DNA of 64,000 bases from a virus, in IMG/VR virus record IMGVR_UViG_3300025881_000008, positions 40,075 through 104,074 of that record, one strand, 5' to 3'. Numbering within the stretch: position 1 is the stretch's first letter; each line of letters begins with the position of its first letter. This document shows, in pieces, positions 1 through 64,000 of the stretch. The position numbers and the translations under genes were made by a program. The notes under the pieces are model-generated. The model was not told where the DNA came from and searched no databases. It saw only the letters and a program-made list of their open reading frames with translations.

Positions 1-1054
1 CTTTACCATACTCTACTCCAATTTTTTTATTTGTTTCAGCTAGCTTTCTGGCTAATAGTGATTCTGTAATTGCCACTGGTGATGAGGCTTTATAAAGAGG
101 CATTCTAGTAATAGTGGCCAATGTTAATAGAACTTCCATTGATCTTAATTGCTTGTCTATATAATAAACCAAACAGGAGTCAATTACGTTGTAGTAGACA
201 TATTTAGTAAAATCATTTTCATAAAGATCTTGTAATGAACCTGTGTATTTAATTTTGGTAACATCTAAAACTGCACCTGACACAAAGTCTAATGAGTTAG
301 ATTCTTTTACCGCAACTGATCTGTCATATTTGTCATATAATTGCATGTAATCTAAAATACCCATATGAAGAGGTCTACTATCATTTCTGTCAAGTGATCC
401 AGTGATCGCCACATCAGTCAGGTCGATCTGAAGTCTCTTGCAACGATTAACTATATACTGCCAGTCATAGTTGATAAAATTCCATCCAGTCATCATTGGG
501 AACTTAGGTAAAAACTTATGCAAGAATGTATATAACATATTGTACTCATTATCAAATTTATGATATGAGAATTCCCAATCTTGATCATAGTTCTTTAGGT
601 GGGCATTAGTATCTTTCTCAATTTTAGCAATCTGCTCTGATGTTAAATCTTCAAGACCTAATACAATTGCTTTACGCTCAGGCGTGATGATCGAGAAGGT
701 TAAGATACGTGACTTAGCCTCTTCTGGTTTTGGGAAACCATCAACGATTTCTGTTTCAATATCGACGAAATATGTTCGAGGCATATTGAATTCATAAATC
801 TCTTCTTTATCTGCCGCTGGCAGGCTATCCATAAAATAGAGTAGACTGAACTTATTAAATGACTTAGCGATACCTCTTTTTAGTGGGCGATTGTCCCAGT
901 TTCTAAAAGTCTTATCCTTATATTTATCTTTTTCTTCTGTAACTACCCAATTTTGGAATTGGTTTACAGTGTATCTTTTAAAGGAAACTTTACCCTCTTT
1001 GTCATAATAAGAGATGATAAGTTCCTTGTCAGTTTGTTCAATGTCTAATAGCAT
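1..1054 (-). CDS. 43: Family B DNA polymerase, T4 gp43-like (partial, N-terminal exonuclease part)
   Basis: Replicative DNA polymerase. About 351 N-terminal residues are inside the window and the polymerase domain lies beyond the left edge. The 3'-5' exonuclease motifs are readable: Exo I as FVDIETE (Asp98, Glu100), Exo II as TGWNFINYD, and Exo III as YYNVIDSC. The N-terminus MLLDIEQTDKELIISYYDKEG is T4-gp43-like. The start ATG (1052-1054) overlaps the stop of the upstream dUTPase gene by one base (TAATG), which implies translational coupling. It is the last visible gene of the nucleotide-metabolism cassette. The exonuclease residues look intact, so proofreading is expected. Family assignment is firm; only the truncation limits it. 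Confidence 0.93.
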   Translation of the reverse strand, partial: MLLDIEQTDKELIISYYDKEGKVSFKRYTVNQFQNWVVTEEKDKYKDKTFRNWDNRPLKRGIAKSFNKFSLLYFMDSLPAADKEEIYEFNMPRTYFVDIETEIVDGFPKPEEAKSRILTFSIITPERKAIVLGLEDLTSEQIAKIEKDTNAHLKNYDQDWEFSYHKFDNEYNMLYTFLHKFLPKFPMMTGWNFINYDWQYIVNRCKRLQIDLTDVAITGSLDRNDSRPLHMGILDYMQLYDKYDRSVAVKESNSLDFVSGAVLDVTKIKYTGSLQDLYENDFTKYVYYNVIDSCLVYYIDKQLRSMEVLLTLATITRMPLYKASSPVAITESLLARKLAETNKKIGVEYGK

Positions 1055-1521
1055 TAGTAGCCTCTTTTTTGACGGTTCTTATTTTCTTCTGCTTTTGCGA
1101 AATAATAATTATATGCTGTCTTTGCATCGAGGCCAATTGATGCCGCATAATTAATAAAGAAGTGCAATACATCAATCCACTCCATAAAAAGTTCTTTACG
1201 ATCATCTTCTGATAGATCAGAAACTTTTATTGTCTCGTACTTTTTAAAGTCTGCTTTCCAGTATTTCCAAACTGCGTTCCCTGAGCCATCTTTAATGCCT
1301 CCTAATGCGTCTGTCATTTCGTGTAGTTCATCTATCACTGCATGTGTGTTAACATGCCAGAAGTCCATTACCTCGCGAATAGACATGTTCTCAAACTTAA
1401 TGCCATAAGTTTTTTCTTGCATCTCTTTTTGATGAGACATAATGTCTTCTAAGTGTGTCGTTGAATCATTGTAAAAATCTTTTACTTCAAGATCTTTGCA
1501 TTCGTTATCTATATTTGCCAT
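1054..1521 (-). CDS. Dimeric all-alpha dUTPase (dUTP/dUDP pyrophosphatase)
   Basis: All-alpha NTP pyrophosphohydrolase of the dimeric dUTPase family (155 aa). It shows the two metal-binding acidic motifs: E65-L-H-E68, and E114-W-I-D117 followed by VLHFFINY. The C-terminal signature is ENKNRQKRGY, where the RQ..GY ending is typical of dimeric dUTPases. The enzyme hydrolyses dUTP (and usually dUDP) to dUMP, keeping uracil out of DNA and supplying dUMP for thymidylate or hydroxymethyl-dUMP synthesis. It lies immediately upstream of the DNA polymerase and downstream of the PLP-enzyme gene, with a 51-base gap. Together with the dCMP deaminase at 63193-63705 it would feed a dUMP pool. A broader MazG-like specificity is possible. 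Confidence 0.82.
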   Translation of the reverse strand: MANIDNECKDLEVKDFYNDSTTHLEDIMSHQKEMQEKTYGIKFENMSIREVMDFWHVNTHAVIDELHEMTDALGGIKDGSGNAVWKYWKADFKKYETIKVSDLSEDDRKELFMEWIDVLHFFINYAASIGLDAKTAYNYYFAKAEENKNRQKRGY

Positions 1522-1571
1522 ATGTAATTTGTTATATTATTAGTATGCTAATTTGTGAGATAGTTTCATTG

Positions 1572-2468
1572 TTATTTGTCCATTTCTAAAACTTCTCCCC
1601 ATTCTCTTTGAGAATTAGTTTTTTCTTTAGTTTCTTCTGATTCTGGATAGGGTTGTCCACCTACATTCCAAAACCATGCACCGGGCGTTCCGTGTTTTTT
1701 CATAAATTCCCAAGCTTTAGCATCATAGTTCATTGCAGATGGAAATGGTGGTGCGTATTTAGGATTTACATCAGCGGCAAATGCCTTAGGATGTGACCAA
1801 ACTTTTGCTTTACCTAATTCACCATCTTTAATATTCCTAGATACTGCTACTGCGTTAAATTGAGCATCTGGCCATGCAATCTGCAAAGAGCGCTGTAATA
1901 CGCCTGTTGAAATAGCAGACCAAACCTCTTCGGGGTATCCATGTTTTTCTGCAATATCATACGCTACTTTAACAGCCGCTGCTGTTACTAATTCATGTTT
2001 TAAACCCAATGGTATAAAAGTTGCATTGTTTGCTTCCGCCCATTCTTTTGCTATTTTATTTAAATTTGGCATGGCAGCAATTCTTCTGAACTTAGGTATT
2101 GCACCCCTCTCAATACAAATAGCTTGATGATCTGAAATTACTTTACCTGAAGGCATAAATAAAACCAGTTTCTTGTTATACTTATTTGCCAAATAAGCAA
2201 GAGAAATTCCCGCAAATCCAAATCTGGGCTGTACATAAACTAATGTATCTGTTGGTGCTTTTTGAACTAAAATATCTCCGAATCTACATTTGGATCCAAA
2301 CCCCATCATATCATCTCTGACTACATTGAAACCATCGTGATTCATTATAATAGGATCTTCTAGTGGATCTTTCCAGTCACCAGCTAAATCTAACCATGCT
2401 TGTCTATTTGGCATCATTAGATTTAAGTCTTGGTTCATTTTACTTGTTGTGTGAGTATCATGTGCCAT
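1572..2468 (-). CDS. PLP-dependent fold-type II enzyme (ACC deaminase/D-cysteine desulfhydrase-like)
   Basis: A 298-aa protein resembling the tryptophan-synthase-beta superfamily. Around residues 46-63 it reads FNVVRDDMMGFGSKCRFGD, matching the RxDD..GGNKxRKL block of ACC deaminase and D-cysteine desulfhydrase, which makes Lys60 the candidate Schiff-base lysine. A cofactor-cradling segment follows (GISLAYLANKY, then LFMPSGKVISDHQ), and STGVLQRS near residue 188 fits the phosphate-binding loop. Substrate cannot be read. The neighbours (LOG-like nucleosidase, a possible thymidine-hypermodification transferase, dUTPase) suggest amino-acid chemistry linked to nucleotide or DNA base modification rather than plain amino-acid catabolism. 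The ATG at 2468 is separated by one base from the LOG gene stop. It could also be a cysteine-synthase-like metabolic gene. Confidence 0.68.
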   Translation of the reverse strand: MAHDTHTTSKMNQDLNLMMPNRQAWLDLAGDWKDPLEDPIIMNHDGFNVVRDDMMGFGSKCRFGDILVQKAPTDTLVYVQPRFGFAGISLAYLANKYNKKLVLFMPSGKVISDHQAICIERGAIPKFRRIAAMPNLNKIAKEWAEANNATFIPLGLKHELVTAAAVKVAYDIAEKHGYPEEVWSAISTGVLQRSLQIAWPDAQFNAVAVSRNIKDGELGKAKVWSHPKAFAADVNPKYAPPFPSAMNYDAKAWEFMKKHGTPGAWFWNVGGQPYPESEETKEKTNSQREWGEVLEMDK

Positions 2469-2469
2469 A

Positions 2470-3141
2470 TTAAAAGTTTGTTTTAGGTCCTAAATATTCT
2501 GGACTAGTCATATATTTGTTATGGTATTCCATTACTTTGTTTCTAGCTTCATCTGCACTATCGACAATTCTAAATAGATCAAAATCCTTTTCACTCATTC
2601 TACCTGAACCCAATAATTGATCCTTCATCCAATCAATTAAACCGCCCCAGTACTTTTTACCGACTAGGACTATTGGATATGTTATATTATGGCCGGTCTG
2701 TGCAAGGGTTATGGCTTCGAACATTTCATCTAATGTACCCACTCCACCTGGAAAAATAACAAAGGCTTGTGAATATTTAAGAAACATTACTTTACGAGTA
2801 AAGAAATATCTACATTCTACTCCGAGGTCAACATATTTGTTCATGCCAGATTCAAATGGTAATTCAATTCCAATTCCAATAGATTTTCCACCTACTTCTT
2901 TAGCGCCGTGGTTTGCGGCTTGCATAATACCAGGTCCACCTCCAGTAATCACTCCAAACCCTTCACAGGCTATTAGCTTACCGAATAGTTTCGCCTCTTC
3001 ATACCATTTAGTTCCTGTCATTGTTCTAGCACTTCCAAAAACGGAAATACAGGGTCCTAATTCACTGAATGTATCAAATCCTTTGGTAAATTCACCCTGG
3101 ATTCGCATGATCTGCCATGCGTCTTCTGCTTTATTTCTCAT
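2470..3141 (-). CDS. LOG-family nucleotide phosphoribohydrolase-like protein
   Basis: Rossmann-fold LOG/'lysine decarboxylase-like' family member (223 aa). Diagnostic motifs are GGGPGIMQAANHGA (67-80), with the conserved R116-K117, and PGGVGTLDE (131-139). Family members hydrolyse the N-glycosidic bond of nucleoside 5'-monophosphates, releasing base plus ribose 5-phosphate; true lysine decarboxylase activity is a historic misannotation. All active-site motifs look intact. The start ATG overlaps the upstream stop by four bases (ATGA). In this cassette it could clear a host or unmodified nucleotide, or process an NAD- or nucleotide-derived signal; both are inferences. Family membership is firm, substrate unknown. 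Confidence 0.85.
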   Translation of the reverse strand: MRNKAEDAWQIMRIQGEFTKGFDTFSELGPCISVFGSARTMTGTKWYEEAKLFGKLIACEGFGVITGGGPGIMQAANHGAKEVGGKSIGIGIELPFESGMNKYVDLGVECRYFFTRKVMFLKYSQAFVIFPGGVGTLDEMFEAITLAQTGHNITYPIVLVGKKYWGGLIDWMKDQLLGSGRMSEKDFDLFRIVDSADEARNKVMEYHNKYMTSPEYLGPKTNF

Positions 3142-4346
3142 ATATTAGCTACCATTTTTTTATATTCTTCTACTGAAACATTAGCAGATTGTAGTATTTT
3201 ATCATCTGACGGGAATGAAGTCATGCCATTAAATGTTTCAACTAGACCTAAGTCTAACATTGCTTTTTGTCTACCATACGGATGGTCTTTGATAGAAGAC
3301 GAGTTCCATAAAGTATCCATGTTAATATGTGCATAATCAGCACCAGGTCTTAGATAGTTTTCAATCCATCTAATAAAGTCGCATGCAACATCTTCTGCAT
3401 TATATGGCAATGAACCAGTGTCTTCGTATATTTTAGTCATTACTGCATCTAGAAACGGTTCACTTCTTTTACCTTTGTAATCGACCGGATCTGCTAAATA
3501 ACCAATACATTCTACTGCATTTGTGCCGTAATAGAACATTGATTCTCTGTTGATATATTCTGGGTACCAGTCAGCCACGTCTGCAATAACAGCTGCGTAT
3601 TGGAATTTATATTGTCTCAGTCCGTTTGCAACATTCCAATCAAACATCCATTGACCAAGTTGTCTTAAGTCTTTTTTACCACCATCTCTCAAATAACCTG
3701 CCATGTCTCTAGCCAATCTTGGTGCAAATTCACACAAGAAATAATCCCCGCCTCGTTTATAGACATATTCTGGTTCTTTAAATGATGACATACCAACAAA
3801 ACTATCCTCATTTTGAGTTGGTTGTGGAGGTTTAGGAAATGCTGGAAATTGATAACCAACTGAAGTGTAGAATGGCGTTGGGTGGTATTTTACCTTTTCA
3901 CACATTTCTTCAATTGTATCGCAATCGTGTAGATCAAATAGGATTGTATTATGATAACCAGATGGTTTGGTAGCGTAGTTAATTGCTGAGCCACAAACTC
4001 GATGGAGAATAAAAACATACAACCATTCTTCTAGGCCAAAAATATCTTGTCGACTAGTCCAATTTTTTGCAACCTCTTCTCTTTGGGGGTAAATTTTACC
4101 AGCTTGCATATGTTGCCAATACGGATGTTTATCTGTCCATCCATAAAAACAATCATTTATAATTTGACTAAAACCAGCATACTTTCGTTCCACAACATCA
4201 TACAGTTGTATATGTTCCATTAAAGGATCATTCATACCACTTTCATCATGTGGCACCATGCCTAAATTACTAAGCTCTTGTTGTTTTAATGCTAAATTAA
4301 AATACCTAATAAATTCGTCATAATATTGGGTTGTCTTAATTTTCAT
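3138..4346 (-). CDS. Putative thymidine-hypermodification protein (amino acid:DNA transferase / aGPT-PPlase-like helical fold)
   Basis: A 402-aa mostly helical protein without a simple enzymatic motif. By eye its blocks follow the layout of the phage helical family first called alpha-glutamyl/putrescinyl-thymine pyrophosphorylase and now partly assigned as 5-hmdU DNA kinase helical domain or amino acid:DNA transferase. Those blocks are an N-terminal DPLMEHIQLYDVVERKY segment, EEWLYVFILHRV, a GTNAVECIGYL loop, and the C-terminal segment NAEDVACDFIRWIENYLRPG. The match is motif-level only. I start it at the ATG at 4346 (MKIKTTQYY) rather than the TTG at 4355, because the upstream small gene ends within an 11-base overlap there. 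The neighbouring PLP enzyme, LOG protein and dUTPase fit a base-modification pathway. It could be an unrelated helical family. Confidence 0.48.
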   Translation of the reverse strand: MKIKTTQYYDEFIRYFNLALKQQELSNLGMVPHDESGMNDPLMEHIQLYDVVERKYAGFSQIINDCFYGWTDKHPYWQHMQAGKIYPQREEVAKNWTSRQDIFGLEEWLYVFILHRVCGSAINYATKPSGYHNTILFDLHDCDTIEEMCEKVKYHPTPFYTSVGYQFPAFPKPPQPTQNEDSFVGMSSFKEPEYVYKRGGDYFLCEFAPRLARDMAGYLRDGGKKDLRQLGQWMFDWNVANGLRQYKFQYAAVIADVADWYPEYINRESMFYYGTNAVECIGYLADPVDYKGKRSEPFLDAVMTKIYEDTGSLPYNAEDVACDFIRWIENYLRPGADYAHINMDTLWNSSSIKDHPYGRQKAMLDLGLVETFNGMTSFPSDDKILQSANVSVEEYKKMVANI

Positions 4347-4500
4347 TTTGCTCAATTATTTTCCATGCAAATGGATCTCTATTTCTAGCATATTCATCCA
4401 TTGACCATTCTATATCACCAGTGGTAATTTCTATACTATATGATGCATCCGTAGCATGATATGGTGTTATCTCTATCTTGTATAATTTAGTGTATTTCAT
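4336..4500 (-). CDS. Small hypothetical protein (54 aa)
   Basis: Short ORF from the ATG at 4500 to TAA at 4336-4338, starting MKYTKLYKIEITPYH and ending KIIEQNEN. It fills an otherwise empty gap between the GDSH-motif gene (stop at 4502) and the hypermodification-like gene, and overlaps the latter's ATG by 11 bases, so the pair is likely translationally coupled. It is acidic to neutral, predicted mostly beta then helix, with a Trp/Met-rich DIEWSMDEYARNRDPFAW segment. No family recognised. The tight packing and intact reading frame make it a real gene more likely than not. Confidence 0.6.
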   Translation of the reverse strand: MKYTKLYKIEITPYHATDASYSIEITTGDIEWSMDEYARNRDPFAWKIIEQNEN

Positions 4501-4501
4501 T

Positions 4502-5572
4502 TTAAAATAATGCTGTTTGTATTTGTACTACTTTTAGTTTTTTATTTGGTTCATTATTAACAAGATCCCATCGATAAAATTCTCTAGCGATGTGAACTGA
4601 TTTAGGTTTTTCCATTACATCAAAACTTAACTCACCAATCGGATTTTTATATGCACCTGAGTGTTTCCATGTACTCCATCCATTGCGAGTACACATATCA
4701 ACAATCATTTCATTCATAAGTTTCACAAGATCAGTTCTCTCTTGCCAAGAACCAGCAAATGGGGTGTCTTTATAATAACCAGTCTTTGGTAATTGCCTAG
4801 ACTCATTCTCAATTGGCAATGCTTGTATAACTTCAATGGTTTTAATACCCGATTGTTGAAGTGTTTGTTCATATTGCACCATCATCTTAGTCAGTGCTGA
4901 TACGGGATCATCCTGTCGCATTAAATGATGTCTTATGTCGATATTACCAAGATATATCCTAAGCTCATTAGTCCATGGGTATACATAATCTAATAGACCT
5001 CTCTTTAGAGTTCCAAATAGAGTTAAACCATCATTACGATTGACCATAAAACCTGGCGTATATTGACTAAAACTATGTGAGTCTCCAAAGCAAAGCTTAT
5101 CGGTCTTTTCAATATGGTCTACTCTTTGGATTCCAGAGCAAATCTCTCTAGCCTCTTCAATTCTAGTCTCAAGTGTTTTAAATAGTTCCGAGCCAGTCTT
5201 TAATCTCTTCTCAATTAATTCTGCAATTGAAGGCATATCATGATGTAGTGAATACATCCTAGGACCTTTAGTAAAAAGTCTATTAATCTGGTGGAATAAC
5301 TCGTCGTTAGCCCCGCCGAATATATTGAACGCACCTTTATATTCCATACCATGCTCAAGAAGGACTACATCAAATTCCGACCAGTCCGTAGTCCAATCTG
5401 TAATTACAGTAGCATTCTTATAACCAGCATTTACCAATTGGTTACACAGCATAAAAGCCCAACCAGACTTATGTGAGCTTGGCTTAGGGCTTAATTTACC
5501 AACAAGTGCAGATATTGCTATCTTAATTGACTTGTCAGATTCATAATCTGTAAAGTATTTAAAGTTCTGCAT
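4502..5572 (-). CDS. Unknown protein with SGNH-hydrolase-like GDSH motif
   Basis: A 356-aa protein of unrecognised function. The N-terminal third looks Rossmann-like (SGWAFMLCNQLVNAGY, then FDVVLLEHGMEY). The middle contains LCFGDSHSFSQY, resembling block I (GDS) of SGNH hydrolases, and YLGNIDIRHHL, resembling their G.ND block. A final DxxH block is not obvious, so catalytic competence is uncertain. I chose the ATG at 5572 (MQNFKYF), which overlaps the upstream stop by 14 bases; a start at 5611 would extend much further into the preceding gene. It sits between the DUF6378-like gene and the putative hypermodification gene, so an esterase, acyl- or glycosyl-transfer role on a modified nucleotide is conceivable but unproven. 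Confidence 0.5.
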   Translation of the reverse strand: MQNFKYFTDYESDKSIKIAISALVGKLSPKPSSHKSGWAFMLCNQLVNAGYKNATVITDWTTDWSEFDVVLLEHGMEYKGAFNIFGGANDELFHQINRLFTKGPRMYSLHHDMPSIAELIEKRLKTGSELFKTLETRIEEAREICSGIQRVDHIEKTDKLCFGDSHSFSQYTPGFMVNRNDGLTLFGTLKRGLLDYVYPWTNELRIYLGNIDIRHHLMRQDDPVSALTKMMVQYEQTLQQSGIKTIEVIQALPIENESRQLPKTGYYKDTPFAGSWQERTDLVKLMNEMIVDMCTRNGWSTWKHSGAYKNPIGELSFDVMEKPKSVHIAREFYRWDLVNNEPNKKLKVVQIQTALF

Positions 5573-5870
5573 CTTCTGTACCCATTGGTTTTTCAGTTTC
5601 ACCATAACCATACTTCTTAATATAGTTATCTAAGCCACCGATATACGCCACTGCGTCAAGTAGATTGTCTTCTTTATAATTATATGAATGTCTACTTAGT
5701 TTTAATGCAACAAGTGCTGCGTACATGTCCGCTCCGGTGAATTCTTTACCAGTCATTCCGCCACAAATCATTGCAGCTCGGCGCATGCCTTCTTCAAAAG
5801 GACCATACATGCGTTCTTTCTCTTCTGAACGATGATTAATAATTTTGTCTGCTTCGTTTAAAATATTCAT
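5559..5870 (-). CDS. DUF6378-like small phage protein
   Basis: A 103-aa all-alpha protein. The pattern R..K.RMYGPFEEGMRRAA, then TGADMYAALVALKLSRHS, then DNLLDAVAYIGGLDNY matches the widespread phage DUF6378 layout (YG-x-n-hydrophobic block, K..R helix, D...D..GY helix). This layout recalls the metal-binding helices of MazG-like nucleotide pyrophosphohydrolases, but no activity is established. It is the second gene of the cassette after a 53-aa basic protein. Its 3' end overlaps the start of the next gene by 14 bases. The start ATG at 5870 has an A-rich leader with no Shine-Dalgarno sequence. Confidence 0.65.
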   Translation of the reverse strand: MNILNEADKIINHRSEEKERMYGPFEEGMRRAAMICGGMTGKEFTGADMYAALVALKLSRHSYNYKEDNLLDAVAYIGGLDNYIKKYGYGETEKPMGTEDAEL

Positions 5871-5936
5871 GTGTAATTGGTTTATTGTTATATGGTATAT
5901 TTTTGATTTGTTTAGTTTTATTTAAGTTCTAAATTA

Positions 5937-6098
5937 TTAATCATTGTCTTTATTAGTGTTTATGTCTTTTTTCCAAGACTTGTCCTTTCTATTATATTTA
6001 GATTCGTCGCCATGGTCCTTTTGAATCATTTTACGACGTATCATGGCAGCGAGATGCCTCTCGTTATATCCATCAATATCTTTTTTCTTCTTTGCCAT
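5937..6098 (-). CDS. Small basic lysine-rich protein (53 aa)
   Basis: Short ORF from the ATG at 6098 to TAA at 5937-5939, starting MAKKKKDIDGYNERHLAAMI and continuing with RRKMIQKDHG. It is strongly basic and hydrophilic, with an amphipathic central helix. It is the first gene after the terminator at about 6140, so it probably begins the polymerase/base-modification transcription unit. The high Lys/Arg content suggests nucleic-acid binding, but no domain is recognisable. About 65 bases separate it from the next gene. I found no better use for this gap on either strand. Confidence 0.6.
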   Translation of the reverse strand: MAKKKKDIDGYNERHLAAMIRRKMIQKDHGDESKYNRKDKSWKKDINTNKDND

Positions 6099-6132
6099 CT
6101 CGGTCTATCTTTTAATTACAGTGTAAATATAA

Positions 6133-6164
6133 TAAAAAAAGGCCAAACAAAAAAATGTTTGGCC
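6133..6164 (-). terminator. Rho-independent terminator, minus strand
   Basis: A perfect 8-bp stem (GGCCAAAC 6141-6148 pairs with GTTTGGCC 6157-6164) encloses an 8-base A-rich loop. On the minus strand it is followed directly by seven T residues (6134-6140). It lies just after the stop of the gene ending at 6199 and before the 53-aa gene starting at 6098, so it separates the head-cargo block from the polymerase/base-modification block. Confidence 0.88.
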
Positions 6165-6198
6165 AATTATTTTCAAAAAGTTATTAACAACCTTAGAT

Positions 6199-7377
6199 CT
6201 AGTAAGATAATCTATCTTCTATCTGTTTTCTTTTAGTTTTTAAAGCATCAATGCGATCTTCGATTGCATTTAGTTCACCGCCATATCTGTTAGCATCTTC
6301 ATCAGACCATTCAGTACCCCTTTCGCCAGCCTCTGATTCCATATCTTTATACAATTGAGATCTTTCTGAAGTTAAATCTTTAAGTTCATTTGCAATATCC
6401 CAAAGTTGATCTTCTAATACATCCCTTTGTTTACCATAAACTCTTTTCTTTTTGTCCAGCGCTGCTTGAGCTTTTTTAGCTGCCATTGTTGATTTCATTG
6501 CTCTCATTGCCACTAGAACTGGATCATTAATATCTGTTGCCTCTTCAATAATTTCATTTGATTCGTGTACCAGAGATCTTTGTACTTCAGCGATATATTT
6601 TTGGAGTGACTTACCATAATAGCTTTCTAGTCCCTCAACTGCAGTTTTAGCACTGTTATTATAAATCTCATCAGCCGCCTTTCTACCCATTTTTGAATTA
6701 AGTACACCTAATGCCCCTGTTTCGGTTAGTTTATACTTTTTTTGAAGATCTTTTACGCCTTGATCAAAAAGAGTCTTAGCTTTCTTTTCATTAAAGCTAG
6801 TTTCTATTTGACCATAAAAACCATATGACATATTAATATCATCTTGTGAGTATGCCTCGAACGTTTTGATATATTTCATTTTTTTTCTTTTCTTTTTATA
6901 TTCTTCTTCGGCATCACCAGAACCTGCTGGAACATCACCTGATCCAACTGTACCATTACCTGGTAAAACTACTGGACCCATACCCGTTAAATTAGCAGGG
7001 GTTATGTTTTCGTCTACTGTAATTCCTCTCTTCTTTAAGATCTTTTCAATTTCTTGATAAGCTTTCTTATAATCGGATTTAGTATAGTGCATTCCTTTAG
7101 CATAATTAGCATAACCGTCTAATGCTCCGTTATACATTCCTAGTAATTCTTCATCTGACATACTATCATTAAATACAAACGGTCCAATAAATGCTTCATC
7201 TACCGTCTCTGGTAAACCAGTATGCTTTGTACTTGCAAAATCTTTCAACTGCTTAAGAGTCATATTATCTGCTAATTCTTTTATTTCAGCACTAACTTCA
7301 TCAGATTTTAACTCACCCTTTTTATAAGCGTACGCTTGTCCCATTAATCTTTGTTGTGATTTACTTGTACTTGGCAT
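6199..7377 (-). CDS. DUF3008-like N-terminus joined to a capsid-targeting-like internal protein
   Basis: A 392-aa two-part protein. Residues 1-60 (MPSTSKSQQRLMGQAYAYKKG... LKDFASTKHTGLP) resemble the small DUF3008-type proteins common in phages and bacteria. After a GPVVLPGNG/GSG-type linker comes a lysine run and, at Met167 (ATG at 6879), KMKYIKTFEAYSQDD. That segment matches the N-terminal peptide of neighbouring genes and resembles the T4 capsid-targeting sequence MKTYQEFIAE. The remaining 225 residues are charged and helical, with a C-terminal coiled coil. An A-rich stretch precedes the ATG at 6879, so a second shorter product starting there is plausible. Function unknown; a packaged internal head protein is my inference. 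The operon terminator follows. Confidence 0.62.
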   Translation of the reverse strand: MPSTSKSQQRLMGQAYAYKKGELKSDEVSAEIKELADNMTLKQLKDFASTKHTGLPETVDEAFIGPFVFNDSMSDEELLGMYNGALDGYANYAKGMHYTKSDYKKAYQEIEKILKKRGITVDENITPANLTGMGPVVLPGNGTVGSGDVPAGSGDAEEEYKKKRKKMKYIKTFEAYSQDDINMSYGFYGQIETSFNEKKAKTLFDQGVKDLQKKYKLTETGALGVLNSKMGRKAADEIYNNSAKTAVEGLESYYGKSLQKYIAEVQRSLVHESNEIIEEATDINDPVLVAMRAMKSTMAAKKAQAALDKKKRVYGKQRDVLEDQLWDIANELKDLTSERSQLYKDMESEAGERGTEWSDEDANRYGGELNAIEDRIDALKTKRKQIEDRLSY

Positions 7378-7434
7378 AATTACTTCCTAGCGTATTGTTT
7401 TAATAGTATGTTTCATAATTGTATTGTTTTTTTA

Positions 7435-7845
7435 TTAATAGTTTTTTGCCAGTTTTTTCCAGTTAGACAATGTTTCTAATCCTAATAATATTTCTTCCAT
7501 TCTTCCCAATGCATCATTGAAGTACGCATAACGCCTCTTTCCATCTACACCATCATGATTATTAATGACGTAGTATGATATGCTGCGCCCGTTTTTATTC
7601 AAGTAATCTAATGCGTGGTGATCTTCATATCCAAATTTCTTTGTTAGAACATCGAATGTTTCTATGAATAAGAGCTTCATGTCAGGGACCTTCATATCGT
7701 TATATTTATAGTGTTTAAATGTACCAATAAAAGATGATACTAATTTTTGTTCTACGTCTTTCCAGTCAAACTGTTCTTCTGATCCAAATCTCTTAGGAAT
7801 ACTTTGTTCGTTTAAAAATTGTTCAAATAATTGTATGTGTTTCAT
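7435..7845 (-). CDS. Putative capsid-targeted internal protein (136 aa)
   Basis: I start this at the ATG at 7845, giving MKHIQLFEQFLNEQSIPKRF, rather than 17 codons upstream. The peptide then aligns with the recurring MKxIxxFExFxxE N-terminus of this region and with T4 MKTYQEFIAE. LNE after residue 10 would be a candidate prohead-protease site ((L/I)xE, as for T4 gp21). The rest is a compact soluble alpha/beta protein with aromatic-rich segments (FGYEDHHALDYLNKNGRSIS). No enzyme motif recognised. About 69 bases of AT-rich non-coding DNA separate it from the preceding gene. Confidence 0.6.
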   Translation of the reverse strand: MKHIQLFEQFLNEQSIPKRFGSEEQFDWKDVEQKLVSSFIGTFKHYKYNDMKVPDMKLLFIETFDVLTKKFGYEDHHALDYLNKNGRSISYYVINNHDGVDGKRRYAYFNDALGRMEEILLGLETLSNWKKLAKNY

Positions 7846-7913
7846 AGTTTTAATTCTATAATTAAGCAGAGTACCATGGTTTAATCCAATACTCAAAGAA
7901 TACTCTTTTGAAT

Positions 7914-9479
7914 TTACCAGACATAATCAAATGATTCAATCTGATTGATTCTATCTTTAATTGACTTAGCGTAGTTCTTAGCTTCTCTTTCGTAGTAAGA
8001 CTCTCTGTCGCCATATTGTTTTTCTGACTCTTCAGCCTGCCCAATATAACTAACATATCTATTATAATCGTCTAAGATGCTTGACATATGATTAGAAGCA
8101 TCTCTTAATCTAGCTTCGCTACCATTTGCTTTACGACCAATGATAATATCTTCATAACGTCCTTTTTCACCTTTAGCTAAACCGTCTTTAATTTGAGTAG
8201 TTAGAGATTCAATAGCGTCTGCAACCATTTTGTCTAATGGTAAAGAAGCCGCTTTATTAGCTAAAATTTGGTGGTATCTGTCCATGTTCTCTTTCTTGAA
8301 GTCTTTATCTGACTTAAATGCGATTGCACCTTTTTTAGCATCAGCCCTTGAGGCTCTTTCAGCTTCAGCAGAATATTTCTGTCTTAAAAGTGCCATGTTT
8401 AAAACAATAGCTCTATCTGCAACTTCGGCAATTCTTTTTACGTTATAAAGACCTGTTCCGTCCCATCCTTTGTACTTTTTAGAAATACCAACTGAATCAG
8501 ACTCGCTACCTTTAGTTAATTTATATTGTTTATCATATTTACCCCAAGATTTAGTGTAAAATGCATTTTCACCAGAAGCAACCGCTAATAAGTAGCCTTC
8601 GCCTGGGATTGTTTTATGATCATACCATGCATCACTAGGTGCATATGGATTTTCTTTTGGTACATCAGACACATAGAAAATAATTGAATCCACTTGCTTA
8701 TTTTTATAAGCAGTCTCTGGATTAACTACTAAAATATCTTCGTCTTCAACAAGGTCCATTTTAATTTTAGCTGTACCATAAAATGCTTTCGCTAAAGTAG
8801 CGTCGAATTTAGCGCCTTTAGTTCTAAATAAACTAGCAAGCATACTAGACTTAAATGCTTCGGTAACTAATTCTTTTGATTTATTCGTGGTGTTTAGTGA
8901 ATTTACAAAGTCACCAAAACTTTCAAATACAAAGTTTGTTTTCATGTTATTATTTGTTTTATTTTCTTTTACTAATTTTGGATTCTTATTAAGAAGTTCT
9001 TCCATGTCTAATTCTGACAAGGCCATAAAACTATCTTCACCATATTTTTTAGCTAGTTTATCAGCTAACTTGATATCTATTACTCTTGCCACTTGACTGT
9101 AATCTAATGTTGCAACGCCAAACTCTCCAAAAATCTCTTCAGCTCTTGCGTTTGCAATTTTAAAGGGAGTTGCTTTTTCATTAATATCTATAGTAGTTGT
9201 TAATTCATTTAGAATTTTCTTACCCGTTTTAGAAAGTGTGATACCCTCTTCACTAACATTAAAATAAGTAGCGTTTCTTTTAATCCATCTCGTACTATCA
9301 ACTGTCATCTCTTTTAAAATAGTATCAAACTCTTCTTTAGTAAGTTTACCATCTTTAATAGCTTCTAAAACTTTATTTCTAATTCTAGCAGCCTTGCCAA
9401 CTTTAACAGCTGGGTAGTTTTCAGTATATTTTCTTTTGACAGTGATGTGTCTTTCTTCTATTGGTTGATTATTATCCAT
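7914..9479 (-). CDS. Putative head-cargo protein with internal capsid-targeting-like peptide
   Basis: A 521-aa protein of unknown function. The N-terminal 170 residues are charged and helical. At Met179 (ATG at 8945) it reads NNNMKTNFVFESFGDFVNSL, again like the MKxxxxFExF peptide of neighbouring genes. The minus-strand bases before that ATG (AAAACAAATAATAACATG) look like the A-rich leaders of real starts here, so two in-frame products are possible. The C-terminal part includes a beta-rich segment (AFYGTAKIKMDLVEDEDILVV... FYVSDVP) and a helical, Arg/Lys-rich tail. Nothing identifies an activity. It starts 11 bases after the next upstream gene ends. Confidence 0.58.
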   Translation of the reverse strand: MDNNQPIEERHITVKRKYTENYPAVKVGKAARIRNKVLEAIKDGKLTKEEFDTILKEMTVDSTRWIKRNATYFNVSEEGITLSKTGKKILNELTTTIDINEKATPFKIANARAEEIFGEFGVATLDYSQVARVIDIKLADKLAKKYGEDSFMALSELDMEELLNKNPKLVKENKTNNNMKTNFVFESFGDFVNSLNTTNKSKELVTEAFKSSMLASLFRTKGAKFDATLAKAFYGTAKIKMDLVEDEDILVVNPETAYKNKQVDSIIFYVSDVPKENPYAPSDAWYDHKTIPGEGYLLAVASGENAFYTKSWGKYDKQYKLTKGSESDSVGISKKYKGWDGTGLYNVKRIAEVADRAIVLNMALLRQKYSAEAERASRADAKKGAIAFKSDKDFKKENMDRYHQILANKAASLPLDKMVADAIESLTTQIKDGLAKGEKGRYEDIIIGRKANGSEARLRDASNHMSSILDDYNRYVSYIGQAEESEKQYGDRESYYEREAKNYAKSIKDRINQIESFDYVW

Positions 9480-9490
9480 TTTTTGATATA

Positions 9491-9901
9491 TTATTTCTTA
9501 ATCTTTGCTAAATGACCGTTTGTTTCTTCATACTGGAATGAGAACTTAGACTTTGCATAAAGAGTTCCCATTGAGAACGATACTAATACACCATCTGGTT
9601 TTTTCATAGCAGTGTTGTATGCGTCAGTTGCAGAGGCCTCGTCATCAAATACACCGATGTATTGTTTTGAGCCAGCAGAACCAATTGTATATCCTGCTTC
9701 TAATCTAATTCTTTGACCATAAAAATCTGCAGAATTATGGGCAAATACTAAGTATTTAGTCTCACCTTTTTCTGGTAGATTATCGGCATGCTCACCGAAT
9801 TCAGTTCTAGAATTATAGTGATAAGACCCAAATTGAATAGATTCATCTACTGATATGTTATTGGCTTCTGTAAAACTTTCAAATGATTTTATATTCTTCA
9901 T
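9491..9901 (-). CDS. Putative capsid-targeted internal protein (136 aa)
   Basis: N-terminus MKNIKSFESFTEANNIS is the cleanest example of the recurring peptide. The TE-A junction at residues 12-13 mirrors the T4 site in MKTYQEFIAE-A cut by the prohead protease. The mature part is a small alpha/beta domain (YLVFAHNSADFYGQRIRLEAGY... GVFDDEASATDAYNTAMKK) that looks like a compact single-domain protein. No family recognised. A TATAAATA box lies at 9918-9925, 16 bases upstream of the ATG, inside the end of the preceding gene; it may be a late promoter. Confidence 0.62.
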   Translation of the reverse strand: MKNIKSFESFTEANNISVDESIQFGSYHYNSRTEFGEHADNLPEKGETKYLVFAHNSADFYGQRIRLEAGYTIGSAGSKQYIGVFDDEASATDAYNTAMKKPDGVLVSFSMGTLYAKSKFSFQYEETNGHLAKIKK

Positions 9902-9917
9902 TTTGGTGTATTATGTT

Positions 9918-9925
9918 TATTTATA
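9918..9925 (-). promoter_or_regulatory. Candidate T4-type late promoter (TATAAATA)
   Basis: Minus-strand TATAAATA, identical to the T4 late-promoter consensus, 16 bases upstream of the ATG at 9901. The region is AT-rich, so chance occurrence is possible; support comes from similar TATAAAA boxes before other virion genes in the window. Confidence 0.4.
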
Positions 9926-11768
9926 TATTCTTAATAAATTGATCGAAGGTCATAACAGATTTTGACTCTGCCAAAACACCCATACTGTCTTCTAATTTAG
10001 ACTTTAATTCACCATACATGTTGTGTATCTCTTTAGGTGTTAGTTTCTTAAATAGCTTCTCATCACCATCTAGCATTGCATTTCTAACTTGCGTAGCTGA
10101 AATATTTTTACCAGTTCTTGGAATTTCAAAAAGACCAAAATCAGTCCTTACACCCAAGTCTTCTCTATATTCTGGTTTATCAACTTGATATGAATACGTT
10201 TTAAGTCTATCACTTCCAGTGCCCCATAATACGGGTTCATAACCATCGGCTCTCATTGTATTAAACATTAGGTCAATTGCTCCCCTGTCAATAATATAAA
10301 CCTTCTCAATTGGATATTTACCTTTTAGTTGGTTTAACATTTGAAGTTGAGTTTCTTCGTCGTATGGTCTAGAAAAAGCATCCTCTTTCTTTTTAGTTTT
10401 TGATTTAACTAGAAAAACAACTACCGGATAACCGTTTTGTTTATTAATAGTCTCAACTACTTTAGCATGGCCCAGCGTAAATGGTTGGAATCTACCAACG
10501 AACATGTTGACTGGTGTTTTACCTTGTTCTGGGTATTTAACTGTAAGCCCCTCTAAAACTGGACTAACTTCATGTTGAAGTTTTTGGTTAACTAAATATG
10601 TTTTAAATGTCATAACGTCATTTTCATTTGTTTTTGCCATTACAATGCCTTCTATAGTTTCAACTATTTCATTGATTTGGTTCATTAAGTCAGTGTTAAT
10701 AATGTCTGTTTCTCTAGTTCTCTTCTTTCTAAAACTACCTAACGCAATTTTAAATAACTCTGCCAAAACTTTATTTTGAATTAATGATATTGTTTTTTCA
10801 TCTTTAATAAATGTACGATTAAGATCAAATCCTTTGTTGTCTGAGAAATCAGCTGAATCAAAATTAGCTCCAATATATTTAGAGGCATTCTTTTCAATGT
10901 ATGCATTAAATATATTTGAGATTAATTCAATATATCTAAGGTCTGACTCTTCTTCTGATATTTCAATAGCTAATAAATCATAGTTAGTAATAAATTCTAC
11001 TAGATCTAAAATTGAAATCTGATACATGTCAGATGGACTTCTTTCCTCTTGTGGTTTTCTATCAAATCTCTCTAGCTTAAAACTCTTAATGTTTTTACCT
11101 TCGTAGAAATTGATTATTAACCCATCAATATCTTTATCTAGTGTAAAGTTTAACGCAGGAGTATTAAGGCCATTATTAAATATATTGTATATTGTTCTAG
11201 TAAATGATTGTGATTCAAACTTAGTTATGAAGTCTTGATCAGATGTGTTTAGAAGCGATATAAGGTCGTCCTTTTGATTAGATTGTAGTTTACCTTCAAA
11301 TACAATTGGCGGTCTCTGAACTCCTAATTTATCCGCCCATTTGTTTAGAACCTGTGGATCTCTAATTACTTTTTTAATTTGAGTAGGATCATTTGGGTTT
11401 AATACTTGTATATGTGTTAGGATTAAGTGGTTTTTAGGTAGTACATCATATTCAATGCTTACCGTTTTATTATCCAACATGTAGTCAAAGCCGAATTTCC
11501 AATCTAATGGCATCTCTTCGGTAACTTCTTTTAATATTGTTGAAAAATATTTAATACCATTTTCATAGTATTTAACCATGGTTCTATCTACTCTATCCAT
11601 CTGGTATTTAGAACCGCTTTTATAATAGTTAAAGCCTGTATCGGTTCTTTTAACATGAAATGAAGATGCTTGAATCTTTTCAGATACAACGCATGTCAGG
11701 TCCAACATAGCCAAAAAGTCATTGGTATTAGTTGATTCAAAATATGTTCTTAAGTTTTGTAAAGCCAT
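9921..11768 (-). CDS. RNA-ligase-fold domain fused to NMN-adenylyltransferase-like (cytidylyltransferase-fold) domain
   Basis: A 615-aa bifunctional candidate. Residues 20-240 show covalent nucleotidyltransferase motifs: motif I SEKIQASSF (Lys31), motif III KFGFDYM, LILTHI, motif IV DIDGLIINF and motif V SFKLERF. Residues 418-600 form a nucleotidyltransferase alpha/beta domain: NMFVGRFQPFTLGHAKVVE with the TxGH site (431-434), then ISATQVRNAM, the ISxTxxR-type motif of NMN adenylyltransferases. Motif I has QAS where DGS is usual, so ligase activity is uncertain. The C-terminus carries MTFDQFIKNI, reminiscent of the capsid-targeting peptide. It lies directly downstream of a second ligase-fold gene. 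Roles in RNA repair or NAD+ replenishment are inferences. Confidence 0.68.
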   Translation of the reverse strand: MALQNLRTYFESTNTNDFLAMLDLTCVVSEKIQASSFHVKRTDTGFNYYKSGSKYQMDRVDRTMVKYYENGIKYFSTILKEVTEEMPLDWKFGFDYMLDNKTVSIEYDVLPKNHLILTHIQVLNPNDPTQIKKVIRDPQVLNKWADKLGVQRPPIVFEGKLQSNQKDDLISLLNTSDQDFITKFESQSFTRTIYNIFNNGLNTPALNFTLDKDIDGLIINFYEGKNIKSFKLERFDRKPQEERSPSDMYQISILDLVEFITNYDLLAIEISEEESDLRYIELISNIFNAYIEKNASKYIGANFDSADFSDNKGFDLNRTFIKDEKTISLIQNKVLAELFKIALGSFRKKRTRETDIINTDLMNQINEIVETIEGIVMAKTNENDVMTFKTYLVNQKLQHEVSPVLEGLTVKYPEQGKTPVNMFVGRFQPFTLGHAKVVETINKQNGYPVVVFLVKSKTKKKEDAFSRPYDEETQLQMLNQLKGKYPIEKVYIIDRGAIDLMFNTMRADGYEPVLWGTGSDRLKTYSYQVDKPEYREDLGVRTDFGLFEIPRTGKNISATQVRNAMLDGDEKLFKKLTPKEIHNMYGELKSKLEDSMGVLAESKSVMTFDQFIKNI

Positions 11769-11778
11769 GTTGTGTTGT

Positions 11779-13065
11779 TTATCTTCCGTACTTAATAATA
11801 CCCATAAGCTGGTTAATTGCAGCGAATGTTCCTGTTAACTTAAATGTCTTGCCTTTATAAACAAAGACAATCCCTTCAGTTGGCATAATTGAATCAATTC
11901 CACCTATTCTTTCTAATCTAGCTAATTCAGCTTCAACTTTTTGTATCTGTTCGATTGATCCACCTTTTTTAATTTTATCAGCTTCGGTTCTAATTTGATT
12001 ATGTAATCTTTGCATTTCAGCATCTGGTGACGCAGCAACAAAATTAGAAGCGTTTTTTAGAATAATAGAACCTAGTTCTAAGAATAGATCTTCAAACGGT
12101 CTAATATTCTCTTTGTATTTCTTAGCAACATCTTCTTTGTCAAATTTCTTAATAATAGCTGCCTTGTCTTTTCCAAGTTCTTTGTCTAAAGATCTTAAAT
12201 TAAGGGTCTTTTTATCTCCATATGCCCATCTTAATAATAAACCTTCTTTAAAGTCTTGTGTTAAATCTGGGAAATTTGAATCTATAGTTTCCCTCCACCA
12301 CATTTCATGATAGCGGCTAACTTCATCAGCGTCTGTCAAATTATATTTGTCGCGGAGCGCTTCAACCTTCTTAATAAATTTATTTTTATTTTCTTCAAAA
12401 TTAAGGTCCTTACCTAATTTAATTATTTGAGGTGGAATTATAGTAAATGTTTTACCGACATTTGCTTTAACAGACTCTAAGGCTTTTGCTATTACTGATG
12501 CAGGTTTATTATCTTCACCAATTATATTACCATTACCATCTGTCTTTTTTATACCATGAAATTGAATAATATCTCTATCATAATAGATTACATTTGGATT
12601 TTTAGAATAGATCAATTCCATGTTCATCCAATTGAGTCCATTTTCAAATACTTCTTGTTGAACTTTAGCTGGTAATTTAATCAACGCATTGGCTAAATCT
12701 TCTGCAGCAAACTTAAAAGTTTCTTCAACCATTGCAGATGCATGTCCATCAAATTTTTGCTTAAACGTTTGAAGATCCATTGGTGTTATAAGTTCACCCT
12801 TGTTACGAGCAAATTTAACCTCACCATCTTGAATAGTTGCAAATACATTTTGTCCATCTGTTTTTTCAGTAGCGTCCTCTTCAAAATTAAGTTCACCACT
12901 TAAACCAGCTTCTATAAGAGCTTTGAAATCTGTAAATGTTAATGACTTATCATCAAATGGATGTGCCATATGACCGGCAGCCCCGCCTTCTAAAATTAAA
13001 GCTTCTTTTATATTTGAATGTAATTTTTCAGTTACAAACTGTTCAAAATTATGGTAGATCTTCAT
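11779..13065 (-). CDS. RNA/DNA ligase-fold nucleotidyltransferase with capsid-targeting-like N-terminus
   Basis: A 428-aa protein. The N-terminus MKIYHNFEQFVTEKL matches the recurring MKxxxxFExFxxE peptide. The distinctive segment LEGGAAGHMAHPFDDKSLTF (25-44) is followed by ligase motif I ATEKTDGQNVF (adenylated lysine candidate Lys68), motif IIIa MNMELIY, motif IV TEGIVF near residue 394 and motif V FKLTG. These are the hallmarks of ATP-dependent polynucleotide ligases and capping enzymes. Substrate is not readable; an RNA ligase is more likely than a DNA ligase. Between motifs IIIa and IV lies a long helical insert. It is followed after 11 bases by the second ligase-fold gene. Confidence 0.72.
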   Translation of the reverse strand: MKIYHNFEQFVTEKLHSNIKEALILEGGAAGHMAHPFDDKSLTFTDFKALIEAGLSGELNFEEDATEKTDGQNVFATIQDGEVKFARNKGELITPMDLQTFKQKFDGHASAMVEETFKFAAEDLANALIKLPAKVQQEVFENGLNWMNMELIYSKNPNVIYYDRDIIQFHGIKKTDGNGNIIGEDNKPASVIAKALESVKANVGKTFTIIPPQIIKLGKDLNFEENKNKFIKKVEALRDKYNLTDADEVSRYHEMWWRETIDSNFPDLTQDFKEGLLLRWAYGDKKTLNLRSLDKELGKDKAAIIKKFDKEDVAKKYKENIRPFEDLFLELGSIILKNASNFVAASPDAEMQRLHNQIRTEADKIKKGGSIEQIQKVEAELARLERIGGIDSIMPTEGIVFVYKGKTFKLTGTFAAINQLMGIIKYGR

Positions 13066-13089
13066 AATGTATATATTGTAATTTAATTA

Positions 13090-14817
13090 TTAGCCTAATG
13101 AGCTAGTCAGCATACCGACTGCTACGCCATAATCACCCTTAGATTTAGCTAAGATGCCATCAATTACTTTTTTTGCTTTAGCCTCATCAAATTCTTCACC
13201 AAATGCTTTTTGTAAAACCGTGGTTGCATATTCGTTAAATTCTTCATCAGATTTAACTTCAGCTTCGTTTACTTTAGATTCAACAATTGCTTTAACATCT
13301 TTTAGTTTGATGCTTTCGCTGTCAATGTAATCCATTGCCATACCTACTAAATCATCTGAATCTAGATCGTACTTGTCTTCTGCATAATATTCATCGTCCA
13401 TTAATAAATCATCACAAATATCTCTTAAAGTATCTGCATCTTGGTCATAAAGAAAATCTTCAATTTTGTTTAATTCAGACTTAGATAGTTTTTCGTTAAC
13501 TACTGATTCTTCGATATATTCAGCTAGATCTGCATCAGCCCATCCTAATTCTTCATCAGCTAATACTGCTTCAAGATCTTTTCTCTTACCTTGCATTGTG
13601 ATAACTGGAGTTCCGCCACCTGGACCGTCCATCTTTTTATCAATAATAGTAACCTTGTGTTTCTTTAAGAATTTTAAAAAGTCTTTATCATCTGGATCCA
13701 TTGCATCCATTTCAACAGTTGCTTCACATAAAATATCAGCGTTTTCAATAACAATACTTTCGTTAAAGAATCCATTAAATGCGTTCAATAAAGATTGACC
13801 CGCTGCCTCTTGTTTAATTTGCTCTAAGTAAAGTGCAGTACCTTCAACGATACCGATACCTGACCATCCTGCTGCGTTAGCAATATCAGAATAGTATTTG
13901 TCTAGTACTCTCTTAACTGTAGTTGCACCGATCTTAATAAAGTGATTACCTAAACCTGGCATTTTAACTTCAAAGGTACTAATAGAACCTTTAATATTTT
14001 TAGAGATTGCAAATCCTTCTCTTGAGAAGTTAGCATCTTCCATTGCCATTTCAAATAAGTACTTAATACATCCTAATACTGATTCATTTGACATTGCACC
14101 CAAGTCAGTTAGTTTTTTTGCAAACAAGTTATTGTAAACTGTAACAACTTTCTTAGCATCTCTCTTGTATTTTACCTGAATCGCCTCATTTACTGAAACA
14201 GAAACAGATTCAAATGCTGGATATAAGTCATCATAGCCATTGCCATAAATATCAGCCATTAACCATTGCTTGTTAGCTTCGTCCCAAAGGTAAACGAATT
14301 CTGCGCTGCTATTGGTAGCTACATCTCTCAAATATTTAGAAACGTTAGCGATTGAACCCTTTGAAGGTGTCATTGCATTTTTATCTCCGTAAAAATTCAT
14401 CTTATCAATACTATCTTCTAAACCTGAACAATCTCCCTTTGCAATAACAGCATCAACTGCTTTTGGGTTTTTAAAAGATTTCTTAATAATAGGTAACATG
14501 TTTTCTGGATAAGAATCGTAATGTGTATAAATTGAAGTGATATTACCTTTCTTATCTATTTTACCAAATTGACCTCTTGTGCCCTCTTCGATAAGTGTAA
14601 CTGCTTCGTTAATTTCAGCACCTCTTAATCTATTAAAAAATTCTGATCTTTGCTCTTCTGTCAATTCTTTGATTGAAGCTACTTTAAATTCAGATAAGAG
14701 TGCTTTAAAAGCCTCTGCTTCATTAGTTCTTTTTACGATCTTTTCTTCTTCTAAGTGTCTAGTTTGAGAAATCTTTGCTTCGGTAGCAAATTGATCAAAT
14801 GATTTTAACTTTTGCAT
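13090..14817 (-). CDS. Putative capsid-targeted internal/scaffold-like protein (575 aa)
   Basis: N-terminus MQKLKSFDQFATEAKISQ fits the recurring peptide with a TE-A junction like the T4 capsid-targeting cleavage site. The body is acidic, helical and glutamate/aspartate-rich, especially at 440-530 (DFLYDQDADTLRDICDDLL, DLDSDDLVGMAMDYI). Several (L/I)xE tripeptides are present (LTE, INE, LIE, IVE), possible prohead-protease sites. A small glycine-rich segment (MDGPGGGTPVITMQGKRKD) suggests one folded domain in the middle. It is the first of the cargo-like genes downstream of uvsW and begins 34 bases beyond that gene's end boundary. Function unknown; core/internal head protein is inferred. Confidence 0.6.
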   Translation of the reverse strand: MQKLKSFDQFATEAKISQTRHLEEEKIVKRTNEAEAFKALLSEFKVASIKELTEEQRSEFFNRLRGAEINEAVTLIEEGTRGQFGKIDKKGNITSIYTHYDSYPENMLPIIKKSFKNPKAVDAVIAKGDCSGLEDSIDKMNFYGDKNAMTPSKGSIANVSKYLRDVATNSSAEFVYLWDEANKQWLMADIYGNGYDDLYPAFESVSVSVNEAIQVKYKRDAKKVVTVYNNLFAKKLTDLGAMSNESVLGCIKYLFEMAMEDANFSREGFAISKNIKGSISTFEVKMPGLGNHFIKIGATTVKRVLDKYYSDIANAAGWSGIGIVEGTALYLEQIKQEAAGQSLLNAFNGFFNESIVIENADILCEATVEMDAMDPDDKDFLKFLKKHKVTIIDKKMDGPGGGTPVITMQGKRKDLEAVLADEELGWADADLAEYIEESVVNEKLSKSELNKIEDFLYDQDADTLRDICDDLLMDDEYYAEDKYDLDSDDLVGMAMDYIDSESIKLKDVKAIVESKVNEAEVKSDEEFNEYATTVLQKAFGEEFDEAKAKKVIDGILAKSKGDYGVAVGMLTSSLG

Positions 14818-14828
14818 ATTATTGTTTT

Positions 14829-14837
14829 ATTTTTATA
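14829..14837 (-). promoter_or_regulatory. Candidate late promoter box (TATAAAAAT)
   Basis: Minus-strand TATAAAAAT about 11 bases upstream of the ATG at 14817, one of at least nine similar boxes preceding virion-type genes. It differs from T4 TATAAATA by one inserted A. Confidence 0.33.
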
Positions 14838-14850
14838 TGTTATTATTTTA

Positions 14851-16359
14851 TTATATATCTCCTTCAAAATCGACATTTTTAATATCGTATTTGAATTTCT
14901 GTTCTCTATAGATGCGTTGACGCTCCTTTGCATGTCGCATTAAATAATTATCCCAGTCCTGAGAAGATAAATCATCTACAAAATCAATAATATTAACAGA
15001 GTCCTTTGAGCTATGTTGTCTCAGACCTCTACCAATTGATTGTCTAATAATTACCTCTGATTTAAATGATTCTGTAAAGAAGATGTTATGTATTTTCTTA
15101 ATCGAGATACCCGTAGAGAAGGTACCGTATGAAGCGACTATGACGACATCTTCACCTGCCTCCATTTTTTTCTTATGTTCTTCGCGAATATCTTGATCAA
15201 TACCTCCATCAACATAGTAAACTGTTTTATCACTTTCTCTGCGAAGTTTTTCATATATTTTTTTACCATGCTCAATGCGATGGAAAAGGACGAGACTATT
15301 ACCGCGTACTCTGGAAATAATACTAGTAATAAAGTTAAGGCGGCCTGGTGAATTGATAACATAATTCTGCTCAAACTTAAAAACATCTTTGCTTTCATAT
15401 CTGTTTTGGGACATTTCTCTAAACGCATCTTTAGTAGATTGCGGAGCATAGTCCATTTTTATAATTTTTACTTTACATCCTGCGATATGCCCCTCATTTT
15501 GTAGATAGTTTGCACTAATCTCTGTAATTAATGGACCTGTATATGCCATAAGTGTTAGCCTATCTAATGTACCTTCTTTTGGTATAGTACCAGATAAACC
15601 ATACTTGTATTCTGCGTTAACACATTTTTGTAAGATGGTTTTAATAGAAGCTGATTTTGCTTTGTGGGTTTCATCGACAATAACTGCGTCGAATTGTTCA
15701 AAATATGCCTTTTCTTTTTTAACAAGAGACTGATATGTACCGATAATAACATTTCTACCTGGCCTAATTTTTTGGCCGCTATAAATCTGCTGTACTTTAA
15801 TATCTATTGCATTCCTGTAATTATAATCTAGGAAATCTTCGCTAGCCTGTACAACCAAAGAAACATTGGGCACGATGAATAGTATTTTTCCTGCCTTTTG
15901 CTTTTCTAGTAGATATGCAACTGTTAAAAAAGAGATGAGTGTTTTACCAGCAGAAGTTGCCAATTCACTTAAACATCTTTTAAATTTTAGAATATTGAAT
16001 GCAGCCTCTATTTGATAGTCTCTCGGGGTAATTTCTGATTTTTCAAAGAAATCAATTGCCCATTGGGTAAACTTTTCTTGATTAATATTGGTATCGAATA
16101 TTTCTGTAATACCTTCGAGTTTAAACTCAAATTTATAGTCCTTGCATATACCCATGACTTCTCTCCATAGACCGGAAGGAATCCACTTATCATCTTTAAT
16201 ATAGGAAACATAACCGTCCCACAACCCTTTTTTAACTAAGGGGTTGAAACGCCATGACTCAATCCTCTTATTAAGAGAAATATTGAGTTGTTCTAATTCT
16301 AATTCAGTTGCTACATCAATACGAAGCAACTGTTTGTTTTCAGTTAAACTAAGCTCCAC
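14851..16359 (-). CDS. uvsW: UvsW-like ATP-dependent DNA helicase (SF2)
   Basis: A 502-aa superfamily 2 helicase with T4 UvsW length and layout. It has an N-terminal DNA-binding region (SWRFNPLVKKGLWDGYVSY), Q-like TPRDYQIEAA, Walker A TSAGKT (135-140), Walker B/DExH DETH (229-232), motif III GLSGTI, and motif VI QSIGRGLRQ. In T4 this enzyme remodels recombination and replication-fork structures and unwinds R-loops, driving the change from origin-dependent to recombination-dependent replication. It lies directly downstream of the UvsY-like gene, as the two are close neighbours in T4. All motifs look intact. Confidence 0.92.
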   Translation of the reverse strand: MELSLTENKQLLRIDVATELELEQLNISLNKRIESWRFNPLVKKGLWDGYVSYIKDDKWIPSGLWREVMGICKDYKFEFKLEGITEIFDTNINQEKFTQWAIDFFEKSEITPRDYQIEAAFNILKFKRCLSELATSAGKTLISFLTVAYLLEKQKAGKILFIVPNVSLVVQASEDFLDYNYRNAIDIKVQQIYSGQKIRPGRNVIIGTYQSLVKKEKAYFEQFDAVIVDETHKAKSASIKTILQKCVNAEYKYGLSGTIPKEGTLDRLTLMAYTGPLITEISANYLQNEGHIAGCKVKIIKMDYAPQSTKDAFREMSQNRYESKDVFKFEQNYVINSPGRLNFITSIISRVRGNSLVLFHRIEHGKKIYEKLRRESDKTVYYVDGGIDQDIREEHKKKMEAGEDVVIVASYGTFSTGISIKKIHNIFFTESFKSEVIIRQSIGRGLRQHSSKDSVNIIDFVDDLSSQDWDNYLMRHAKERQRIYREQKFKYDIKNVDFEGDI

Positions 16360-16384
16360 ATTGTTAGAGCATTTTTATTTTTCG

Positions 16385-16807
16385 TTATAGATCTTTTAAT
16401 GCAAGTCTATTACGAATGGCAAAGCCCATATTATCTAGGGTCTTAACCGAGTCTCTAAAGAATTCCACTTGGTTTTCTAAATGAGATAGTATCATATTTT
16501 CGTCGGCGAGGTCGGTTTCAATAAACTTCTCTTTTTGTTTTTCGCCTAATTTGTAATCGTATTCATAATATCTAATATACGCTTCTCGGTACCTGACATT
16601 AACTTTATTCTTTTGTTCCTTAACTTTCATATTTAAGTATGATATCTGCTCAACTAATGATTGGCGAGAAGAAAGAACTTCAGCAATAGTTTCCTCCATG
16701 GTATTTAAGTTTCTTAAACTCTGAGATAGCCCTTTAATAATATTGGTCCACTCTGTTCTTTGACTACTTAATTTCCTATCTAATGCTAATATATTCTCTT
16801 TGCTCAT
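16385..16807 (-). CDS. uvsY: UvsY-like recombination mediator
   Basis: A 140-aa helical protein matching T4 UvsY (137 aa) in size and in the pattern of its C-terminal half: a YREAYIRYYEYDYKLGEK helix, an acidic break, then FFRDSVKTLDNMGFAIRNRL, which parallels the T4 ending with SRGFAIKHIQDMRAFE. UvsY loads the UvsX recombinase onto gp32-coated single-stranded DNA. Position between the primase/gp32 genes and uvsW supports the call. The N-terminal half is predicted coiled coil (SLRNLNTMEETIAEVLSS). Sequence identity is low by eye, so the call rests on pattern plus context. Confidence 0.72.
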   Translation of the reverse strand: MSKENILALDRKLSSQRTEWTNIIKGLSQSLRNLNTMEETIAEVLSSRQSLVEQISYLNMKVKEQKNKVNVRYREAYIRYYEYDYKLGEKQKEKFIETDLADENMILSHLENQVEFFRDSVKTLDNMGFAIRNRLALKDL

Positions 16808-16808
16808 A

Positions 16809-17030
16809 CTAAAATAATGATTTCTTGCTAGGATCTGGTTTGATAAACTTAGAGATTATTTGTCTCTTTTTAAATTTGGGTTTTGGAAACTCTATATCTG
16901 GTGAATTAACTGTAAGATCTAATGGTTGAAAATCAATTAAGAGTTTCATACCTTTAAATCTATCACTGTCTCTTTGAAAATCGTCTAAGTTGTCTTCAAC
17001 CATATTACTAATATCTTCTATACGTACCAT
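16809..17030 (-). CDS. Small hypothetical protein in the replication operon (73 aa)
   Basis: Unrecognised 73-aa protein, MVRIEDISNMVEDNLDDFQ at the start and a lysine-rich C-terminus (PKPKFKKRQIISKFIKPDPS). An acidic N-terminal helix and a basic tail give it a bipolar charge pattern. It overlaps the end of the primase gene by 13 bases and precedes the UvsY-like gene by one base, so it is surely translated with the recombination/replication genes. A small partner of primase or UvsY is a guess from position only. Confidence 0.6.
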   Translation of the reverse strand: MVRIEDISNMVEDNLDDFQRDSDRFKGMKLLIDFQPLDLTVNSPDIEFPKPKFKKRQIISKFIKPDPSKKSLF

Positions 17031-18094
17031 AGATCCAATTGACTTGATGTGAAATATTGATCGATCTTTTTGTGAGCGTTGATTTTAAGCTCAAAACATT
17101 TCAATATTAAGTCATTTAGATCTTTAATATTATATGTATCTAGCTTATTTTCCTTAAGAAATTTAGACCACATAAATACTGGTCGTCCTTTCTTAAGCTT
17201 CTCAGCCATCTTCTTTTTACCTGTTACATCATTATCAAACATGTACCTGACTGTTGGTATCTCATCAAAATCATCTGTTGATCTACCAGCGGTAGCTAGC
17301 GCCAGTGAGTTGGTCATAAACTTAGCATCTAATGGCCCCTCGAACATTGTAATGGGTCTTTGAAAGTTTAATTGCATAATACCAAATAGTGTAGATATCT
17401 TGGTCAAGTTATTTAACTCATCATTTGTCATATCTAGTGGTTTACCCATTTCTTCATATATTTTAGGTAAATCATATGTTAGATATCTTTGACCATAACC
17501 TTTCATTCTACGTGTTTGTGCTCCTATAATTTTGTTATCAGTACTAAAGTTTAATATCCATAAACGATGTTCTTTTTCTGAATAAAGAAAATCATCTACT
17601 CTATTGTGGAGTAATCTTGCCTTTAATTGAAACCATATCCAGTCACCGGGTACTATCGGTTTTGCCTTAAAATGTTTTTTAAAGTCATCGATATCAATTG
17701 CTAAATTATGGATCTCTTCAAGACCTTGATGTTTTAAAACTGACTCGGGATTTACCTGTATCTTATTTTGTTGAATGTAGTCAATGACCAAAAAAGAGTC
17801 ATCGCTATTCGACATTTTAATATCATGATCCTTTAAAAAAGTATAAAGATTTGTGTGGTGGTTGCAGTTATAACAATGGTACTGTAATGTATCCCAGAAT
17901 ATGTTACCACGCTTGGCGGTATCATCTTTGTAGGAGTCGCCACAATAGGGACATGCAAGGGTTATTCGCCCATGCATGTCCTTTAGTAGCTTCTTGTTAG
18001 GTTCAGGATGTTTTTGAGATACTACTTCTTTAAGTGCATACCTTATTTTATCCTTTAACTCTTCAGTAAGTTGTATATTAGATGTCGAGGTCAT
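17018..18094 (-). CDS. 61: DNA primase, T4 gp61-like
   Basis: A 358-aa DnaG-type primase. An N-terminal zinc ribbon has Cys48, Cys51, Cys74 and Cys77 (CPYCGDSY ... YHCYNCNHH). The TOPRIM domain shows the conserved glutamate in ITMFEGPLDAKF (Glu252) and the metal-binding FDNDVTGKKK (Asp287, Asp289). Length equals T4 gp61 (342 aa) within a few percent. It makes short RNA primers for lagging-strand synthesis with the gp41 helicase, which is not in this window. The start overlaps the end of the gp32 gene by 17 bases. Confidence 0.9.
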   Translation of the reverse strand: MTSTSNIQLTEELKDKIRYALKEVVSQKHPEPNKKLLKDMHGRITLACPYCGDSYKDDTAKRGNIFWDTLQYHCYNCNHHTNLYTFLKDHDIKMSNSDDSFLVIDYIQQNKIQVNPESVLKHQGLEEIHNLAIDIDDFKKHFKAKPIVPGDWIWFQLKARLLHNRVDDFLYSEKEHRLWILNFSTDNKIIGAQTRRMKGYGQRYLTYDLPKIYEEMGKPLDMTNDELNNLTKISTLFGIMQLNFQRPITMFEGPLDAKFMTNSLALATAGRSTDDFDEIPTVRYMFDNDVTGKKKMAEKLKKGRPVFMWSKFLKENKLDTYNIKDLNDLILKCFELKINAHKKIDQYFTSSQLDLWYV

Positions 18095-18992
18095 TCAAAA
18101 AAGAATCTAGATCGTCATCAGATGAAACGCTTGAAGTTGATTCTGTTTTTGCTGGAGCTTCCACTGGCTTTTCTGCTACCGCAGTTGCCGACTGTGTTGC
18201 TTTTTTAGGAGCACTCGATGTCATCTCAGCGATAGAGCTGCCTGGATTGATGTACATTCTCAATACGTCATTAACGAAAGATCTTGTATCTTCATCCCAT
18301 GCTTGGTAATCATAACCCTTTAAGGAAGGAGCAGCTTCTAGCTCAGCCTTAATTGTTGTCATGGTCTCTTTGTTACGCTCTGCTGGTGCATCACCCATAA
18401 TAATAGCTGATTTACTTGCTGAGAATTTAGACTTGTCATAGTTGTTGTAGTCACCTTGGCGAGTAATGATTAACTCAAAGTTCTTACCTTCAAAAAGGTC
18501 AAATACTTGTGTTGGTTCACCAAAGTCTGGTTTCAATTCTGCATCAATCTTCTCTTTGATCTTATAACCAAATTTAAATACTTTGTAAGTACCTTCTAGA
18601 TCTGGGTTCTGTGGATCTTTAATGATCTTGATTAGTGCATAATATTGCTGACGTCTTTTCAATTTCTCTGAAGACTTGCGGTCAACAGCTGAATCTGATT
18701 TACGTAGCTTCCAAAATACATCTGCAATAGGACATTTCTCACCAACAGTAGATGGACTATCAACTAGTTTACCATCACCGCTTGAGTTAGTTAGCCAGTG
18801 TACGTATTTTTGGATTAGGGAATTGCGAGGGTTTTCTGGATTAGGAACAAAACGAATTAATGCTTTGTAAGTTCCGTCTTTACCGTCGTCTGCGGTTGGT
18901 TTGTAGATCTCGTTAGTAGAACTACTTGCTTGTACTTGGTGGGTTTCTACGTCTTCCACACCTAAGTTAAAAATGTCAAATGAATCACTCAT
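18078..18992 (-). CDS. 32: Single-stranded DNA-binding protein, T4 gp32-like
   Basis: A 304-aa protein (T4 gp32 is 301). The OB-fold core is recognisable: ALIRFVPNPENPRNSLIQKY, YYALIKIIKDPQNPDLEG, YKVFKFGYKIKEKI and FELIITRQGDYNNYDKSKF. The acidic C-terminal tail (SSDDDLDSFLNDLDI) is the usual protein-interaction tail. T4 gp32 binds zinc through one His and three Cys; here only Cys87 remains in that region, so the zinc site appears lost. It coats single-stranded DNA and organises replication and recombination. It heads the gp32-gp61-UvsY-UvsW gene series. Confidence 0.92.
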   Translation of the reverse strand: MSDSFDIFNLGVEDVETHQVQASSSTNEIYKPTADDGKDGTYKALIRFVPNPENPRNSLIQKYVHWLTNSSGDGKLVDSPSTVGEKCPIADVFWKLRKSDSAVDRKSSEKLKRRQQYYALIKIIKDPQNPDLEGTYKVFKFGYKIKEKIDAELKPDFGEPTQVFDLFEGKNFELIITRQGDYNNYDKSKFSASKSAIIMGDAPAERNKETMTTIKAELEAAPSLKGYDYQAWDEDTRSFVNDVLRMYINPGSSIAEMTSSAPKKATQSATAVAEKPVEAPAKTESTSSVSSDDDLDSFLNDLDI

Positions 18993-19002
18993 ACCTTTTA
19001 GT

Positions 19003-19021
19003 TGTTTAAATTTTTAAATTG
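19003..19021 (-). promoter_or_regulatory. AU-rich leader of gp32, possible autoregulatory operator
   Basis: On the minus strand the gp32 leader contains two TTTAAA blocks (19005-19010 and 19013-19018) just before the start codon. T4 gp32 represses its own translation by cooperative binding to an unstructured AU-rich leader containing UUAAA repeats next to a pseudoknot. The resemblance is suggestive only. No clear pseudoknot was found upstream. Confidence 0.35.
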
Positions 19022-19071
19022 TTTACCTTGAAATTACTTTCAGTTCTTATAATCGCGTACTAAAAAAAGTT

Positions 19072-19248
19072 TCAACTATTAGTCAATGTTAAAATACTAT
19101 TACCGTTCTCTTTCCATCTACCGTCCTCGAGCTTAAGCAGCCCTGCTTTGTGGAGTAGTTCTTCACGCTCAGTTGTTGTGATCCTATTTTCTCGCACCAT
19201 CGTTATGAGGGCTTTATTGAGATGGATGAGTTCAGTTGTAGCTAACAT
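19072..19248 (-). CDS. Small hypothetical protein upstream of gp32 (58 aa)
   Basis: Short ORF from the ATG at 19248 to TGA at 19072-19074. The protein starts MLATTELIHLNKALITMVRE and continues NRITTTEREELLHKAGLLK, ending ILTLTNS. Its two amphipathic helices and charge distribution resemble a small helix-turn-helix-sized domain, but no family is recognised. The reading frame uses normal codons and the ORF fills a gap upstream of gp32, about 80 bases before the gp32 start. Could regulate the downstream operon; that is speculation. Confidence 0.55.
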   Translation of the reverse strand: MLATTELIHLNKALITMVRENRITTTEREELLHKAGLLKLEDGRWKENGNSILTLTNS

Positions 19249-19399
19249 TTTAAATAATTGTTACTGTTTATTAGTATACATATTATATATCTGAATTGCT
19301 TTTTGTTTCATCTAGAGCTTATTTTTATTTTTTTTTAAATAAATTGAAACAATTCTGAGCAACTAGCATATAATAAATGTTCTTTAAGTCAGAGACAGA
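19249..19399. other. AT-rich intergenic region with inverted repeat
   Basis: No gene seen. GTTTCA (19305-19310) is repeated inverted as TGAAAC (19345-19350), with inner TTATTT/AAATAA arms around a run of T on the plus strand. The minus strand has A where a terminator would need T, so it is not an obvious minus-strand terminator. As the largest gap in the replication block it is the likely site of a promoter for the 58-aa gene and gp32. Confidence 0.4.
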
Positions 19400-20050
19400 T
19401 TAGGCTGGAGGGTTGGCCATAAAGGCAACTAGGAAATAAGCGTCGACTAGATCGTCTAACGGCTTTGGGATCTTCTTCCCGACTTCAAGGTCTTTCACAA
19501 TTTTCCACAAAGGGCTTTTAGCTAAGACCGGGTCTTCATTCACATTTCTTTGAAAAGCCTCAAACAACTGGAGCTTGTTCATGTTACCTTTACCAGCAAA
19601 CTTCTTAATAGTAGTCGGGGCCACCGTCATGATGTCTTCGGGATTTAAGGTCTTTAAGAGTTTAAGTTTTAAGATTGCAGCGCCGGCTGCCATGTCAATC
19701 ATATTATTAGTCCCACCGTTAGAACCATATGAAGTGCCTTCGAATCCAATAGTAAACCCATCACCTTCAAAACTGTTTTGTAAGACCAGGTTTATTATGT
19801 CATCTGCCATTCTATCATAGCGCTTAACCTTGAGGAGTTCAGCACTTGAAAACGTTTCGTTATTTGTAAAGTCAGGTTGATCAACTAAAGTGACATCACT
19901 TAATAATGATATCTCTTCTTGAAGCCTTTGTTCTGCCTTTGTACCTGTTTTTGGTTTTATATAACTAATGAAATGGTATTTCTTACCTTTATCATTATAT
20001 AAGCAAATTCCTGGGGAATTAAGAGAAAAGTCTACTGCTAAAAAATTCAT
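19400..20050 (-). CDS. RuvC-like Holliday-junction resolvase (RNase H fold)
   Basis: A 216-aa RNase H-fold nuclease. Acidic catalytic positions are visible: FLAVDFSLNSPG (Asp7), FTIGFEGTSYGSNGGTNN (the strand-4 Glu), and the C-terminal PLDDLVDAYFLVAF pair of aspartates, the RuvC arrangement. VAPTTIKKFAGKGNMNK matches the V.P..IKK...GkG.A.K region of RuvC. It would cut four-way and branched junctions before packaging. T4 uses the unrelated gp49 endonuclease VII for this step, so this would be a functional replacement; gp49 may still exist outside the window. It ends one base before the next upstream gene. Confidence 0.82.
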   Translation of the reverse strand: MNFLAVDFSLNSPGICLYNDKGKKYHFISYIKPKTGTKAEQRLQEEISLLSDVTLVDQPDFTNNETFSSAELLKVKRYDRMADDIINLVLQNSFEGDGFTIGFEGTSYGSNGGTNNMIDMAAGAAILKLKLLKTLNPEDIMTVAPTTIKKFAGKGNMNKLQLFEAFQRNVNEDPVLAKSPLWKIVKDLEVGKKIPKPLDDLVDAYFLVAFMANPPA

Positions 20051-20419
20051 TTAGATTCTTTTACCAAGACTAGCACCTAGTGCAGCGCCAACAAGTCTTG
20101 AGGTTAATAAATCATAGAAAATACCTTTTTCAATACCTAATACTTTAGCAATCATCTTACCAACTGATTTACCTAAAGCGAAACCAGTAAGACCACCAAT
20201 AATTGAACCAAAGAAACCTTCATTTGTAATTTCTTCATTAAGCCTTTCAATATCAAAGGTACCATCTTCATTTTTATATTCTAATGCGAATGATTCTAGG
20301 GCGGCATCAATCTTAGTCTCTAACTCAGGTGTCCATTCTTCTTGTAGACCCTCGTTAATAAGTTTGATATCCTGTTCTGTGACAGCATTTTCAACTAAGT
20401 ATGTATTAAATGTTTTCAT
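20051..20419 (-). CDS. Putative capsid-targeted protein with glycine-zipper helices (122 aa)
   Basis: N-terminus MKTFNTYLVENAVTEQ resembles T4 MKTYQEFIAEA and the peptides in the 6-15 kb region. An acidic helical middle follows. The C-terminal 55 residues contain small-residue-rich hydrophobic helices with glycine zipper spacing (FFGSIIGGLTGFALGKSVGK and LVGAALGASLGKRI), typical of membrane-inserting or oligomerising segments. A packaged protein that acts at the membrane on DNA entry is one reading; a membrane-anchored lysis or exclusion protein is another. TATAAAA precedes the ATG by one base on the minus strand. Confidence 0.55.
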   Translation of the reverse strand: MKTFNTYLVENAVTEQDIKLINEGLQEEWTPELETKIDAALESFALEYKNEDGTFDIERLNEEITNEGFFGSIIGGLTGFALGKSVGKMIAKVLGIEKGIFYDLLTSRLVGAALGASLGKRI

Positions 20420-20435
20420 ATTTTATATATCGTTT

Positions 20436-20987
20436 TTATTCTACTTCTAATCTTAGATTTAATCTATTGTAAAAGAAGGTAACATCAAATGTATTAAATG
20501 ACGCCACATTCTCTGCAAAATTCAAATTGAGTTCATTAATAGAATTCATAATTGAATCTGTAAATTCCATATAAGCTACCGATGCGCCTTCAGAATCTAA
20601 GATTCTTAAAGTCAACGGTTCTATATGTGTTTGTTTAGTTGTTCTTGCGTAATAATACAGTAATGTATCCATCATAATCCAATAATTAATAAAACCATCT
20701 AGTAACTGCATAGTCACCGTAAATTCTCTATTAATTACATTTTGAATCGGTAAAGCACCTCTGTGATATCTTTTAGTACCATCATTATCTTCTTGTGATA
20801 GTGGATCAAATGAAACACCTGGGATATTAATACCTTGAATACTATAGTTAACAAAATCAATAGGTTCAGATAATAGTCCACCTGGTACTTTATTTAAATA
20901 CTTCTTATACTTCTGTGCCACTTCCTCAGGAATAAATTTTCTGGGGAATTTAAAATCAAATGCATTATTTCTACTATTAAGAACCAT
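20436..20987 (-). CDS. Tail-tube-like structural protein (183 aa)
   Basis: Beta-rich protein with the pattern of phage tail tube and tube-initiator proteins. It has VNYSIQGINIPGVSFDP, then REFTVTMQLLDGFINYWIMMD, and a final ELNLNFAENVASFNTFDVTFFYNRL strand. This VTF-DGxxNYW layout is seen in gp19/gp54-like proteins. It lies between the glycine-zipper gene and a large structural gene. I cannot decide between tube, tube-initiator or tail-completion protein. Confidence 0.5.
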   Translation of the reverse strand: MVLNSRNNAFDFKFPRKFIPEEVAQKYKKYLNKVPGGLLSEPIDFVNYSIQGINIPGVSFDPLSQEDNDGTKRYHRGALPIQNVINREFTVTMQLLDGFINYWIMMDTLLYYYARTTKQTHIEPLTLRILDSEGASVAYMEFTDSIMNSINELNLNFAENVASFNTFDVTFFYNRLNLRLEVE

Positions 20988-20989
20988 AC

Positions 20990-23056
20990 TTAGTTAATAT
21001 TAAATTTACCAGATAAAATCATTGTTTCATCCACTCCATTATTAACGCTAATATAAAATGTAGAATTCTTCATACCTCTAATAGTGTTTGCGTTAGCTTC
21101 ACTAATTTTAAAAAGTACTTCACCTTCACCCATGTTTATATCTTTATTAGAAACGTGATTAAATTTTAATTTTTGTTTACCATCACCAAATGTCATAACT
21201 AAGTGTTCAGCATTTTCAAATGAAACGAACTCAACGTCGTCCTCTTTTTTCTTAGCAATTACAAATTTATAGTAAGATGTAAATGGTGGAATATTAATAA
21301 CTAGGTCGCCTTCTGATTTAAAAGATGATGTGTCTACCTCAGTAATACTTTGAGTCATAATGTTTTCATTAGAGCTATCAAATTGAATTTTAGCACTTGA
21401 AGCAATAACGTTATGTCTTTCAACAAATGCAGGTACATATTTTACAGTTCTAGGTAAATTGTCTGTGAATATTCCAGCTATAATTTTATTAGACGCTAAT
21501 TGTGGTAGTACGTTATAAACCTCTGTCAACTGATTAGGAGAATCAATTTTAAGTTTACTTAATTTTTTACCATATTTGGCAGCTTGATTAACTGATAGAC
21601 TAGCCCTCTTTACAATCTGTGTATTATCGGTTTGATTCCATATTTTCATAGTTACATCAATAGAAAAGCTAGATGCTATATTACTATTAACAATAACTGG
21701 TCTAAAAACAATAGGAGTATTAAAGTCCTCGTATTGTGTGTATGTTGTTTGAAAAGTTTTAACTTCAGTAGTACCTATGTTTTCGAACACATCAACATCG
21801 AATAAAACTGTTATATCATCTGATGTTGAAGTAATTTGATTTAAAATATATGCTTCAAAATTACCAATAGAGTTATCTTTCTCTCCGTATATTTTAAAAT
21901 AATCTCCATCTGCAGCATCCTCTATAACAACCGTGAAATCTTGAAATTCATCTTCTCTTGAAATAGTAAATTTATTCTCTTCACCAGTAATAAAATAATC
22001 ATAACCGTTTAGAGTTTCTAATCTATCTATTAATTTAAAAGTAACATTATAATTTGAAGTTGGATCTAAGTCGCTTGAACCGATACTGCCATCACCATAA
22101 AAAAGGTCTTCGAATTCAGCATTCTGATCTATTAAGGTTGGAACTTTAACTTCAATAAATTTACTATATAAAGTCTCACCTAAAATAAAAGGTTTAGGAT
22201 TTGCATATTCATAATTACTAGTATTTAAATAAACCAACTGTGTTAGGTAATTACTTATACCACTATTTCTTTTAGCCCCGATTTGAAATAAGAAACCTTC
22301 ATAACCCCTGGCAGCAAAACTATAACCACTTCTCAGGTGTAGTCTAATACTATCATACTTAATATAATTAATATTAGCAGTTGCATTAGTTTGTGAATTT
22401 AAAAGGTCTGTTTCATTTCCACCGGCCCAATTAACATTGTTGTTGATATAATTAAACATATCATAATCGCCGGTTGAATCATAACCTATTAATGCATACT
22501 TTGTGCCTGTGTTATCTGACTGCACAGCATGATATCTACCGATAGTCTGGTTAATATCATTGCCTGTATTTTCATCAGGACTTGCAAACAGAGGATTGGC
22601 TCTAGTATCAACGATTACTTTACCACCCTTCAGTCCTTCATATGTATATGAAACCGTACCATTTTGAGTTGGTGTAAATTGTCCGATTTGAGTTACGCTT
22701 GAATAAGAGTAAATTCCTAAAGATCCACCGATGTTGAATAATTCGGGATTGGGCAAAGCACTTAGATTAAACTTATAAGTTTTACCATTTTGCAATAAGA
22801 GAGTTCTCGCTGCAAAATTTTCAACAGCTAAATAGCCACTTACCGAAGTTACATCAAAATTTACTACCGCGCTACCTAATTCATTAATTAAGTGTCGCTG
22901 TTGTGAAGCATCACCTTTAACTGTATCTAAGAATTTAACCTCACTACCGTTGTCATCAACTTCTATTTGATACTTAGAAGGATTGCCTTGGTCGTGGTAT
23001 ATAAATTCAAGTAAGATGTCTGAATCTAAATAAAAATATCTTGATGATTGTGCCAT
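20990..23056 (-). CDS. Large beta-rich virion protein (688 aa), function unknown
   Basis: A 688-aa Asn/Ser/Thr-rich beta protein starting MAQSSRYFYLDSDILLEFIY, an opening shared by several phage baseplate-periphery proteins. It contains a jelly-roll-like stretch at 70-170 (SYSSVTQIGQFTPTQNGTVSY) and repeated Ig-like segments in the second half (VTMKIWNQTDNTQIVKRASL, SFYIS-type strands at the end). No transmembrane segment or enzyme motif. Position next to fibre genes suggests a baseplate or fibre-attachment role. TATAAATA abuts the ATG (23057-23064), although that is too close to be a normal promoter. Confidence 0.58.
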   Translation of the reverse strand: MAQSSRYFYLDSDILLEFIYHDQGNPSKYQIEVDDNGSEVKFLDTVKGDASQQRHLINELGSAVVNFDVTSVSGYLAVENFAARTLLLQNGKTYKFNLSALPNPELFNIGGSLGIYSYSSVTQIGQFTPTQNGTVSYTYEGLKGGKVIVDTRANPLFASPDENTGNDINQTIGRYHAVQSDNTGTKYALIGYDSTGDYDMFNYINNNVNWAGGNETDLLNSQTNATANINYIKYDSIRLHLRSGYSFAARGYEGFLFQIGAKRNSGISNYLTQLVYLNTSNYEYANPKPFILGETLYSKFIEVKVPTLIDQNAEFEDLFYGDGSIGSSDLDPTSNYNVTFKLIDRLETLNGYDYFITGEENKFTISREDEFQDFTVVIEDAADGDYFKIYGEKDNSIGNFEAYILNQITSTSDDITVLFDVDVFENIGTTEVKTFQTTYTQYEDFNTPIVFRPVIVNSNIASSFSIDVTMKIWNQTDNTQIVKRASLSVNQAAKYGKKLSKLKIDSPNQLTEVYNVLPQLASNKIIAGIFTDNLPRTVKYVPAFVERHNVIASSAKIQFDSSNENIMTQSITEVDTSSFKSEGDLVINIPPFTSYYKFVIAKKKEDDVEFVSFENAEHLVMTFGDGKQKLKFNHVSNKDINMGEGEVLFKISEANANTIRGMKNSTFYISVNNGVDETMILSGKFNIN

Positions 23057-23070
23057 TATTTATATTAATT

Positions 23071-23874
23071 TTAAAATCTTAACCATTTAGGAGAATAATA
23101 TAATCCTAATCCGATTGATGGACCAGTACTTATTACTTGATTGTTGTTTAGATTGATTCCATAACCGATACCAATCCCTATTGCCCAACCACCTTTTTTG
23201 GTAGGCTTTTGATTAAGTCTAGTATTAATTAAATTAATATTTTCTATATTACTAAAAGTTAATCCTGGATATGATGTAGAAATTTTTAATTGATCTGCTC
23301 CGTTTATTCTTTCTATGGCTGCTAATAGACTAATCGTATGTTCTATATCAAAAGAAGCATTTCCATAATTTAATCCAGTATCATGTCTTGTTATCAACAT
23401 ATTACCCATTAAATTTCTAGAATTACCATTACCAAAATCATCGAACTTAGAAAATGTTAATTTAGTTGTCGTTGAATCCACTTCAGATGATGTTACGTTA
23501 GCCAATAAACTATCTTTGATATCTATATCAGCTGATAAAAGAGTATTAACTTTGTTTAAATCCTTATTTAAATTAAGAGCCTTTCTGTATTTTAAAACTA
23601 ATTCATTTTGATCATCCTTTAAATCGTTAATATCAAATTCATAAGATCTTATTTTCGATATTAAATTACCATTTTCTGCTACCAATTGATTAACAGAATC
23701 CTTTGAAGCTAAATAATTATTTAAATTTCTATCTGCTGTTTGTTGAACTACCTCTAAACCATGTTTAAGATTTTCAGTTTGATTACACTGTCTTAGAAAC
23801 AATAAAACAAAAAGAGCACCCAATACAAATGTAAGGGTGTTCCTATTGCTGATTATTTTTTTAATTATATTCAT
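23071..23874 (-). CDS. Membrane-anchored coiled-coil protein, spanin-like
   Basis: A 267-aa protein. Residues 13-27 form a single N-terminal transmembrane helix (TLTFVLGALFVLLFL) after a lysine-rich cytoplasmic start. A long coiled coil follows (35-120). The C-terminal part is beta-rich with a glycine pattern (GGWAIGIGIGYGINL, GPSIGLGLYYSPKW) like outer-membrane beta strands. This topology (inner-membrane anchor, periplasm-spanning coil, outer-membrane-interacting end) is what a one-piece spanin for Gram-negative host lysis would need. No lysin or holin neighbours are evident, so the lysis role is an inference. It could also be a membrane-bound exclusion protein. Confidence 0.5.
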   Translation of the reverse strand: MNIIKKIISNRNTLTFVLGALFVLLFLRQCNQTENLKHGLEVVQQTADRNLNNYLASKDSVNQLVAENGNLISKIRSYEFDINDLKDDQNELVLKYRKALNLNKDLNKVNTLLSADIDIKDSLLANVTSSEVDSTTTKLTFSKFDDFGNGNSRNLMGNMLITRHDTGLNYGNASFDIEHTISLLAAIERINGADQLKISTSYPGLTFSNIENINLINTRLNQKPTKKGGWAIGIGIGYGINLNNNQVISTGPSIGLGLYYSPKWLRF

Positions 23875-23880
23875 TTTTAT

Positions 23881-25137
23881 TTATTCTTGAATTCCGTTAA
23901 AACCATCGTCTTTACCAAGTACGTCCTCATCCATTACGTTATGTACTAGGATTCCGCTTGCAAAATATACATCTTTATTTTCAACATTAAATGCATAAGT
24001 CGTAAAAGGCGCTTCTGTCTGAACCAATACGTTAGAGTTTACTAATACCCATTCATTGTTTTGATTTAACATACTATCACCAACTAAGACATCTTTAATT
24101 ACTTTAAATACAACTATGTCGTCAGATGTTTTAACTAAAACTGGGTGTTCTAACGTAAGTTGTAGTTCTCCATTGTTTATGTCATAATATGAAGAATAAG
24201 TATCTACATATATGTCATTTACCACAGCACTTGTATATTCATCAGAATAGTCAGCGGCTGAAATATTAAACTCTCTGTATATTGTTTCTACATCGCTTAA
24301 GCCGTTAATAGCCAACGATAACAGTGCATCTCCTAATACAATATCCTCTACTTTTTTAGTTTCTCCATTCGCTAAAGTAAGTAAATCACCAGCTAAGTGA
24401 CATCCACCACCACCGGTACCGCCACCGCCGGTGTCCACATAAGTTGTTGCTGTCGGGAATGGTGTTGGTGTTGGGTTTATAATTTCTTCAGAAGTTGGGC
24501 CCATAATTTCTCCAGAATCAGATTCGAGTACACAGTACCATGTGTCGCTTGTGCCATAGGGTGCAATTACAGTACAGTCAACATTCGTATTATTTATAGG
24601 TGAAAAAGTTTTAGTAAACCTATAAGTTCCATTAAATACATTAGGGTCTATTGTTACATTTGGACCAAATACGTTTGTTCCATCAACGCCCTCAGTATTA
24701 AAATCACTAGGTGCCACTGGACTAGTCTCACCATCAGCTACAATTGTATACGCTACATCAGTACTAAATGTCTGAGGTGTAAATACAAATCTATTACCAG
24801 ACGTTGTATTAGTTGCGAACGTGAACGCTGGGGTCGGTACAACCGGAGTTGCAGTCGGTACAACCGGAGTTGCAGTCGGTGAAGCCGGAGTTGCAGTCGG
24901 TGTTATTACCGTACCACCCGCTTGAGAAACTGATATAGTATCAGTAGTAGTTGTATTACTGTGCCTAACCGTTAACGTGGCAGATCTGGATGTACCAGAA
25001 TTAGCCGCCACAGTAATAATCCAATCATTACTAGTACCTACTTGATTTATGGTAATCCAGCTAGGCGGAGTATCCCACGAATAGGATGTGCCTAAAGGTG
25101 TGATATTTACCGTTCTTGTATAATCGTTTGCTGCCAT
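23881..25137 (-). CDS. Virion protein with BACON domain and C-terminal Hint (intein-like) self-processing domain
   Basis: A 418-aa mosaic protein. Residues 8-75 are a BACON-type Ig domain (WDTPPSWITIN, DWIITVAAN, RSATLTVRH, ISVSQAGG), followed by a Pro/Thr linker (78-104) and a second beta domain. From 246 to 400, after a glycine run, lies a Hint fold: GGGGCHLAGDLLTLANGETKK (nucleophile Cys246), block B LTLEHPVLV (Thr328, His331) and the C-terminal YFASGILVHN (His399-Asn400). The residue after Asn400 is Val, not Cys/Ser/Thr, so ordinary protein splicing is unlikely; cleavage at one or both ends, as in bacterial intein-like domains, is more likely. An 18-residue tail follows. Confidence 0.75.
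   Translation of the reverse strand: MAANDYTRTVNITPLGTSYSWDTPPSWITINQVGTSNDWIITVAANSGTSRSATLTVRHSNTTTTDTISVSQAGGTVITPTATPASPTATPVVPTATPVVPTPAFTFATNTTSGNRFVFTPQTFSTDVAYTIVADGETSPVAPSDFNTEGVDGTNVFGPNVTIDPNVFNGTYRFTKTFSPINNTNVDCTVIAPYGTSDTWYCVLESDSGEIMGPTSEEIINPTPTPFPTATTYVDTGGGGTGGGGCHLAGDLLTLANGETKKVEDIVLGDALLSLAINGLSDVETIYREFNISAADYSDEYTSAVVNDIYVDTYSSYYDINNGELQLTLEHPVLVKTSDDIVVFKVIKDVLVGDSMLNQNNEWVLVNSNVLVQTEAPFTTYAFNVENKDVYFASGILVHNVMDEDVLGKDDGFNGIQE
24833..24902 (-). repeat. 21-base tandem repeat coding a Pro/Thr linker
   Basis: Three tandem copies of a 21-base unit (plus strand GTCGGTACAACCGGAGTTGCA, last copy diverged) encode repeats of PTATPVV within the BACON-Hint protein. The unit resembles the PT-rich repeats of the 2502-aa protein and of the collagen-like fibre. 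Confidence 0.8.
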
Positions 25138-25150
25138 GTTATTATTTATG

Positions 25151-25158
25151 TTTTTATA
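25151..25158 (-). promoter_or_regulatory. Candidate late promoter box (TATAAAAA)
   Basis: Minus-strand TATAAAAA 13 bases upstream of the ATG at 25137 in a 39-base gap. Same box type as before several other virion genes. Confidence 0.33.
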
Positions 25159-25176
25159 TTTATCTTGTTTTTTATA

Positions 25177-26853
25177 TTAGCTTAAACCGCCACCTCCGCC
25201 ACATGCATCAAACGTGAATGTATAAACATTTGATATAACGTCTGGTAAGCCTGACCTAAGTTGTATTATTCTAAAATATTTAGTAGTATCACATGAGTTT
25301 GCAAAAATTAATCTCCTAGGTGAAGTACAATCGCCGGTATTACTACCCCACGGGCCTGTCGGTGATAATGAGTTTTGCACGGTAACTCCTGTACAATTTT
25401 CGATATCGCTCAATGTCCAATCGACATCAACTTCATCAGGATATGATAAAGATCCAAGGTCAGACAATACCCTATTTAATACTGCTGTTGCTGGAATTGG
25501 CGTTGGAGTCGGTGGAACCGAAGTTGGAGTAGGTGTTGGAGTTGGGCCTGCACCTGAGCCACTAGTTGGCGTTGGAGTTGGAGCAACATTAATCAACGTT
25601 ATCGTCCACACTACTTTAACATTAGAATCATTAGGGTGTGTTACAGTTACGTTGTATACCTTTCCAAGCGTTGATGCACTTGTAACCACTCTTATTCTAT
25701 TCAGACTTGGTTCCATTGTAATCGTTAAACCAGCCTGATCAACAGACACGTTACTAGAACTTGGATCTACACCGGCAGGTGTAATTCCGTAATTTAAGTA
25801 TAATGTTGTTGGTGTGTTATATGGTGCAGTTAGAACATTAGATCCATTTATTGTTAATTCTGCTGAACTAAATGGACTACCATCTGCTTTTGCATCAATA
25901 TCACCACCAGAAATACTAATAGTATCTGAAGCAGGTGAACCGTCGGCATTTGCTACAATATCACCACCAACAATACCAATACTATCACCAACTGGAGTGC
26001 CACAATCAGTACATAGTTCTCTCCACTCAGGAGTACCGCTGTTATTATAATAAGCTTCTACAATATCTAAATCAGTATTAAATCTAATCATACCAATCTG
26101 AGGCACAATAGGTCTTTGACCGGTTGTCCCTGCCGGCAATCTTAGATATCCTTTAAATTCTGCATTAATATCAACATCTAAGATACCAGATCCTAATGTT
26201 GACAATTTTATATTTGTATCAGCTAAAGAATTTATATTTACGAAATTTCCACTTAAGTTAAATGAAGAACTATTAGCAACTAAAGTTATCTTATCAGTAT
26301 TGACACCGTATTCTATTAAAGTATTGCCAAATGCATTTTGCCAATTAAATCTGGTATACCCATCTAAAACAGTACTAGTTAATACTAAATTTTTACTAAT
26401 ACCGCCTAGATCGTGATGACGTAATTTTATATAATTTTCAAAAATAACATCTCTACCGATATTTAGTCTAGCATTAGTTTCTATATCACCGTCTGTTAAG
26501 CCTTCTTCAAAATCAGAATCACCTAACCATATAATTGGCATATTTAGATCAGTCCCAACTTTAGGTTTTAGAATGCTAACTTCATTATTACCATCATTAT
26601 TTGTATCTACTTCAACAGTATACCATGGGCTATCAGTAGATCCTGCTACACCCTTTTCACCAATTGGTCCAACTTCACCCTTTTGACCTTTTTGTCCGGT
26701 CGAACCGACCTGGCCCTGATCACCCTTTTGGCCTTTAGGTCCAGCAGGCCCGCCGCCATTTGCTAAGATTTGATCAAAATTATAATTAATCTTTTCAAAC
26801 TTTATAGAGTCCGAATCGCTTGGGTGTAATATCTCTTGAATGTTAATTGCCAT
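25177..26853 (-). CDS. Collagen-like tail fibre protein
   Basis: A 558-aa fibre-type protein. The N-terminus MAINIQEILHPSDSDSIKFEKINYNFDQIL is an attachment segment similar to the start of the 188-aa protein at 40118-40684. Residues 34-72 are Gly-X-Y collagen-like repeats (GPAGPKGQKGDQGQ... GEKGVAGS). A beta-rich shaft follows, with duplicated segments (GIVGGDIVANADGSP and ISGGDIDAKADGSP). An Ig-like domain, a PTPTPTS-rich linker (about 428-460) and a C-terminal FN3/Ig-like domain ending GGGGLS complete it. The layout fits a trimeric host-binding fibre whose C-terminal domain contacts the cell surface. Receptor unknown. Confidence 0.72.
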   Translation of the reverse strand: MAINIQEILHPSDSDSIKFEKINYNFDQILANGGGPAGPKGQKGDQGQVGSTGQKGQKGEVGPIGEKGVAGSTDSPWYTVEVDTNNDGNNEVSILKPKVGTDLNMPIIWLGDSDFEEGLTDGDIETNARLNIGRDVIFENYIKLRHHDLGGISKNLVLTSTVLDGYTRFNWQNAFGNTLIEYGVNTDKITLVANSSSFNLSGNFVNINSLADTNIKLSTLGSGILDVDINAEFKGYLRLPAGTTGQRPIVPQIGMIRFNTDLDIVEAYYNNSGTPEWRELCTDCGTPVGDSIGIVGGDIVANADGSPASDTISISGGDIDAKADGSPFSSAELTINGSNVLTAPYNTPTTLYLNYGITPAGVDPSSSNVSVDQAGLTITMEPSLNRIRVVTSASTLGKVYNVTVTHPNDSNVKVVWTITLINVAPTPTPTSGSGAGPTPTPTPTSVPPTPTPIPATAVLNRVLSDLGSLSYPDEVDVDWTLSDIENCTGVTVQNSLSPTGPWGSNTGDCTSPRRLIFANSCDTTKYFRIIQLRSGLPDVISNVYTFTFDACGGGGGLS

Positions 26854-26854
26854 T

Positions 26855-29800
26855 TTATGACTTTATTTTTATCATAGGTTTGATGTCGTAAGAATATCCT
26901 AATCTTTTATTATATATCAACCTAAAATTCATAGGCTTTTGTTTATGTGATTTATAAGTAAAATTATTGTCAGGGGAAAATCCTCCGTCACCAATTAAAT
27001 TAATATCTACAGTGTTTACAATACTCGAAGCACTACCCTTAAAACGTTTAGTGTATAATTGAATAGAATCAACAACAAACTGTGATATAACATTTTTATT
27101 AATATAGAAATCAGCGTCGTCATTTAGCGTAGTCTTATCTCCGGCAGAATTTTGTGCGCTTACATAATTTCTAATGGCATTTAATACACCATCAGTCCTT
27201 AGAATTCTAGTAGCAACGTCTGTGATATAGAAATCAGCAATAATTTCATTTTCGTCTTCAAACATTAATACTTCTGTATCATTGATAGAGTTTTTTAAGA
27301 TCTCATCCAATTCTTCTTTACTTTCAATAACTTGATAGTTAAACGAATAAAGATTATATTCATTCTTAACTTTCATAGCAGTTGATGCTAAGTAAGATCT
27401 TTCTTCTGTATTGTCTACGGTTCCTGGAACATCTTCGCTTTTTCCACCTGAAAGAGATCTAGTGTAGTAACCAAAATCCCATGAAGATCTAAATACATTA
27501 ACATCTTTTTTAGAAATTGCAATCTCATCAATTAATGGATATAGTGGTAATTTATCAGAAGACTCTGACAATTTAGTAATACCAGTAGGATTAGTTTCAT
27601 TTATTTTATGATAGAAATGATTTTTAATTAATCCCCAGCTACCGTCATGTACGCCACCGTCTTGTATAAACCCAATATTAAATGTAGTACCACATCGATT
27701 GTATCTTTCATAATAAGCTTTAGCCGTAGTTAATTCGTAACTATTTGTAAGAGAGTGTTTGTACATTATTGATTCAAAACCAACTTCTCTTTGATCTGCA
27801 CTTGCTTGAATTCTATTAGATTTAAAATGAGTATACATGTCTGTGAATGTAACAACTGGTCTAAAATCTACCGTATATGCTCCAGCGTGTCTAATCAAGA
27901 ATGGATAATATAAAGCATCATCCTCTCTAGTCAAATTATATCCAATAATACCTTTAAACAGTTTATAACTTTTAGGTTTATCATTATCTTCTTCCACAGA
28001 AAGAGTTGCATATTTAACTATTTCAGTACCATCCTCGAAATTAATAGTAAATCTATTATTATTAATTGTACCATCTTCCTCGACCGTAGTATATGTAACA
28101 CTATCATCGTTTAAGTTAATCATGTTGGCTACACTGTTTATAGAAATCTTATTTAAAATAGTTTCATGTATATTAGTACCTCCATCGACATATGAATATT
28201 TTATTCTTCTTTGGATGTTATTAGGTAAATATGCTACGTCTAAAACATCGTCTGGATCGTTTACATTAACTGGAGGTCCAACAACTTTAATGGTACTTGA
28301 GTTTTCAACAGAGTACACTTTAAACTTATAGATAGTATTACCAGGCGTAGTTGGATATAAATCCATTAACACATCACCGTATAATCCATTTTCACCTAAA
28401 ACAATTTGATTTTCAAAATCAGGGATACTTCCGTCAAAATGATTTATACCTTCAATCGTATATGGTGAACCTTCAGAGAAATTTGCAGTATTCCAACTTA
28501 ATGCACCGTCAAATGGTGTATTCGCATAAGTATAATCTTCTATTGTGTGATCGTATACGATTTTGTGTTTTAATTCATATAACATTTTTCTGTTCATATT
28601 ACCTTTAATCCAGTAATCACCAAGATTTAAAGTAATGAAGAATATTACAAACTTAAACTTTTTATTTTGTATTATTTCAAATTCAACATCGTTATTAGTA
28701 ACATCATTATTAGTTTTTAATAGAATACTAAACTTATATCCATTAAACTCACTGCTTTTCACAAAGTCTAGCGCGGTTTTATTGGTAAATTCTTTTCTAT
28801 TTTTTAAGACAACTTTTAAACCTTTAAATATAGTACTCGCAAAGGCACCAGTATCTCCGCCGTCAATTAAAGTATATTTCTTTTTAAGGTCAGTCTTAAA
28901 AAACGTGTTATTAATATCATCTGGGTTTAAATAACCCCTAGTATACCCGCCGAATGTATCATATATGCCCTGAACATCATCACTGTTTAGATTCTTTTCA
29001 AATCCTTCAGTAATCATAAATTTATCAAAATAATTATTCTTAGTACTCTTAAATAAATTTGGAGTTAATTCAAAATCCTCTATAAAATTAATATATGAGA
29101 ATGTGTTGTTTAATTCATCATATCTTAAATAACTAGGTTTCTTCTCCATATAGAACCACTCATGTGTCATATCATCTTTACTACGTTCAGTAGCACTTAA
29201 ATCAGGTGAAAAGTTTGTTCTACCAAATGCTTCGTTAGTATTTAGATAATAAGGTTGATCTCTAACTGTTAAAGAATCTTTTAAAACCCATTTGTTTATA
29301 TTTGGAACCACTCTCGAATTAGTGGCAAACTCTTTTAATTGATTCTCTTTTAGTCTATCAAATTCACTAGTTATAATTTCAGCAGAAATATCATCAACAG
29401 ATTCTTCTGATAAAATACCAGATAAATTAGAGAAATAATTAATAGGTTTTAGTGGATAATTATCGCTAAAAATATCATTAGCAGATAATGTTGTATTGTA
29501 TTCTCCCGTAATTGGATCAATATTAAGTATGGCATTTTCATATGGTTCATATGCAATATTTGCCGTAGTTTCATAATCTAGTTCTTTTAGATCTGAGTTA
29601 GTAGTATCATAAAAGTCAAAGTTCATATCGTATATGTTATATGCTGAAAATAAACCAATTTTTACAATATTCTCACTAAATACTCTAGCCTCCCCGTCTT
29701 TAATATCGGATTTTAAGCTTAATATTAATTTTGATCTAGTAGAATTAGGTATACTTATATCCTCTACAATATCTATTACTTCGTTAAATATACCAGCATA

Positions 29801-32800
29801 TTTAGTTTCTAAATAATCTCCTACTGAAATTTCGCTTAATGTTGTATTGTTTATGTAAACTGATTTACTAGTAGAATTACCTCCGTTTAAATAATGAGCA
29901 TCCCACTTAGAAAGAATGTAACCCGCACCTTTTCTTAATTTTAAAATATTATTAAAATCAATATTGTCAACATCTATAAAATCAATTACATTTTCTTTGT
30001 TAACTAAAACAGCATGTTGTAATAACCTATATCCAGGAACCCTAGCTTTAACCCAAAGATCAGACCCGATATTATAAGCATCTAAAGGACTATCATCTGC
30101 ATGAATAACTCCTGCTAATGCAGAGGCAATATCACTTAATGTACCTTGGTTAGAGAAGAATTTTCCACTATAAGTTCCTTTCGGTAAAGTATAATTAGCA
30201 GAATATGTTCTGTTTTGAATATTAATATTGGTTTGAATTTGATCAACTCTTATTATAGAACTTATAGCTCCGGTTACCGCCATGTTTAGATCACCTAGGT
30301 TTGTTTCAATCTCAGTTAAAACAATAGACTGTGATTGATAATCAAAACTAATGTGGTAATTACCAACAGCACTAGTCTTTCTGTAGATTGTTATTTTATC
30401 TGGATCACTTATCGCCGACTCAATATTACCAGCAGTCTCCTGAAGAGTAGACCCTAACAATAAAGAATTATCAAATAAATTGTGAGTTCCCTGTGAATCT
30501 TCTAATCGAATATTAATACCCTCTCCCGGTGTTTGTTTAATAAAAGTAAATTTATAAGACTCCTCTCTTGATGCTACCACAGCAATTTTATCATTACTGT
30601 CTGGCACATCTACAATAGACATTTTAACAAAATCGTAGCCTCTTTCGTCATTTTTTATTAGATCGACAGATTTGCCAGTATGTGATATACCTATAGTGCT
30701 AGGAATATCTCCAGTAGAATCATCAATTCTAACTTCTAGATTTAGAGAATCATAAAGACCTGAATTAGATATCTTATAGTATACACCATTAATTAATACA
30801 TAACCAAGTGTTGGCGTAGTACTCATTTGTTTATGTGTTGGAATTGCAGTTGTTGGTTTACTTGGATTTACCAAAGACGAAACCCCTGCGAATTTAATAA
30901 CATTATTAGATATTGAACTTATTTCACCAAAGCCCGAATCTATATCATCTACGTAAAGACCGAAATACCTATTAATGCTATAATCGCTAGAATCATTATC
31001 ATCAAATAAAAATTCTAAGTTTAAAAGATTGGCACATAAAATATTGTTTCTTCTAAAACCGTCTGTGATAAAGTCATTAGCTTCAATTAAAGCTTTATCA
31101 GTCTCTACGAAGTCTTTGTAGATATATTCACCCTTACTAGTTAATTCACCAGAAGACAAATCAATACCATTATAGTTAGTAACTTCATTTTTGCCAAGCG
31201 AAACAGTAATAGGTGATTTAGGGAATGTTTCCTGTTGTACATGTGCCCTGATGTATTTACCCAGGTTTGATTTTTTAGATAAATCAAAAGTTTTGATAAT
31301 CTCAGCGTTCCTTAATATCTCTTGAATCCTCCTAGCATTGTCTAAAGTAACACCAGATGCATCAACACCCCCTGGGTTTTTAACTTTAAATATAACAAAA
31401 TTGTTTGGCATGTTATTATCAGCCCAAATAGGTGCCAACATCCTATAACTCTCATCGTAGTTTTTAGAATAATTATATGTAGTACCATATTGATACTCTT
31501 CCTCTATTTGTTTATTATAAGAATCTAATACTGTCAAGTCCGACTCAGATCTTTTAGTTAAATAAACAAGATCAGATGTGGTGCCGTTTTTCTTAAAGAA
31601 ATTAGCAACATCGGTTGAATAATTACCATTAGGATTTATTGGACTCTTCTTGTATTTTATACCAGCTAAATCTTTACTAGCACTGATACTTTCCATATAA
31701 ACTGAACCATCTGAACTTGTAACTAGTTTAACGTTACCTGATAATTTGGGGTTAGTTCTTAATAGTGGTTTAGCTACATTGTCTAATTTATAGTTAGTTT
31801 CTGTTTTAAAGTTTGGTCCAGCAGAAACAGTTTCATAACCCTCAACAAACGGGAAAGTATATGTAGTTGTAACGCTTGAATTATCACCTATAACACAGAA
31901 ACTAGATGCTATACTTTCATATACATCAACTTTAACTTCACTACTTAAACCTATTTCAACGCCAGCTGAAACAACTGGCCTTTGTTGAGATGTGATACCT
32001 GAATCCTTAAGCAGGGCAATGGCATCGTCAATATCTTCTGCGGTTATTTTAACACTATACTCTAAACAACTATCAAAGCCGCTGGTCTTGATTACATTAC
32101 CAAATGATAAAGTATCAATAAATGTTTTTATATAGCTACCAGCATCACTAGAAACGTCCGTGTGTAGTCCATTAATAACATATATTGGCCAGAATAAAGT
32201 TTCTGTATTATTACCAGCCTCAGGCCCTTCTATTTCCGGATTTAATGAATAAAAACCATAAAATACATTTATATCATTTACACCAGGTTCCGGTCTAGAT
32301 ATGGTATTATTAGTTATGTTGGGCTTTATATAAGTCGAACACTGACCACTCGATACTATACTTGATCCGGAAACAGTAAGTCCGTCTGAGTCATAACCAT
32401 ACCATTTTAAATTAGCGCCATCGCCTGGATTTTCCCAAATTAAATAGCCAGAAAGATCATTAAACACATTTGATTCAAATAAATCTATTTGATCTTCGCT
32501 AGTTGCACCTAATTCAGTTTTATAAACAGGTGTGTTAGATTTAGCTAATCCTAAAAGATCAGTAAAAGGCGCAGTACCCTCTGGTCTAACATACCACAAA
32601 GTGGTGTTCGTAACAACGCCGTTACAAAATTCATTTATACTAGGATCTGATAAATTTGATTTGTTAGCTACTAAACTATATGTAACGTTAACAATATCCT
32701 CTTCACAATACCATTCAAATGTTCCGATAGAAGTTAATCCCCAATCATTAACCAAAGATCTTTTATAATATGTGCCAGCAGGAGCTTCGCTGTAAATACC

Positions 32801-34363
32801 ACTATCAATTAAACCTATCGTACTAGCGCCTCCGGTACTTGTATATAAATCTGAATAATATTCACTAATAAACAGAGGTGTGTTGTCAGCTACTAATTGA
32901 GAAAGTGTTTTTTGAGACGCGCCGTCATACCATACTGTTATTTCTTGATAATCTTCAGCACAATGTGTTATTGTGTTAGTTGCATATAAAACCGCAGTAG
33001 AACTAGAGTTTACCGAAACAGTACATGGAATAATACCATTAGTTACAATTTGACCGCTGCTGTTAATTTTTAATACACTTGTGGCACTATTATCTGAGAC
33101 AGTAATATACACATCTGTCGCGTTTGGTGGTGTAAATTTATTTAATAAAGATTGATCATAAAAAATAGAATCACCGCCAGATAATTGAGCAACATTATTT
33201 GCCTGCACGGTACTTCCGTAGCCAGTCGCCAGTGTTGGAGCGATACACATTGTATTAGGATCACTACCGAACGAGCTTATCTGAAAACTAAATACAGGAG
33301 AATATTCAACCTCAATATTGATAGTTGTTGGTGCAGATTCAGCGCCTTTGGAATCAATTGCTTTAATTACCCAACTATCATTACCAAAATAACCTGCATT
33401 AGGGGTATATGTAGCCCTTATAGAAGTGTTATCGTTTTGAACAAATGATATAGTTCCATTAGGGGTTGCTGTTATTTGTATAAACGATACTGGATCACCA
33501 TCAGCATCTGTCGCATTTACAATAAACATACTAGTGGTATTTTGTAAAACACTCGTACTGGTTGTGGTTATAACTGGTGCAGAATTCTCTGGATTAATAG
33601 TTATGATAGCAGGTGCAGATGTTTGATTTGCAGAATCTGTTACGGTAAACGTAAACGAATCAGAACCTGCCAGTGTTGAGGTATGTGTATAAGTTACTAT
33701 ATTACCTACAATAGTATATGTTCCTTTGGTAGGCGCCGCTACTATATTGTACGTTAAATTATTAGTATCAAAATCATCAGAACCAGATAGTGTAATAGTA
33801 ACTATATCATTCCATGCCACATCGTATGTTGCACTAATAGCAACTGGTGGATTATCTGATGTTGCAGTTGGTGTGGGCGTTGCAGTCGCTGTAGGTTCAG
33901 GTGTTGCAGTCGCTGTAAGTTCCGGCGTTGGTGTCGGAGTTGGAGTTACTACTTCAGTTTCAGTTGGCGTAGGCTCAATTTCAGTTTCAGTTGGCGTAGG
34001 TGTAGGCTCAACTTCTGTCGCTGTCGGCGTAGGTGTAGGCTCAACTTCTGTCGCTGTCGGCGTAGGTGTAGGCTCAACTTCTGTCGCAGTTGGTGTCGGA
34101 GTTACTACCGCACACTCCTCAATTTCAATGACCTCACCAACGGAACTGATAAGTAATACAACAGTATCATCACTTAATCGCCACCAAAGATCTTGTCCAT
34201 CAAATTGTGTCCCAAGTTCTAATCCAGGAGTCGTAAATAGTAGTGTACCTGCCCCTAGCGCGCCTTCATGAAATAATTCAGATAATTCAGTTGTTCCGGT
34301 TGCGCCACATGCTGTTATAGCACTTGAATAACCTAGATCAGTTTTTAATATGATTGATGCCAT
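26855..34363 (-). CDS. Giant virion protein (2502 aa) with PT repeats and cadherin/Ig-like domains
   Basis: The largest gene of the window. Residues 1-86 form a compact N-terminal domain. Residues 87-168 are a Pro/Thr/Glu linker built from VEPTPTPTATE repeats. About 170-350 contain two cadherin- or Big-type Ig domains (SDDFDTNNLTYNIV... DSFTFTVTDSANQTSAP, and ATDADGDPVSF... GYFGNDSWVIKAIDSKG). The central and C-terminal 1700 residues are beta-rich with several YNY/NN-rich segments and no recognised enzyme motif. Length and position between the collagen-like fibre and baseplate genes suggest a long tail fibre or baseplate-periphery protein. The frame is open throughout without frameshift. Confidence 0.65.
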   Translation of the reverse strand: MASIILKTDLGYSSAITACGATGTTELSELFHEGALGAGTLLFTTPGLELGTQFDGQDLWWRLSDDTVVLLISSVGEVIEIEECAVVTPTPTATEVEPTPTPTATEVEPTPTPTATEVEPTPTPTETEIEPTPTETEVVTPTPTPTPELTATATPEPTATATPTPTATSDNPPVAISATYDVAWNDIVTITLSGSDDFDTNNLTYNIVAAPTKGTYTIVGNIVTYTHTSTLAGSDSFTFTVTDSANQTSAPAIITINPENSAPVITTTSTSVLQNTTSMFIVNATDADGDPVSFIQITATPNGTISFVQNDNTSIRATYTPNAGYFGNDSWVIKAIDSKGAESAPTTINIEVEYSPVFSFQISSFGSDPNTMCIAPTLATGYGSTVQANNVAQLSGGDSIFYDQSLLNKFTPPNATDVYITVSDNSATSVLKINSSGQIVTNGIIPCTVSVNSSSTAVLYATNTITHCAEDYQEITVWYDGASQKTLSQLVADNTPLFISEYYSDLYTSTGGASTIGLIDSGIYSEAPAGTYYKRSLVNDWGLTSIGTFEWYCEEDIVNVTYSLVANKSNLSDPSINEFCNGVVTNTTLWYVRPEGTAPFTDLLGLAKSNTPVYKTELGATSEDQIDLFESNVFNDLSGYLIWENPGDGANLKWYGYDSDGLTVSGSSIVSSGQCSTYIKPNITNNTISRPEPGVNDINVFYGFYSLNPEIEGPEAGNNTETLFWPIYVINGLHTDVSSDAGSYIKTFIDTLSFGNVIKTSGFDSCLEYSVKITAEDIDDAIALLKDSGITSQQRPVVSAGVEIGLSSEVKVDVYESIASSFCVIGDNSSVTTTYTFPFVEGYETVSAGPNFKTETNYKLDNVAKPLLRTNPKLSGNVKLVTSSDGSVYMESISASKDLAGIKYKKSPINPNGNYSTDVANFFKKNGTTSDLVYLTKRSESDLTVLDSYNKQIEEEYQYGTTYNYSKNYDESYRMLAPIWADNNMPNNFVIFKVKNPGGVDASGVTLDNARRIQEILRNAEIIKTFDLSKKSNLGKYIRAHVQQETFPKSPITVSLGKNEVTNYNGIDLSSGELTSKGEYIYKDFVETDKALIEANDFITDGFRRNNILCANLLNLEFLFDDNDSSDYSINRYFGLYVDDIDSGFGEISSISNNVIKFAGVSSLVNPSKPTTAIPTHKQMSTTPTLGYVLINGVYYKISNSGLYDSLNLEVRIDDSTGDIPSTIGISHTGKSVDLIKNDERGYDFVKMSIVDVPDSNDKIAVVASREESYKFTFIKQTPGEGINIRLEDSQGTHNLFDNSLLLGSTLQETAGNIESAISDPDKITIYRKTSAVGNYHISFDYQSQSIVLTEIETNLGDLNMAVTGAISSIIRVDQIQTNINIQNRTYSANYTLPKGTYSGKFFSNQGTLSDIASALAGVIHADDSPLDAYNIGSDLWVKARVPGYRLLQHAVLVNKENVIDFIDVDNIDFNNILKLRKGAGYILSKWDAHYLNGGNSTSKSVYINNTTLSEISVGDYLETKYAGIFNEVIDIVEDISIPNSTRSKLILSLKSDIKDGEARVFSENIVKIGLFSAYNIYDMNFDFYDTTNSDLKELDYETTANIAYEPYENAILNIDPITGEYNTTLSANDIFSDNYPLKPINYFSNLSGILSEESVDDISAEIITSEFDRLKENQLKEFATNSRVVPNINKWVLKDSLTVRDQPYYLNTNEAFGRTNFSPDLSATERSKDDMTHEWFYMEKKPSYLRYDELNNTFSYINFIEDFELTPNLFKSTKNNYFDKFMITEGFEKNLNSDDVQGIYDTFGGYTRGYLNPDDINNTFFKTDLKKKYTLIDGGDTGAFASTIFKGLKVVLKNRKEFTNKTALDFVKSSEFNGYKFSILLKTNNDVTNNDVEFEIIQNKKFKFVIFFITLNLGDYWIKGNMNRKMLYELKHKIVYDHTIEDYTYANTPFDGALSWNTANFSEGSPYTIEGINHFDGSIPDFENQIVLGENGLYGDVLMDLYPTTPGNTIYKFKVYSVENSSTIKVVGPPVNVNDPDDVLDVAYLPNNIQRRIKYSYVDGGTNIHETILNKISINSVANMINLNDDSVTYTTVEEDGTINNNRFTINFEDGTEIVKYATLSVEEDNDKPKSYKLFKGIIGYNLTREDDALYYPFLIRHAGAYTVDFRPVVTFTDMYTHFKSNRIQASADQREVGFESIMYKHSLTNSYELTTAKAYYERYNRCGTTFNIGFIQDGGVHDGSWGLIKNHFYHKINETNPTGITKLSESSDKLPLYPLIDEIAISKKDVNVFRSSWDFGYYTRSLSGGKSEDVPGTVDNTEERSYLASTAMKVKNEYNLYSFNYQVIESKEELDEILKNSINDTEVLMFEDENEIIADFYITDVATRILRTDGVLNAIRNYVSAQNSAGDKTTLNDDADFYINKNVISQFVVDSIQLYTKRFKGSASSIVNTVDINLIGDGGFSPDNNFTYKSHKQKPMNFRLIYNKRLGYSYDIKPMIKIKS
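33993..34091 (-). repeat. 33-base tandem repeat (three copies) coding VEPTPTPTATE
   Basis: Three near-identical 33-base units begin at 33993, 34026 and 34059, each coding an 11-residue Pro/Thr/Glu block. Degenerate PT-coding repeats extend the array from about 33860 to 34110. In-frame unit length means copy-number changes would lengthen or shorten the linker without frameshift. Confidence 0.88.
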
Positions 34364-34374
34364 TTAGTTAAATC

Positions 34375-34382
34375 TTTTTATA
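34375..34382 (-). promoter_or_regulatory. Candidate late promoter box (TATAAAAA)
   Basis: Minus-strand TATAAAAA 11 bases upstream of the ATG of the 2502-aa gene, in a 55-base intergenic gap. Confidence 0.35.
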
Positions 34383-34418
34383 CACAGTCCACCTGTCTGT
34401 ATTATATATCCAGATTTA

Positions 34419-37400
34419 TTATGTGGCGAATCTCGTCAACTTTGCGGCTCTAATAGAATTTAAGTTTTTACCCTTAGGACTGTATTTAGCGAATACTTCT
34501 AGATCAAATGAGAACTGTTGATCATATTTATCAAATATATCTAAACCAATCTTTTTGGTATATGTTAAGTTAGGGAATTTTAGTTTAGCCTGTCCACCGA
34601 TTCTACCAATATCACTTGAAGCATCGTTACCGTAATAATCAGTCATTCTATATTGGAATATGATATCAACAGACAATGCATTGGAATTATCTAATGTGGC
34701 TACTCTACCCTTAATTTCTTTTCTACTCTGCTTGCTGTCACCGCCAACACTTAATGTATTTAAGTTAATCGGTGATAAGAATAAGAAAGCTCCACAAGAA
34801 CGACCACCTAAAAGATATTGATCATTAGCGCCAAACGACATTTTAAAAGTCCTATCGCCTTCTGTTATTAAATTAGAAGTTTTTTGGAATGCTAATTGTT
34901 TAGTAGCTTTAATTGAATTAACAGCAGATGGTGAAAAAGAATTTCCAATTAATGGACTACTATATACAAACGAAGTTCCACTCGCATACGTTGCACTTAT
35001 AGGCATCGTATATATTGCATTGTTAACCATTGATTGTATATTAGCCCTTTGCTCAGTATCACTAACATTATTTTCGTTTACTGCAGTTTCCTGTGCATCA
35101 GCGTATAGGTTTTCTAAATCCGGGTGGTCTTTATGAATAAACAAACCGTTGTTGTAATTTGCAGAACCTATTAATGCAGACGATGAAATACTACACACAT
35201 CAACTTTTGCTGCTGAAAATTCTCCGCTTAAGTTAGTTACTCCGCCATTATTGTATCTGCCAAAAGTTCCTGTCCATATAAAATCAACAGATGTACCATT
35301 ACCAGTTGGAGTAATTAAATCTACATTTGACGTCAATGGTTGGAATTCCGCGTAATTTAGTGAGTATTCATAATTATTTAATGAAGATCCCGTAGTAGAT
35401 AATAGAGACTCTGTTATGTATAGTGGGTTTTGATTAGAAACATCCATAAATCTAGAGTATACAAATTGTCCACGTCTTTGTGCCGATTGATATGGTGCTT
35501 CAGCCAACAAATCATAAGATTGAATCGACTTAGAATCTATATTTTGATATTGAATAGGAACCAAATCATATTTACCTTCTGATGTATAATAGTTGTCTGA
35601 GCTTATTTTATTATCTGTGTCATTTGCTCCATTATCATTTAAGGTAACACCAAACCCGTTATCTGCAATAGCAGAACCTGCTGCAGAAGATCTGTATGCC
35701 GGTAGATTTCTATCACCAACCAATCTAGAAACTAATTCTAATTTAGTGGCCTTGGTGTTTTCTAATAAAAGTTTAAATGTTTTAGTAACAATATGTCCTT
35801 TCTTAACTGTTAAACTTGCAACCTCATCTGCGTAATATCCAGCGAAGATTTGATTTTTAGTACCGTTATTAATAACAGTAACCGTACCATCCTCGTCCAT
35901 GATTTTAACAACCAATTCACCGATTTCAACTTCAACAGTACCTTTAAGTGCTGCTATTTGTGCTTCTAATTCGGCAATCTTATCATATACTGAAATTGGT
36001 TTTTGTTCAGCTGAAAGAAAACCAGACGCAATACTTGTAGCGTTGTGCGCATAATATTTTTCATTAGCACTAAAACTATCATCGATATGTGTAAATACGC
36101 CTTTAGATGTTAATTCTTCTGAAATTTTAACAGCCGCGGTTTCAGCAGCATTTGATAATAATAAAGATTCAACATTAGTTGTATCGATTTCTGTAATAGG
36201 GAAATCAATAGTGATTGCTTCTGACCAATCAGAATAAATCGGGTTAGCAGGATAACCAGCTTCAGAAACGGATTTAACTCTAATCTCTACTAATTCACCT
36301 TCGTTAATTGCAATATCTAATTGGTTAAAGTTAACCTCTTGCGCATCTTCAACCAAACTATTTTGCCACTCAAATTTATTTGTAAATGAGTTTCTATATC
36401 TGTCCCTAGCTTTAGTTTTAATTTCATTCCAATTTGAGAATACAGCTGTTTTCTCTCTAGTACCTTCGGTAAATGGAAGTTGAGTAACTTCACCTGCTTT
36501 TCCACTAGTAGACAAGTATCTATATTGTATAACAAATTGGACAATATTTTGATCTACTGTATCTGCAACTTTTTTTGCACTTGGTACAGACCAGAAACCT
36601 CTAACTCTGTATTTAGGCGTAACATTAGTTGCATTAGTACCTGATGCTAAAGATTGAATTTGATTAACAATACTGTTATAAAGATTAGTTTCACTAGTCC
36701 TCTCAGTAATAAGAGAGCTTAATTCATTTTTGTCTTTATCTTTTTGAATATTAGATTCATATTTCTTAGTAGAAATCTCAGATCTCTTTTTAACAATAGT
36801 TTCATCTAACTTCTTAATCTTTTCTTCAACGTTAACCTTATCAGCTGAAAGTTTCTTAATCTTGTCAGCCGCATCATTCGCTGTTAGGTGCGAGTTAATT
36901 TGTACTACCTTAAAGTTGTTAAGATTTAAGGTTGGAGAGTCTGGGGTAATACCCTGTGCTGCCGGTGGGATAGCATCCTCTTTAAGAGCGCTGATGTATC
37001 TACCAAAGTCAGCAACTTCAGTTTTGTAATAGTCATCAAGTCTAATTTCTGAGCCATCAGCCTGAATCAGCGTTAATTCATTTGTATATAAGCCAATACC
37101 AGGTGACCAGTTTTCAGCTAATATTTTTGAATCCGGATCTATTGCCTTAACAAAAACTATCATCCTCTCGTTAAATCCTACATTAAGGTCGATGTTTAAA
37201 TTAGCAACATCGTTTTTATAGATACCTAATTGATTCGCTCCGATTTTAATAGACTCATAACCCTCAACCGTTAATAACTCAACTTGATTAGTTGAACCAT
37301 CAACTCTTGTAATTTTATATCTAGTGTTCTTAGTGCCGCTCTGAACCATAAGTTCATCACCTGCTTTTAATACCTCAGTATCTTTAAGATCCTTAGTGGC

Positions 37401-38141
37401 ATCAGTATATGTTATTTTATCTAGTGTGTATAACTTTATAGCTTTTTTGGTAGTAACACCATCAACCACAATTTCCCTTTTAGAGTTGTTAATTTTTAAA
37501 ACATCAAACTTACCGGTAAATTGCGCATTTCTATATGGCATATCACGAGTGTCCTCATCTAGTGTGTATGAAATATTGTTATTACTAATTTCTTTAATTA
37601 TATTTGAGTAATTTAAACCCTCTTTGTTTTTATAATTAGCATTGAAAAATTCAACCGATACGGCACTGGCAGAATCAATTAAGATTCTTTTAACCAAGAC
37701 TCTTTCTGTATTATTAGGAATTTGACCACTAACATTAATACTAGTAGTTAACAACGGATTTAAGAAATCCTCAAAGAAATAGTTTGCTTTAGTTGCAAAG
37801 TTTACAGGTCTAGTGAAACTAGTAATATCATTAGCTGGTGTTTTAAGTGTAGAAGTAATAATATTTTGATAAGTACCGTCTGGTAACTTAATCCTAGTAT
37901 TACCTTTACCTAATCCAGATAATGATTTTAAATTCGTGTCCAATCTCTCCAATTCTCTCTTCATGTAACCGAACGATGGCACATAAACAGTTTTAGTCCC
38001 ATCAGTAGTTAGTATCTCAAGGGGTACATCTTTCTGATCAGTTGTAATCGCCTCATTAATTCTCTCAAATGTTTTTAAGGAATTTGTATTGATTTCAAGT
38101 AGTTTCTTGAGCGAATTAGAAATAGAGTTGTTAGTATTCAT
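34419..38141 (-). CDS. Large virion protein with coiled coil and FN3-like region (1240 aa)
   Basis: A 1240-aa structural-type protein. The N-terminus is helical (NSLKKLLEINTNSLKTFERINEAI), followed by beta-rich domains. A strong coiled coil lies around 415-490 (KIKKLSADKVNVEEKIKKLD, TIVKKRSEIS). An FN3-like region follows (FVIQYRYLSTSGKAGEV... VEIRVKSVSEAGYPANPIYSDW, the SxAG/NPIYSDW ending being typical of FN3). The C-terminal 400 residues are beta-rich and Asn/Ser/Tyr-rich. It is two bases downstream of the 651-aa gene. A baseplate-periphery or fibre-connector role fits position but is not shown by motif. Confidence 0.58.
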   Translation of the reverse strand: MNTNNSISNSLKKLLEINTNSLKTFERINEAITTDQKDVPLEILTTDGTKTVYVPSFGYMKRELERLDTNLKSLSGLGKGNTRIKLPDGTYQNIITSTLKTPANDITSFTRPVNFATKANYFFEDFLNPLLTTSINVSGQIPNNTERVLVKRILIDSASAVSVEFFNANYKNKEGLNYSNIIKEISNNNISYTLDEDTRDMPYRNAQFTGKFDVLKINNSKREIVVDGVTTKKAIKLYTLDKITYTDATKDLKDTEVLKAGDELMVQSGTKNTRYKITRVDGSTNQVELLTVEGYESIKIGANQLGIYKNDVANLNIDLNVGFNERMIVFVKAIDPDSKILAENWSPGIGLYTNELTLIQADGSEIRLDDYYKTEVADFGRYISALKEDAIPPAAQGITPDSPTLNLNNFKVVQINSHLTANDAADKIKKLSADKVNVEEKIKKLDETIVKKRSEISTKKYESNIQKDKDKNELSSLITERTSETNLYNSIVNQIQSLASGTNATNVTPKYRVRGFWSVPSAKKVADTVDQNIVQFVIQYRYLSTSGKAGEVTQLPFTEGTREKTAVFSNWNEIKTKARDRYRNSFTNKFEWQNSLVEDAQEVNFNQLDIAINEGELVEIRVKSVSEAGYPANPIYSDWSEAITIDFPITEIDTTNVESLLLSNAAETAAVKISEELTSKGVFTHIDDSFSANEKYYAHNATSIASGFLSAEQKPISVYDKIAELEAQIAALKGTVEVEIGELVVKIMDEDGTVTVINNGTKNQIFAGYYADEVASLTVKKGHIVTKTFKLLLENTKATKLELVSRLVGDRNLPAYRSSAAGSAIADNGFGVTLNDNGANDTDNKISSDNYYTSEGKYDLVPIQYQNIDSKSIQSYDLLAEAPYQSAQRRGQFVYSRFMDVSNQNPLYITESLLSTTGSSLNNYEYSLNYAEFQPLTSNVDLITPTGNGTSVDFIWTGTFGRYNNGGVTNLSGEFSAAKVDVCSISSSALIGSANYNNGLFIHKDHPDLENLYADAQETAVNENNVSDTEQRANIQSMVNNAIYTMPISATYASGTSFVYSSPLIGNSFSPSAVNSIKATKQLAFQKTSNLITEGDRTFKMSFGANDQYLLGGRSCGAFLFLSPINLNTLSVGGDSKQSRKEIKGRVATLDNSNALSVDIIFQYRMTDYYGNDASSDIGRIGGQAKLKFPNLTYTKKIGLDIFDKYDQQFSFDLEVFAKYSPKGKNLNSIRAAKLTRFAT

Positions 38142-38142
38142 A

Positions 38143-40098
38143 TTATCTTAAAATATCGGCTTCAAATTGATAGTTTGCAGGATCAATGCATACTAGTTCA
38201 ATATATGGTTTATTTGTTATTAATTGTGTTGCATCTATATCAGCTATCAATTGATCATATCCAGTAGTTCCACCAGTCCAGATTTTAATATTATTGCCTG
38301 ACATGTTTATTGCATCAAATGTAATTTTAAAAGTTTGTCCACCTTTCCAAGCGACTAAACTATCATCAATGTATATATTAAGATTACTTTCAGGATCAGA
38401 AATTGTTCCATCTGGTTTTCTAATTAAACCCTTAAGACTTAATCTATTTGTAAACAGATCCAGTCTAGTCCAAATAGCAAATTTAACTGAACCGTTACCA
38501 GCATCACCTGCGTCAAACCACACGTTATCTGATAATTGAGTTGCTACCGCTTTACCTGCTATATTCCATAAGTAAACATTATTTAACGTATAGCCATCTA
38601 CAGTGCTATTAATTTTAATTTTATTAGGAATAGTCTTATCAACTTCTGTACCCTTGCCGGCAAACAAAACATCAGTGTTATATTGTAATTCTACTGGAAT
38701 AGTTCCGTCAATTAAAGAGTTAATTTTATTATGCGCTTTAGTAATTAGATCTAAAAGCGAATTTGAGTCCGCTAGTTGAATTGAACTATCTTGAAATTCC
38801 TGTTCCAATGACGCAACCCTATTTAATAAAGATGCACTTTGCTCGGATGCCGTAACCAGATTTTCAATACTGTCAAGCCTCTCGCCTATTTTAGCATATC
38901 TATTGTTTGCTTGTAATAAAAGTTCTGTTGCATTTTCTAATGCAGTTGTAGTATCCATGAATAAATCCATAGAAAACGTCGTAAAGTCATTTACGCTAGT
39001 TTCTACACCAACATTATCAAGTGATGAATTAAATTTTAGATTTAACTTTAACGAGAATGCGTTACCATTAAGACCAGTAACTTCATTTGGTTTATATTTA
39101 ATCTGTTCGTTAATTTTAGAACCGGGTCCATAAGAATCTTGAATATCATCAAGAATTAAGATACCGTATAAGTTTGTAGCTCTATTGGCTGGCACTGACT
39201 GGCTATAGATGTCATAGTATACAAGAATGGCATTAAAAGTAAACTGTTGACCCTTTTTAGCAAAGTCAAGTAATGATTTAATTTCAGGATTTGTATTAAT
39301 CTCCTCATATGCATTAGCATCAAACTGAATACCTACACTATTAGTAGCATTAGTTTGGATGTCATAATAAGCCCCGCTACTTAACGTATAGCTATCAACA
39401 ATTGCATTAATATTAATATTAGGATCAGGGTGTGTTTGACCCTCTCTGCCCTCGATATAATCAGATGTATATAATTTAGTAGCTGTAGTATTGTAGTTTG
39501 TTGGTTTAAATAAAACAGTAGGTGTATAACCAACTGAAGTAGGAACATTAATATAAACCTCGTGATATGTATTGCCTTGATATGCAACATCATTCTCAAC
39601 ATCAATAGTTCCTAAATATTTAACAACTTTATCATAGTTCTCACTAGCAAGTACACCATTAACCTTTTCGGTATAATTACCTAATAGAGTTTGATTAGAA
39701 TCTGCCGTAATAAAATCAATAGCGCCTAACGAAGATAGCCATTTAAAGAAAATCTTTTCAGAATCAGATTGTAAAAGAATTGGATCATAATCGTCATCTT
39801 TTAACAAAAGTTCTTCCATGTTTAACGCATAGTTCTGGAATGTTTGTGCGAAATCAACGTTAGGCATGCCAGCAACATAAGCTTGACCAGAGGGTTGCTT
39901 AAGATTTAATTCAAAGTCTATTGTGTTAGAACCATTAACCGAATCAGTAAAATCTGGAAGATCTAACAAAGCATATTTGCTAAACTCAAAATTTAAGTCT
40001 GAACTATTAAAGGCCCTAGTCATATCCCTCGCAGAAGACGCAAAAGCATACATTGTGCCACCCATGGGCTGTGGTATTCTAACTAGTGGAGTTGCCAT
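38143..40098 (-). CDS. Virion protein, fibre- or baseplate-associated (651 aa)
   Basis: Starts MATPLVRIPQPMGGTMYAFASSARDMTRAF, a Gly/Ala/Pro opening often seen in baseplate-associated proteins, continues with beta-rich domains (DFELNLKQPSGQAYVAG), has a coiled-coil segment at about 400-460 (RLDSIENLVTASEQSASLLN, RVASLEQEFQDSS), and ends in a lectin-like beta domain (IYIDDSLVAWKGGQTFKITF). The coil-then-beta-head layout fits a trimeric short fibre or fibre-connector. No family recognised. Gap to the next upstream gene is 20 bases. Confidence 0.55.
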   Translation of the reverse strand: MATPLVRIPQPMGGTMYAFASSARDMTRAFNSSDLNFEFSKYALLDLPDFTDSVNGSNTIDFELNLKQPSGQAYVAGMPNVDFAQTFQNYALNMEELLLKDDDYDPILLQSDSEKIFFKWLSSLGAIDFITADSNQTLLGNYTEKVNGVLASENYDKVVKYLGTIDVENDVAYQGNTYHEVYINVPTSVGYTPTVLFKPTNYNTTATKLYTSDYIEGREGQTHPDPNININAIVDSYTLSSGAYYDIQTNATNSVGIQFDANAYEEINTNPEIKSLLDFAKKGQQFTFNAILVYYDIYSQSVPANRATNLYGILILDDIQDSYGPGSKINEQIKYKPNEVTGLNGNAFSLKLNLKFNSSLDNVGVETSVNDFTTFSMDLFMDTTTALENATELLLQANNRYAKIGERLDSIENLVTASEQSASLLNRVASLEQEFQDSSIQLADSNSLLDLITKAHNKINSLIDGTIPVELQYNTDVLFAGKGTEVDKTIPNKIKINSTVDGYTLNNVYLWNIAGKAVATQLSDNVWFDAGDAGNGSVKFAIWTRLDLFTNRLSLKGLIRKPDGTISDPESNLNIYIDDSLVAWKGGQTFKITFDAINMSGNNIKIWTGGTTGYDQLIADIDATQLITNKPYIELVCIDPANYQFEADILR

Positions 40099-40115
40099 TT
40101 ATTAATTAAATTTTG

Positions 40116-40122
40116 TTTTATA
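40116..40122 (-). promoter_or_regulatory. Candidate late promoter box (TATAAAA)
   Basis: Minus-strand TATAAAA about 17 bases upstream of the ATG at 40098, overlapping the end of the upstream coding region. Same box type as before other virion genes. Confidence 0.3.
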
Positions 40123-40684
40123 CTATGTCAGTATTGTATGCTGAAATAACATACCATACATTATTAAAGCATCTTAGTGTTACTGTTGAGTTTTTACCTA
40201 CAAGCGAGATAGTAGTTGCTCCAAGTGATTCTTGACTTAGGCCTGAAACAGATTTAGAAGTATCCGATGTATTGATAATCGTAACCTCTTGGCCATCTAC
40301 AGCTTCAGGTAATGTAAAGTTAGCTTCAACAAAATATGTAATCGCAGTGATTGCAGTTGGTGTAACTTGTGTAGTCGGTACAGCTGCTGTACCCAATACC
40401 CCACTTTTAACTAATGTTCCGTTAAGTTTAGCAACATTGCTAATAGTAACTGGTGTATTAAACGCAGCTCCTAAACTATTAACGGACAATAGACTTGTGC
40501 CGTTTAATAAAACTAACAACTCAGCGGTCGTTACTTTAGATACTCCGCTCAAAGCCGAAGTCGTTGGGTTTAATAGAGCCGTAACAGAAGCTAACTCATC
40601 ATTTAGCAACTCAAAATTGCTATTGATGATCGGTCTCGATGAAGATACTGAATCAGTACCTAAAATTTCAGTGATGTTTGCCAT
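40118..40684 (-). CDS. Small fibre-like protein (188 aa)
   Basis: N-terminus MANITEILGTDSVSSSRPII closely resembles the start of the collagen-like fibre gene (MAINIQEILHPSDSDS...), with the shared I-x-EIL and NxNF motifs (NSNFELLNDELAS versus NYNFDQIL), suggesting a common attachment module. The remainder is Thr/Val/Ala-rich beta sequence (TPVTISNVAKLNGTLVKSG) ending in a short C-terminal domain with VTIINTSDTSKSV and TISLVGKNSTVTLRCFNNVW strands. Likely a short trimeric fibre or spike attached to the baseplate. Function inferred from architecture only. Confidence 0.58.
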   Translation of the reverse strand: MANITEILGTDSVSSSRPIINSNFELLNDELASVTALLNPTTSALSGVSKVTTAELLVLLNGTSLLSVNSLGAAFNTPVTISNVAKLNGTLVKSGVLGTAAVPTTQVTPTAITAITYFVEANFTLPEAVDGQEVTIINTSDTSKSVSGLSQESLGATTISLVGKNSTVTLRCFNNVWYVISAYNTDIV

Positions 40685-40697
40685 TTTATTGTTTTTA

Positions 40698-43433
40698 TTA
40701 TTTTACTTTTAACATGTTTCGTTTTACAACATTTTTATTGCCGTGAGTGTCTTCCGCCTCTAATTGAATTGAATAGTATCCAGGTTCTTTAAAGATGTAA
40801 GTCAGCCACATATTATTATAGTATATATCAGTGATTTCTGGGTTAGTTATATTTGTGATAGTCCATTTGGCATTTTTTCTACCAGGGAACTTTGAAATAT
40901 CAGTTGAAATCGTAATATGTGTTGATCTTTCAACTTCAGCATAGTCTGTAAACACTCGAGTATCATCCCATGTTGGGTTAAAATGTTCAACATGAGTCTC
41001 ACCGGATACATTTGAATCAGAATTATCTCTAAAAAAAACAGTTTCAAAATCATATGTTTTTGAATATTCACGACCTACTGCTAAAATAAATCTAAATACG
41101 TCGCTAATATCATTGTCATCTAAATCCTCAAAGACCGCATTGTAGTTAAACTTACTAATAACGGGATCAATACTAGCATTTAATTCATCCATTATTTGTT
41201 TCCATCCATTTACGTCATTAACAGTAGTAGGTGTTGCATTTGTTATAGTATGCTGTCCAGTAGAAATTACGCCTGTTTTAGGATTTTTGTGTGTTATCAC
41301 TAATGTATCGTATTGCTGGACATCATTAATTTTAAAACTAGAAGTTAAATCCGGGCCAACTCTCATAAAATTCCAAGCTAGATGTTTACTATCGCTATAT
41401 GTAAATGTAGATTCGTCCCATGTGTAAGGTCCCGTAGTTTCACTAAAACCTGAATTAGAATAAATATCCATATATCTTCTAACAGTAGAGAATCTTATAC
41501 CTTGATCTTCTTCAAAATGAATATAGTTTGCCCTGTCTAGCGTTAGATATAACGTAGCGATGTCTTCGTCAATCGTAGTAAGATTGTCCTGTGGTGAATT
41601 CCAATAACCACCTGATTTTGACCATGGCAGTTTTTTAGCATCCCATGATTGATCTTCTAACCACTTATAGATTCCGTAAAGTTCTAAATTCTTTAATTTA
41701 ATATCGATAACATCATTCATCCTATAGTGAGATCTATGTCCAAATAGGTCATACGTCCTCATTTCCACGCTATAGGTGTCAGCATATGGTAATATCAATG
41801 GAAGTATTAAGTAGTCATCAATGGCTCCCCTGTATGTCTGGTTATAGCCCCTGTCTTTACTTGTAATAACCCATTCAATTTCATAAACCCATGCCTTCCA
41901 CCAGTTATCCCAAGTTACCTTAAGATTTGAATTGGCATCCACTGCATCTTCCCATGTAAAAAGAGCTTCGTCCCAAATATCATCAAAAGACTCTGTCCCA
42001 TCTAAAAGAACTGGACATCCAATTGGAATATTAGGGTTATAGGAATAAAGTTCTCTATCGTGATATGTTTCATAAAAAGTACTAATTATACTTTTTAATT
42101 CAGTTCTATTTGCAGTAGTTAAATCATCTTCATTACCAATCCCTAAATTTAAGAATAAGTTATAATTATTAGTATCATTATTTTGGTCCAAACTAGGTTT
42201 AAGGACCATTGACATATCTTCAATAAATAATTGTCTATCGTTGGGAAAAACATTAAATTTAATATCGTGACCTTCACTAAAGAAACTAATTGGGTTTTGA
42301 TTGTTCCAAACGTTTAAATTTCTTTGATCAAAATAATCACCTTCAGCGGTAATATCTATAATCCTAGCCTGTAATGGTAAATACTCTTTTTGTAATTTGT
42401 TCTTTAAACCATATAGTTTAATTAGGATTTCTTCTGGCGTGTAATCAAACGTTTCAGTTACATTAGGAATATCCCATTGATCAAAAGTACCATTAGGTTC
42501 ATTTAATCTATAGACAAGACTAAACTTGCTAGTCTTCTTCATTGTATTAGATGGTAACTTAAATGCTAATCTTTTTCTAGTAGCTTCACCTCTAACTGAA
42601 GAATGTGGAACTGGCACCGCAAATAATTTACCAAAATTCTTAACAGAATTATCTATATTTAACCAGTATTCTTTTAACGTGATTTTATCATAACCGAAAA
42701 AGTCGATTGCATTTAAAACAGCTTTATATGTACCAACAAATGGCTTAATGTTATGTAACTCTAAAAGTAACTCTTTTCTTTTTCTGTTTAAAAGAATATA
42801 ATCAGGCGACATTTCGCTAATGTCATGATCTTTAAATAACATAAAATCAGCTTCGCCTAATGTTGCACCGAAATTAGAAAGTAAAACTTTAAGCCTCTCA
42901 TCTTCAGCAACCACTTCACCATAAAATTCAATTACGGCAATAAGAGTTTTAACACCGCCAGATAATTCATATAAGTTTAAGTTTCTAAGATGAGGTCCCT
43001 CTTTAGTGGAATTTAGCGCTATATTAAGTTGAATAGCTACATTGCTCTGTGTGTTTAAATGTTTAACACCATCTGTAATTTGATCAACGTTTGAGTTATC
43101 AATTAAATCAGTAACATATGTTTTTAATTCTTTAACAACAGGAATATTACCAGTGTGATCTATATCATATAGGGTAATATCTTTGCTATCTCTGCTATTA
43201 AATTCTTCCCACTCAAACACAAACTTAGTTGCATTAGCAGTCTCCGCGACTGGGAAATTTATGTTTGGATCACCATTAAAGATACACTCTTCTAGAATAA
43301 ACAGATTGACTGTCTCGTATAAACCAGTGGAAACTTCTGCTAAGTGGATCGTGCCCTGATATACCCCGAGGTTATCTTTCTCGAAGTTTAAATCATATTC
43401 TAATCCCTTAAAAAATCTTAAATTATTATACAT
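40698..43433 (-). CDS. Baseplate wedge protein, gp7-like candidate (911 aa)
   Basis: Lies directly after the gp6-like gene and a 93-aa gene, the position of T4 gp7. Residues 220-270 read KELLLELHNIKPFVGTYKAV followed by AIDFFGYDKITLKEYWLNID, a pattern found in tail protein I-type/wedge proteins. The middle contains several Trp/Asp-rich segments (FDDIWDEALFTWEDAVDANS, WDNWWKAWVYEIEW). The C-terminal 100 residues form a PKD/Ig-like domain (KWTITNITNPEITDIYYNN, GYYSIQLEAEDTHGNKNVV). Its role would be wedge assembly and sheath attachment. Assignment to gp7 is mainly by order; similarity is weak. Confidence 0.5.
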   Translation of the reverse strand: MYNNLRFFKGLEYDLNFEKDNLGVYQGTIHLAEVSTGLYETVNLFILEECIFNGDPNINFPVAETANATKFVFEWEEFNSRDSKDITLYDIDHTGNIPVVKELKTYVTDLIDNSNVDQITDGVKHLNTQSNVAIQLNIALNSTKEGPHLRNLNLYELSGGVKTLIAVIEFYGEVVAEDERLKVLLSNFGATLGEADFMLFKDHDISEMSPDYILLNRKRKELLLELHNIKPFVGTYKAVLNAIDFFGYDKITLKEYWLNIDNSVKNFGKLFAVPVPHSSVRGEATRKRLAFKLPSNTMKKTSKFSLVYRLNEPNGTFDQWDIPNVTETFDYTPEEILIKLYGLKNKLQKEYLPLQARIIDITAEGDYFDQRNLNVWNNQNPISFFSEGHDIKFNVFPNDRQLFIEDMSMVLKPSLDQNNDTNNYNLFLNLGIGNEDDLTTANRTELKSIISTFYETYHDRELYSYNPNIPIGCPVLLDGTESFDDIWDEALFTWEDAVDANSNLKVTWDNWWKAWVYEIEWVITSKDRGYNQTYRGAIDDYLILPLILPYADTYSVEMRTYDLFGHRSHYRMNDVIDIKLKNLELYGIYKWLEDQSWDAKKLPWSKSGGYWNSPQDNLTTIDEDIATLYLTLDRANYIHFEEDQGIRFSTVRRYMDIYSNSGFSETTGPYTWDESTFTYSDSKHLAWNFMRVGPDLTSSFKINDVQQYDTLVITHKNPKTGVISTGQHTITNATPTTVNDVNGWKQIMDELNASIDPVISKFNYNAVFEDLDDNDISDVFRFILAVGREYSKTYDFETVFFRDNSDSNVSGETHVEHFNPTWDDTRVFTDYAEVERSTHITISTDISKFPGRKNAKWTITNITNPEITDIYYNNMWLTYIFKEPGYYSIQLEAEDTHGNKNVVKRNMLKVK

Positions 43434-43714
43434 TATCTAGTTTGATTGTCGTCTTTTTTAACGGTATAATTTTTGTAATTCTTTAAATACCTAGTTCCCT
43501 TTAAAAGGTTCTTGATCGCATCTTCTAAAAAGATTAGAAAATGTTGCATTGTTTGATTTCTTTGAATGTGACCAGAAAGTGATCTACCTATAAATTCACT
43601 AGGTGGCAAAGCATCATAGTTGTAACCAACATGAAGTCTTTCGTCCTTTCTAGCCTTAGTAGTGTCATATCTTTTAACACGTTTATATCCAAGTAAATTA
43701 TCAAATAAACCCAT
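43433..43714 (-). CDS. Small hypothetical protein in the baseplate operon (93 aa)
   Basis: A 93-aa basic protein, MGLFDNLLGYKRVKRYDTTK at the start, with a central helical part (NQTMQHFLIFLEDAIKNLLK) and a charged tail. It shares a base with both neighbours (start at 43714 overlaps the gp6-like stop; stop at 43433 overlaps the next start), so the three genes are translated as a chain. No family recognised. A small wedge-assembly or chaperone protein fits the context. Confidence 0.6.
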   Translation of the reverse strand: MGLFDNLLGYKRVKRYDTTKARKDERLHVGYNYDALPPSEFIGRSLSGHIQRNQTMQHFLIFLEDAIKNLLKGTRYLKNYKNYTVKKDDNQTR

Positions 43715-45543
43715 TATTTAAGTGCTTTTCTATTTCCAGCCTGCATTCTAGTGTATATCGTTCTAGGAACTGGTTCTGCTTCGAAGTTTATACTAACAGC
43801 AGCCTCGGAATTAATCAAAACATCATCAACGATTTCATCACCGTCTCTGTCTTGCCAGCCACCTCTAAATACTGCAACTTCTTCTTTTTCCATTATAATG
43901 TCACCCCATTGATCAAGGCCCTTAACAGTATAAGGTATTTCAGTGGTGTCCGTAACAGGTACTACTTTAACATCTTCAATTCTTTTAAAGTAAACATACT
44001 TTTGTTTACCATTACCAACAGTTTCTAACGTCACGGGCTCTTGTGGAGCAATTGTAACATTAACTGATTCATAATAACCTAATCTTCTAGCAGTCTCTTC
44101 AGTTTCTGAAATAAATTTAACGTTAACCGCATCAATACCTTCAATCTCTTCTAAGATATAGATGATATCAGATTTTGGTAGTTTATCTCTTCTTGTAATA
44201 TTCAGTAAATATTCAGACACTTTAGCTCTAACTGCATTATAGATTTCATCTTTAGTGTAACCTTCGAAATATCTAATATTAATATCAATACTATAATATC
44301 TTACTTGTGGCTTAACAAAAACAACTTCAGTAGTTACCATTTGTTGGCCACTATCTTCAAGAACTTTATGCATTGCATCATACTCGCCCTGATCTAAAAA
44401 CATCTCTTCTTGTGGTATTGTAAAATAGTCTTGATTTTTAGCCAATTTCTTTTTAATATCTGGTACTGCAAAAATATAGATAACATTATCGTCATCTAAA
44501 TATTGATCATCGGTTGTGTTATATGCATCTATATAAGAGAACATGTTATACCTTGATAAGAAATATTCATAATTGTCTGGCGTTGCCAGTACAAAAGACT
44601 TACTTGCCATCGGAGTCATAATCTTAGTGAATTGTGTATTCTCTCTATCACTGCCCATTTTTGGTGATGAAGTAATAGTTACGTCTAAGAATTCATTTAA
44701 GTCATGTTCAGTTCCATTTGAATCAGTACCCGTTGCATCCCATTTAATAGTTAAATCCGGCGAATCATCAAGATTACCAGCTAAACCTCCGTGTTTTACA
44801 TATTCTACTTCAATAATTGCACCAACCGGTGGCACCATACCAAAACTACCATTACCAAAATAAAGGTCTAGACCTCCACTAATTCCTGTTTTAATTAAGT
44901 ATGCCTTTTCATTTGAACCTAAGTCATATAATGAATTGTGTTTGGTCCAAAGTTCACCATTAACACTAACCGCAACTTTGCTGTGATCAGTAATACCACC
45001 AGTATTAATACTAAATGACTGCAATTTATTACCATCACTGGTTACTGTTTGTTTTTCAAATTTACCTTGAATAATAGCAGTCTTAAATGAATTGTAATTT
45101 GTTTTCTCTAATTTAAACTTATCTTTAGAATTTAAAAGCGTGTATGTTAGGCCATTAATATCAAATTTAAGTTGAGCTCTTGCATCTATGTTTAACGAAT
45201 TCCCGGCTACTTTACTTAAATCAGCTCCCGGTTTCCATCTAAATTCAATTTCACCAGTTGCTGCAAAACCCCTGGTTGCATCATGACCAGTTAATCTAGC
45301 CATTCCATAAATAGACTCCGGCTGTTGTGCAGTGTATATGTTCTGCTCTACTACAGAATCTTCAATATAGAACATGATTAATTCTACCATTTCTGATAGA
45401 ACACTGATTATTTGTGCGAATGGAGATGCCACGGTAAATAGAGTATTAGCTCTATTGTACACTCTAGAAATATAGGTTCTCGCATCGCTAGTAATATTAT
45501 CAGCGCTGGTTCTAATTGTACTTAAAAATTTTAATTCGGCCAT
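43714..45543 (-). CDS. 6: Baseplate wedge protein, gp6/gpJ-like
   Basis: A 609-aa protein of the gp6/J-type baseplate wedge family. It has an N-terminal helical part (FAQIISVLSEMVELIMFYIE), a beta domain with a recurrent GSFGMVPPVGAIIEVEYVKHGG segment, and the characteristic C-terminal block: VRYYSIDINIRYFEGYTKDE, then VRAKVSEYLLNITRRDKLPKS and IEGIDAVNV. T4 gp6 forms the inner wedge ring that holds the baseplate together and rearranges at sheath contraction. It follows the gp25-like gene, as in many contractile tails. T4 gp6 is 660 aa, a similar length. Confidence 0.8.
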   Translation of the reverse strand: MAELKFLSTIRTSADNITSDARTYISRVYNRANTLFTVASPFAQIISVLSEMVELIMFYIEDSVVEQNIYTAQQPESIYGMARLTGHDATRGFAATGEIEFRWKPGADLSKVAGNSLNIDARAQLKFDINGLTYTLLNSKDKFKLEKTNYNSFKTAIIQGKFEKQTVTSDGNKLQSFSINTGGITDHSKVAVSVNGELWTKHNSLYDLGSNEKAYLIKTGISGGLDLYFGNGSFGMVPPVGAIIEVEYVKHGGLAGNLDDSPDLTIKWDATGTDSNGTEHDLNEFLDVTITSSPKMGSDRENTQFTKIMTPMASKSFVLATPDNYEYFLSRYNMFSYIDAYNTTDDQYLDDDNVIYIFAVPDIKKKLAKNQDYFTIPQEEMFLDQGEYDAMHKVLEDSGQQMVTTEVVFVKPQVRYYSIDINIRYFEGYTKDEIYNAVRAKVSEYLLNITRRDKLPKSDIIYILEEIEGIDAVNVKFISETEETARRLGYYESVNVTIAPQEPVTLETVGNGKQKYVYFKRIEDVKVVPVTDTTEIPYTVKGLDQWGDIIMEKEEVAVFRGGWQDRDGDEIVDDVLINSEAAVSINFEAEPVPRTIYTRMQAGNRKALK

Positions 45544-45557
45544 TATTTGTCTTTACT

Positions 45558-45565
45558 TTTTTATA
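45558..45565 (-). promoter_or_regulatory. Candidate late promoter box (TATAAAAA)
   Basis: Minus-strand TATAAAAA 14 bases upstream of the gp6-like ATG at 45543, partly inside the end of the gp25-like gene. Confidence 0.3.
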
Positions 45566-45917
45566 GCATACTTACTTTAATAGCATATCTACTATCTATC
45601 GTAATATCTATATATGCAATATCTCTAACTTCACCTTTCATAAAATTCACCTCAGTTTTAATGTTATATTTTGTCGCAAGCGGACAATAGTGATTTATTT
45701 GATCAGTTATTCTAGATCTTATGTTGTGTTCATTTGATCCAAAGTCATATATAAGTTCCTCTAAACCGCAACCAAAATTAGGAGTACCCATTACCTCTCG
45801 CTTATTAGTGAATAGCAACGTTTGTATCTGCGTGATCAACATTTCTATCTCACTATTAGTCTGAACCTGTGTTTCATCGTAATTCGGGTCGCTCGGATAT
45901 TTTATATATAGTTCCAT
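45561..45917 (-). CDS. 25: Baseplate wedge protein gp25-like
   Basis: A 118-aa gp25/LysW-type wedge protein. The family signature reads NSEIEMLITQIQTLLFTNKR then EVMGTPNFGCGLEELIYDF: the MLI.QI..LLFT..GE and PdFG.GL pattern of gp25-like proteins, although the usual Gly-Glu is Arg-Glu here. The C-terminal half has alternating strands (IKTEVNFMKGEVRDIAYIDI). Gp25 initiates sheath assembly at the wedge in T4, R-type pyocins and type VI secretion (TssE), and always sits next to gp6/J genes, as it does here. Confidence 0.88.
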   Translation of the reverse strand: MELYIKYPSDPNYDETQVQTNSEIEMLITQIQTLLFTNKREVMGTPNFGCGLEELIYDFGSNEHNIRSRITDQINHYCPLATKYNIKTEVNFMKGEVRDIAYIDITIDSRYAIKVSML

Positions 45918-45938
45918 TTATCTATGTATCTTATTTAT

Positions 45939-46781
45939 TTAAGAGTGCATCATCCAATCAACACCTTCATCTCCTTTGATCTCTTCGTCAATGGCTGCTA
46001 ACTCATCATCTCCCATGGATTTAATAGCATCGTAATCAAAATCAACATTTCCGGGTAAAGCAAATTTAAAAATACCTAATTTAGTACCGATTGATTGTTT
46101 AATTTTAGCACTAACATATCTAAAGAAAATTTCATCGCTATATAGCGCACAATCTGGTATCGTCTCATACACCTCAAGAATAACATCTCCTTTAGGTGTA
46201 TCACCTAAGAATTTTAATTCACCGGTTAAACTTGAATAATTATATGATATGGGATTCTCTAGAATCTGTCTAGATAAGTCTGCCATCGAAGCATTCAATA
46301 CATAATATTGTAATTCTTCTGCAGCCTCAGCCATTCCAGAACCTTCATACATACCTCTAAATAGCATTCTTTCCATAGAAAAGTCAGAACCAGATTGGAA
46401 TCTTAAATCCATTCCACCACCGCCGCCATTCCATCCAGAAGCTAAGTCATATAAACCATAAACCGAGTATACTCCACCGCCACCATCTAAACCAGGGCCT
46501 GGTAAATTAAGTGCTCGGTGTGATTTAAAGTAATCAGTACTAAATACATTACTTGGTATATGATAGAAATTCTCTTTTACAGAGTACTCATATTTTTTAT
46601 AGAACCATTTTTTAGCTCTCTTAATAATATTAATGATTTCTTTTTGTGGTAGATTGATAGGAACCATACAGGCTCCAGTAATATCATCTGCTACTTCGTC
46701 TAAGAATAGATTTAAACAGTTAGGATCAAAATACCTTCCGGTAGTTAAATCATTATTTGAGCCGCTTATAATTTCACCCAT
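45939..46781 (-). CDS. Structural protein, neck- or wedge-associated candidate (280 aa)
   Basis: Unrecognised 280-aa protein with a helical N-terminus (LDEVADDITGACMVP, then EIINIIKRAKKWFYKKYEYS), a glycine-rich middle (GPGLDGGGGVYSVYGLY and SGWNGGGGGMDLRF), and a mixed C-terminus (EIFFRYVSAKIKQSIGTKLG). This plan (AKKWFYKKYEY helix, then glycine-rich loop, then a helical block) recalls head-tail connector/neck proteins of marine T4-like phages. It sits between the amidoligase-like gene and the gp25-like gene, so a baseplate or neck role are both open. Confidence 0.42.
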   Translation of the reverse strand: MGEIISGSNNDLTTGRYFDPNCLNLFLDEVADDITGACMVPINLPQKEIINIIKRAKKWFYKKYEYSVKENFYHIPSNVFSTDYFKSHRALNLPGPGLDGGGGVYSVYGLYDLASGWNGGGGGMDLRFQSGSDFSMERMLFRGMYEGSGMAEAAEELQYYVLNASMADLSRQILENPISYNYSSLTGELKFLGDTPKGDVILEVYETIPDCALYSDEIFFRYVSAKIKQSIGTKLGIFKFALPGNVDFDYDAIKSMGDDELAAIDEEIKGDEGVDWMMHS

Positions 46782-46788
46782 TTTTTAT

Positions 46789-48096
46789 TTATTTTATTTT
46801 TTTACTTACAACAATTTCTGTTTCTTCAAACCTAGCATCTTTGCTAGTGAAGCCCTCTCTAAATATACCACCTATCATTTTACCCCTAAACATAGTGTCT
46901 CTGCCGGCAACATAACAGTTGGTTAATTCACAACTACCATGCGTATAACTAGATTCAACTTTAGAGTCTTTCACTTTAGTAGCTCTATATAAACTACCCC
47001 ACATAACAGCAGAACTCGTGATATTGCAGTTATAAAAACTACAATTAGTTAAATTACCTGCAAGTTCACAATCAATAAATTCAAAATTTTCTAAAAGATA
47101 AACAGTTGGAAATTTACCATCTTTAACCTGTACCGCGCCATAATCTGAATCGTAGTTTATAACACCAGCGGTCATTGATCCATTTACAATAAGATCCATA
47201 ACTCTATTTTTAAACCTTTCCCATTGTACTCGTATAATAGTTGGATTATCTTGTAGATCGACTAATATTTGTATATCTGGCCAGTGCTCAGATACTTTAG
47301 AGTAATCTTTGAGCATATCCATTATGGGTTTATTCTTATTTATAATTCTCTGTAATTCAATTTTATTTTCAGCAGTAAAACGAGGATCGTTACAAGAGTT
47401 CCACATTTGCATTAGGAACCTTTCAATTAGGTATAAAATATTATCCGTTTTTTCCTCATAATCTGCACCACCCAAATATCTAAACTCAAGATAGTTCTTT
47501 TCTTTTTTAGAAAAGTTTATACCATAATATTTCGTATCGGCAAATTTAAAATTATTTGATGCTACTTGATTTGCATCAAAGTGAAATGCTTCCCATTTTG
47601 GCATTACCCATTTAATACTTTTAGCGTATGCTGATTTTTCTCTGTTTGGAAAAAACTTATAGATTTGTTGCTCATCAAAGTCTAAGATAAATTTAAGAAC
47701 ATTCATCTTAGAAATAAGTGCAGGATCCTCTAAATATTTTTTATCGAAAGATAAATTAATGTGGATTGACGCCCTATCATTGGTATATCCATTTTCAGAT
47801 ATCCAATTAAGCATTTTAATTACCATAATCCTAGCGTTTCTATACGGAATAGGACCAGTAACTAACTCGATTAGGCCTTTACCACCAGACATGTCTGGTT
47901 CCATTTTAAACTCTTCAGCTGAAGGTTGAAAATCAGAATGTGCCTTATCTTCTAACCTAATTTTTCGATCTAGAAGCTTTGCCAATGATTTTTGGGTAGC
48001 TTCTAGATCGAAATTAGAATAGAATTCAAACTCAACACCCATAAGTGCCGCGTTCAAAATTGATTCTCTTGAGGAATCTATAGTTAATTTTTGCAT
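46789..48096 (-). CDS. Amidoligase-like (COOH-NH2 ligase) enzyme with C-terminal pentapeptide/beta-helix-like domain
   Basis: A 435-aa protein showing the phage amidoligase pattern: LMGVEFEFYS (19-27), MEPDMSGGKGLIELVTGPIP (65-84), ASIHINLSFDKK (His112) and NYLEFRYLGG (Glu204, Arg206). These correspond to the GxExEF, EPD/EivTgP, HxH-type and iEFR blocks of the glutamine-synthetase/ATP-grasp-like amidoligase fold. The last 100 residues (FIDCELAGNLTNCSFYNCNI, YTHGSCELTNCYVAG) look like a right-handed beta helix with asparagine/cysteine turns. Family members join carboxyl and amino groups in peptides, proteins or secondary metabolites. It is embedded in the tail operon, so the substrate could be a virion protein. 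Activity unproven. Confidence 0.72.
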   Translation of the reverse strand: MQKLTIDSSRESILNAALMGVEFEFYSNFDLEATQKSLAKLLDRKIRLEDKAHSDFQPSAEEFKMEPDMSGGKGLIELVTGPIPYRNARIMVIKMLNWISENGYTNDRASIHINLSFDKKYLEDPALISKMNVLKFILDFDEQQIYKFFPNREKSAYAKSIKWVMPKWEAFHFDANQVASNNFKFADTKYYGINFSKKEKNYLEFRYLGGADYEEKTDNILYLIERFLMQMWNSCNDPRFTAENKIELQRIINKNKPIMDMLKDYSKVSEHWPDIQILVDLQDNPTIIRVQWERFKNRVMDLIVNGSMTAGVINYDSDYGAVQVKDGKFPTVYLLENFEFIDCELAGNLTNCSFYNCNITSSAVMWGSLYRATKVKDSKVESSYTHGSCELTNCYVAGRDTMFRGKMIGGIFREGFTSKDARFEETEIVVSKKIK

Positions 48097-48152
48097 ATTA
48101 AGATTATGATATTATCGTTTGAATATATATCACGCTCTCGATGCGATAGTTA

Positions 48153-49448
48153 TTAAGGCATTTTCAAAAATACTTTCATTGACTCAACGTCAATTCTGGT
48201 AATTTGTACCGTGATTGGATCTCCGTTCTTAAATACGCTCATAACTTCTTCACCAACTTCGCTTACATGTAGTAGTCCAGTCACTCCTTCTTCAATACTA
48301 ATAAATAAACCGTAGTCTTTTTTAGTTTTGACAGTAGCTTCAACTACTGAAGGAATTTGATATCTAGATTGAATATCACTCCATGGATTAACAGTAGCAT
48401 TAGCCTTTTGAGTAAGTGTGATCTTAGTATCACTGATAATATCCTTAACGATAAATGTGATTTCATCACCAGGCTGAATCTGTCTAGCTTTGAATTTAAT
48501 AAGAGTTTCCTCATCTAAGTCGTTATTATGGATCATACCAGTCAAACAACCATTAAATTCAACAAATATACCATATTTAGCAGTACCTGTTACATTACCT
48601 GTAATTTCAGCACCTTGATTTGCTTTTATGTTTTCAATCTCGTTTGGAATTAAAGCCTGTAGATATTTTCTGTGAGAAACTACCAATGTACCTCTATCTG
48701 GTGAGAAACTTACAGGAACAACATAGATTTCAGTACCAATAATAGAACTAAAGTCATGTAGTTTATTAATACCTGCTAATGAACCTGGCATAAAACAATC
48801 AATTCCCTGAATATTTACCATATAACCACCATTCTCAATCATATGTGTAACTTTACCAACCCATGCGGTTCCACCAACTTCAACGGCTTCTCTAAGATCC
48901 ATAAAGACTCTGTGTTTTATACCACCGTTAATTGATCCGACTACATGTGAGTTGTTATCAGTTGAGGTAATTAAAACTGATGTTTCTTCACCCGGTTTTA
49001 AGGCTTGAATCGCAGCAGGTTCCTTATCATATTTAACATATATTAGTTCTCTGTAACCAATATCGACACTAATAAACTCTGAGCTAATACCATAAACCGT
49101 TCCAGTATGAATTTCTCCAACACCTACAATAGTTACCATATTACCCAAAGCAGCATCATGTGCGGTAAGCATGTCGTACATTTCTTGAGCATATGATTCT
49201 CTAGAAAAGACCTTATCGCCATTCATGGTTTTAATATGTGGATTTGGTTTTTTGGTTTTTGATGGGCAACTAGCTTCATAAGCATCCCACATGAAGTTTC
49301 CCTCTTCATCGTAATAATCATCCGATATATCACCACCATCTGATTTAAGATCTTTTAAGTTTTCGACCGTGATGTCTAGTTCTTCAACTTCTACAGTATT
49401 GACTTTAGTTTCGCCAATTCTGATCCTTTTGTTTTTTTCGTTGTTCAT
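48153..49448 (-). CDS. Ribosomal protein S1-like RNA-binding protein (four S1 domains)
   Basis: A 431-aa protein with a charged N-terminal region (1-95) followed by about four S1/OB repeats. They are near 100-180 (MVTIVGVGEIHTGTVYGISS), 190-265 (GTAWVGKVTHMIENGGYMVN), 275-350 (GAEITGNVTGTAKYGIFVEF, ending in ITLTQ) and 360-431 (VVEATVKTKKDYGLFISIEE, then TGLLHVSEVG). The G.V....YG.FV pattern of S1 domains is clear. Host S1 carries out mRNA unfolding and start-site delivery on the 30S subunit, and matters most where Shine-Dalgarno sequences are absent, as in this phage. A virally encoded homologue may favour phage mRNA, or modulate RNA decay. Its gene sits within the tail operon. Confidence 0.85.
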   Translation of the reverse strand: MNNEKNKRIRIGETKVNTVEVEELDITVENLKDLKSDGGDISDDYYDEEGNFMWDAYEASCPSKTKKPNPHIKTMNGDKVFSRESYAQEMYDMLTAHDAALGNMVTIVGVGEIHTGTVYGISSEFISVDIGYRELIYVKYDKEPAAIQALKPGEETSVLITSTDNNSHVVGSINGGIKHRVFMDLREAVEVGGTAWVGKVTHMIENGGYMVNIQGIDCFMPGSLAGINKLHDFSSIIGTEIYVVPVSFSPDRGTLVVSHRKYLQALIPNEIENIKANQGAEITGNVTGTAKYGIFVEFNGCLTGMIHNNDLDEETLIKFKARQIQPGDEITFIVKDIISDTKITLTQKANATVNPWSDIQSRYQIPSVVEATVKTKKDYGLFISIEEGVTGLLHVSEVGEEVMSVFKNGDPITVQITRIDVESMKVFLKMP

Positions 49449-49450
49449 TT

Positions 49451-49459
49451 ATTTTTATA
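49451..49459 (-). promoter_or_regulatory. Candidate late promoter box (TATAAAAAT)
   Basis: Minus-strand TATAAAAATAAATG directly precedes the S1-like gene start at 49448, within the 45-base gap. The box is only two bases from the ATG, so it may equally be an A-rich translation leader. Confidence 0.3.
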
Positions 49460-49493
49460 TTAAAGGTGTAACATATTATATATCTATTTATTT

Positions 49494-51218
49494 TTAGAAG
49501 ACTACCGGTACAAAACCTACCATCGGCACGGGACCTACTGGTGTTGGTATACCTCCTAAATAGAGTAATTTAAATTCTAACAAGTGTAGAGCATATACCG
49601 CGGCAACTGCTGTAGAAACCGCAAGTGCTGGTGGTTGAGGTGCTGGCAATACACTAAATGTTTTACCAGTATTCCAAGCTCTTCTAAGATTTTTAGCTAG
49701 TCTCTTTTTACCACCATAATAAATCGGTATATAAATACCAGTTAATGGTGGGGGAATTAAAGCTGGCAAAGCAGATGGTGATGGAGCAAATGGTTTAACT
49801 AAACATGCATACCAATACGCAATAGTTATTTCAGCCATTTCTTCATATGGATCTCCACCTGGCCAACTAAAATTTATATCAACATCCTCCTCTGCCGTGT
49901 CACATTCGTCAGCTGCTTTTTTAGCATCAATAACCTGTTGTCTTTGAAACTTAAAAATAGTACCGCCGGCGTTTGGGCTTATATTAATAATATCATCAGC
50001 TGACTTAACATTTTTAATGGCTCCGGGAATTTTTGCCCAATGTATATCGTACTCTAATTTTTCATATTGTGCCGTTACATATGTGTTGTCTTTTTTCCAC
50101 CAAATCACTTTAGTATCGTCGGATACACCGTATTTAAAACTCATTTCAGATCCGTTGTCATATGAAAAAAGAGCAACTACATGGTCCGTTAAAATTTTAG
50201 GTCTTTTGCTTGGATAATCTGGCAAATTATGTTCCCTGTCAAAAGAAACCTGTATTTTGTATTCAGAGAGTGGACAGTCTGACATTTTAAAATTGTCTAA
50301 ACCGGCTTCAAACGCCGAACTTACACCATCAACCAGGGCTTGCCAATCATATCCTGCGCCCTCTATATCTGTTCTAGCTTTTTCACTCACATTAACGTAT
50401 GGAAATCTACCGACAAAATAAGTACCTCCAACCGCTCGCTGTATTTCAGTAAGATTATTGTACTTTGATTTACCTAAACTGGTGGCCCATAATTTATATT
50501 TGTCTTTTGCTTCTTGACTGGACAAATTGTGATATTGCTGTAATAATCTATTTGCAAATGACTTGGCCAAATCTGATACAGTTTCTGAACCGTCTAAACA
50601 TTCAAACTCAAAAAATCTAAACTTATATAAGTTTAAACTCTGTTTGTAATCTTCAACAAATTTATTAAATTTCTTTTGTTGTTTCTTTTCTTCTTCGATT
50701 GGATCTGGCTCTTCAATGGGTTCTGGACAAAAATCGGCATATGCTGGATGAGACTCTTTGCCCATTTCAATTATATTACCGTCTTTATCTTTCTGGTCTA
50801 ATAAAGGAATATCGCCCTCTCTTAATATTCTTTCAAACACCAAGCCATAACCCTGTTTTAAAAGAAACTCTGCCGCTGGATTATTAGTATGTGTTGCACC
50901 AAATGGTGTCATTGCTAATCCCTTTATTGCCTCTAGATATCTTTCTGCTACTCTTACACCAAAATCATATCGACCACTTAATGGGTTTAAATTAATAGCA
51001 TTAATCATCGATGTCGGATCAGTCGTCAAGTTAGCATTAACTGGATTTCCGGGTTTAATAGATTCTATTAATTCTGAAGATGGGGGGAAAATAGGCACTT
51101 GATCCTTGCCAACTTTTGGCAGATCATAAGATACCATACCGCCACCCGGTTTAGTAAACGACTGCCCCGATATATCGGACGCTAATGCTGGTATAAATGA
51201 TGGCCAAAGTGCGGGCAT
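49494..51218 (-). CDS. Virion protein of unknown function (574 aa), hydrophobic Pro-rich C-terminus
   Basis: A 574-aa structural-type protein. The N-terminal third is polar (MPALWPSFIPALASDISGQS, GGGMVSYDLPKVG), the middle has an acidic-basic coiled region (PIEEPDPIEEEKKQQKKFNK), and the C-terminal 110 residues are unusual: Pro/Ala-rich hydrophobic segments (FAPSPSALPALIPPPLTGIY, APQPPALAVSTAVAAVYALH, PTPVGPVPMVGFVPVVF), likely a small hydrophobic head. It begins three bases after the spike gene's stop. No domain recognised. A hub or spike-associated role is plausible from position. Confidence 0.5.
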   Translation of the reverse strand: MPALWPSFIPALASDISGQSFTKPGGGMVSYDLPKVGKDQVPIFPPSSELIESIKPGNPVNANLTTDPTSMINAINLNPLSGRYDFGVRVAERYLEAIKGLAMTPFGATHTNNPAAEFLLKQGYGLVFERILREGDIPLLDQKDKDGNIIEMGKESHPAYADFCPEPIEEPDPIEEEKKQQKKFNKFVEDYKQSLNLYKFRFFEFECLDGSETVSDLAKSFANRLLQQYHNLSSQEAKDKYKLWATSLGKSKYNNLTEIQRAVGGTYFVGRFPYVNVSEKARTDIEGAGYDWQALVDGVSSAFEAGLDNFKMSDCPLSEYKIQVSFDREHNLPDYPSKRPKILTDHVVALFSYDNGSEMSFKYGVSDDTKVIWWKKDNTYVTAQYEKLEYDIHWAKIPGAIKNVKSADDIINISPNAGGTIFKFQRQQVIDAKKAADECDTAEEDVDINFSWPGGDPYEEMAEITIAYWYACLVKPFAPSPSALPALIPPPLTGIYIPIYYGGKKRLAKNLRRAWNTGKTFSVLPAPQPPALAVSTAVAAVYALHLLEFKLLYLGGIPTPVGPVPMVGFVPVVF

Positions 51219-51220
51219 AA

Positions 51221-51934
51221 TTATTTACCTTTTTGTTGATAGTTAATATGAGTGCTCGATAATTTTCCTACTGTTATTGGAGTTGGTGGCATTGGGGGTC
51301 CAGAAGGACCCACGCCAGTTGGATGTATATGTGCATTATAATCGTCTAACCACATTTGTAACCAATCCTGTAGAGATTGACCCCTCACTGCTGGTTCTGT
51401 TTCATCTGCTCCCGGCTCGCCCGTATTTGAAACGAATATATCACCACAGTCTAAGAACATTTTAGCATCTGTACTGATTTTTATAAATCCCTCTTCGTCC
51501 ATTTGAATGATTGGGCGCTCTTTGGCACCGCTACCTCTTGTGATAACTAAACCATCTTCAGGAGAATGATAGATCCTTACGTTGCGCACAGCATCATATA
51601 CTAGCGATATAACATCATGTGGTGCATCAGAAGTTTCTAAAATATCTGACTTAAGATCTGTATTTTGATCTATTTGAAACCAGTATTCAGGGTGGTAGAT
51701 GTTACCGTTGTCAAAACGAACTGCAACAATATCACCAACTCTAGGTACTGCATGTGCACCAACTTGATCCCTATTCATAGGGGTTGCCCACGGAATTGCA
51801 TCATCAGTTAGTTTATCAAATTTACCATAAACTTTAACCCTACATCTTCCGTTTAAAAGAGGATCTTCGTTAACTACAACTTCCCCAAGCCAGTGTTGAT
51901 CCCTTAAATTATCTTTAAAAAGTTCATCAGCCAT
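51221..51934 (-). CDS. 5: Baseplate spike protein, gp5/gpV-type OB-fold
   Basis: A 237-aa protein with an N-terminal OB-fold of the gp5/VgrG/gpV spike type: HWLGEVVVNEDPLLNGRCRV, IPWATPMNRDQVGAHAVPRV, then GDIVAVRFDNGNIYHPEYW. This arrangement (G.V......GR..V..... PWA... G....P.vGd.V.V.F) is typical. The C-terminal third is Gly/Pro-rich, ending at IHPTGVGPSGPPMPP, which likely forms the tip-anchoring part. Unlike T4 gp5 it has no lysozyme domain (T4 is 575 aa), so cell-wall degradation must come from another protein. The start shares a base with the upstream gene's stop. Confidence 0.78.
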   Translation of the reverse strand: MADELFKDNLRDQHWLGEVVVNEDPLLNGRCRVKVYGKFDKLTDDAIPWATPMNRDQVGAHAVPRVGDIVAVRFDNGNIYHPEYWFQIDQNTDLKSDILETSDAPHDVISLVYDAVRNVRIYHSPEDGLVITRGSGAKERPIIQMDEEGFIKISTDAKMFLDCGDIFVSNTGEPGADETEPAVRGQSLQDWLQMWLDDYNAHIHPTGVGPSGPPMPPTPITVGKLSSTHINYQQKGK

Positions 51935-53310
51935 TATTCGTATACATTTTCGTTAAGTGAATTATCTGCACTACTGTCAACACCTGGTGTATAAACTCTT
52001 TCGCCTAAGTTTCCGTCTGGGCTACTATCAACAGCAGGACTGTCGTACATGTTATTAGGAGTAATATTACCCTTTTTAGGTTTATTAGATTTACTTTGTG
52101 TAAACTGTCTAGCTAAATTTATAACACCATTAATACTACCAGCTTCAAGTGCGGTATTAATATCACTGAGTGTTCCTAATGCACCACTAGCGCCATGTAC
52201 ATTATCTAAAATTAGCGCCTTTACTTTATCCATACCAGCATTCGCCAAACTAGCTGCCGCCCCCGTTAATCTTTCAGGATAAACAGCACCCATTGGATTT
52301 TTACCAAAACCAGGCAAACTATTTTTTAAATTATTAAATCTATTTACCAGCGAACCGGCGATACCATTTACCTTATCACTAATTGCATTCTGTGCATTTG
52401 CCAGTGGATTAAATGGAGACTCTGGATATAAACCATCTCCGGGTTTTGCCCCGGGTATAAGATCTTTATCATCAACTAACGATATATTTTCTCCGAATTT
52501 TTGATTAGTTAATAATGCAGTTTCCCATGTAAAACTTAATTTAGGTCTCTTTAATTCAGGCATCTTAGATGCATCTGCAAACATGTCTGCAATTGAATCT
52601 TGTTGCCATTCACAATGACCTAATTCAAACATTAAATAAGGTCTGGCATCTGCAGTAAATTGACTAACTAATCCAACATCAAATTTTCTACCATTTTTAT
52701 CAATATTAGTTTCAGAACCTTTAGCTCTAGGAATTATATTTACAGATTTACCTTCGTTGTTTTTTGCCATTGGGGATCCATATAAATCTAAGTCCCTGGC
52801 ACCAGTATCTTGTTGAAATGTTCTAACTTCTGACATTACTATCCAAACCCTAAAACGTCTTAGGTTTTTAGGTAGTACTTCAATATATCTTTCATAATCA
52901 TAACATGCCTTTTTATATAAAGACATTAGGCCAATTGCAGTTAATTCAATATTCTCTTCTAAACACTCAATATCGATTTTAGGTTTTTCAGAACCTCTCC
53001 AAGGCTCATCCATTTTACCGTATGTTTGTGTTAATTCTAGACCGCTAACCTTTTGCCAAAACCAGGGCATTTCAGTATTAATCTTCATCAAAACCTTTTT
53101 AAAGTTTTCAAGATATGCAGCGTAGTTAGTTCCCATTGGACCATCGACAAACTTTTCTAAATACTCTTTTGCAGGACCTGACATCAAAGGAGAGTGCTCC
53201 TTATCTACAGTATCAAACATGAGAAAAAAACTAAGATAAGTCGGATCCTCATTGATCTTTCTTAAAATAGAACCTTTTCTAAATTCATTAATATGTTTAA
53301 AATCTGCCAT
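51934..53310 (-). CDS. Tail tube-initiator/baseplate-hub protein candidate (458 aa)
   Basis: The N-terminal 230 residues include EMPWFWQKVSGLELTQTYGK, IDIECLEENIELTAIGLMSL and VLPKNLRRFRVWIVMSEVR, strands and helices arranged like a tube-type or hub domain (PW.W.. .GL, E.I.L...L, LP.NLR.F...I.E.R). The remaining 220 residues are Ser/Asn/Gly-rich and of low complexity, with helical NAQNAISDKVNGIAGSLVNR and a repeated DSSPDGNLGERVY / DSSADNSLNENVY ending. Position between gp27-like and spike genes suggests a hub or tube-initiator role comparable to T4 gp48/gp54, but the match is weak. The duplication at the C-terminus is worth noting. Confidence 0.5.
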   Translation of the reverse strand: MADFKHINEFRKGSILRKINEDPTYLSFFLMFDTVDKEHSPLMSGPAKEYLEKFVDGPMGTNYAAYLENFKKVLMKINTEMPWFWQKVSGLELTQTYGKMDEPWRGSEKPKIDIECLEENIELTAIGLMSLYKKACYDYERYIEVLPKNLRRFRVWIVMSEVRTFQQDTGARDLDLYGSPMAKNNEGKSVNIIPRAKGSETNIDKNGRKFDVGLVSQFTADARPYLMFELGHCEWQQDSIADMFADASKMPELKRPKLSFTWETALLTNQKFGENISLVDDKDLIPGAKPGDGLYPESPFNPLANAQNAISDKVNGIAGSLVNRFNNLKNSLPGFGKNPMGAVYPERLTGAAASLANAGMDKVKALILDNVHGASGALGTLSDINTALEAGSINGVINLARQFTQSKSNKPKKGNITPNNMYDSPAVDSSPDGNLGERVYTPGVDSSADNSLNENVYE

Positions 53311-53337
53311 ATATTATGTATCCTTATTTTATTATCC

Positions 53338-55317
53338 TTATTTATTAGTAATGGTAACCGATGTTGTATTAGTAAACGTTTTACCTTCTGCTTGTATTGT
53401 AATAGCAAGATCGTATGTTTGGGGGTCAAACTCTCCTGTTTGTGAGAGATCCAACACCCACGTTCCATTCTTTTTAACTCGCATTCCGTAAGACGGACCG
53501 ATTAATGTATCATCTATCTCTGCTTCCCAAAAATCAAATGCTGCAACTTCTTTATTTGCAGTCCAAGTACCTTCAAATACACCATATGTGCTATTACCAA
53601 ATGTAGCCTGAATATCTTGTTCAGATGTGGTTTTAGTAAATCCTATTTCTAACTCTAATTCAACACTAGGCGTTGGCTCTGGTGTCGGTTCAGGTGTTGT
53701 TGCTGGAGTCGGCTCTGGAGCAGGTTCTGCAGCTGGACTATTCTCTTTAATATTTTCAGCCTTTTCTTCATCAGTAGCATCTTCTAAACCAGGTGGATTA
53801 ATTAGGTTTTCAGTTCTAGTTGGCCATTCTCTCCTTAATAAAGTTACAACTTGTCTAGTACCTTCATTATTATAAGTATAAACTATATCTTCTATTATGT
53901 AATATCCAGATAAAAAAGTATCTAATGCTTGTTTAGGTAATCTATCTGGATCCATATCCGGATCCGCTCCTAAATCAAATGGCTCATCTTTGTCCATGCC
54001 GAGTTCCTTTTTATCTCCTTTGATTCTCTCGTTTTGATAAATAGATTTCTCATCAACGTGATACATTAATACCGGTATTTTTTGATATTTATACAACGAT
54101 GGATTAAATGAGTTCAATGTAACCTCTAGTTTCATTTTCTGAACCTCCATCTCATTTTGTTTATTATGCAATTGCGCAAACGCTGCATTAGGGTGAACAT
54201 TACCTAAACCATCGTCACCAGCTTCTTGCCTACCAATGTATTTATATTTAACTTGATCAACATGTCTAGCATCATTTCTGTTACCTCTTAATGGCTCTTC
54301 TAACTCTTTTAAATCATTACCCCCGAGCGGCTCGATTCTAAATTCTTGTTTCTTATTATCACCATTATTATCATAAATAGTAACTTCTCTAGCATATCCC
54401 GCAATTGTGCTAATTGTACTTGCATTGTTTATAATCTTATTAGATTCGATAAACGCGTTATTACCCATAAATGCAATATGGTTTGTTAATAATAAAGGAA
54501 CCTCTATGTCATTACCAGTACCGCCTTCCTCGGCTTCTTTAGCTGACTTAGCATCAGGTGTCATAGACTCCGCTGCAGATGCCAATGATTCAGCAAACTC
54601 TGAAATCGGGGGATTTGGAGAATTAAATAAAGCATTAACATCGACATAATTAAGATAATAATATGAATCAATCCACCACTTTTGAAATGATTCCTCGCCA
54701 ACGTAACTGTTTTTAATAATAGAGTGTATGAAATCTATATAAGGAGTATATGCCATTATTCTAGATTGAGAATCATCTGCGGCATCGATGTTTGTTGCCA
54801 TTCCAATTTCTAAATCCCTAGCAACCTGTTCTATATGGTCCAATGAAGTACCATTTTCGAAATTAACACAATCTTCAGCAAATAGCCTAGGAATTTTACA
54901 GTGGCCTTCTATTGTAAATGTAGCAGCCTGAACATTACCCTGTTTCGGTGCGCTGCATTCAGTTATGTCAAAATCCATATGAATAGATTTAAACGTCTCT
55001 TGATTTTTGGAATTAATTAATACAGTAAAAAAATCACCATCTCTAGGATAACTGGCAACACCAAATTTTCCAGCGCTGTCTTGTAATACTAATCTACAAG
55101 TAGGCACTACTTCAGTTAAGTTTAGCTCAAATAAAGTAACATCAGCCGGCTTAAACTGATATCCATTAATAAGAATCATTGGCTGAAGTGTCGCTATAAC
55201 CGAAGTTTGCTTGTAATCGGCCTCATCTGGTTTCTCTTCAGCTAACGCATCAATTTTTATTTCTGTCGGTCTAATAGCCGGTTCGACTACTGCTAATATA
55301 TTGTTTGCTAATTCCAT
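53338..55317 (-). CDS. 27: Baseplate hub protein gp27/gpD-like with PT linker and C-terminal Ig domain
   Basis: A 659-aa protein. Residues 40-400 resemble gp27/gpD-type hub proteins: MILINGYQFKPADVTLFELN, VPTCRLVLQDSAGKFGVASY, DGDFFTVLINSKNQETF, and TFTIEGHCKIPRLFAEDC. Later, GYYIIEDIVYTYNNEGTRQV fits the hub's closing strand. After residue 530 a Pro/Thr/Glu linker (PAPEPTPATTPEPTPEP) leads to an 85-residue Ig-like domain (FTKTTSEQDIQATFGNSTYG ending VTITNK). The PT linker plus Ig addition is absent from T4 gp27 and parallels the PT-rich linkers elsewhere in this region. The hub threads the tube to the spike. Confidence 0.68.
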   Translation of the reverse strand: MELANNILAVVEPAIRPTEIKIDALAEEKPDEADYKQTSVIATLQPMILINGYQFKPADVTLFELNLTEVVPTCRLVLQDSAGKFGVASYPRDGDFFTVLINSKNQETFKSIHMDFDITECSAPKQGNVQAATFTIEGHCKIPRLFAEDCVNFENGTSLDHIEQVARDLEIGMATNIDAADDSQSRIMAYTPYIDFIHSIIKNSYVGEESFQKWWIDSYYYLNYVDVNALFNSPNPPISEFAESLASAAESMTPDAKSAKEAEEGGTGNDIEVPLLLTNHIAFMGNNAFIESNKIINNASTISTIAGYAREVTIYDNNGDNKKQEFRIEPLGGNDLKELEEPLRGNRNDARHVDQVKYKYIGRQEAGDDGLGNVHPNAAFAQLHNKQNEMEVQKMKLEVTLNSFNPSLYKYQKIPVLMYHVDEKSIYQNERIKGDKKELGMDKDEPFDLGADPDMDPDRLPKQALDTFLSGYYIIEDIVYTYNNEGTRQVVTLLRREWPTRTENLINPPGLEDATDEEKAENIKENSPAAEPAPEPTPATTPEPTPEPTPSVELELEIGFTKTTSEQDIQATFGNSTYGVFEGTWTANKEVAAFDFWEAEIDDTLIGPSYGMRVKKNGTWVLDLSQTGEFDPQTYDLAITIQAEGKTFTNTTSVTITNK

Positions 55318-55322
55318 ATTTA

Positions 55323-56159
55323 TTATTTAGCGCAAGGTGAATCCGGTGAATCTGCCGGGTTATTATTTGTAGAAGCAGGCCCTGTGCCATCTGGTTTAGT
55401 ACCGCCCTTTGTATCGGCAACATCTGTTTTAGCACCACCTGTACCAGAACCTGTACCAGAACCTGTACCAGAACCTGATCTTAAACCACTTCCAGCTACT
55501 AACAATTCTTCATATAATTTATCTTCATTAACAATTACAGGCCCATTCTCAACCTGCGAGGTATCTAATGCATTGATAATAATGTCGTCTTCAGTGGTCT
55601 TAATCACTTTAACATCGTCCTTAGCCATGTCGCTTAAAATAGAATTTACAACGGGGTCGGTTTGTGTATGCATACCCAATCTAACATTAGTACCATCAAA
55701 TTCATAATTCTTTTTACCAACAGGTATCACGTTAGGTGGTAATAAAGTTTCCTTATTGTATTTCTTTTTAAGTGCTTCTAATCTTCTTTGATCAGTTTTA
55801 CTTAATCTTTTGGTCTGTATAAACTGGTTTTTAATTGGATTGTCCTCATACATCGCAGGAGTCTCTAACTTAAAATATGGAATTGTATCCATTGGAATAT
55901 AAAGAGTCTCACCTGGCATAATAGAGAAGGGATCTGAGATACCATTAAACTTCATAATTATATCTAAACCAGAAGCAGAGTTATAGTATTCTACTGCAAT
56001 TAAATCAGGTCTAACTATTTCATCTTCTTTAACAATATGTACTGCAGCTAACTGATACTCATTAGGATCTAAAGTTCTAAAGAGCATAGTAGGTTGTGCT
56101 AACAATAACTTAGTCTTGTCAGTATTTAACTTCTTATTTTTAAATATCTTAAAGTTCAT
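55323..56159 (-). CDS. 53: Baseplate wedge protein gp53-like with LysM-like domain
   Basis: A 278-aa protein. Residues 50-95 (RPDLIAVEYYNSASGLDIIM, then GISDPFSIMPGETLYIPMDT) match a LysM-like fold seen in T4 gp53, a wedge protein that binds gp25/gp6. The C-terminal 55 residues are a glycine/serine/threonine linker (GSGTGSGTGSGTGG) coded by tandem 12-base repeats. The frame is intact. In T4, gp53 joins wedges into a ring; here it lies upstream of the gp27-like gene rather than beside gp25. Confidence 0.65.
   Translation of the reverse strand: MNFKIFKNKKLNTDKTKLLLAQPTMLFRTLDPNEYQLAAVHIVKEDEIVRPDLIAVEYYNSASGLDIIMKFNGISDPFSIMPGETLYIPMDTIPYFKLETPAMYEDNPIKNQFIQTKRLSKTDQRRLEALKKKYNKETLLPPNVIPVGKKNYEFDGTNVRLGMHTQTDPVVNSILSDMAKDDVKVIKTTEDDIIINALDTSQVENGPVIVNEDKLYEELLVAGSGLRSGSGTGSGTGSGTGGAKTDVADTKGGTKPDGTGPASTNNNPADSPDSPCAK
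55441..55478 (-). repeat. 12-base tandem repeat coding GSGT
   Basis: About three copies of the 12-base unit GTACCAGAACCT code a flexible (Gly-Ser-Gly-Thr)n linker near the C-terminus of the gp53-like protein. Confidence 0.8.
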
Positions 56160-56173
56160 GTTTAATTATTATT

Positions 56174-58012
56174 TTATCCAGCAGACATATCAGATAGTCT
56201 ACTAACGTAAGGCGCATTTCCAATATTAGTGCCTGATTTTCCGCCATATGCATCTACATTAACCATTGCATCGATGTCTAGACCTTCGCCTTCTCCCCAT
56301 TCAGGTTGTAAATACATTCTGCCTCGACCTGCATTAAACATTGATTCAATTTCAGTTTTATCTCTTGGTCTACCTGGCTTTAGTGTGATTTCAACTTTCA
56401 TTTTAGTTGGAAATCCTTCAAAACCTAAAGGACCTTCAAAACTAATATCGGTGTCCTGTAACGCTAAGTTACCACAAACCATAATAGGATTCATTGGATT
56501 ACCAATAGTTACATGCCATTGGCCAGTCGGATCACCAGTTAAGAATGCTTTAATAACATCACCACCAGAAGGTCCACCTAATAGTTTCATTAGACCGCCA
56601 CCGACGATGTTTTCTAATATACTTGAATCACCTAAGATTTTGTTAAGCCCTGCACCACTTTTTAAATTACCGGCAGTTTTCTTAAGTTGATCCATAAAGT
56701 TTCCACCCATACCAGCCAAGGTATCTGCGATAGAACCTAGATAACCAGCATAGTCACCTGATGCTAATTTACTCATATCACCGAATGGTTTACCAGTTGA
56801 ACCAGAACCACTAAATCTAGTAGCTCCACCCCAGAAAGGTGCGTTATTATATGTTAAAGCTAATATGTTGGCTAATGTATCCATAAATGCTACCTTTGGA
56901 CTGGTACCTGGATAAGACTTAAGATCATAGTGAAAAGTTAACTTAAACTCTTGTTCAAATTTAAGCCCCTTTCCTCTAGCTAATACATTATCTATAATAT
57001 TAAGAGGTCCAAATACTTTATTAGGATACGTGTCTTTAGCATGATCTACATTGCCCTGTGTTCTAAGATTTTTAGCCTGAACAGACGTGAATCCATTTAA
57101 ACCCGACTCTATCGCAGATCCAACAGAGCTTCCGCCAATCGCTGCACCTGCTGCACCCCTATCAGTTTCTCTTGATGAAGCATCTTGTATTTCAGATTTA
57201 GCCTCTTCCCATTTAAAACCAGTTTTAAATTTAAGTATTTCTTTTAGGTCATTACCTAACGCAGGCGACAACCAAGTTACAGCTCTTGCCAAGTCTGGAG
57301 AACTTACATCAATAGGTTCTTTTCCGTCCGAACCCTGTTGTTTAGGACTTAATAAGTCATCACTAACTGGATAAGCAAACCTCCTAAGAGTAATTAAATA
57401 ATCATTAGATATTTGACCATAGTGTTCCATTTGAATAAAATCACTATAACTGTATGAGAAAGATTCACCGCCGGTGTGTTTTGAATATTCAACTATGTTA
57501 TTGGCTGTAGGTGCTTGGTATATACCACCTGCGCTGTATTTCACCACAGGCCTATTGTAATCAATACTATCGGTTGGGCTTTTATCAAAGTTTACCATTC
57601 CAGCGCGATTAGCATATCTATGCAAAGTCCAGTTATTAAATAAACTTCTAGGTGCTTTTCCAAGATTAACTGTGTCTCCTTGATCCTCTATTTTAGAACC
57701 ACTTTCACCTGAAACAACTTTGTTTACGGCATATGATCTAGAATCCCTACCATTCTGATATAAAGATTTTTTATCTTGTGCTACGCCGAATACATTTTCA
57801 GAATTTAACGTGGTTTTACCCGTACCCTTTAAATCTTCCGGTGGAGGAGGAGTTTCGCCTAATGCACCTGCTTTAGGTGTTTTAGTTTTAACCTCTTTGC
57901 CAGCCTTGACATCGTCATAAACGTACTCAACAGTATCAAGACCAGTGGTCTTATCAATAACGTTTAGTACTTTTTTAAATATAAAATTAGCGTCGTCTCC
58001 TATTCCTGACAT
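56174..58012 (-). CDS. Tail/baseplate structural protein with tube-like C-terminal domain (612 aa)
   Basis: A Gly/Ser-rich 612-aa protein. N-terminal 180 residues are polar (PPPPEDLKGTGKTTLNSENV), the middle is helical and Gly-rich (LKSGAGLNKILGDSSI), and the C-terminal 100 residues read GQWHVTIGNPMNPIMVCGNL, ISFEGPLGFEGFPTKMKVEI, TLKPGRPRDKTEIESMFN. This W-H-V-T-I-G...P... FP..M.V.ITL..GRPRD ending is common to tail-tube-capping or sheath-initiator-type proteins in large myoviruses. I assign it to the tail without choosing a T4 equivalent; gp48/gp54 are candidates. It starts the main baseplate series after a short intergenic dyad. Confidence 0.52.
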   Translation of the reverse strand: MSGIGDDANFIFKKVLNVIDKTTGLDTVEYVYDDVKAGKEVKTKTPKAGALGETPPPPEDLKGTGKTTLNSENVFGVAQDKKSLYQNGRDSRSYAVNKVVSGESGSKIEDQGDTVNLGKAPRSLFNNWTLHRYANRAGMVNFDKSPTDSIDYNRPVVKYSAGGIYQAPTANNIVEYSKHTGGESFSYSYSDFIQMEHYGQISNDYLITLRRFAYPVSDDLLSPKQQGSDGKEPIDVSSPDLARAVTWLSPALGNDLKEILKFKTGFKWEEAKSEIQDASSRETDRGAAGAAIGGSSVGSAIESGLNGFTSVQAKNLRTQGNVDHAKDTYPNKVFGPLNIIDNVLARGKGLKFEQEFKLTFHYDLKSYPGTSPKVAFMDTLANILALTYNNAPFWGGATRFSGSGSTGKPFGDMSKLASGDYAGYLGSIADTLAGMGGNFMDQLKKTAGNLKSGAGLNKILGDSSILENIVGGGLMKLLGGPSGGDVIKAFLTGDPTGQWHVTIGNPMNPIMVCGNLALQDTDISFEGPLGFEGFPTKMKVEITLKPGRPRDKTEIESMFNAGRGRMYLQPEWGEGEGLDIDAMVNVDAYGGKSGTNIGNAPYVSRLSDMSAG

Positions 58013-58027
58013 ATCTGTGAATATTCT

Positions 58028-58035
58028 TTTTTATA
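58028..58035 (-). promoter_or_regulatory. Candidate late promoter box (TATAAAAA)
   Basis: Minus-strand TATAAAAA 15 bases upstream of the ATG at 58012, adjoining an imperfect dyad (58035-58064). Confidence 0.38.
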
Positions 58036-58064
58036 TATATCCACCTAATATGGTAGGATAATAT
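58035..58064. promoter_or_regulatory. Imperfect inverted repeat in the gap before the baseplate series
   Basis: Dyad with arms ATATATCCACC and GGTAGGATAATATAT around a TAATAT centre, with one or two bulged bases, in the 54-base gap between the 612-aa gene start and the preceding gene's stop. On the minus strand it is followed by A residues, not T, so it is not a typical terminator; it may be an operator or mRNA-processing hairpin. Confidence 0.35.
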
Positions 58065-58066
58065 AT

Positions 58067-58666
58067 CTAGACCCACTCTGCACCGTCCATTTCGTCAGTT
58101 TCAGGTCTATATAGTAGATTATCAGACCATTTAGGATCTTTAGGGTATTTATCCCCTAAAAATTTTTGGAGGGATTTGACATATTCACCTTTAGTGTGCC
58201 AGTAGAATTCACCATCTCTATAGACAGATCTATTAACAAGTTCATATAGCTCTTTAAGTTTAAGCTCTACGTGGAATGTTTGTATTTTATTAAATAGTAT
58301 TTCTTGCTCAGCCCTAGTTCTTGTACAGAAGACTGAATCAACTATTATAAGATATTGTTTCCACTTAGCACCATTAAAGATATTATTTTCAATATCATTA
58401 ACTGTTGGATACAATGCTCTTTTGAGATTAATTTTAGTATCTCTACCATCAAAGTCTTTTATAAATCTACCGCCAAAAAGATTTTTCTTTAGGAAGTATA
58501 CATTATCATAAAATCTTTTAATTCTAATCTGGTATTGTGGATTAACGTCATCAAATTTAACGTCATAAATAGTTGCTCTAACAGGAATTAGAACATTAGG
58601 CTGTTGTGTAGTTGAAACAAGGGCATGTATTTGATCGCCCTTTGCAAAGAGCTGGTGTTTAATCAT
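58067..58666 (-). CDS. Hypothetical protein, baseplate-operon start (199 aa)
   Basis: A 199-aa soluble protein, MIKHQLFAKGDQIHALVSTT at the start, with mixed alpha/beta prediction (YQIRIKRFYDNVYFLKKNLF, EILFNKIQTFHVELKLKELY). The C-terminal half is charged and aromatic (YVKSLQKFLGDKYPKDPKWS). Not recognised. In T4 the hub-assembly genes 26 and 51 (about 200-250 aa, chaperone-like) occupy comparable positions near gp27, so a baseplate-assembly role is possible. The next small gene overlaps its start by eight bases. Confidence 0.52.
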   Translation of the reverse strand: MIKHQLFAKGDQIHALVSTTQQPNVLIPVRATIYDVKFDDVNPQYQIRIKRFYDNVYFLKKNLFGGRFIKDFDGRDTKINLKRALYPTVNDIENNIFNGAKWKQYLIIVDSVFCTRTRAEQEILFNKIQTFHVELKLKELYELVNRSVYRDGEFYWHTKGEYVKSLQKFLGDKYPKDPKWSDNLLYRPETDEMDGAEWV

Positions 58667-59060
58667 TGTCTATAAATCTAACATTATCAAATTTGCTTAA
58701 AACACCACTTTTGGGATAATCGCATCTGTTAATAACGAGTAGATCTAATTCACACGGATCAACTATCATATCATTGATAAAATCCCTAAAATTGTTTACA
58801 GTCTCTGCATTCAAAGTTTTAAACATATAGAGGATCTTGACATTTTCTCTATCATCAAGATCCTCTAATACTTTTTCTATACTCTTTCTAATGTAAATAG
58901 AAATGATTATATTAGAAGGTTCAGCACTGCTAGGATCACTTTTAACCAGTCTGTTAAAAATATCATAGTAAGAAACAGAGAGATCATAGTTACCTGCTTT
59001 AGATAACTTATCAAACTCTGTTCTTGTCTTGCACCAAACTCCTTCTATTTTCAAATTCAT
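58659..59060 (-). CDS. Hypothetical protein (133 aa)
   Basis: A 133-aa protein, MNLKIEGVWCKTRTEFDKLS at the start. It has helix-strand alternation and a hydrophobic strand core (IIISIYIRKSIEKVLEDLDD, VKILYMFKTLNAETVNNFRD, LDLLVINRCDYPKSG), consistent with a small Rossmann-like or ferredoxin-like domain. Both ends overlap its neighbours by 4-8 bases. No family recognised. Confidence 0.55.
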   Translation of the reverse strand: MNLKIEGVWCKTRTEFDKLSKAGNYDLSVSYYDIFNRLVKSDPSSAEPSNIIISIYIRKSIEKVLEDLDDRENVKILYMFKTLNAETVNNFRDFINDMIVDPCELDLLVINRCDYPKSGVLSKFDNVRFIDND

Positions 59061-59380
59061 CCGTTTAACATGGACTCTAATCTTTTGATCTCTTTTTGTA
59101 AGACTAGGATCTTATTTTTAACTTCGTTTTCAGAACCCCTATACTGTGCACCCCATCCCATTGTAATTCTAACAAGATCCGGATCCAAATCAGTTCCTAC
59201 ATCCATGCCTAGATCAAATATTAAATCTTTTAAAAATTTAACTTGATTAGATCTCTTCATCGGCCCTTCAAATTCATAGACATGTCTAGATTCAAACTCT
59301 TCTCCACCCCCATTTACATTATCATCAACAAGAGTCTTGATGACACCATTATCTGCTGGTTCAATACCGATACTTAGCAT
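59057..59380 (-). CDS. Hypothetical protein with C-terminal coiled coil (107 aa)
   Basis: A 107-aa acidic protein, MLSIGIEPADNGVIKTLVDD at the start, with a central helical part (KRSNQVKFLKDLIFDLGMDV) and a C-terminal amphipathic helix (NEVKNKILVLQKEIKRLESM). The stop overlaps the next gene's ATG by four bases. Not recognised; the coil suggests protein-protein contact. Confidence 0.55.
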   Translation of the reverse strand: MLSIGIEPADNGVIKTLVDDNVNGGGEEFESRHVYEFEGPMKRSNQVKFLKDLIFDLGMDVGTDLDPDLVRITMGWGAQYRGSENEVKNKILVLQKEIKRLESMLNG

Positions 59381-59390
59381 AGTTTGTGTT

Positions 59391-59813
59391 TTATTTTCTA
59401 GAAGCTAAACTAGCTTTAGCTTTTTTCATTAATTCCTTTGCCTCGTTTTTATCTTCACGATAAGTGGCTTTGTTTTTGGTAAAAAAGATTGCAGCTGCTT
59501 CCTCTAACATATTGATCTCATCTGCATTATAACCCATATCATACCATGTTTCTTTCATGTTGGCTAATTTAGCCTCAAACACTTCTTCCCACTGCTTTTC
59601 AATTTTAGCACGTCTGATGTCCTGGATTCGTTGTCCAGTTTTAATATTCTCTGCACGAAAATTAGCCCTAGTTGGATTAAAGAATGATAACTTACTGAGG
59701 TATCTTAATACACCTTGTTGTTTTAACCTGCGTCTACGTTCTCTGCGATTAGGAATTTCCTGATTCTGTTGAGTCTGTGTTGCTTCTGGTTGTTGTGTTG
59801 CTTGTTCTTCCAT
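59391..59813 (-). CDS. Hypothetical protein with basic N-terminal region (140 aa)
   Basis: A 140-aa protein. The start is Gln/Glu-rich (MEEQATQQPEATQTQQNQEI) followed by an arginine-rich patch (PNRRERRRRLKQQGVLRYLS), then helical regions (WEEVFEAKLANMKETWYDMG, EINMLEEAAAIFFTKNKAT). The arginine patch suggests nucleic-acid or acidic-protein binding. The N-terminal codons overlap the end of the upstream gene by 65 bases, unusually long for this genome; no nearer internal Met would give a plausible alternative. Function unknown. Confidence 0.55.
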   Translation of the reverse strand: MEEQATQQPEATQTQQNQEIPNRRERRRRLKQQGVLRYLSKLSFFNPTRANFRAENIKTGQRIQDIRRAKIEKQWEEVFEAKLANMKETWYDMGYNADEINMLEEAAAIFFTKNKATYREDKNEAKELMKKAKASLASRK

Positions 59814-60375
59814 TATTGTAATAATTAGTAATAAATGTTTCGATTTGTTCTTTTAGTTCGTCTCTTAAATTATCTATCTGATTTTCTACGAGCGCTGCAA
59901 TTTGTGAATTTAGATCCTTTTTAGTAATATCCATTTGATCTTTAAGAAGAGCATAAACTTCTTTAGAAGGCAAGTTTACTTTAATAGGTAAATCTGCACG
60001 ATTCTTAGTGCTCATCTTCTTAAGCAATTCCATCATTACATTTATTTCTTGTAATGGTTCTGGATCTCTTCGGGGTCTAACTGGTGTTGCGTCAGTAGGT
60101 TCCACATCTCTTCGTGGTCTAACTGGTGTTGCACTAGTAGGATCGACATAAGTTGTAATTCCACCAAAATCTTTAGCAATCATATCAGCCTGATCGGCCG
60201 TGCTTGCAGGTAATAAAAACTCATTAATCAATGATCTATTACACTGAGTACCATCTGTAAAAATAACCCATTTTGGATCATTCTTATCTGGGTCAACCTT
60301 TACTACCTGACCAACCCTTTCGGATTTAATCCAAACGTAAAATTGACCTTTTTCCATTTCTTGTTGTTTAGCCAT
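59749..60375 (-). CDS. Hypothetical protein with RPRRD tandem repeat and coiled coil (208 aa)
   Basis: I start this at the ATG at 60375 (MAKQQEMEKGQFYVWIK), which leaves a five-base gap and a good A-rich leader (GATATTAAAAAATAAATTC before ATG), rather than 11 codons upstream inside the preceding gene. N-terminal 65 residues are a beta-rich domain (VGQVVKVDPDKNDPKWVIFT). Residues 80-110 contain two copies of PTxATPVRPRRDxE coded by 42-base DNA repeats. A coiled coil follows (DITKKDLNSQIAALVENQID, LRDELKEQIETFITNYYN) and a Ser/Thr/Asn-rich tail. Not recognised. The coil and basic repeats fit a scaffolding or adaptor protein. Confidence 0.55.
   Translation of the reverse strand: MAKQQEMEKGQFYVWIKSERVGQVVKVDPDKNDPKWVIFTDGTQCNRSLINEFLLPASTADQADMIAKDFGGITTYVDPTSATPVRPRRDVEPTDATPVRPRRDPEPLQEINVMMELLKKMSTKNRADLPIKVNLPSKEVYALLKDQMDITKKDLNSQIAALVENQIDNLRDELKEQIETFITNYYNNGRTSNTTTRSNTDSTESGNS
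60065..60148 (-). repeat. 42-base direct repeat (two copies) coding RPRRD motif
   Basis: Units begin at 60065 and 60107 and code a 14-residue block containing PTxATPVRPRRD. Two diverged copies, in frame. Confidence 0.75.
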
Positions 60376-60379
60376 GAAT

Positions 60380-60610
60380 TTATTTTTTAATATCTGCAAT
60401 AGCCTCATTTTTTACAAATATTGGTTTACTATTATTATATGCAACATCTGTAAAAGGTTTAATAAAAGCATCTGACTCAGTAGATCCTATAATGGCATCA
60501 GACTTTTGTAATCGCCTTAACCAGTATTCACCAAATTCCGCATCGCCAATTTCATTTAATTGTTTTTGTAGTTGTTTAACTTCAGGTAAAAATAATTTGT
60601 TAAATCCCAT
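60380..60610 (-). CDS. Small hypothetical protein (76 aa)
   Basis: A 76-aa protein, MGFNKLFLPEVKQLQKQLNE at the start, then GDAEFGEYWLRRLQKSDAII and FIKPFTDVAYNNSKPIF. Helical N-terminus and mixed C-terminus. It sits six bases downstream of the lipoprotein gene and five bases before the next start. No family recognised. Confidence 0.55.
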   Translation of the reverse strand: MGFNKLFLPEVKQLQKQLNEIGDAEFGEYWLRRLQKSDAIIGSTESDAFIKPFTDVAYNNSKPIFVKNEAIADIKK

Positions 60611-60616
60611 GTTTTT

Positions 60617-61468
60617 TTATTTTAAATTGTCTTTCTTTACATTTGTTGGTTTAGATCTTCTAGGCTGAGTAGTCGTCCTATTATTTGTTCTAACAGGTCT
60701 AATATTATTAGGTACATTATTGATCGGTGGTGTGACGGTTCTCATAGGTGGTCTTACATCAGATCTTCTGATAGGCGTTCTAATAGTTCTTACATTATTT
60801 GGAATTGGTGTCCTAGTTGGTCTAATATTATTCGGCAGTGTTTGAGTTCTTGTGGGTCTAGTTCTAATAACTCCAGTCGGTGTGTTGGTTCTAGTTGATC
60901 GCACTCTAGGTGAAACATTACCTCTTCTACCATTTATATTAGATCTTCTCCAATTGTATGGCACATATGTATTGTTCCATCCATAATAGTTATTCCATCC
61001 ATAATAGTTATTCCATCCATTGCCATAATAAACATTGCCCATCCAATTATTATATCCCCATATTTGATTATTCCAATAATTGTAACCTCCCCAGTTCCAG
61101 TTATATAAAGACGCTCTCATAAAACCATCACTAGGCCTACACCAATATGGATTATAAGTAAAATCAGACCAATTGTTTAAATCATGAAATCCATGAGTTC
61201 TGCAATGAATCCAATTTCCACCAAATGAAAGTCCTAAATCTTGAGGATCTAAATTTTTAAATGTGTCAAAGTTGCTTGTGAACGTTTTTACCTCAATTGG
61301 ACTGGATACATTCAACGACTGTCTTTGTGCAGCGTAATTTAATGTAGCAATTCTAAAATCTAAAGACGCACAACTACTCATAAGTAAAGCTAGTGCACCT
61401 ACAGCTAAAATCTTTAGCATTATAGTTACCTTATCCGCATTACTGAGTCTATTTAAAAATCCTTTCAT
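60617..61468 (-). CDS. Lipoprotein with Tyr/Asn/Trp-rich and Arg/Thr/Pro-rich repeats (283 aa)
   Basis: A signal peptide with a type II lipobox is visible: basic start, hydrophobic helix ILAVGALALLM, then SSC with Cys33 as the lipidation site. The mature part contains a Tyr/Asn/Trp/Gly-rich block (about 130-175; NWNWGGYNYWNN and repeated YYGWNN units coded by 18-base DNA repeats) and a basic low-complexity C-terminus with repeated RPTRTPIPNN-like units. Similar Y/N/G-rich lipoproteins occur in Bacteroidetes hosts. It would be anchored in a host membrane, for example to block superinfection (as T5 Llp does) or modify the envelope. This is inference. The ATG at 61468 follows the helicase stop by 13 bases. 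Confidence 0.65.
   Translation of the reverse strand: MKGFLNRLSNADKVTIMLKILAVGALALLMSSCASLDFRIATLNYAAQRQSLNVSSPIEVKTFTSNFDTFKNLDPQDLGLSFGGNWIHCRTHGFHDLNNWSDFTYNPYWCRPSDGFMRASLYNWNWGGYNYWNNQIWGYNNWMGNVYYGNGWNNYYGWNNYYGWNNTYVPYNWRRSNINGRRGNVSPRVRSTRTNTPTGVIRTRPTRTQTLPNNIRPTRTPIPNNVRTIRTPIRRSDVRPPMRTVTPPINNVPNNIRPVRTNNRTTTQPRRSKPTNVKKDNLK
60975..61020 (-). repeat. 18-base tandem repeat coding YYGWNN
   Basis: The unit TTCCATCCATAATAGTTA occurs at 60975-60992 and 60993-61010, with a partial third copy to 61020, coding the Tyr/Gly/Trp/Asn repeats of the lipoprotein. Confidence 0.8.
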
Positions 61469-61480
61469 AATAGTGTGGTT

Positions 61481-63211
61481 TTATTTTATAGTTTTGACCC
61501 GGTCCATAAAACTAGGAGGGAAAAATCCCTGTTTATTTATCAGACTTCTAAAACAAGCATCCAGTACGTATGTCACTGCCCAGTCATCTTTACTCCTAAC
61601 TGATCGCCCAACACCCTGCATTATAGAAATACCAGTTTTCCAATCATACCACTCATTAGACGTCTGCATTTTAGCTTTGATCAATGGATCGCCCAGTGAT
61701 GGATAGGGTACTTTAAAAAAGATTTGAAAACGACTAGTATCATCTTTTAAATCTAGTCCTTCTAATAATGAAGGTCCCATTAAGACTGCGTCCTCTTTCT
61801 TTTTAAATAATTCTAACATGTCAGCCTTTTGTTTAGAGTTCTCATAGTCCATCAATCTAAAAGTGTGTTTGCTATTAGATTTGATGTAGTTCATAAACTC
61901 ATATGATCCGCAGTGAACAATACCCCGCTGACCTTTGTGCTTACTGATAATTTGATCCATGATCTCTACCACTTTAGGCAGACTCTCTTCGCGCTCTCTG
62001 AATGAGAGCTTGTGACGATTAACAAAAACCACTGGTGATTTGTCATAGTTAAACGCATTGTCCATTCTAATAAACTTGGCGTTCTTAATACCCATGATTT
62101 TGACGAATGATATAGGATTGCCAATAGTTGCACTCATAAAGACTTTAAAATTAGCCTTTTCATGTAAGTATTTATTAATCATCAAACTCTCTTCAACACA
62201 CATAAATTTAGACTCATGTTCGTTTTGATCTAAAACCATCTTACTAACACCAACCTCTTTAATTAGGTTAATATAATCTTCAAGCTTACATTGCACGTCT
62301 TTAAGTCTATCAAAGTGACCGAATGCTGTTTGCCAATCTTTAGGCACTCCGGTATTACCGTAACGCTGTTTAGCTACTTTATTAGCAACCCTCCTAACTG
62401 TACCAAAGCTGCGCAATATTTTTTCAAATTCACTCATTGCACTAAAAACCTCATTTCTGTCACCAGTCATCATATGATTAACTAAGGATTGAATCTTATT
62501 TTTGGTATATGTTGCTTCTTGAAAACCCTGTTTACTAGCGAAACGATTAACTGTCATCATTCTATCAACTATACCAGGTTCAATGCGAGGACTAAAATGG
62601 CTTTGTACAATATCATCTATGCGGTGTGCTTCATCAAAAAAGACAAAGTCTCTTTGCTCGAATGGCACCGTTCGTTCTTCTTGTAACATTTTAGCCTCAA
62701 CATAATTTCTTTGAATTAACCAAAATGAATAATTAAGTAATGATATGGGCTGATCGATAGCCCTGCGCCTGTTTTGTAAATACTCACATGAATTATAACA
62801 AGACAATTTTTCAGCCTGTTCATATCCCATACCCTTTAACTTACAATCACCCAATGAAAATGGCAAACCATTTACCGAGCATTCATAATTATCAACACCT
62901 TTGATTGACGGCCAACGTAAGCCATACTTATAAAAGTCAGATTCATATTGATCCTGAAGGCTCAGGTCGCTAGTAATCATATAACCCCTATTACCCATCT
63001 CTTTTAAAATATGTGCGGACCACATCGCTATAAGTGACTTACCAGCACCTGTTGGTGCATCTATTACTAGAGTAGATTCCGGATCCTCTAAATATGTTTC
63101 GCAAATTTTAGTTATGATCTCTCTTTGGCCCTTTCTAAATTTAAAATCCTTTCCGAATGTATTCTTTTCTAATGCGCTATCGATAATTTGATCTAATCCG
63201 CGTTCCAACAT
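61481..63211 (-). CDS. DinG/XPD-type DNA helicase with probable Fe-S cluster
   Basis: A 576-aa superfamily 2 helicase of the DinG/XPD branch. Walker A is DAPTGAGKSL (51-60), with DEAHR (193-197). Cys111, Cys123, Cys138 and Cys142 between Walker A and the DEAH box are spaced like the Fe-S domain cysteines of DinG. C-terminal motifs include GPSLLEGLDLKDD and QGVGRSVRSKDDW (motif VI). It unwinds 5'-tailed or R-loop-type DNA in related systems. Neighbours are dCMP deaminase upstream (19-base overlap) and the lipoprotein downstream. A replication or repair role is likely. Confidence 0.86.
   Translation of the reverse strand: MLERGLDQIIDSALEKNTFGKDFKFRKGQREIITKICETYLEDPESTLVIDAPTGAGKSLIAMWSAHILKEMGNRGYMITSDLSLQDQYESDFYKYGLRWPSIKGVDNYECSVNGLPFSLGDCKLKGMGYEQAEKLSCYNSCEYLQNRRRAIDQPISLLNYSFWLIQRNYVEAKMLQEERTVPFEQRDFVFFDEAHRIDDIVQSHFSPRIEPGIVDRMMTVNRFASKQGFQEATYTKNKIQSLVNHMMTGDRNEVFSAMSEFEKILRSFGTVRRVANKVAKQRYGNTGVPKDWQTAFGHFDRLKDVQCKLEDYINLIKEVGVSKMVLDQNEHESKFMCVEESLMINKYLHEKANFKVFMSATIGNPISFVKIMGIKNAKFIRMDNAFNYDKSPVVFVNRHKLSFREREESLPKVVEIMDQIISKHKGQRGIVHCGSYEFMNYIKSNSKHTFRLMDYENSKQKADMLELFKKKEDAVLMGPSLLEGLDLKDDTSRFQIFFKVPYPSLGDPLIKAKMQTSNEWYDWKTGISIMQGVGRSVRSKDDWAVTYVLDACFRSLINKQGFFPPSFMDRVKTIK
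61484..61490 (-). promoter_or_regulatory. Candidate late promoter box (TATAAAA)
   Basis: Minus-strand TATAAAA about 15 bases upstream of the lipoprotein ATG at 61468, lying inside the end of the helicase gene. Confidence 0.3.
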
Positions 63212-63705
63212 ATAACTTGTTTTGTGATGATTCCTGCCTTTTCTAATAATTCAACGCCACTCATATCTCTATAATCTTCCGAATAATATACTTGTTTAAT
63301 GCCAGCTTGTATAATTAATTTGGCACAATCAAAGCAAGGTGCGGTTGTGGTATATAGATCTGCATCGTTTGAAGTCATTGTCGATTTTGCCAATTTAGTA
63401 ATGGCATTTGATTCGGCATGTAACACTTCGCGTTTTGTAATAGCATTTGGTTTATGACAACATCCATTGTCACATGTAAAACCCTGTTCTATTAAATCTA
63501 AAGCATGGTCTGGATTTTCATAAAATCTAGTGTCGTCTTCTTCACATGAATTATCAAACCCATGCGGTGTTCCATTGTAACCAAATGAAACTATCTGTTC
63601 GTCTTTAACAATGATACAACCCACGCGCCTGCGTTCTGCATAACTAAGCTTTGCCGTTTGATAAGCAATTTGCATATAAATTATTTCTACTGGTATTCTT
63701 GGCAT
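63193..63705 (-). CDS. cd: Deoxycytidylate (dCMP) deaminase
   Basis: A 170-aa zinc-dependent deaminase. Zinc ligands and catalytic glutamate are clear: H96-A-E98 and PCFDC with Cys124 and Cys127. A CDNGCCHK insert (78-85) resembles the second zinc site of T4-type dCMP deaminase, and VGCIIVKDEQIVSFGYNGTP is the canonical N-terminal block. It converts dCMP to dUMP, feeding thymidylate or hydroxymethyl-dUMP synthesis. This complements the dUTPase at 1054-1521. It overlaps the helicase start by 19 bases. Confidence 0.93.
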   Translation of the reverse strand: MPRIPVEIIYMQIAYQTAKLSYAERRRVGCIIVKDEQIVSFGYNGTPHGFDNSCEEDDTRFYENPDHALDLIEQGFTCDNGCCHKPNAITKREVLHAESNAITKLAKSTMTSNDADLYTTTAPCFDCAKLIIQAGIKQVYYSEDYRDMSGVELLEKAGIITKQVICWNAD

Positions 63706-63722
63706 ATGTTACTTTAAATAAA

Positions 63723-63751
63723 AAAGGTCCATGTATTATACATGAACCTTT
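63723..63751 (-). terminator. Rho-independent terminator, minus strand
   Basis: An approximately 13-bp stem (arms AAAGGTCCATGTA and TACATGAACCTTT, one mismatch) with a three-base loop, followed on the minus strand by a T-rich run (TTTATTTAAAG). It separates the 35-aa gene from dCMP deaminase. Confidence 0.78.
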
Positions 63752-63779
63752 CAAAAAGTTTAATTCGATGATACTTGAA

Positions 63780-63887
63780 TTATCCGTGTTTCTTAACAAT
63801 TTTTACTAATTCGTCAGTAAAAGGATTTCTAATCTCAACACCCTCATAGTCAAATGAAAATGCTTCGTAAGTTTTTAAATGTTTCAT
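63780..63887 (-). CDS. 35-aa protein with capsid-targeting-like peptide
   Basis: Short ORF from the ATG at 63887 to TAA at 63780-63782. Starts MKHLKTYEAFSFDYEGVEIR and ends LVKIVKKHG. The first ten residues match the recurring MKxIxxFExF N-terminus of the 6-15 kb region (for example MKYIKTFEAY) although this gene is at the other end of the window. It is followed by a terminator. A tiny packaged or regulatory peptide is possible; the small size means the ORF could also be spurious. Confidence 0.55.
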   Translation of the reverse strand: MKHLKTYEAFSFDYEGVEIRNPFTDELVKIVKKHG

Positions 63888-63899
63888 TATTTAATATGT

Positions 63900-64000
63900 T
63901 TATTTAGAAGTCCAAGCCTCTTTTAATTCGTCTATTTTCTTGTTGTAAGATTCTTTCATATTATTAAGACAAGCCTCATACATTTCAACTGTAAGTTCTT
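63900..64000 (-). CDS. C-terminal fragment of a cut-off gene
   Basis: An open frame from the right edge to TAA at 63900-63902, reading EMYEACLNNMKESYNKKIDE then LKEAWTSK. The charged helical end is compatible with a real protein and its stop lies 13 bases before the next small gene. The start is outside the window, so no function can be assigned. Confidence 0.45.
   Translation of the reverse strand, partial: ELTVEMYEACLNNMKESYNKKIDELKEAWTSK

Follow-up and report, generated by a model that had tools for sequence, protein, structure and literature searches.

A probable 5-hydroxymethylcytosine hypermodification cassette beside the DNA polymerase gene of an uncultured T4-like phage

Which base, if any, is altered by the products of a compact gene block lying against the DNA polymerase gene of an uncultured T4-like phage? 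The window (the whole stretch of 64,000 nucleotides analysed) carries the block at positions 1054–5870, the place first reported, and all its genes, like the adjoining start of the polymerase gene, lie on the minus strand (Table 1). The first-pass annotation described a tightly coupled six-gene unit, ending in the polymerase, as a candidate cassette for thymidine/DNA hypermodification. The block is probably a cassette for post-replicative hypermodification of 5-hydroxymethylcytosine (hmC) in the phage's own DNA. Hypermodification of a DNA base is supported by a PLP enzyme homologous to that of phage M6, by structural matches of the 402-aa helical protein (P402) to proteins labelled amino acid:DNA transferase (ADDT), and by fusion of the GDSH protein to a helical domain in other phages; thymidine as the modified base is not.

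Table 1. Features of the gene block, in window coordinates.
Feature	Position	Strand	Length	Remarks
DUF6378 protein	5559..5870	-	103 aa	First gene of the unit; accessory; Pfam PF19905, E 1.3e-9
GDSH protein	4502..5572	-	356 aa	Core; N-terminal half BGT-acceptor-like, C-terminal half of predicted SGNH fold
Conserved short ORF	4336..4500	-	54 aa	Overlaps the P402 start
P402	3138..4346	-	402 aa	Helical protein; core gene
LOG-type (Lysine_decarbox/SLOG) phosphoribohydrolase-like protein	2470..3141	-	223 aa	Accessory; PF03641, E 6.7e-32
PLP fold-type-II enzyme	1572..2468	-	298 aa	Core; PHROG 7093, E 8e-38
T4 gp56-type dCTPase/dUTPase	1054..1521	-	155 aa	tblastn to gp56
Family-B DNA polymerase, N-terminal part	2..1054	-		PF03104, E 2.6e-11; phrog_2062, E 5.8e-50

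Start and stop codons of the block genes overlap or nearly touch, so the arrangement is operon-like, and the polymerase start overlaps the dCTPase stop. The polymerase gene does adjoin the unit, but it is split, its remainder lying in the contig beyond the window. A longer GDSH ORF from an alternative start at 5611 is less likely than that from 5572. The 54-aa ORF had been overlooked in the first reading; short ORFs resembling it are seen in two relatives (L074 and L075).

Gene order is the same in 80 IMG/VR relatives, so the arrangement is not due to chance. In one scan, 485 relatives were found among environmental virus contigs. In a representative set of 56 loci (P402 at most 90% identical to each other) the core consists of P402, the PLP enzyme (41/43 testable loci), the GDSH protein (38/38 testable loci) and, frequently, another helical protein named X. 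The six-gene unit is thereby narrowed. LOG was dropped as a core enzyme, being present in only 7 of the 56 representatives, and is accessory, as is DUF6378, whose place upstream of the GDSH gene is conserved within the T4-like subgroup. In one relative (G003) LOG adjoins TS and dCMP hydroxymethylase genes. Around the core lie commonplace genes of replication and nucleotide metabolism, namely those for the polymerase, RNR, dCMP deaminase and PRA-PH. No description of this enzyme set as one system was found in the literature.

Thymidine hypermodification in phages M6, ViI and phiW-14 employs ADDT, a PLP enzyme, a radical SAM enzyme, a 5-hmdU DNA kinase and a dUMP hydroxymethylase; the PLP enzyme of M6, whose gene adjoins ADDT, is a decarboxylase. 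By profile comparison the PLP enzyme of the block is homologous to that of the M6 cluster (M6-type PALP, 98.7%, E 3.5e-16 in hhalign), and the C-terminal signature PFPxxxxYDxKAW...FWNxG is common to both in the alignments. This homology supports a DNA hypermodification cassette. A marine-only profile misses M6 (E 10), addition of Erythrobacter and Microcystis relatives gives E 4e-7, and the wider sequence set gives E 1e-11 to 3.5e-16. A match at E 2.5e-74 was discarded, M6 itself being in that alignment. The nearest PDB relatives are cysteine synthases (E 5e-5). Lys60, invariant in the family alignment, is the putative PLP lysine, and catalytic activity is predicted.

The hmC system of T4 comprises the gp56 dCTPase, the gp42 dCMP hydroxymethylase and alpha- and beta-glucosyltransferases (AGT and BGT). 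The front half of the GDSH protein is similar in sequence, weakly but specifically, to the hmC-binding (acceptor) half of T4 BGT. Its best match to PF09198 (E 5e-4, 20.1 bits) does not reach the Pfam cut-off of 27, the comparison with T4 BGT gives p 1e-4 in hhalign, and BGT residues recur at N70 (32/33), F72, G73 and G74 (33/33 each) and D100 (28/33). The AlphaFold model of the protein (pLDDT 91) matches sialate O-acetylesterases and GDSL lipases in Foldseek (E 2e-5); BGT is not among its best 50 PDB matches. The C-terminal half is predicted to adopt an SGNH-hydrolase fold, with SGNH residues S161, N206/D208 and H323 (numbered as in alignment A5, which has window 5560–4502 as its first row). 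The GDSH motif, the GxID block and the VH histidine are all invariant in the family. No genuine BGT (PF09198) or AGT (PF11440) was found in ten genomes, the sub-threshold PF09198 matches sitting in GDSH itself. In Aeromonas T4-like phages GDSH is fused to an HMUDK_hel-like domain (E 0.0036), and in Aeromonas, Stenotrophomonas and Tenacibaculum phages it occurs without PLP and P402. This occurrence, together with an SGNH fold and a BGT-like half in one protein, would suit a simple acylation or esterification of hmC by GDSH as an SGNH acyltransferase, with P402/X and the PLP enzyme only making or loading the donor and the base carrying no amino acid; the PLP family tie to M6 and the fusion to an HMUDK_hel-like domain make this unlikely.

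P402 is a candidate transferase or kinase on the 5-hydroxymethyl group. Its low-confidence AlphaFold model (pLDDT 56, pTM 0.59) matches, in Foldseek, phage proteins labelled amino acid:DNA transferase in UniProt, a hint of ADDT likeness and not a proof. To this extent the proposed resemblance to ADDT/HMUDK proteins persists, but Pfam ADDT, HMUDK_hel and hhalign fail to recover it. Pfam gave no match, ADDT included, in 28–29 P402 members, and PF18724 (ADDT) was found in 0/6 and 0/40 relative records, with M6, ViI and phiW-14 detected as positive controls. Comparisons of P402 with ADDT and HMUDK profiles, enlarged to 15 and 68 sequences, were insignificant in hhalign; since ADDT and HMUDK themselves align at only p 0.006, the method is unable to decide the relation of P402. 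P402 is collinear with X (p 0.005–0.02), and neither matched PDB sequences or, in tblastn, 50,697 phage records. For the 57%-identical Foldseek match of P402, the UniProt ADDT name was not reproduced with Pfam.

Cytosine is indicated by the genes of base supply. The supposed dUTPase proves to be orthologous to T4 gp56, the enzyme that serves as dCTPase in phages with hydroxymethylcytosine DNA. In tblastn it matches both the CC31 gp56 dCTPase (E 4e-17, 33% identity over 97%) and the gp56 of phage 44RR. With this identification its role as a dUMP source was dropped. Within the window's group, all 17 loci that could be assessed carry a gp56-type dCTPase. A dCMP hydroxymethylase of T4 gp42 type lies directly upstream of the core in 21/25 testable group-B loci, and the group-B enzymes are 54–56% identical to gp42 of T4 and of Aeromonas phages. 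The base-specifying residue is Asp in 25/25 core-associated copies, in the hydroxymethylases of two large relatives from the window's own group (G003 and G004), and also in those of Aeromonas phages and of G046 and G047; in the M6 enzyme it is Asn. By the rule given in PMC8670742, Asp at this position of the TS homolog confers dCMP specificity. No Asp-type hydroxymethylase was seen in G045. The PTm1 hydroxymethylase is not classifiable as Asp or Asn type.

No TS-family gene is present in the window contig (G000; 104 kb, incomplete) or in two larger relatives (G001 and G002; 165 and 150 kb). The region bearing the hydroxymethylase in G003 and G004 is missing wholesale from G000 and G001, so this absence is weak counter-evidence. 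The kinase and TS-type hydroxymethylase said to be missing from the window were likewise not found in the rest of its incomplete contig. A search of G000 and six relatives for a 5-hmdU DNA kinase (PF18723, HMUDK_hel) gave no match and detected M6, ViI and phiW-14. No dUMP-type (Asn) hydroxymethylase was found in G000–G002 or elsewhere in the relatives, all classifiable divergent TS homologs of which carry Asp. It is improbable, then, that 5-hydroxymethyl-deoxyuridine is the substrate and thymidine the target as in M6, ViI and phiW-14: the PLP homology and the ADDT-labelled neighbours of P402 fit that reading, but the dCTPase inside the block, the Asp of every classifiable associated hydroxymethylase and the lack of HMUDK_hel, ADDT and dUMP-type hydroxymethylase matches in the relatives do not. 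A nucleotide-metabolism or anti-defence cluster in the replication region, leaving DNA unmodified, would agree with the neighbouring genes and with LOG and CitG, whose characterised families act on nucleotides, but has little probability against the BGT-like residues of GDSH, its HMUDK_hel fusion, the M6 PLP homology and the constant pairing with hmC-type genes.

For hmC hypermodification, the first steps are supported by homology: the gp56-type dCTPase would remove dCTP, 5-hm-dCMP would come from a dCMP hydroxymethylase of gp42 type whose gene lies elsewhere in the phage group, and with both in action the polymerase would put hmC into DNA. GDSH may then bind hmC in DNA through its BGT-like half and perform acyl or ester chemistry on the 5-CH2OH with its SGNH half. 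P402, with X where present, could activate the hydroxyl and/or replace it with an amino-acid-type group, which the M6-related PLP enzyme might reshape, e.g. by decarboxylation; the LOG or CitG-like gene would provide optional tailoring. No kinase or amino-acid donor enzyme is recognisable in the block. The modification would likely shield phage DNA from host nucleases. That hmC receives amino-acid-derived groups by an undescribed pathway, combining PLP chemistry of the M6 type with helical proteins akin to ADDT/HMUDK and with an SGNH acyl-transfer domain grafted on the hmC-recognising half of BGT, is proposed tentatively, as a serious possibility.

With M6, ViI and phiW-14 the system shares a homologous PLP enzyme adjoining a helical protein, a TS-family hydroxymethylase in the genome (here in that of relatives) and modular, variable gene sets. 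It differs in the cytosine-type base supply and in having an SGNH/BGT-like protein and a dCTPase instead of HMUDK_hel, Pfam ADDT and radical SAM, none of which was found. Shared with T4 are an ortholog of gp56 and, in relatives, one of gp42, the closeness of genes for hmC supply to the polymerase gene, and the BGT-like front half of GDSH; unlike in T4, no BGT/AGT was found, and the tailoring role would be taken by four unrelated or rebuilt genes. In the phages whose 5hmC carbamoyltransferase was discovered by MetaGPA (PMC8670742), an Asp177-type TS homolog, dCMP deaminase and PRA-PH adjoin the tailoring gene and are neighbours in the present family too, whereas the tailoring enzyme is a carbamoyltransferase there and P402-X-PLP-GDSH here. 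CmoA/CmoX/CmoY produce 5-carboxymethylcytosine hypermodification by means of an amide ligase and a C5-methyltransferase homolog that uses Cx-SAM (PMC12783734); cytosine is likewise the target and an amino acid (glycine) is appended, but none of the Cmo genes was recognised here. The N-terminal half of the Aeromonas proteins 44RRORF233c and PHG31ORF233c (function unknown) is the GDSH ortholog, and those phages carry gp42 and gp56; unlike here, it is fused to the HMUDK_hel-like domain, and no PLP or P402 match occurs in those phages.

A cultured phage in which the proposed reading is testable is Aeromonas 44RR, which encodes the GDSH fusion along with gp42 and gp56. For thymidine, phages are known to hypermodify their DNA with amino acids by way of a hydroxymethylated base; hmC, to our knowledge, is tailored with sugars and, as one metagenomic study found, by carbamoylation. 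If true, the reading would explain unknown proteins of the model Aeromonas T4-like phages 44RR and 31, would supply new enzymes with which hmC could be marked or protected and, as a cytosine counterpart in a phage family with hundreds of environmental matches, would widen natural DNA chemistry.

The cassette genes proposed in the first-pass annotation (1054-5870) were recovered on the minus strand at the same coordinates, with ends touching or overlapping; a 54-aa ORF had been overlooked. The last gene of the unit encodes the N-terminal portion of a family-B polymerase. The window contig (G000) is viral, incomplete and 104 kb long (the window spans its positions 40075-104074), and by gene content looks T4-like. 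Between its two polymerase parts lie the genes for NrdB, NrdA and a sliding-clamp-like protein, and the N-part straddles the window edge; two polymerase ORFs are also present in Aeromonas avDM2.

The order DUF6378, GDSH (SGNH-fold protein), P402 (402-aa helical protein), X (second helical protein, not always present), LOG (likewise), PLP enzyme, dCTPase, polymerase is kept in 80 close IMG/VR relatives. Outward walking gave 160 distinct P402 loci, of which 56 remain after clustering at 90% identity. Their core is P402, PLP and GDSH in variable order; X occurs in about half, LOG in only 7/56. The loci form two groups, A (including the window) and B. Testable group-A loci carry PLP (18/18), GDSH (18/18) and dCTPase (17/17); those of group B carry PLP (23/25) and GDSH (20/20). 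Three of the loci without LOG have a CitG-like gene; known families of both work on N-glycosidic bonds.

The gene first read as a dUTPase aligns end to end with the T4 gp56 dCTPase/dUTPase of phage CC31 and others, and is not retained under that name. A TS-family gene (cluster c4), 54-56% identical to T4-type gp42 dCMP hydroxymethylase, is located shortly upstream in 21/25 testable group-B loci. In TS homologs Asn177 denotes dUMP and Asp dCMP, a rule tied to modified cytosine in viral contigs (PMC8670742). Asp is present in 25/25 c4 proteins, as in T4 gp42 (D179); M6 has Asn. Two relatives in the window's group, G003 and G004, each possess a normal TS copy with Asn and a divergent one with Asp. 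Asp-type hydroxymethylase also occurs in G046 and G047. All 12 GDSH-bearing genomes tested have a TS-family gene, of Asp type in ten (Aeromonas 44RR, 25, UP87; Stenotrophomonas IME13; G010, G016, G021, G046, G047, G048); an Asp-type copy was not seen in G045, and the divergent PTm1 copy is not classifiable as Asn or Asp. No TS gene is present in the incomplete window contig, G001 or G002. Since the genes flanking the Asp-type copy of G003/G004, LOG excepted, are also absent from G000 (positions 1-40000 compared) and G001, the lack of a TS gene in these two is most simply explained by a stretch of genome that is missing. Group-B neighbours include dCMP deaminase and PRA-PH, both reported adjoining hmC (5-hydroxymethylcytosine) carbamoyltransferase (PMC8670742).

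The GDSH protein is modelled confidently (pLDDT 91), with sialate O-acetylesterases and GDSL lipases as structural matches. The GDSH block, GxID block and late His are invariant. The first ~140 residues weakly match T4 beta-glucosyltransferase (BGT) in Pfam (9/30 members, best E 5e-4) and align to it by hhalign (p 1e-4). BGT residues N70, F72, G73, G74 and D100, the last of these the catalytic base, are retained in 32, 33, 33, 33 and 28 of 33 sequences. A scan of ten genomes found neither another BGT-like gene nor an alpha-glucosyltransferase. In Aeromonas 44RR and UP87 a C-terminal domain of this protein weakly matches HMUDK_hel, the 5-hmdU DNA kinase helical family (E 0.0036 for 44RR); it is found in 19 Aeromonas phage records and ties GDSH to helical hypermodification proteins. 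In Tulaneviruses a glycosyltransferase-like ORF lies between the GDSH homolog and a UDP-galactopyranose mutase gene (annotated in IME13; a similar protein in phage 25), suggesting sugar tailoring.

The PLP enzyme is of fold type II with invariant Lys60; among solved structures, cysteine synthases come closest (E 5e-5). It belongs to a phage family with the C-terminal signature PFPxxxxYDxKAW...FWNxG, including proteins of M6 (gene adjoining the amino acid:DNA transferase, ADDT), of Microcystis phage Mae-JY30 (gene beside ParB/sulfiredoxin genes) and of Erythrobacter phage ZS04, where the enzyme is joined to a DNA methylase domain. The profile built without M6 matches M6 at E 4e-7 and 1e-11, and the M6-type profile at 3.5e-16. 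In M6-type pathways an amino acid already on the base undergoes PLP-dependent decarboxylation. Phage ZS04, also with a PAPS-reductase-like feature, possibly encodes another DNA modification system.

P402 and X have no Pfam match. With a poor P402 model (pLDDT 56), Foldseek retrieved a 57%-identical phage protein labelled ADDT in UniProt (E 3.7e-27) and a second ADDT-labelled protein (E 0.057, prob 0.97); Pfam searches did not reproduce the label. A collinear stretch common to P402 and X (p 0.005-0.02) contains a Cys-bearing ED..C motif, by eye like ADDT and HMUDK motifs. Homology of both to the ADDT/HMUDK superfamily is plausible.

Coordinates of features in the window and related loci
Feature	Locus	Position
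54-aa ORF	window	4500-4336
Family-B polymerase gene, split into N- and C-part	G000 (L002, window 2-1054)	34833-41128
615-aa protein, C-terminal stretch nucleotidyltransferase-like (GRFQPFTLGH)	window	9921-11768
2OG-Fe(II) oxygenase (PF13640 E 6e-9) and sugar-transferase-like protein, window's contig	L002; L001	12475-13050; 16564-17184
CitG-like triphosphoribosyl-dephospho-CoA synthase, inserted (PF01874 E 8e-11)	L059 (also L063, L064)	5191-5988
LOG between canonical TS and dCMP hydroxymethylase, outside P402 block	G003 (L098)	8694-13617
FkbM-type methyltransferase (PF05050 E 9e-16) between dCTPase and polymerase, one relative	L048	8597-9175
~200-aa ORF between X and PLP/LOG; NUMOD3 motif (homing-endonuclease-like) in L012	L012; L072	8409-9014; 6105-6716
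ClpA/ClpB-type AAA ATPase and ClpP-type protease genes on either side of G004 Asp-type hydroxymethylase; homologs in same position in G003	L097	5144-9011
812-aa protein, N6_N4 DNA methylase domain and PLP enzyme, phage ZS04	L084	2326-4764
Protein similar to UDP-galactopyranose mutase, encoded near GDSH homolog, Aeromonas phage 25	L112	4776-8047
UDP-galactopyranose mutase gene (annotated) near GDSH homolog, IME13	L430	

The cassette would resemble the M6/ViI thymidine systems in manner of working, but was not assigned to them because three defining features (kinase, ADDT, dUMP-type hydroxymethylase) were not found in the genomes tested. With T4 the cassette phages probably have hmC supply in common, but the T4 glucosyltransferases were not found in the ten genomes scanned. 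No published description of this gene set was found in a literature search that left most subscription journals outside its scope.

Removal of dCTP and supply of hm-dCMP are predicted for the cassette phages, supported by homology. GDSH would bind hmC in DNA, and the hydroxyl would be activated or acylated. P402, with X where present, would swap this hydroxyl for an amino-acid-type group, which the PLP enzyme would trim. Further tailoring may come from LOG or CitG-like genes. The gene set of the first-pass annotation stands, and its thymidine interpretation is replaced by a cytosine one in view of the gp56-type dCTPase and Asp-type hydroxymethylases. The cassette probably represents a new form of phage DNA hypermodification, with cytosine, not thymidine, as the base.

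Follow-up and report, generated by a model that had tools for sequence, protein, structure and literature searches.

Proteins with S1 domains were reported from huge phages by Al-Shayeb et al. (2020), who also noted that Shine–Dalgarno (SD) sequences are scarce in these phages and proposed that the S1 proteins steer or hijack translation initiation (PMC7162821); phage S1-domain proteins and the initiation-hijack idea have thus been in print since 2020. For large Bacteroidetes phages, Chen et al. (2022) described a bS21 that is expressed with structural genes, in a paper from which bS1 is absent (PMC9723584). The Microcystis jumbo phage PhiMa05 has a bS1 that derives from a Vampirovibrio-like host and lies beside bL21 and bL27 (PMC13157829). 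Work on the cellular protein of E. coli has assigned ribosome binding to domains D1 and D2, and has shown that uS2 is contacted by a helix (through F5, Q7, F9 and E10) and by D1 (through K43), and the mRNA by D2 (through F120 and F130) (PMC10123108).

Here we describe a bS1-like gene, P0001, of a large phage whose hosts are probably Bacteroidota bacteria. The window analysed, 64,000 nucleotides in length, closes a virus record of 104,074 bases (IMG/VR IMGVR_UViG_3300025881_000008). This record is a fragment, as are relatives of up to 165–176 kb, against the 200 kb that a huge-phage genome exceeds. The gene occupies positions 48153–49448 of the window on the minus strand and encodes 431 amino acids. 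Like the huge-phage S1 proteins it is phage-encoded, and the copies of LR756500, LR756501, LR756502, LR756504, LR745206 and Lak group with it; unlike in the published description (PMC7162821), the S1 of the present clade is 61–100% conserved at one place among baseplate genes, has a D1–D4 layout with docking residues, and is accompanied by an SD scarcity that we trace to the host phylum. Like the bS21 of Bacteroidetes phages, it is the counterpart of a ribosomal protein that sits at the mRNA exit platform, and relatives of our phage also carry bS21, though in a region of PhoH-, RNase HII- and DnaJ-like genes rather than beside terminase and capsid genes as published (PMC9723584). PhiMa05, a jumbo phage, likewise encodes a bS1, and the two proteins match weakly (22.5%). 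Compared with Bacteroidota bS1 (rpsA), the order D1–D4 and the classes of docking and RNA-binding residues agree, whereas the overall identity of P0001 to cellular bS1 is only 25–30%, a long extension of its own precedes D1, and the phage copies stand as a separate group in trees. In the literature examined we did not find the clade-wide fixation of S1 in the baseplate cluster, the D1–D4 layout with docking residues, or the co-occurrence with bS21 in relatives, which are reported as new here.

An earlier note on this DNA had read four S1 domains into the gene, and this reading holds: the interval is an exact open reading frame, and AlphaFold2 predicts four OB folds, at residues 113–172, 196–259, 281–346 and 367–429. 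The model has a low pTM (0.31) and so does not predict how the domains are placed relative to one another. P0001 matches the Pfam S1 family (8.3e-22), and in a phmmer comparison with the PDB its residues 111–428 align with residues 21–344 of E. coli bS1, which comprise domains 1–4 (9.2e-42). The top NCBIfam model is 30S ribosomal protein S1 (1.9e-47, below the curated cut-off), and the scores of the curated rpsA equivalogs are missed (TIGR00717, 140.6 bits against a cut-off of 577; NF004952, 161.9 against 524); we therefore file P0001 as a diverged phage bS1 derivative and not as an rpsA equivalog. The best PDB structures found by Foldseek are of bS1 bound on the 30S subunit (E 1.9e-26), and bS1 in 30S mRNA-delivery complexes is among the strong matches. 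Sequence matches and predicted fold agree in identifying P0001 as a genuine bS1 derivative rather than a random S1-domain protein.

In assigning the phage domains, Bacteroidota bS1 was cut into six domains, one HMM was built per domain, and each phage domain was scored against these. All parts of the protein lie on the minus strand, and invariance below refers to 14 relatives. Residues 1–81 (49206–49448) form a variable acidic extension followed by a conserved stretch, NFMWDAYE...PNPHIKT, as delineated by the alignment and by low AlphaFold2 confidence; homology of the N-terminal FMWDAYE with the FDWDAFE of Bacteroidota bS1 was considered and found unsupported (hhalign probability 7.7%). Next comes a predicted anchor helix at residues 82–98 (SRESYAQEMYDML; 49155–49205), modelled by AlphaFold2 as helical at 85–94, in which SYAQEMYD (Y86, Q88, Y91, D92) resembles SFAQLFEE of the E. 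coli bS1 helix in a register set by eye. The four named residues are invariant, and the phage helix is predicted to be the counterpart of the E. coli helix that stacks on uS2. D1 (residues 111–176; 48921–49118) is recognised as a ribosome-docking type S1 domain by the cellular D1 HMM, which gives it 22.6 bits and the next best phage domain 6.4; its R133, likewise invariant, aligns with E. coli K43 of the uS2 pocket. D2 (residues 190–264; 48657–48881) is also of docking type, scoring 36.3 bits with the cellular D2 HMM, where the remaining phage domains reach 1.9 or less, and its invariant Y209 and F219 correspond to E. coli F120 and F130 in the phmmer alignment.

D3 (residues 278–348; 48405–48617) and D4 (residues 362–430; 48159–48365), the last domain, are assigned to the RNA-binding type by their OB folds and by an invariant motif of aromatics and histidine, Y292, F295 and H307 in D3 and Y379, F382 and H394 in D4. 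Together they match the general RNA-binding type of cellular D3–D5, with the best scores of D4 going to the cellular D4 and D5 HMMs. The concern that the domains might be too degenerate to bind RNA is therefore not borne out, as these aromatics and histidines are invariant; of the four S1 domains noted earlier, only D3 and D4 are of the canonical RNA-binding type, and D1 and D2 are of the docking type. P0001 ends after D4, so that D5–D6 of the six-domain Bacteroidota bS1 are absent; bS1 proteins with four domains exist in other phyla. Since D1 and D2 bind the ribosome in E. coli, the phage protein keeps the ribosome-facing half and has lost D5–D6. Invariance alone is weak evidence here, because these relatives agree completely at about 39% of all alignment columns (64% in D2, the best conserved part), and the invariant contact positions support docking of P0001 without proving it. 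In all, descent from bS1, docking-type D1–D2, RNA-binding-type D3–D4 and the loss of D5–D6 are established on the grounds of sequence comparison and modelled structure.

Relatives of P0001 are encoded in about 187 viral stretches, of which 80, from IMG/VR contigs and 61–100% identical, were kept for comparison of loci. The S1 gene sits among phage genes in all 80, and its downstream neighbour is the same in 80/80. The upstream neighbours are retained in 63/64 and 64/64 of the loci with room for them, and a reciprocal search starting from the neck gene finds S1 in 70/70 loci with room. A 462-kb genome, LR756500, has the same gene order around S1 as here; Lak and most of the 634–735 kb relatives carry S1 in other surroundings. 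With dN/dS values of 0.07–0.17 against relatives, the S1 gene is evidently under purifying selection.

The earlier placement of the gene among tail genes is confirmed by its neighbours, which include genes for a gp5-like spike, a gp25-like protein, a gp6/J wedge and a neck adaptor, all on the minus strand. Downstream of S1 lie a putative amidoligase with a pentapeptide-like C-terminus (46789–48096), a head-tail adaptor or neck protein (45939–46781; PHROG_211, 1.9e-8), which anchored the reciprocal synteny search, a gp25-like baseplate wedge protein (45561–45917; PHROG_261, and Pfam GPW_gp25 at 2e-4, below the cut-off), and a gp6/Baseplate_J wedge protein (43714–45543; PHROG_219, 5.6e-29, and Pfam Baseplate_J). 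The amidoligase assignment comes from synteny and from relatives, 6/12 of which match Amidoligase_2 (best 3e-7) where the copy in the window gives no match; BFVD amidoligases match this neighbour to 5e-10. Upstream are a fast-evolving protein of 574 aa in the baseplate cluster (49494–51218), the neighbour retained in 63/64 loci, and a gp5-like baseplate spike OB protein (51221–51934; Pfam Phage_base_V, 2.7e-7; PHROG baseplate, 1.6e-11). As these baseplate genes are co-directional with S1, joint late transcription is likely. The suggestion that a tail location possibly means large amounts of S1 does not follow, as baseplate proteins are produced in few copies. A T4-type late promoter (TATAAATA) was considered and is not enriched (8 occurrences against 15 expected). 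Searches found no structured RNA in 40–60 kb and no tRNA in the window. Elsewhere among the tail genes, a 2502-aa protein (26855–34363, minus strand; PHROG_31887) has relatives near S1 in LR745206 and LR756502.

Trees were built from the phage copies together with 42 bS1 sequences of Bacteroidota and a small number of others, with Lak in one of two trees only. A branch with 100/100 support separates all phage copies from bacterial bS1, and the phage group includes LR756500, LR745206, LR756502, LR756504, LR756501 and, in the tree that has it, Lak. The comparison with host S1 that the earlier note had called for thus gives a separate phage group, and common descent with the huge-phage S1 copies is supported at 100/100. 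An AU test does not settle where the phage group branches with respect to bS1 of proteobacteria (p 0.26), and branches are long. Across 396 Bacteroidota genomes the best identity of P0001 is about 30% or less; with no near relative there and the phage copies set apart in the tree, the idea that a Bacteroidota host recently donated the gene is unsupported, and the comparisons argue that S1 here is an old phage lineage. The Lak copies (L088, 11947–13056, and L100; code 15) share IKTKNNEKVFSHESYAQELYD with the phage described here and stop after D3, followed by an acidic tail, which indicates that some relatives can do without the full D1–D4 set.

Several records filed as phages (L092, L093, L094, L095, L096 and L098) contain typical bacterial rpsA genes; among them are fecal 'Bacteriophage sp.' contigs and an 'Acinetobacter phage' contig with cmk-rpsA-himD, and these six are likely bacterial DNA. 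Such plainly bacterial contigs among the S1 matches of a phage collection, and the earlier need to validate rpsA in viromes (PMC3877843), would be the case for regarding P0001 itself as cellular contamination or as an unimportant recent host gene capture. For this gene that explanation is already refuted and its probability negligible: phage genes flank S1 in every locus, and the fully supported phage group and the lack of a near relative in the 396 genomes stand against it.

The phage genes do lack SD sequences, as had been observed: none of the 83 ATG-start genes of the record has a 5-mer SD and 4-mers are at chance, and over 453 genes of five related contigs a 4-mer SD is present in 4.2% against 5.0% expected. 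In the leaders of these 453 genes, A is enriched at positions –14 to –11. A phage-specific shift of the A-rich signal, suggested by an A at –14 in 76% of cases in this record, is gone over the 453 genes. The phylum Bacteroidota does not use SD sequences (PMC9976891); Flavobacterium johnsoniae leaders have the same A-rich pattern, and in this phylum the –12 to –15 region is suspected to be read by bS1 (PMC6847099). Cellulophaga phage phi14:2 has A-rich, SD-less leaders as here, and no S1 match was found in the 50 kb checked of its 100 kb genome. The leaders of crAss001 have a weak SD and T4 has an SD in 57% of genes; a stretch of each, about half of the crAss001 genome and under a third of that of T4, gave no S1 match. 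Our own sample of host leaders was GC-rich and from mixed lineages, and would be unfair as a leader control.

The missing SD had been taken as a sign of viral control over start-site recognition. This interpretation does not stand, since the leaders follow the Flavobacterium pattern and phi14:2 has the same leaders with no S1 match in the 50 kb checked; given the published Bacteroidota pattern, the lack of SD sequences goes with the host and by itself says nothing about a viral S1. It is best attributed to the phylum of the host. As the phage leaders carry no signal distinct from the Bacteroidota pattern, a phage-specific reader is not required, and the published correlation between S1 and missing SD in huge phages is plausibly confounded by host phylum.

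Of 16 related contigs, 5 encode a bS21, as do four huge phages; within the clade it shares the strand of S1 and lies about 25–34 kb away. None is found in the record itself, where the usual place of bS21 falls beyond the end of the fragment. In two relatives, bS21 (L225, 9979–10164; L229, 9979–10161) stands, as judged by eye, in a module with PhoH-, RNase HII-, DnaJ- and Hsp20-like genes. The same two contigs have frames of Thr/Ser/Trp repeats (L225, 207–1325; L229, 289–2136; TTFNTNQSTTKSTTTTFNTTWSTSRA...) encoding a long low-complexity protein, probably a fibre or adhesin.

From sequence and modelled structure, the reading we favour, with moderate confidence, is that P0001 is a phage bS1 cut to D1–D4 that is made late, docks on the host 30S subunit and holds A-rich phage leaders for initiation. 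In this mechanism, S1 and the baseplate genes would share a late transcript, and the S1 protein would dock on uS2 of the host 30S by its N-terminal helix and D1, either displacing the loosely attached host bS1 or swapping places with it. At the mRNA exit, D3–D4 would then hold the leaders of phage mRNAs, which are A-rich and single-stranded, and late phage messages would thereby keep initiating on ribosomes barred by the host rule from SD pairing; relatives would also supply a phage bS21, the neighbouring protein of the exit platform. Ribosome docking is probable from the conserved positions, and ribosome entry has been seen for other phage ribosomal proteins (PMC6375957). Any advantage of phage over host mRNA would be the least certain step, because the leaders of phage and host look alike. 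A bolder version, in which the clade swaps both loose platform proteins, bS1 and bS21, late in infection to give phage-specialised ribosomes, and in which the amidoligase might modify a part, is tentative and unlikely; the link of the amidoligase to S1 is speculation.

Other roles can be proposed for the same domains. Lacking D5–D6, the protein might act as a dominant-negative decoy that blocks the uS2 site or ties up mRNA, shutting off host translation instead of aiding that of the phage. The strong conservation of D2, the shortened C-terminal arm and the reversible association of bS1 with the 30S subunit (PMC6847099) fit such a role, which we nevertheless regard as unlikely: RNA-binding residues that a mere plug would not need are kept in D3–D4 under selection, and a place among baseplate genes suggests that the protein is made at the time of the phage's own greatest need for translation. 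The protein might also be an extraribosomal RNA factor that acts in the decay of phage mRNA, in the coupling of transcription to translation or with some other phage machine, given that host bS1 works with T4 RegB and Q-beta replicase (PMC13157829) and that the fold match to bS1 in mRNA-delivery complexes is strong. RegB was not found in the 104-kb record, in a search without a positive control, and the conserved R133 and docking positions of the anchor helix point to the ribosome; an extraribosomal role is distinctly unlikely. More improbable still is a tail part or tail-assembly factor reusing OB domains. Baseplate proteins do include OB folds, and the place in the baseplate cluster is fixed in the 80 loci and LR756500, but the similarity of P0001 is specific to D1–D2 of bS1 and not to baseplate OB proteins, and Lak and most of the largest relatives carry S1 elsewhere.

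As reader of the A-rich leaders of Bacteroidota bS1 is the main suspect, and a four-domain phage bS1, conserved throughout a widespread phage clade, would be a natural minimal reagent to test this. Together with the bS21 of its relatives, the phage bS1 may also provide a means to test for specialised ribosomes late in infection.
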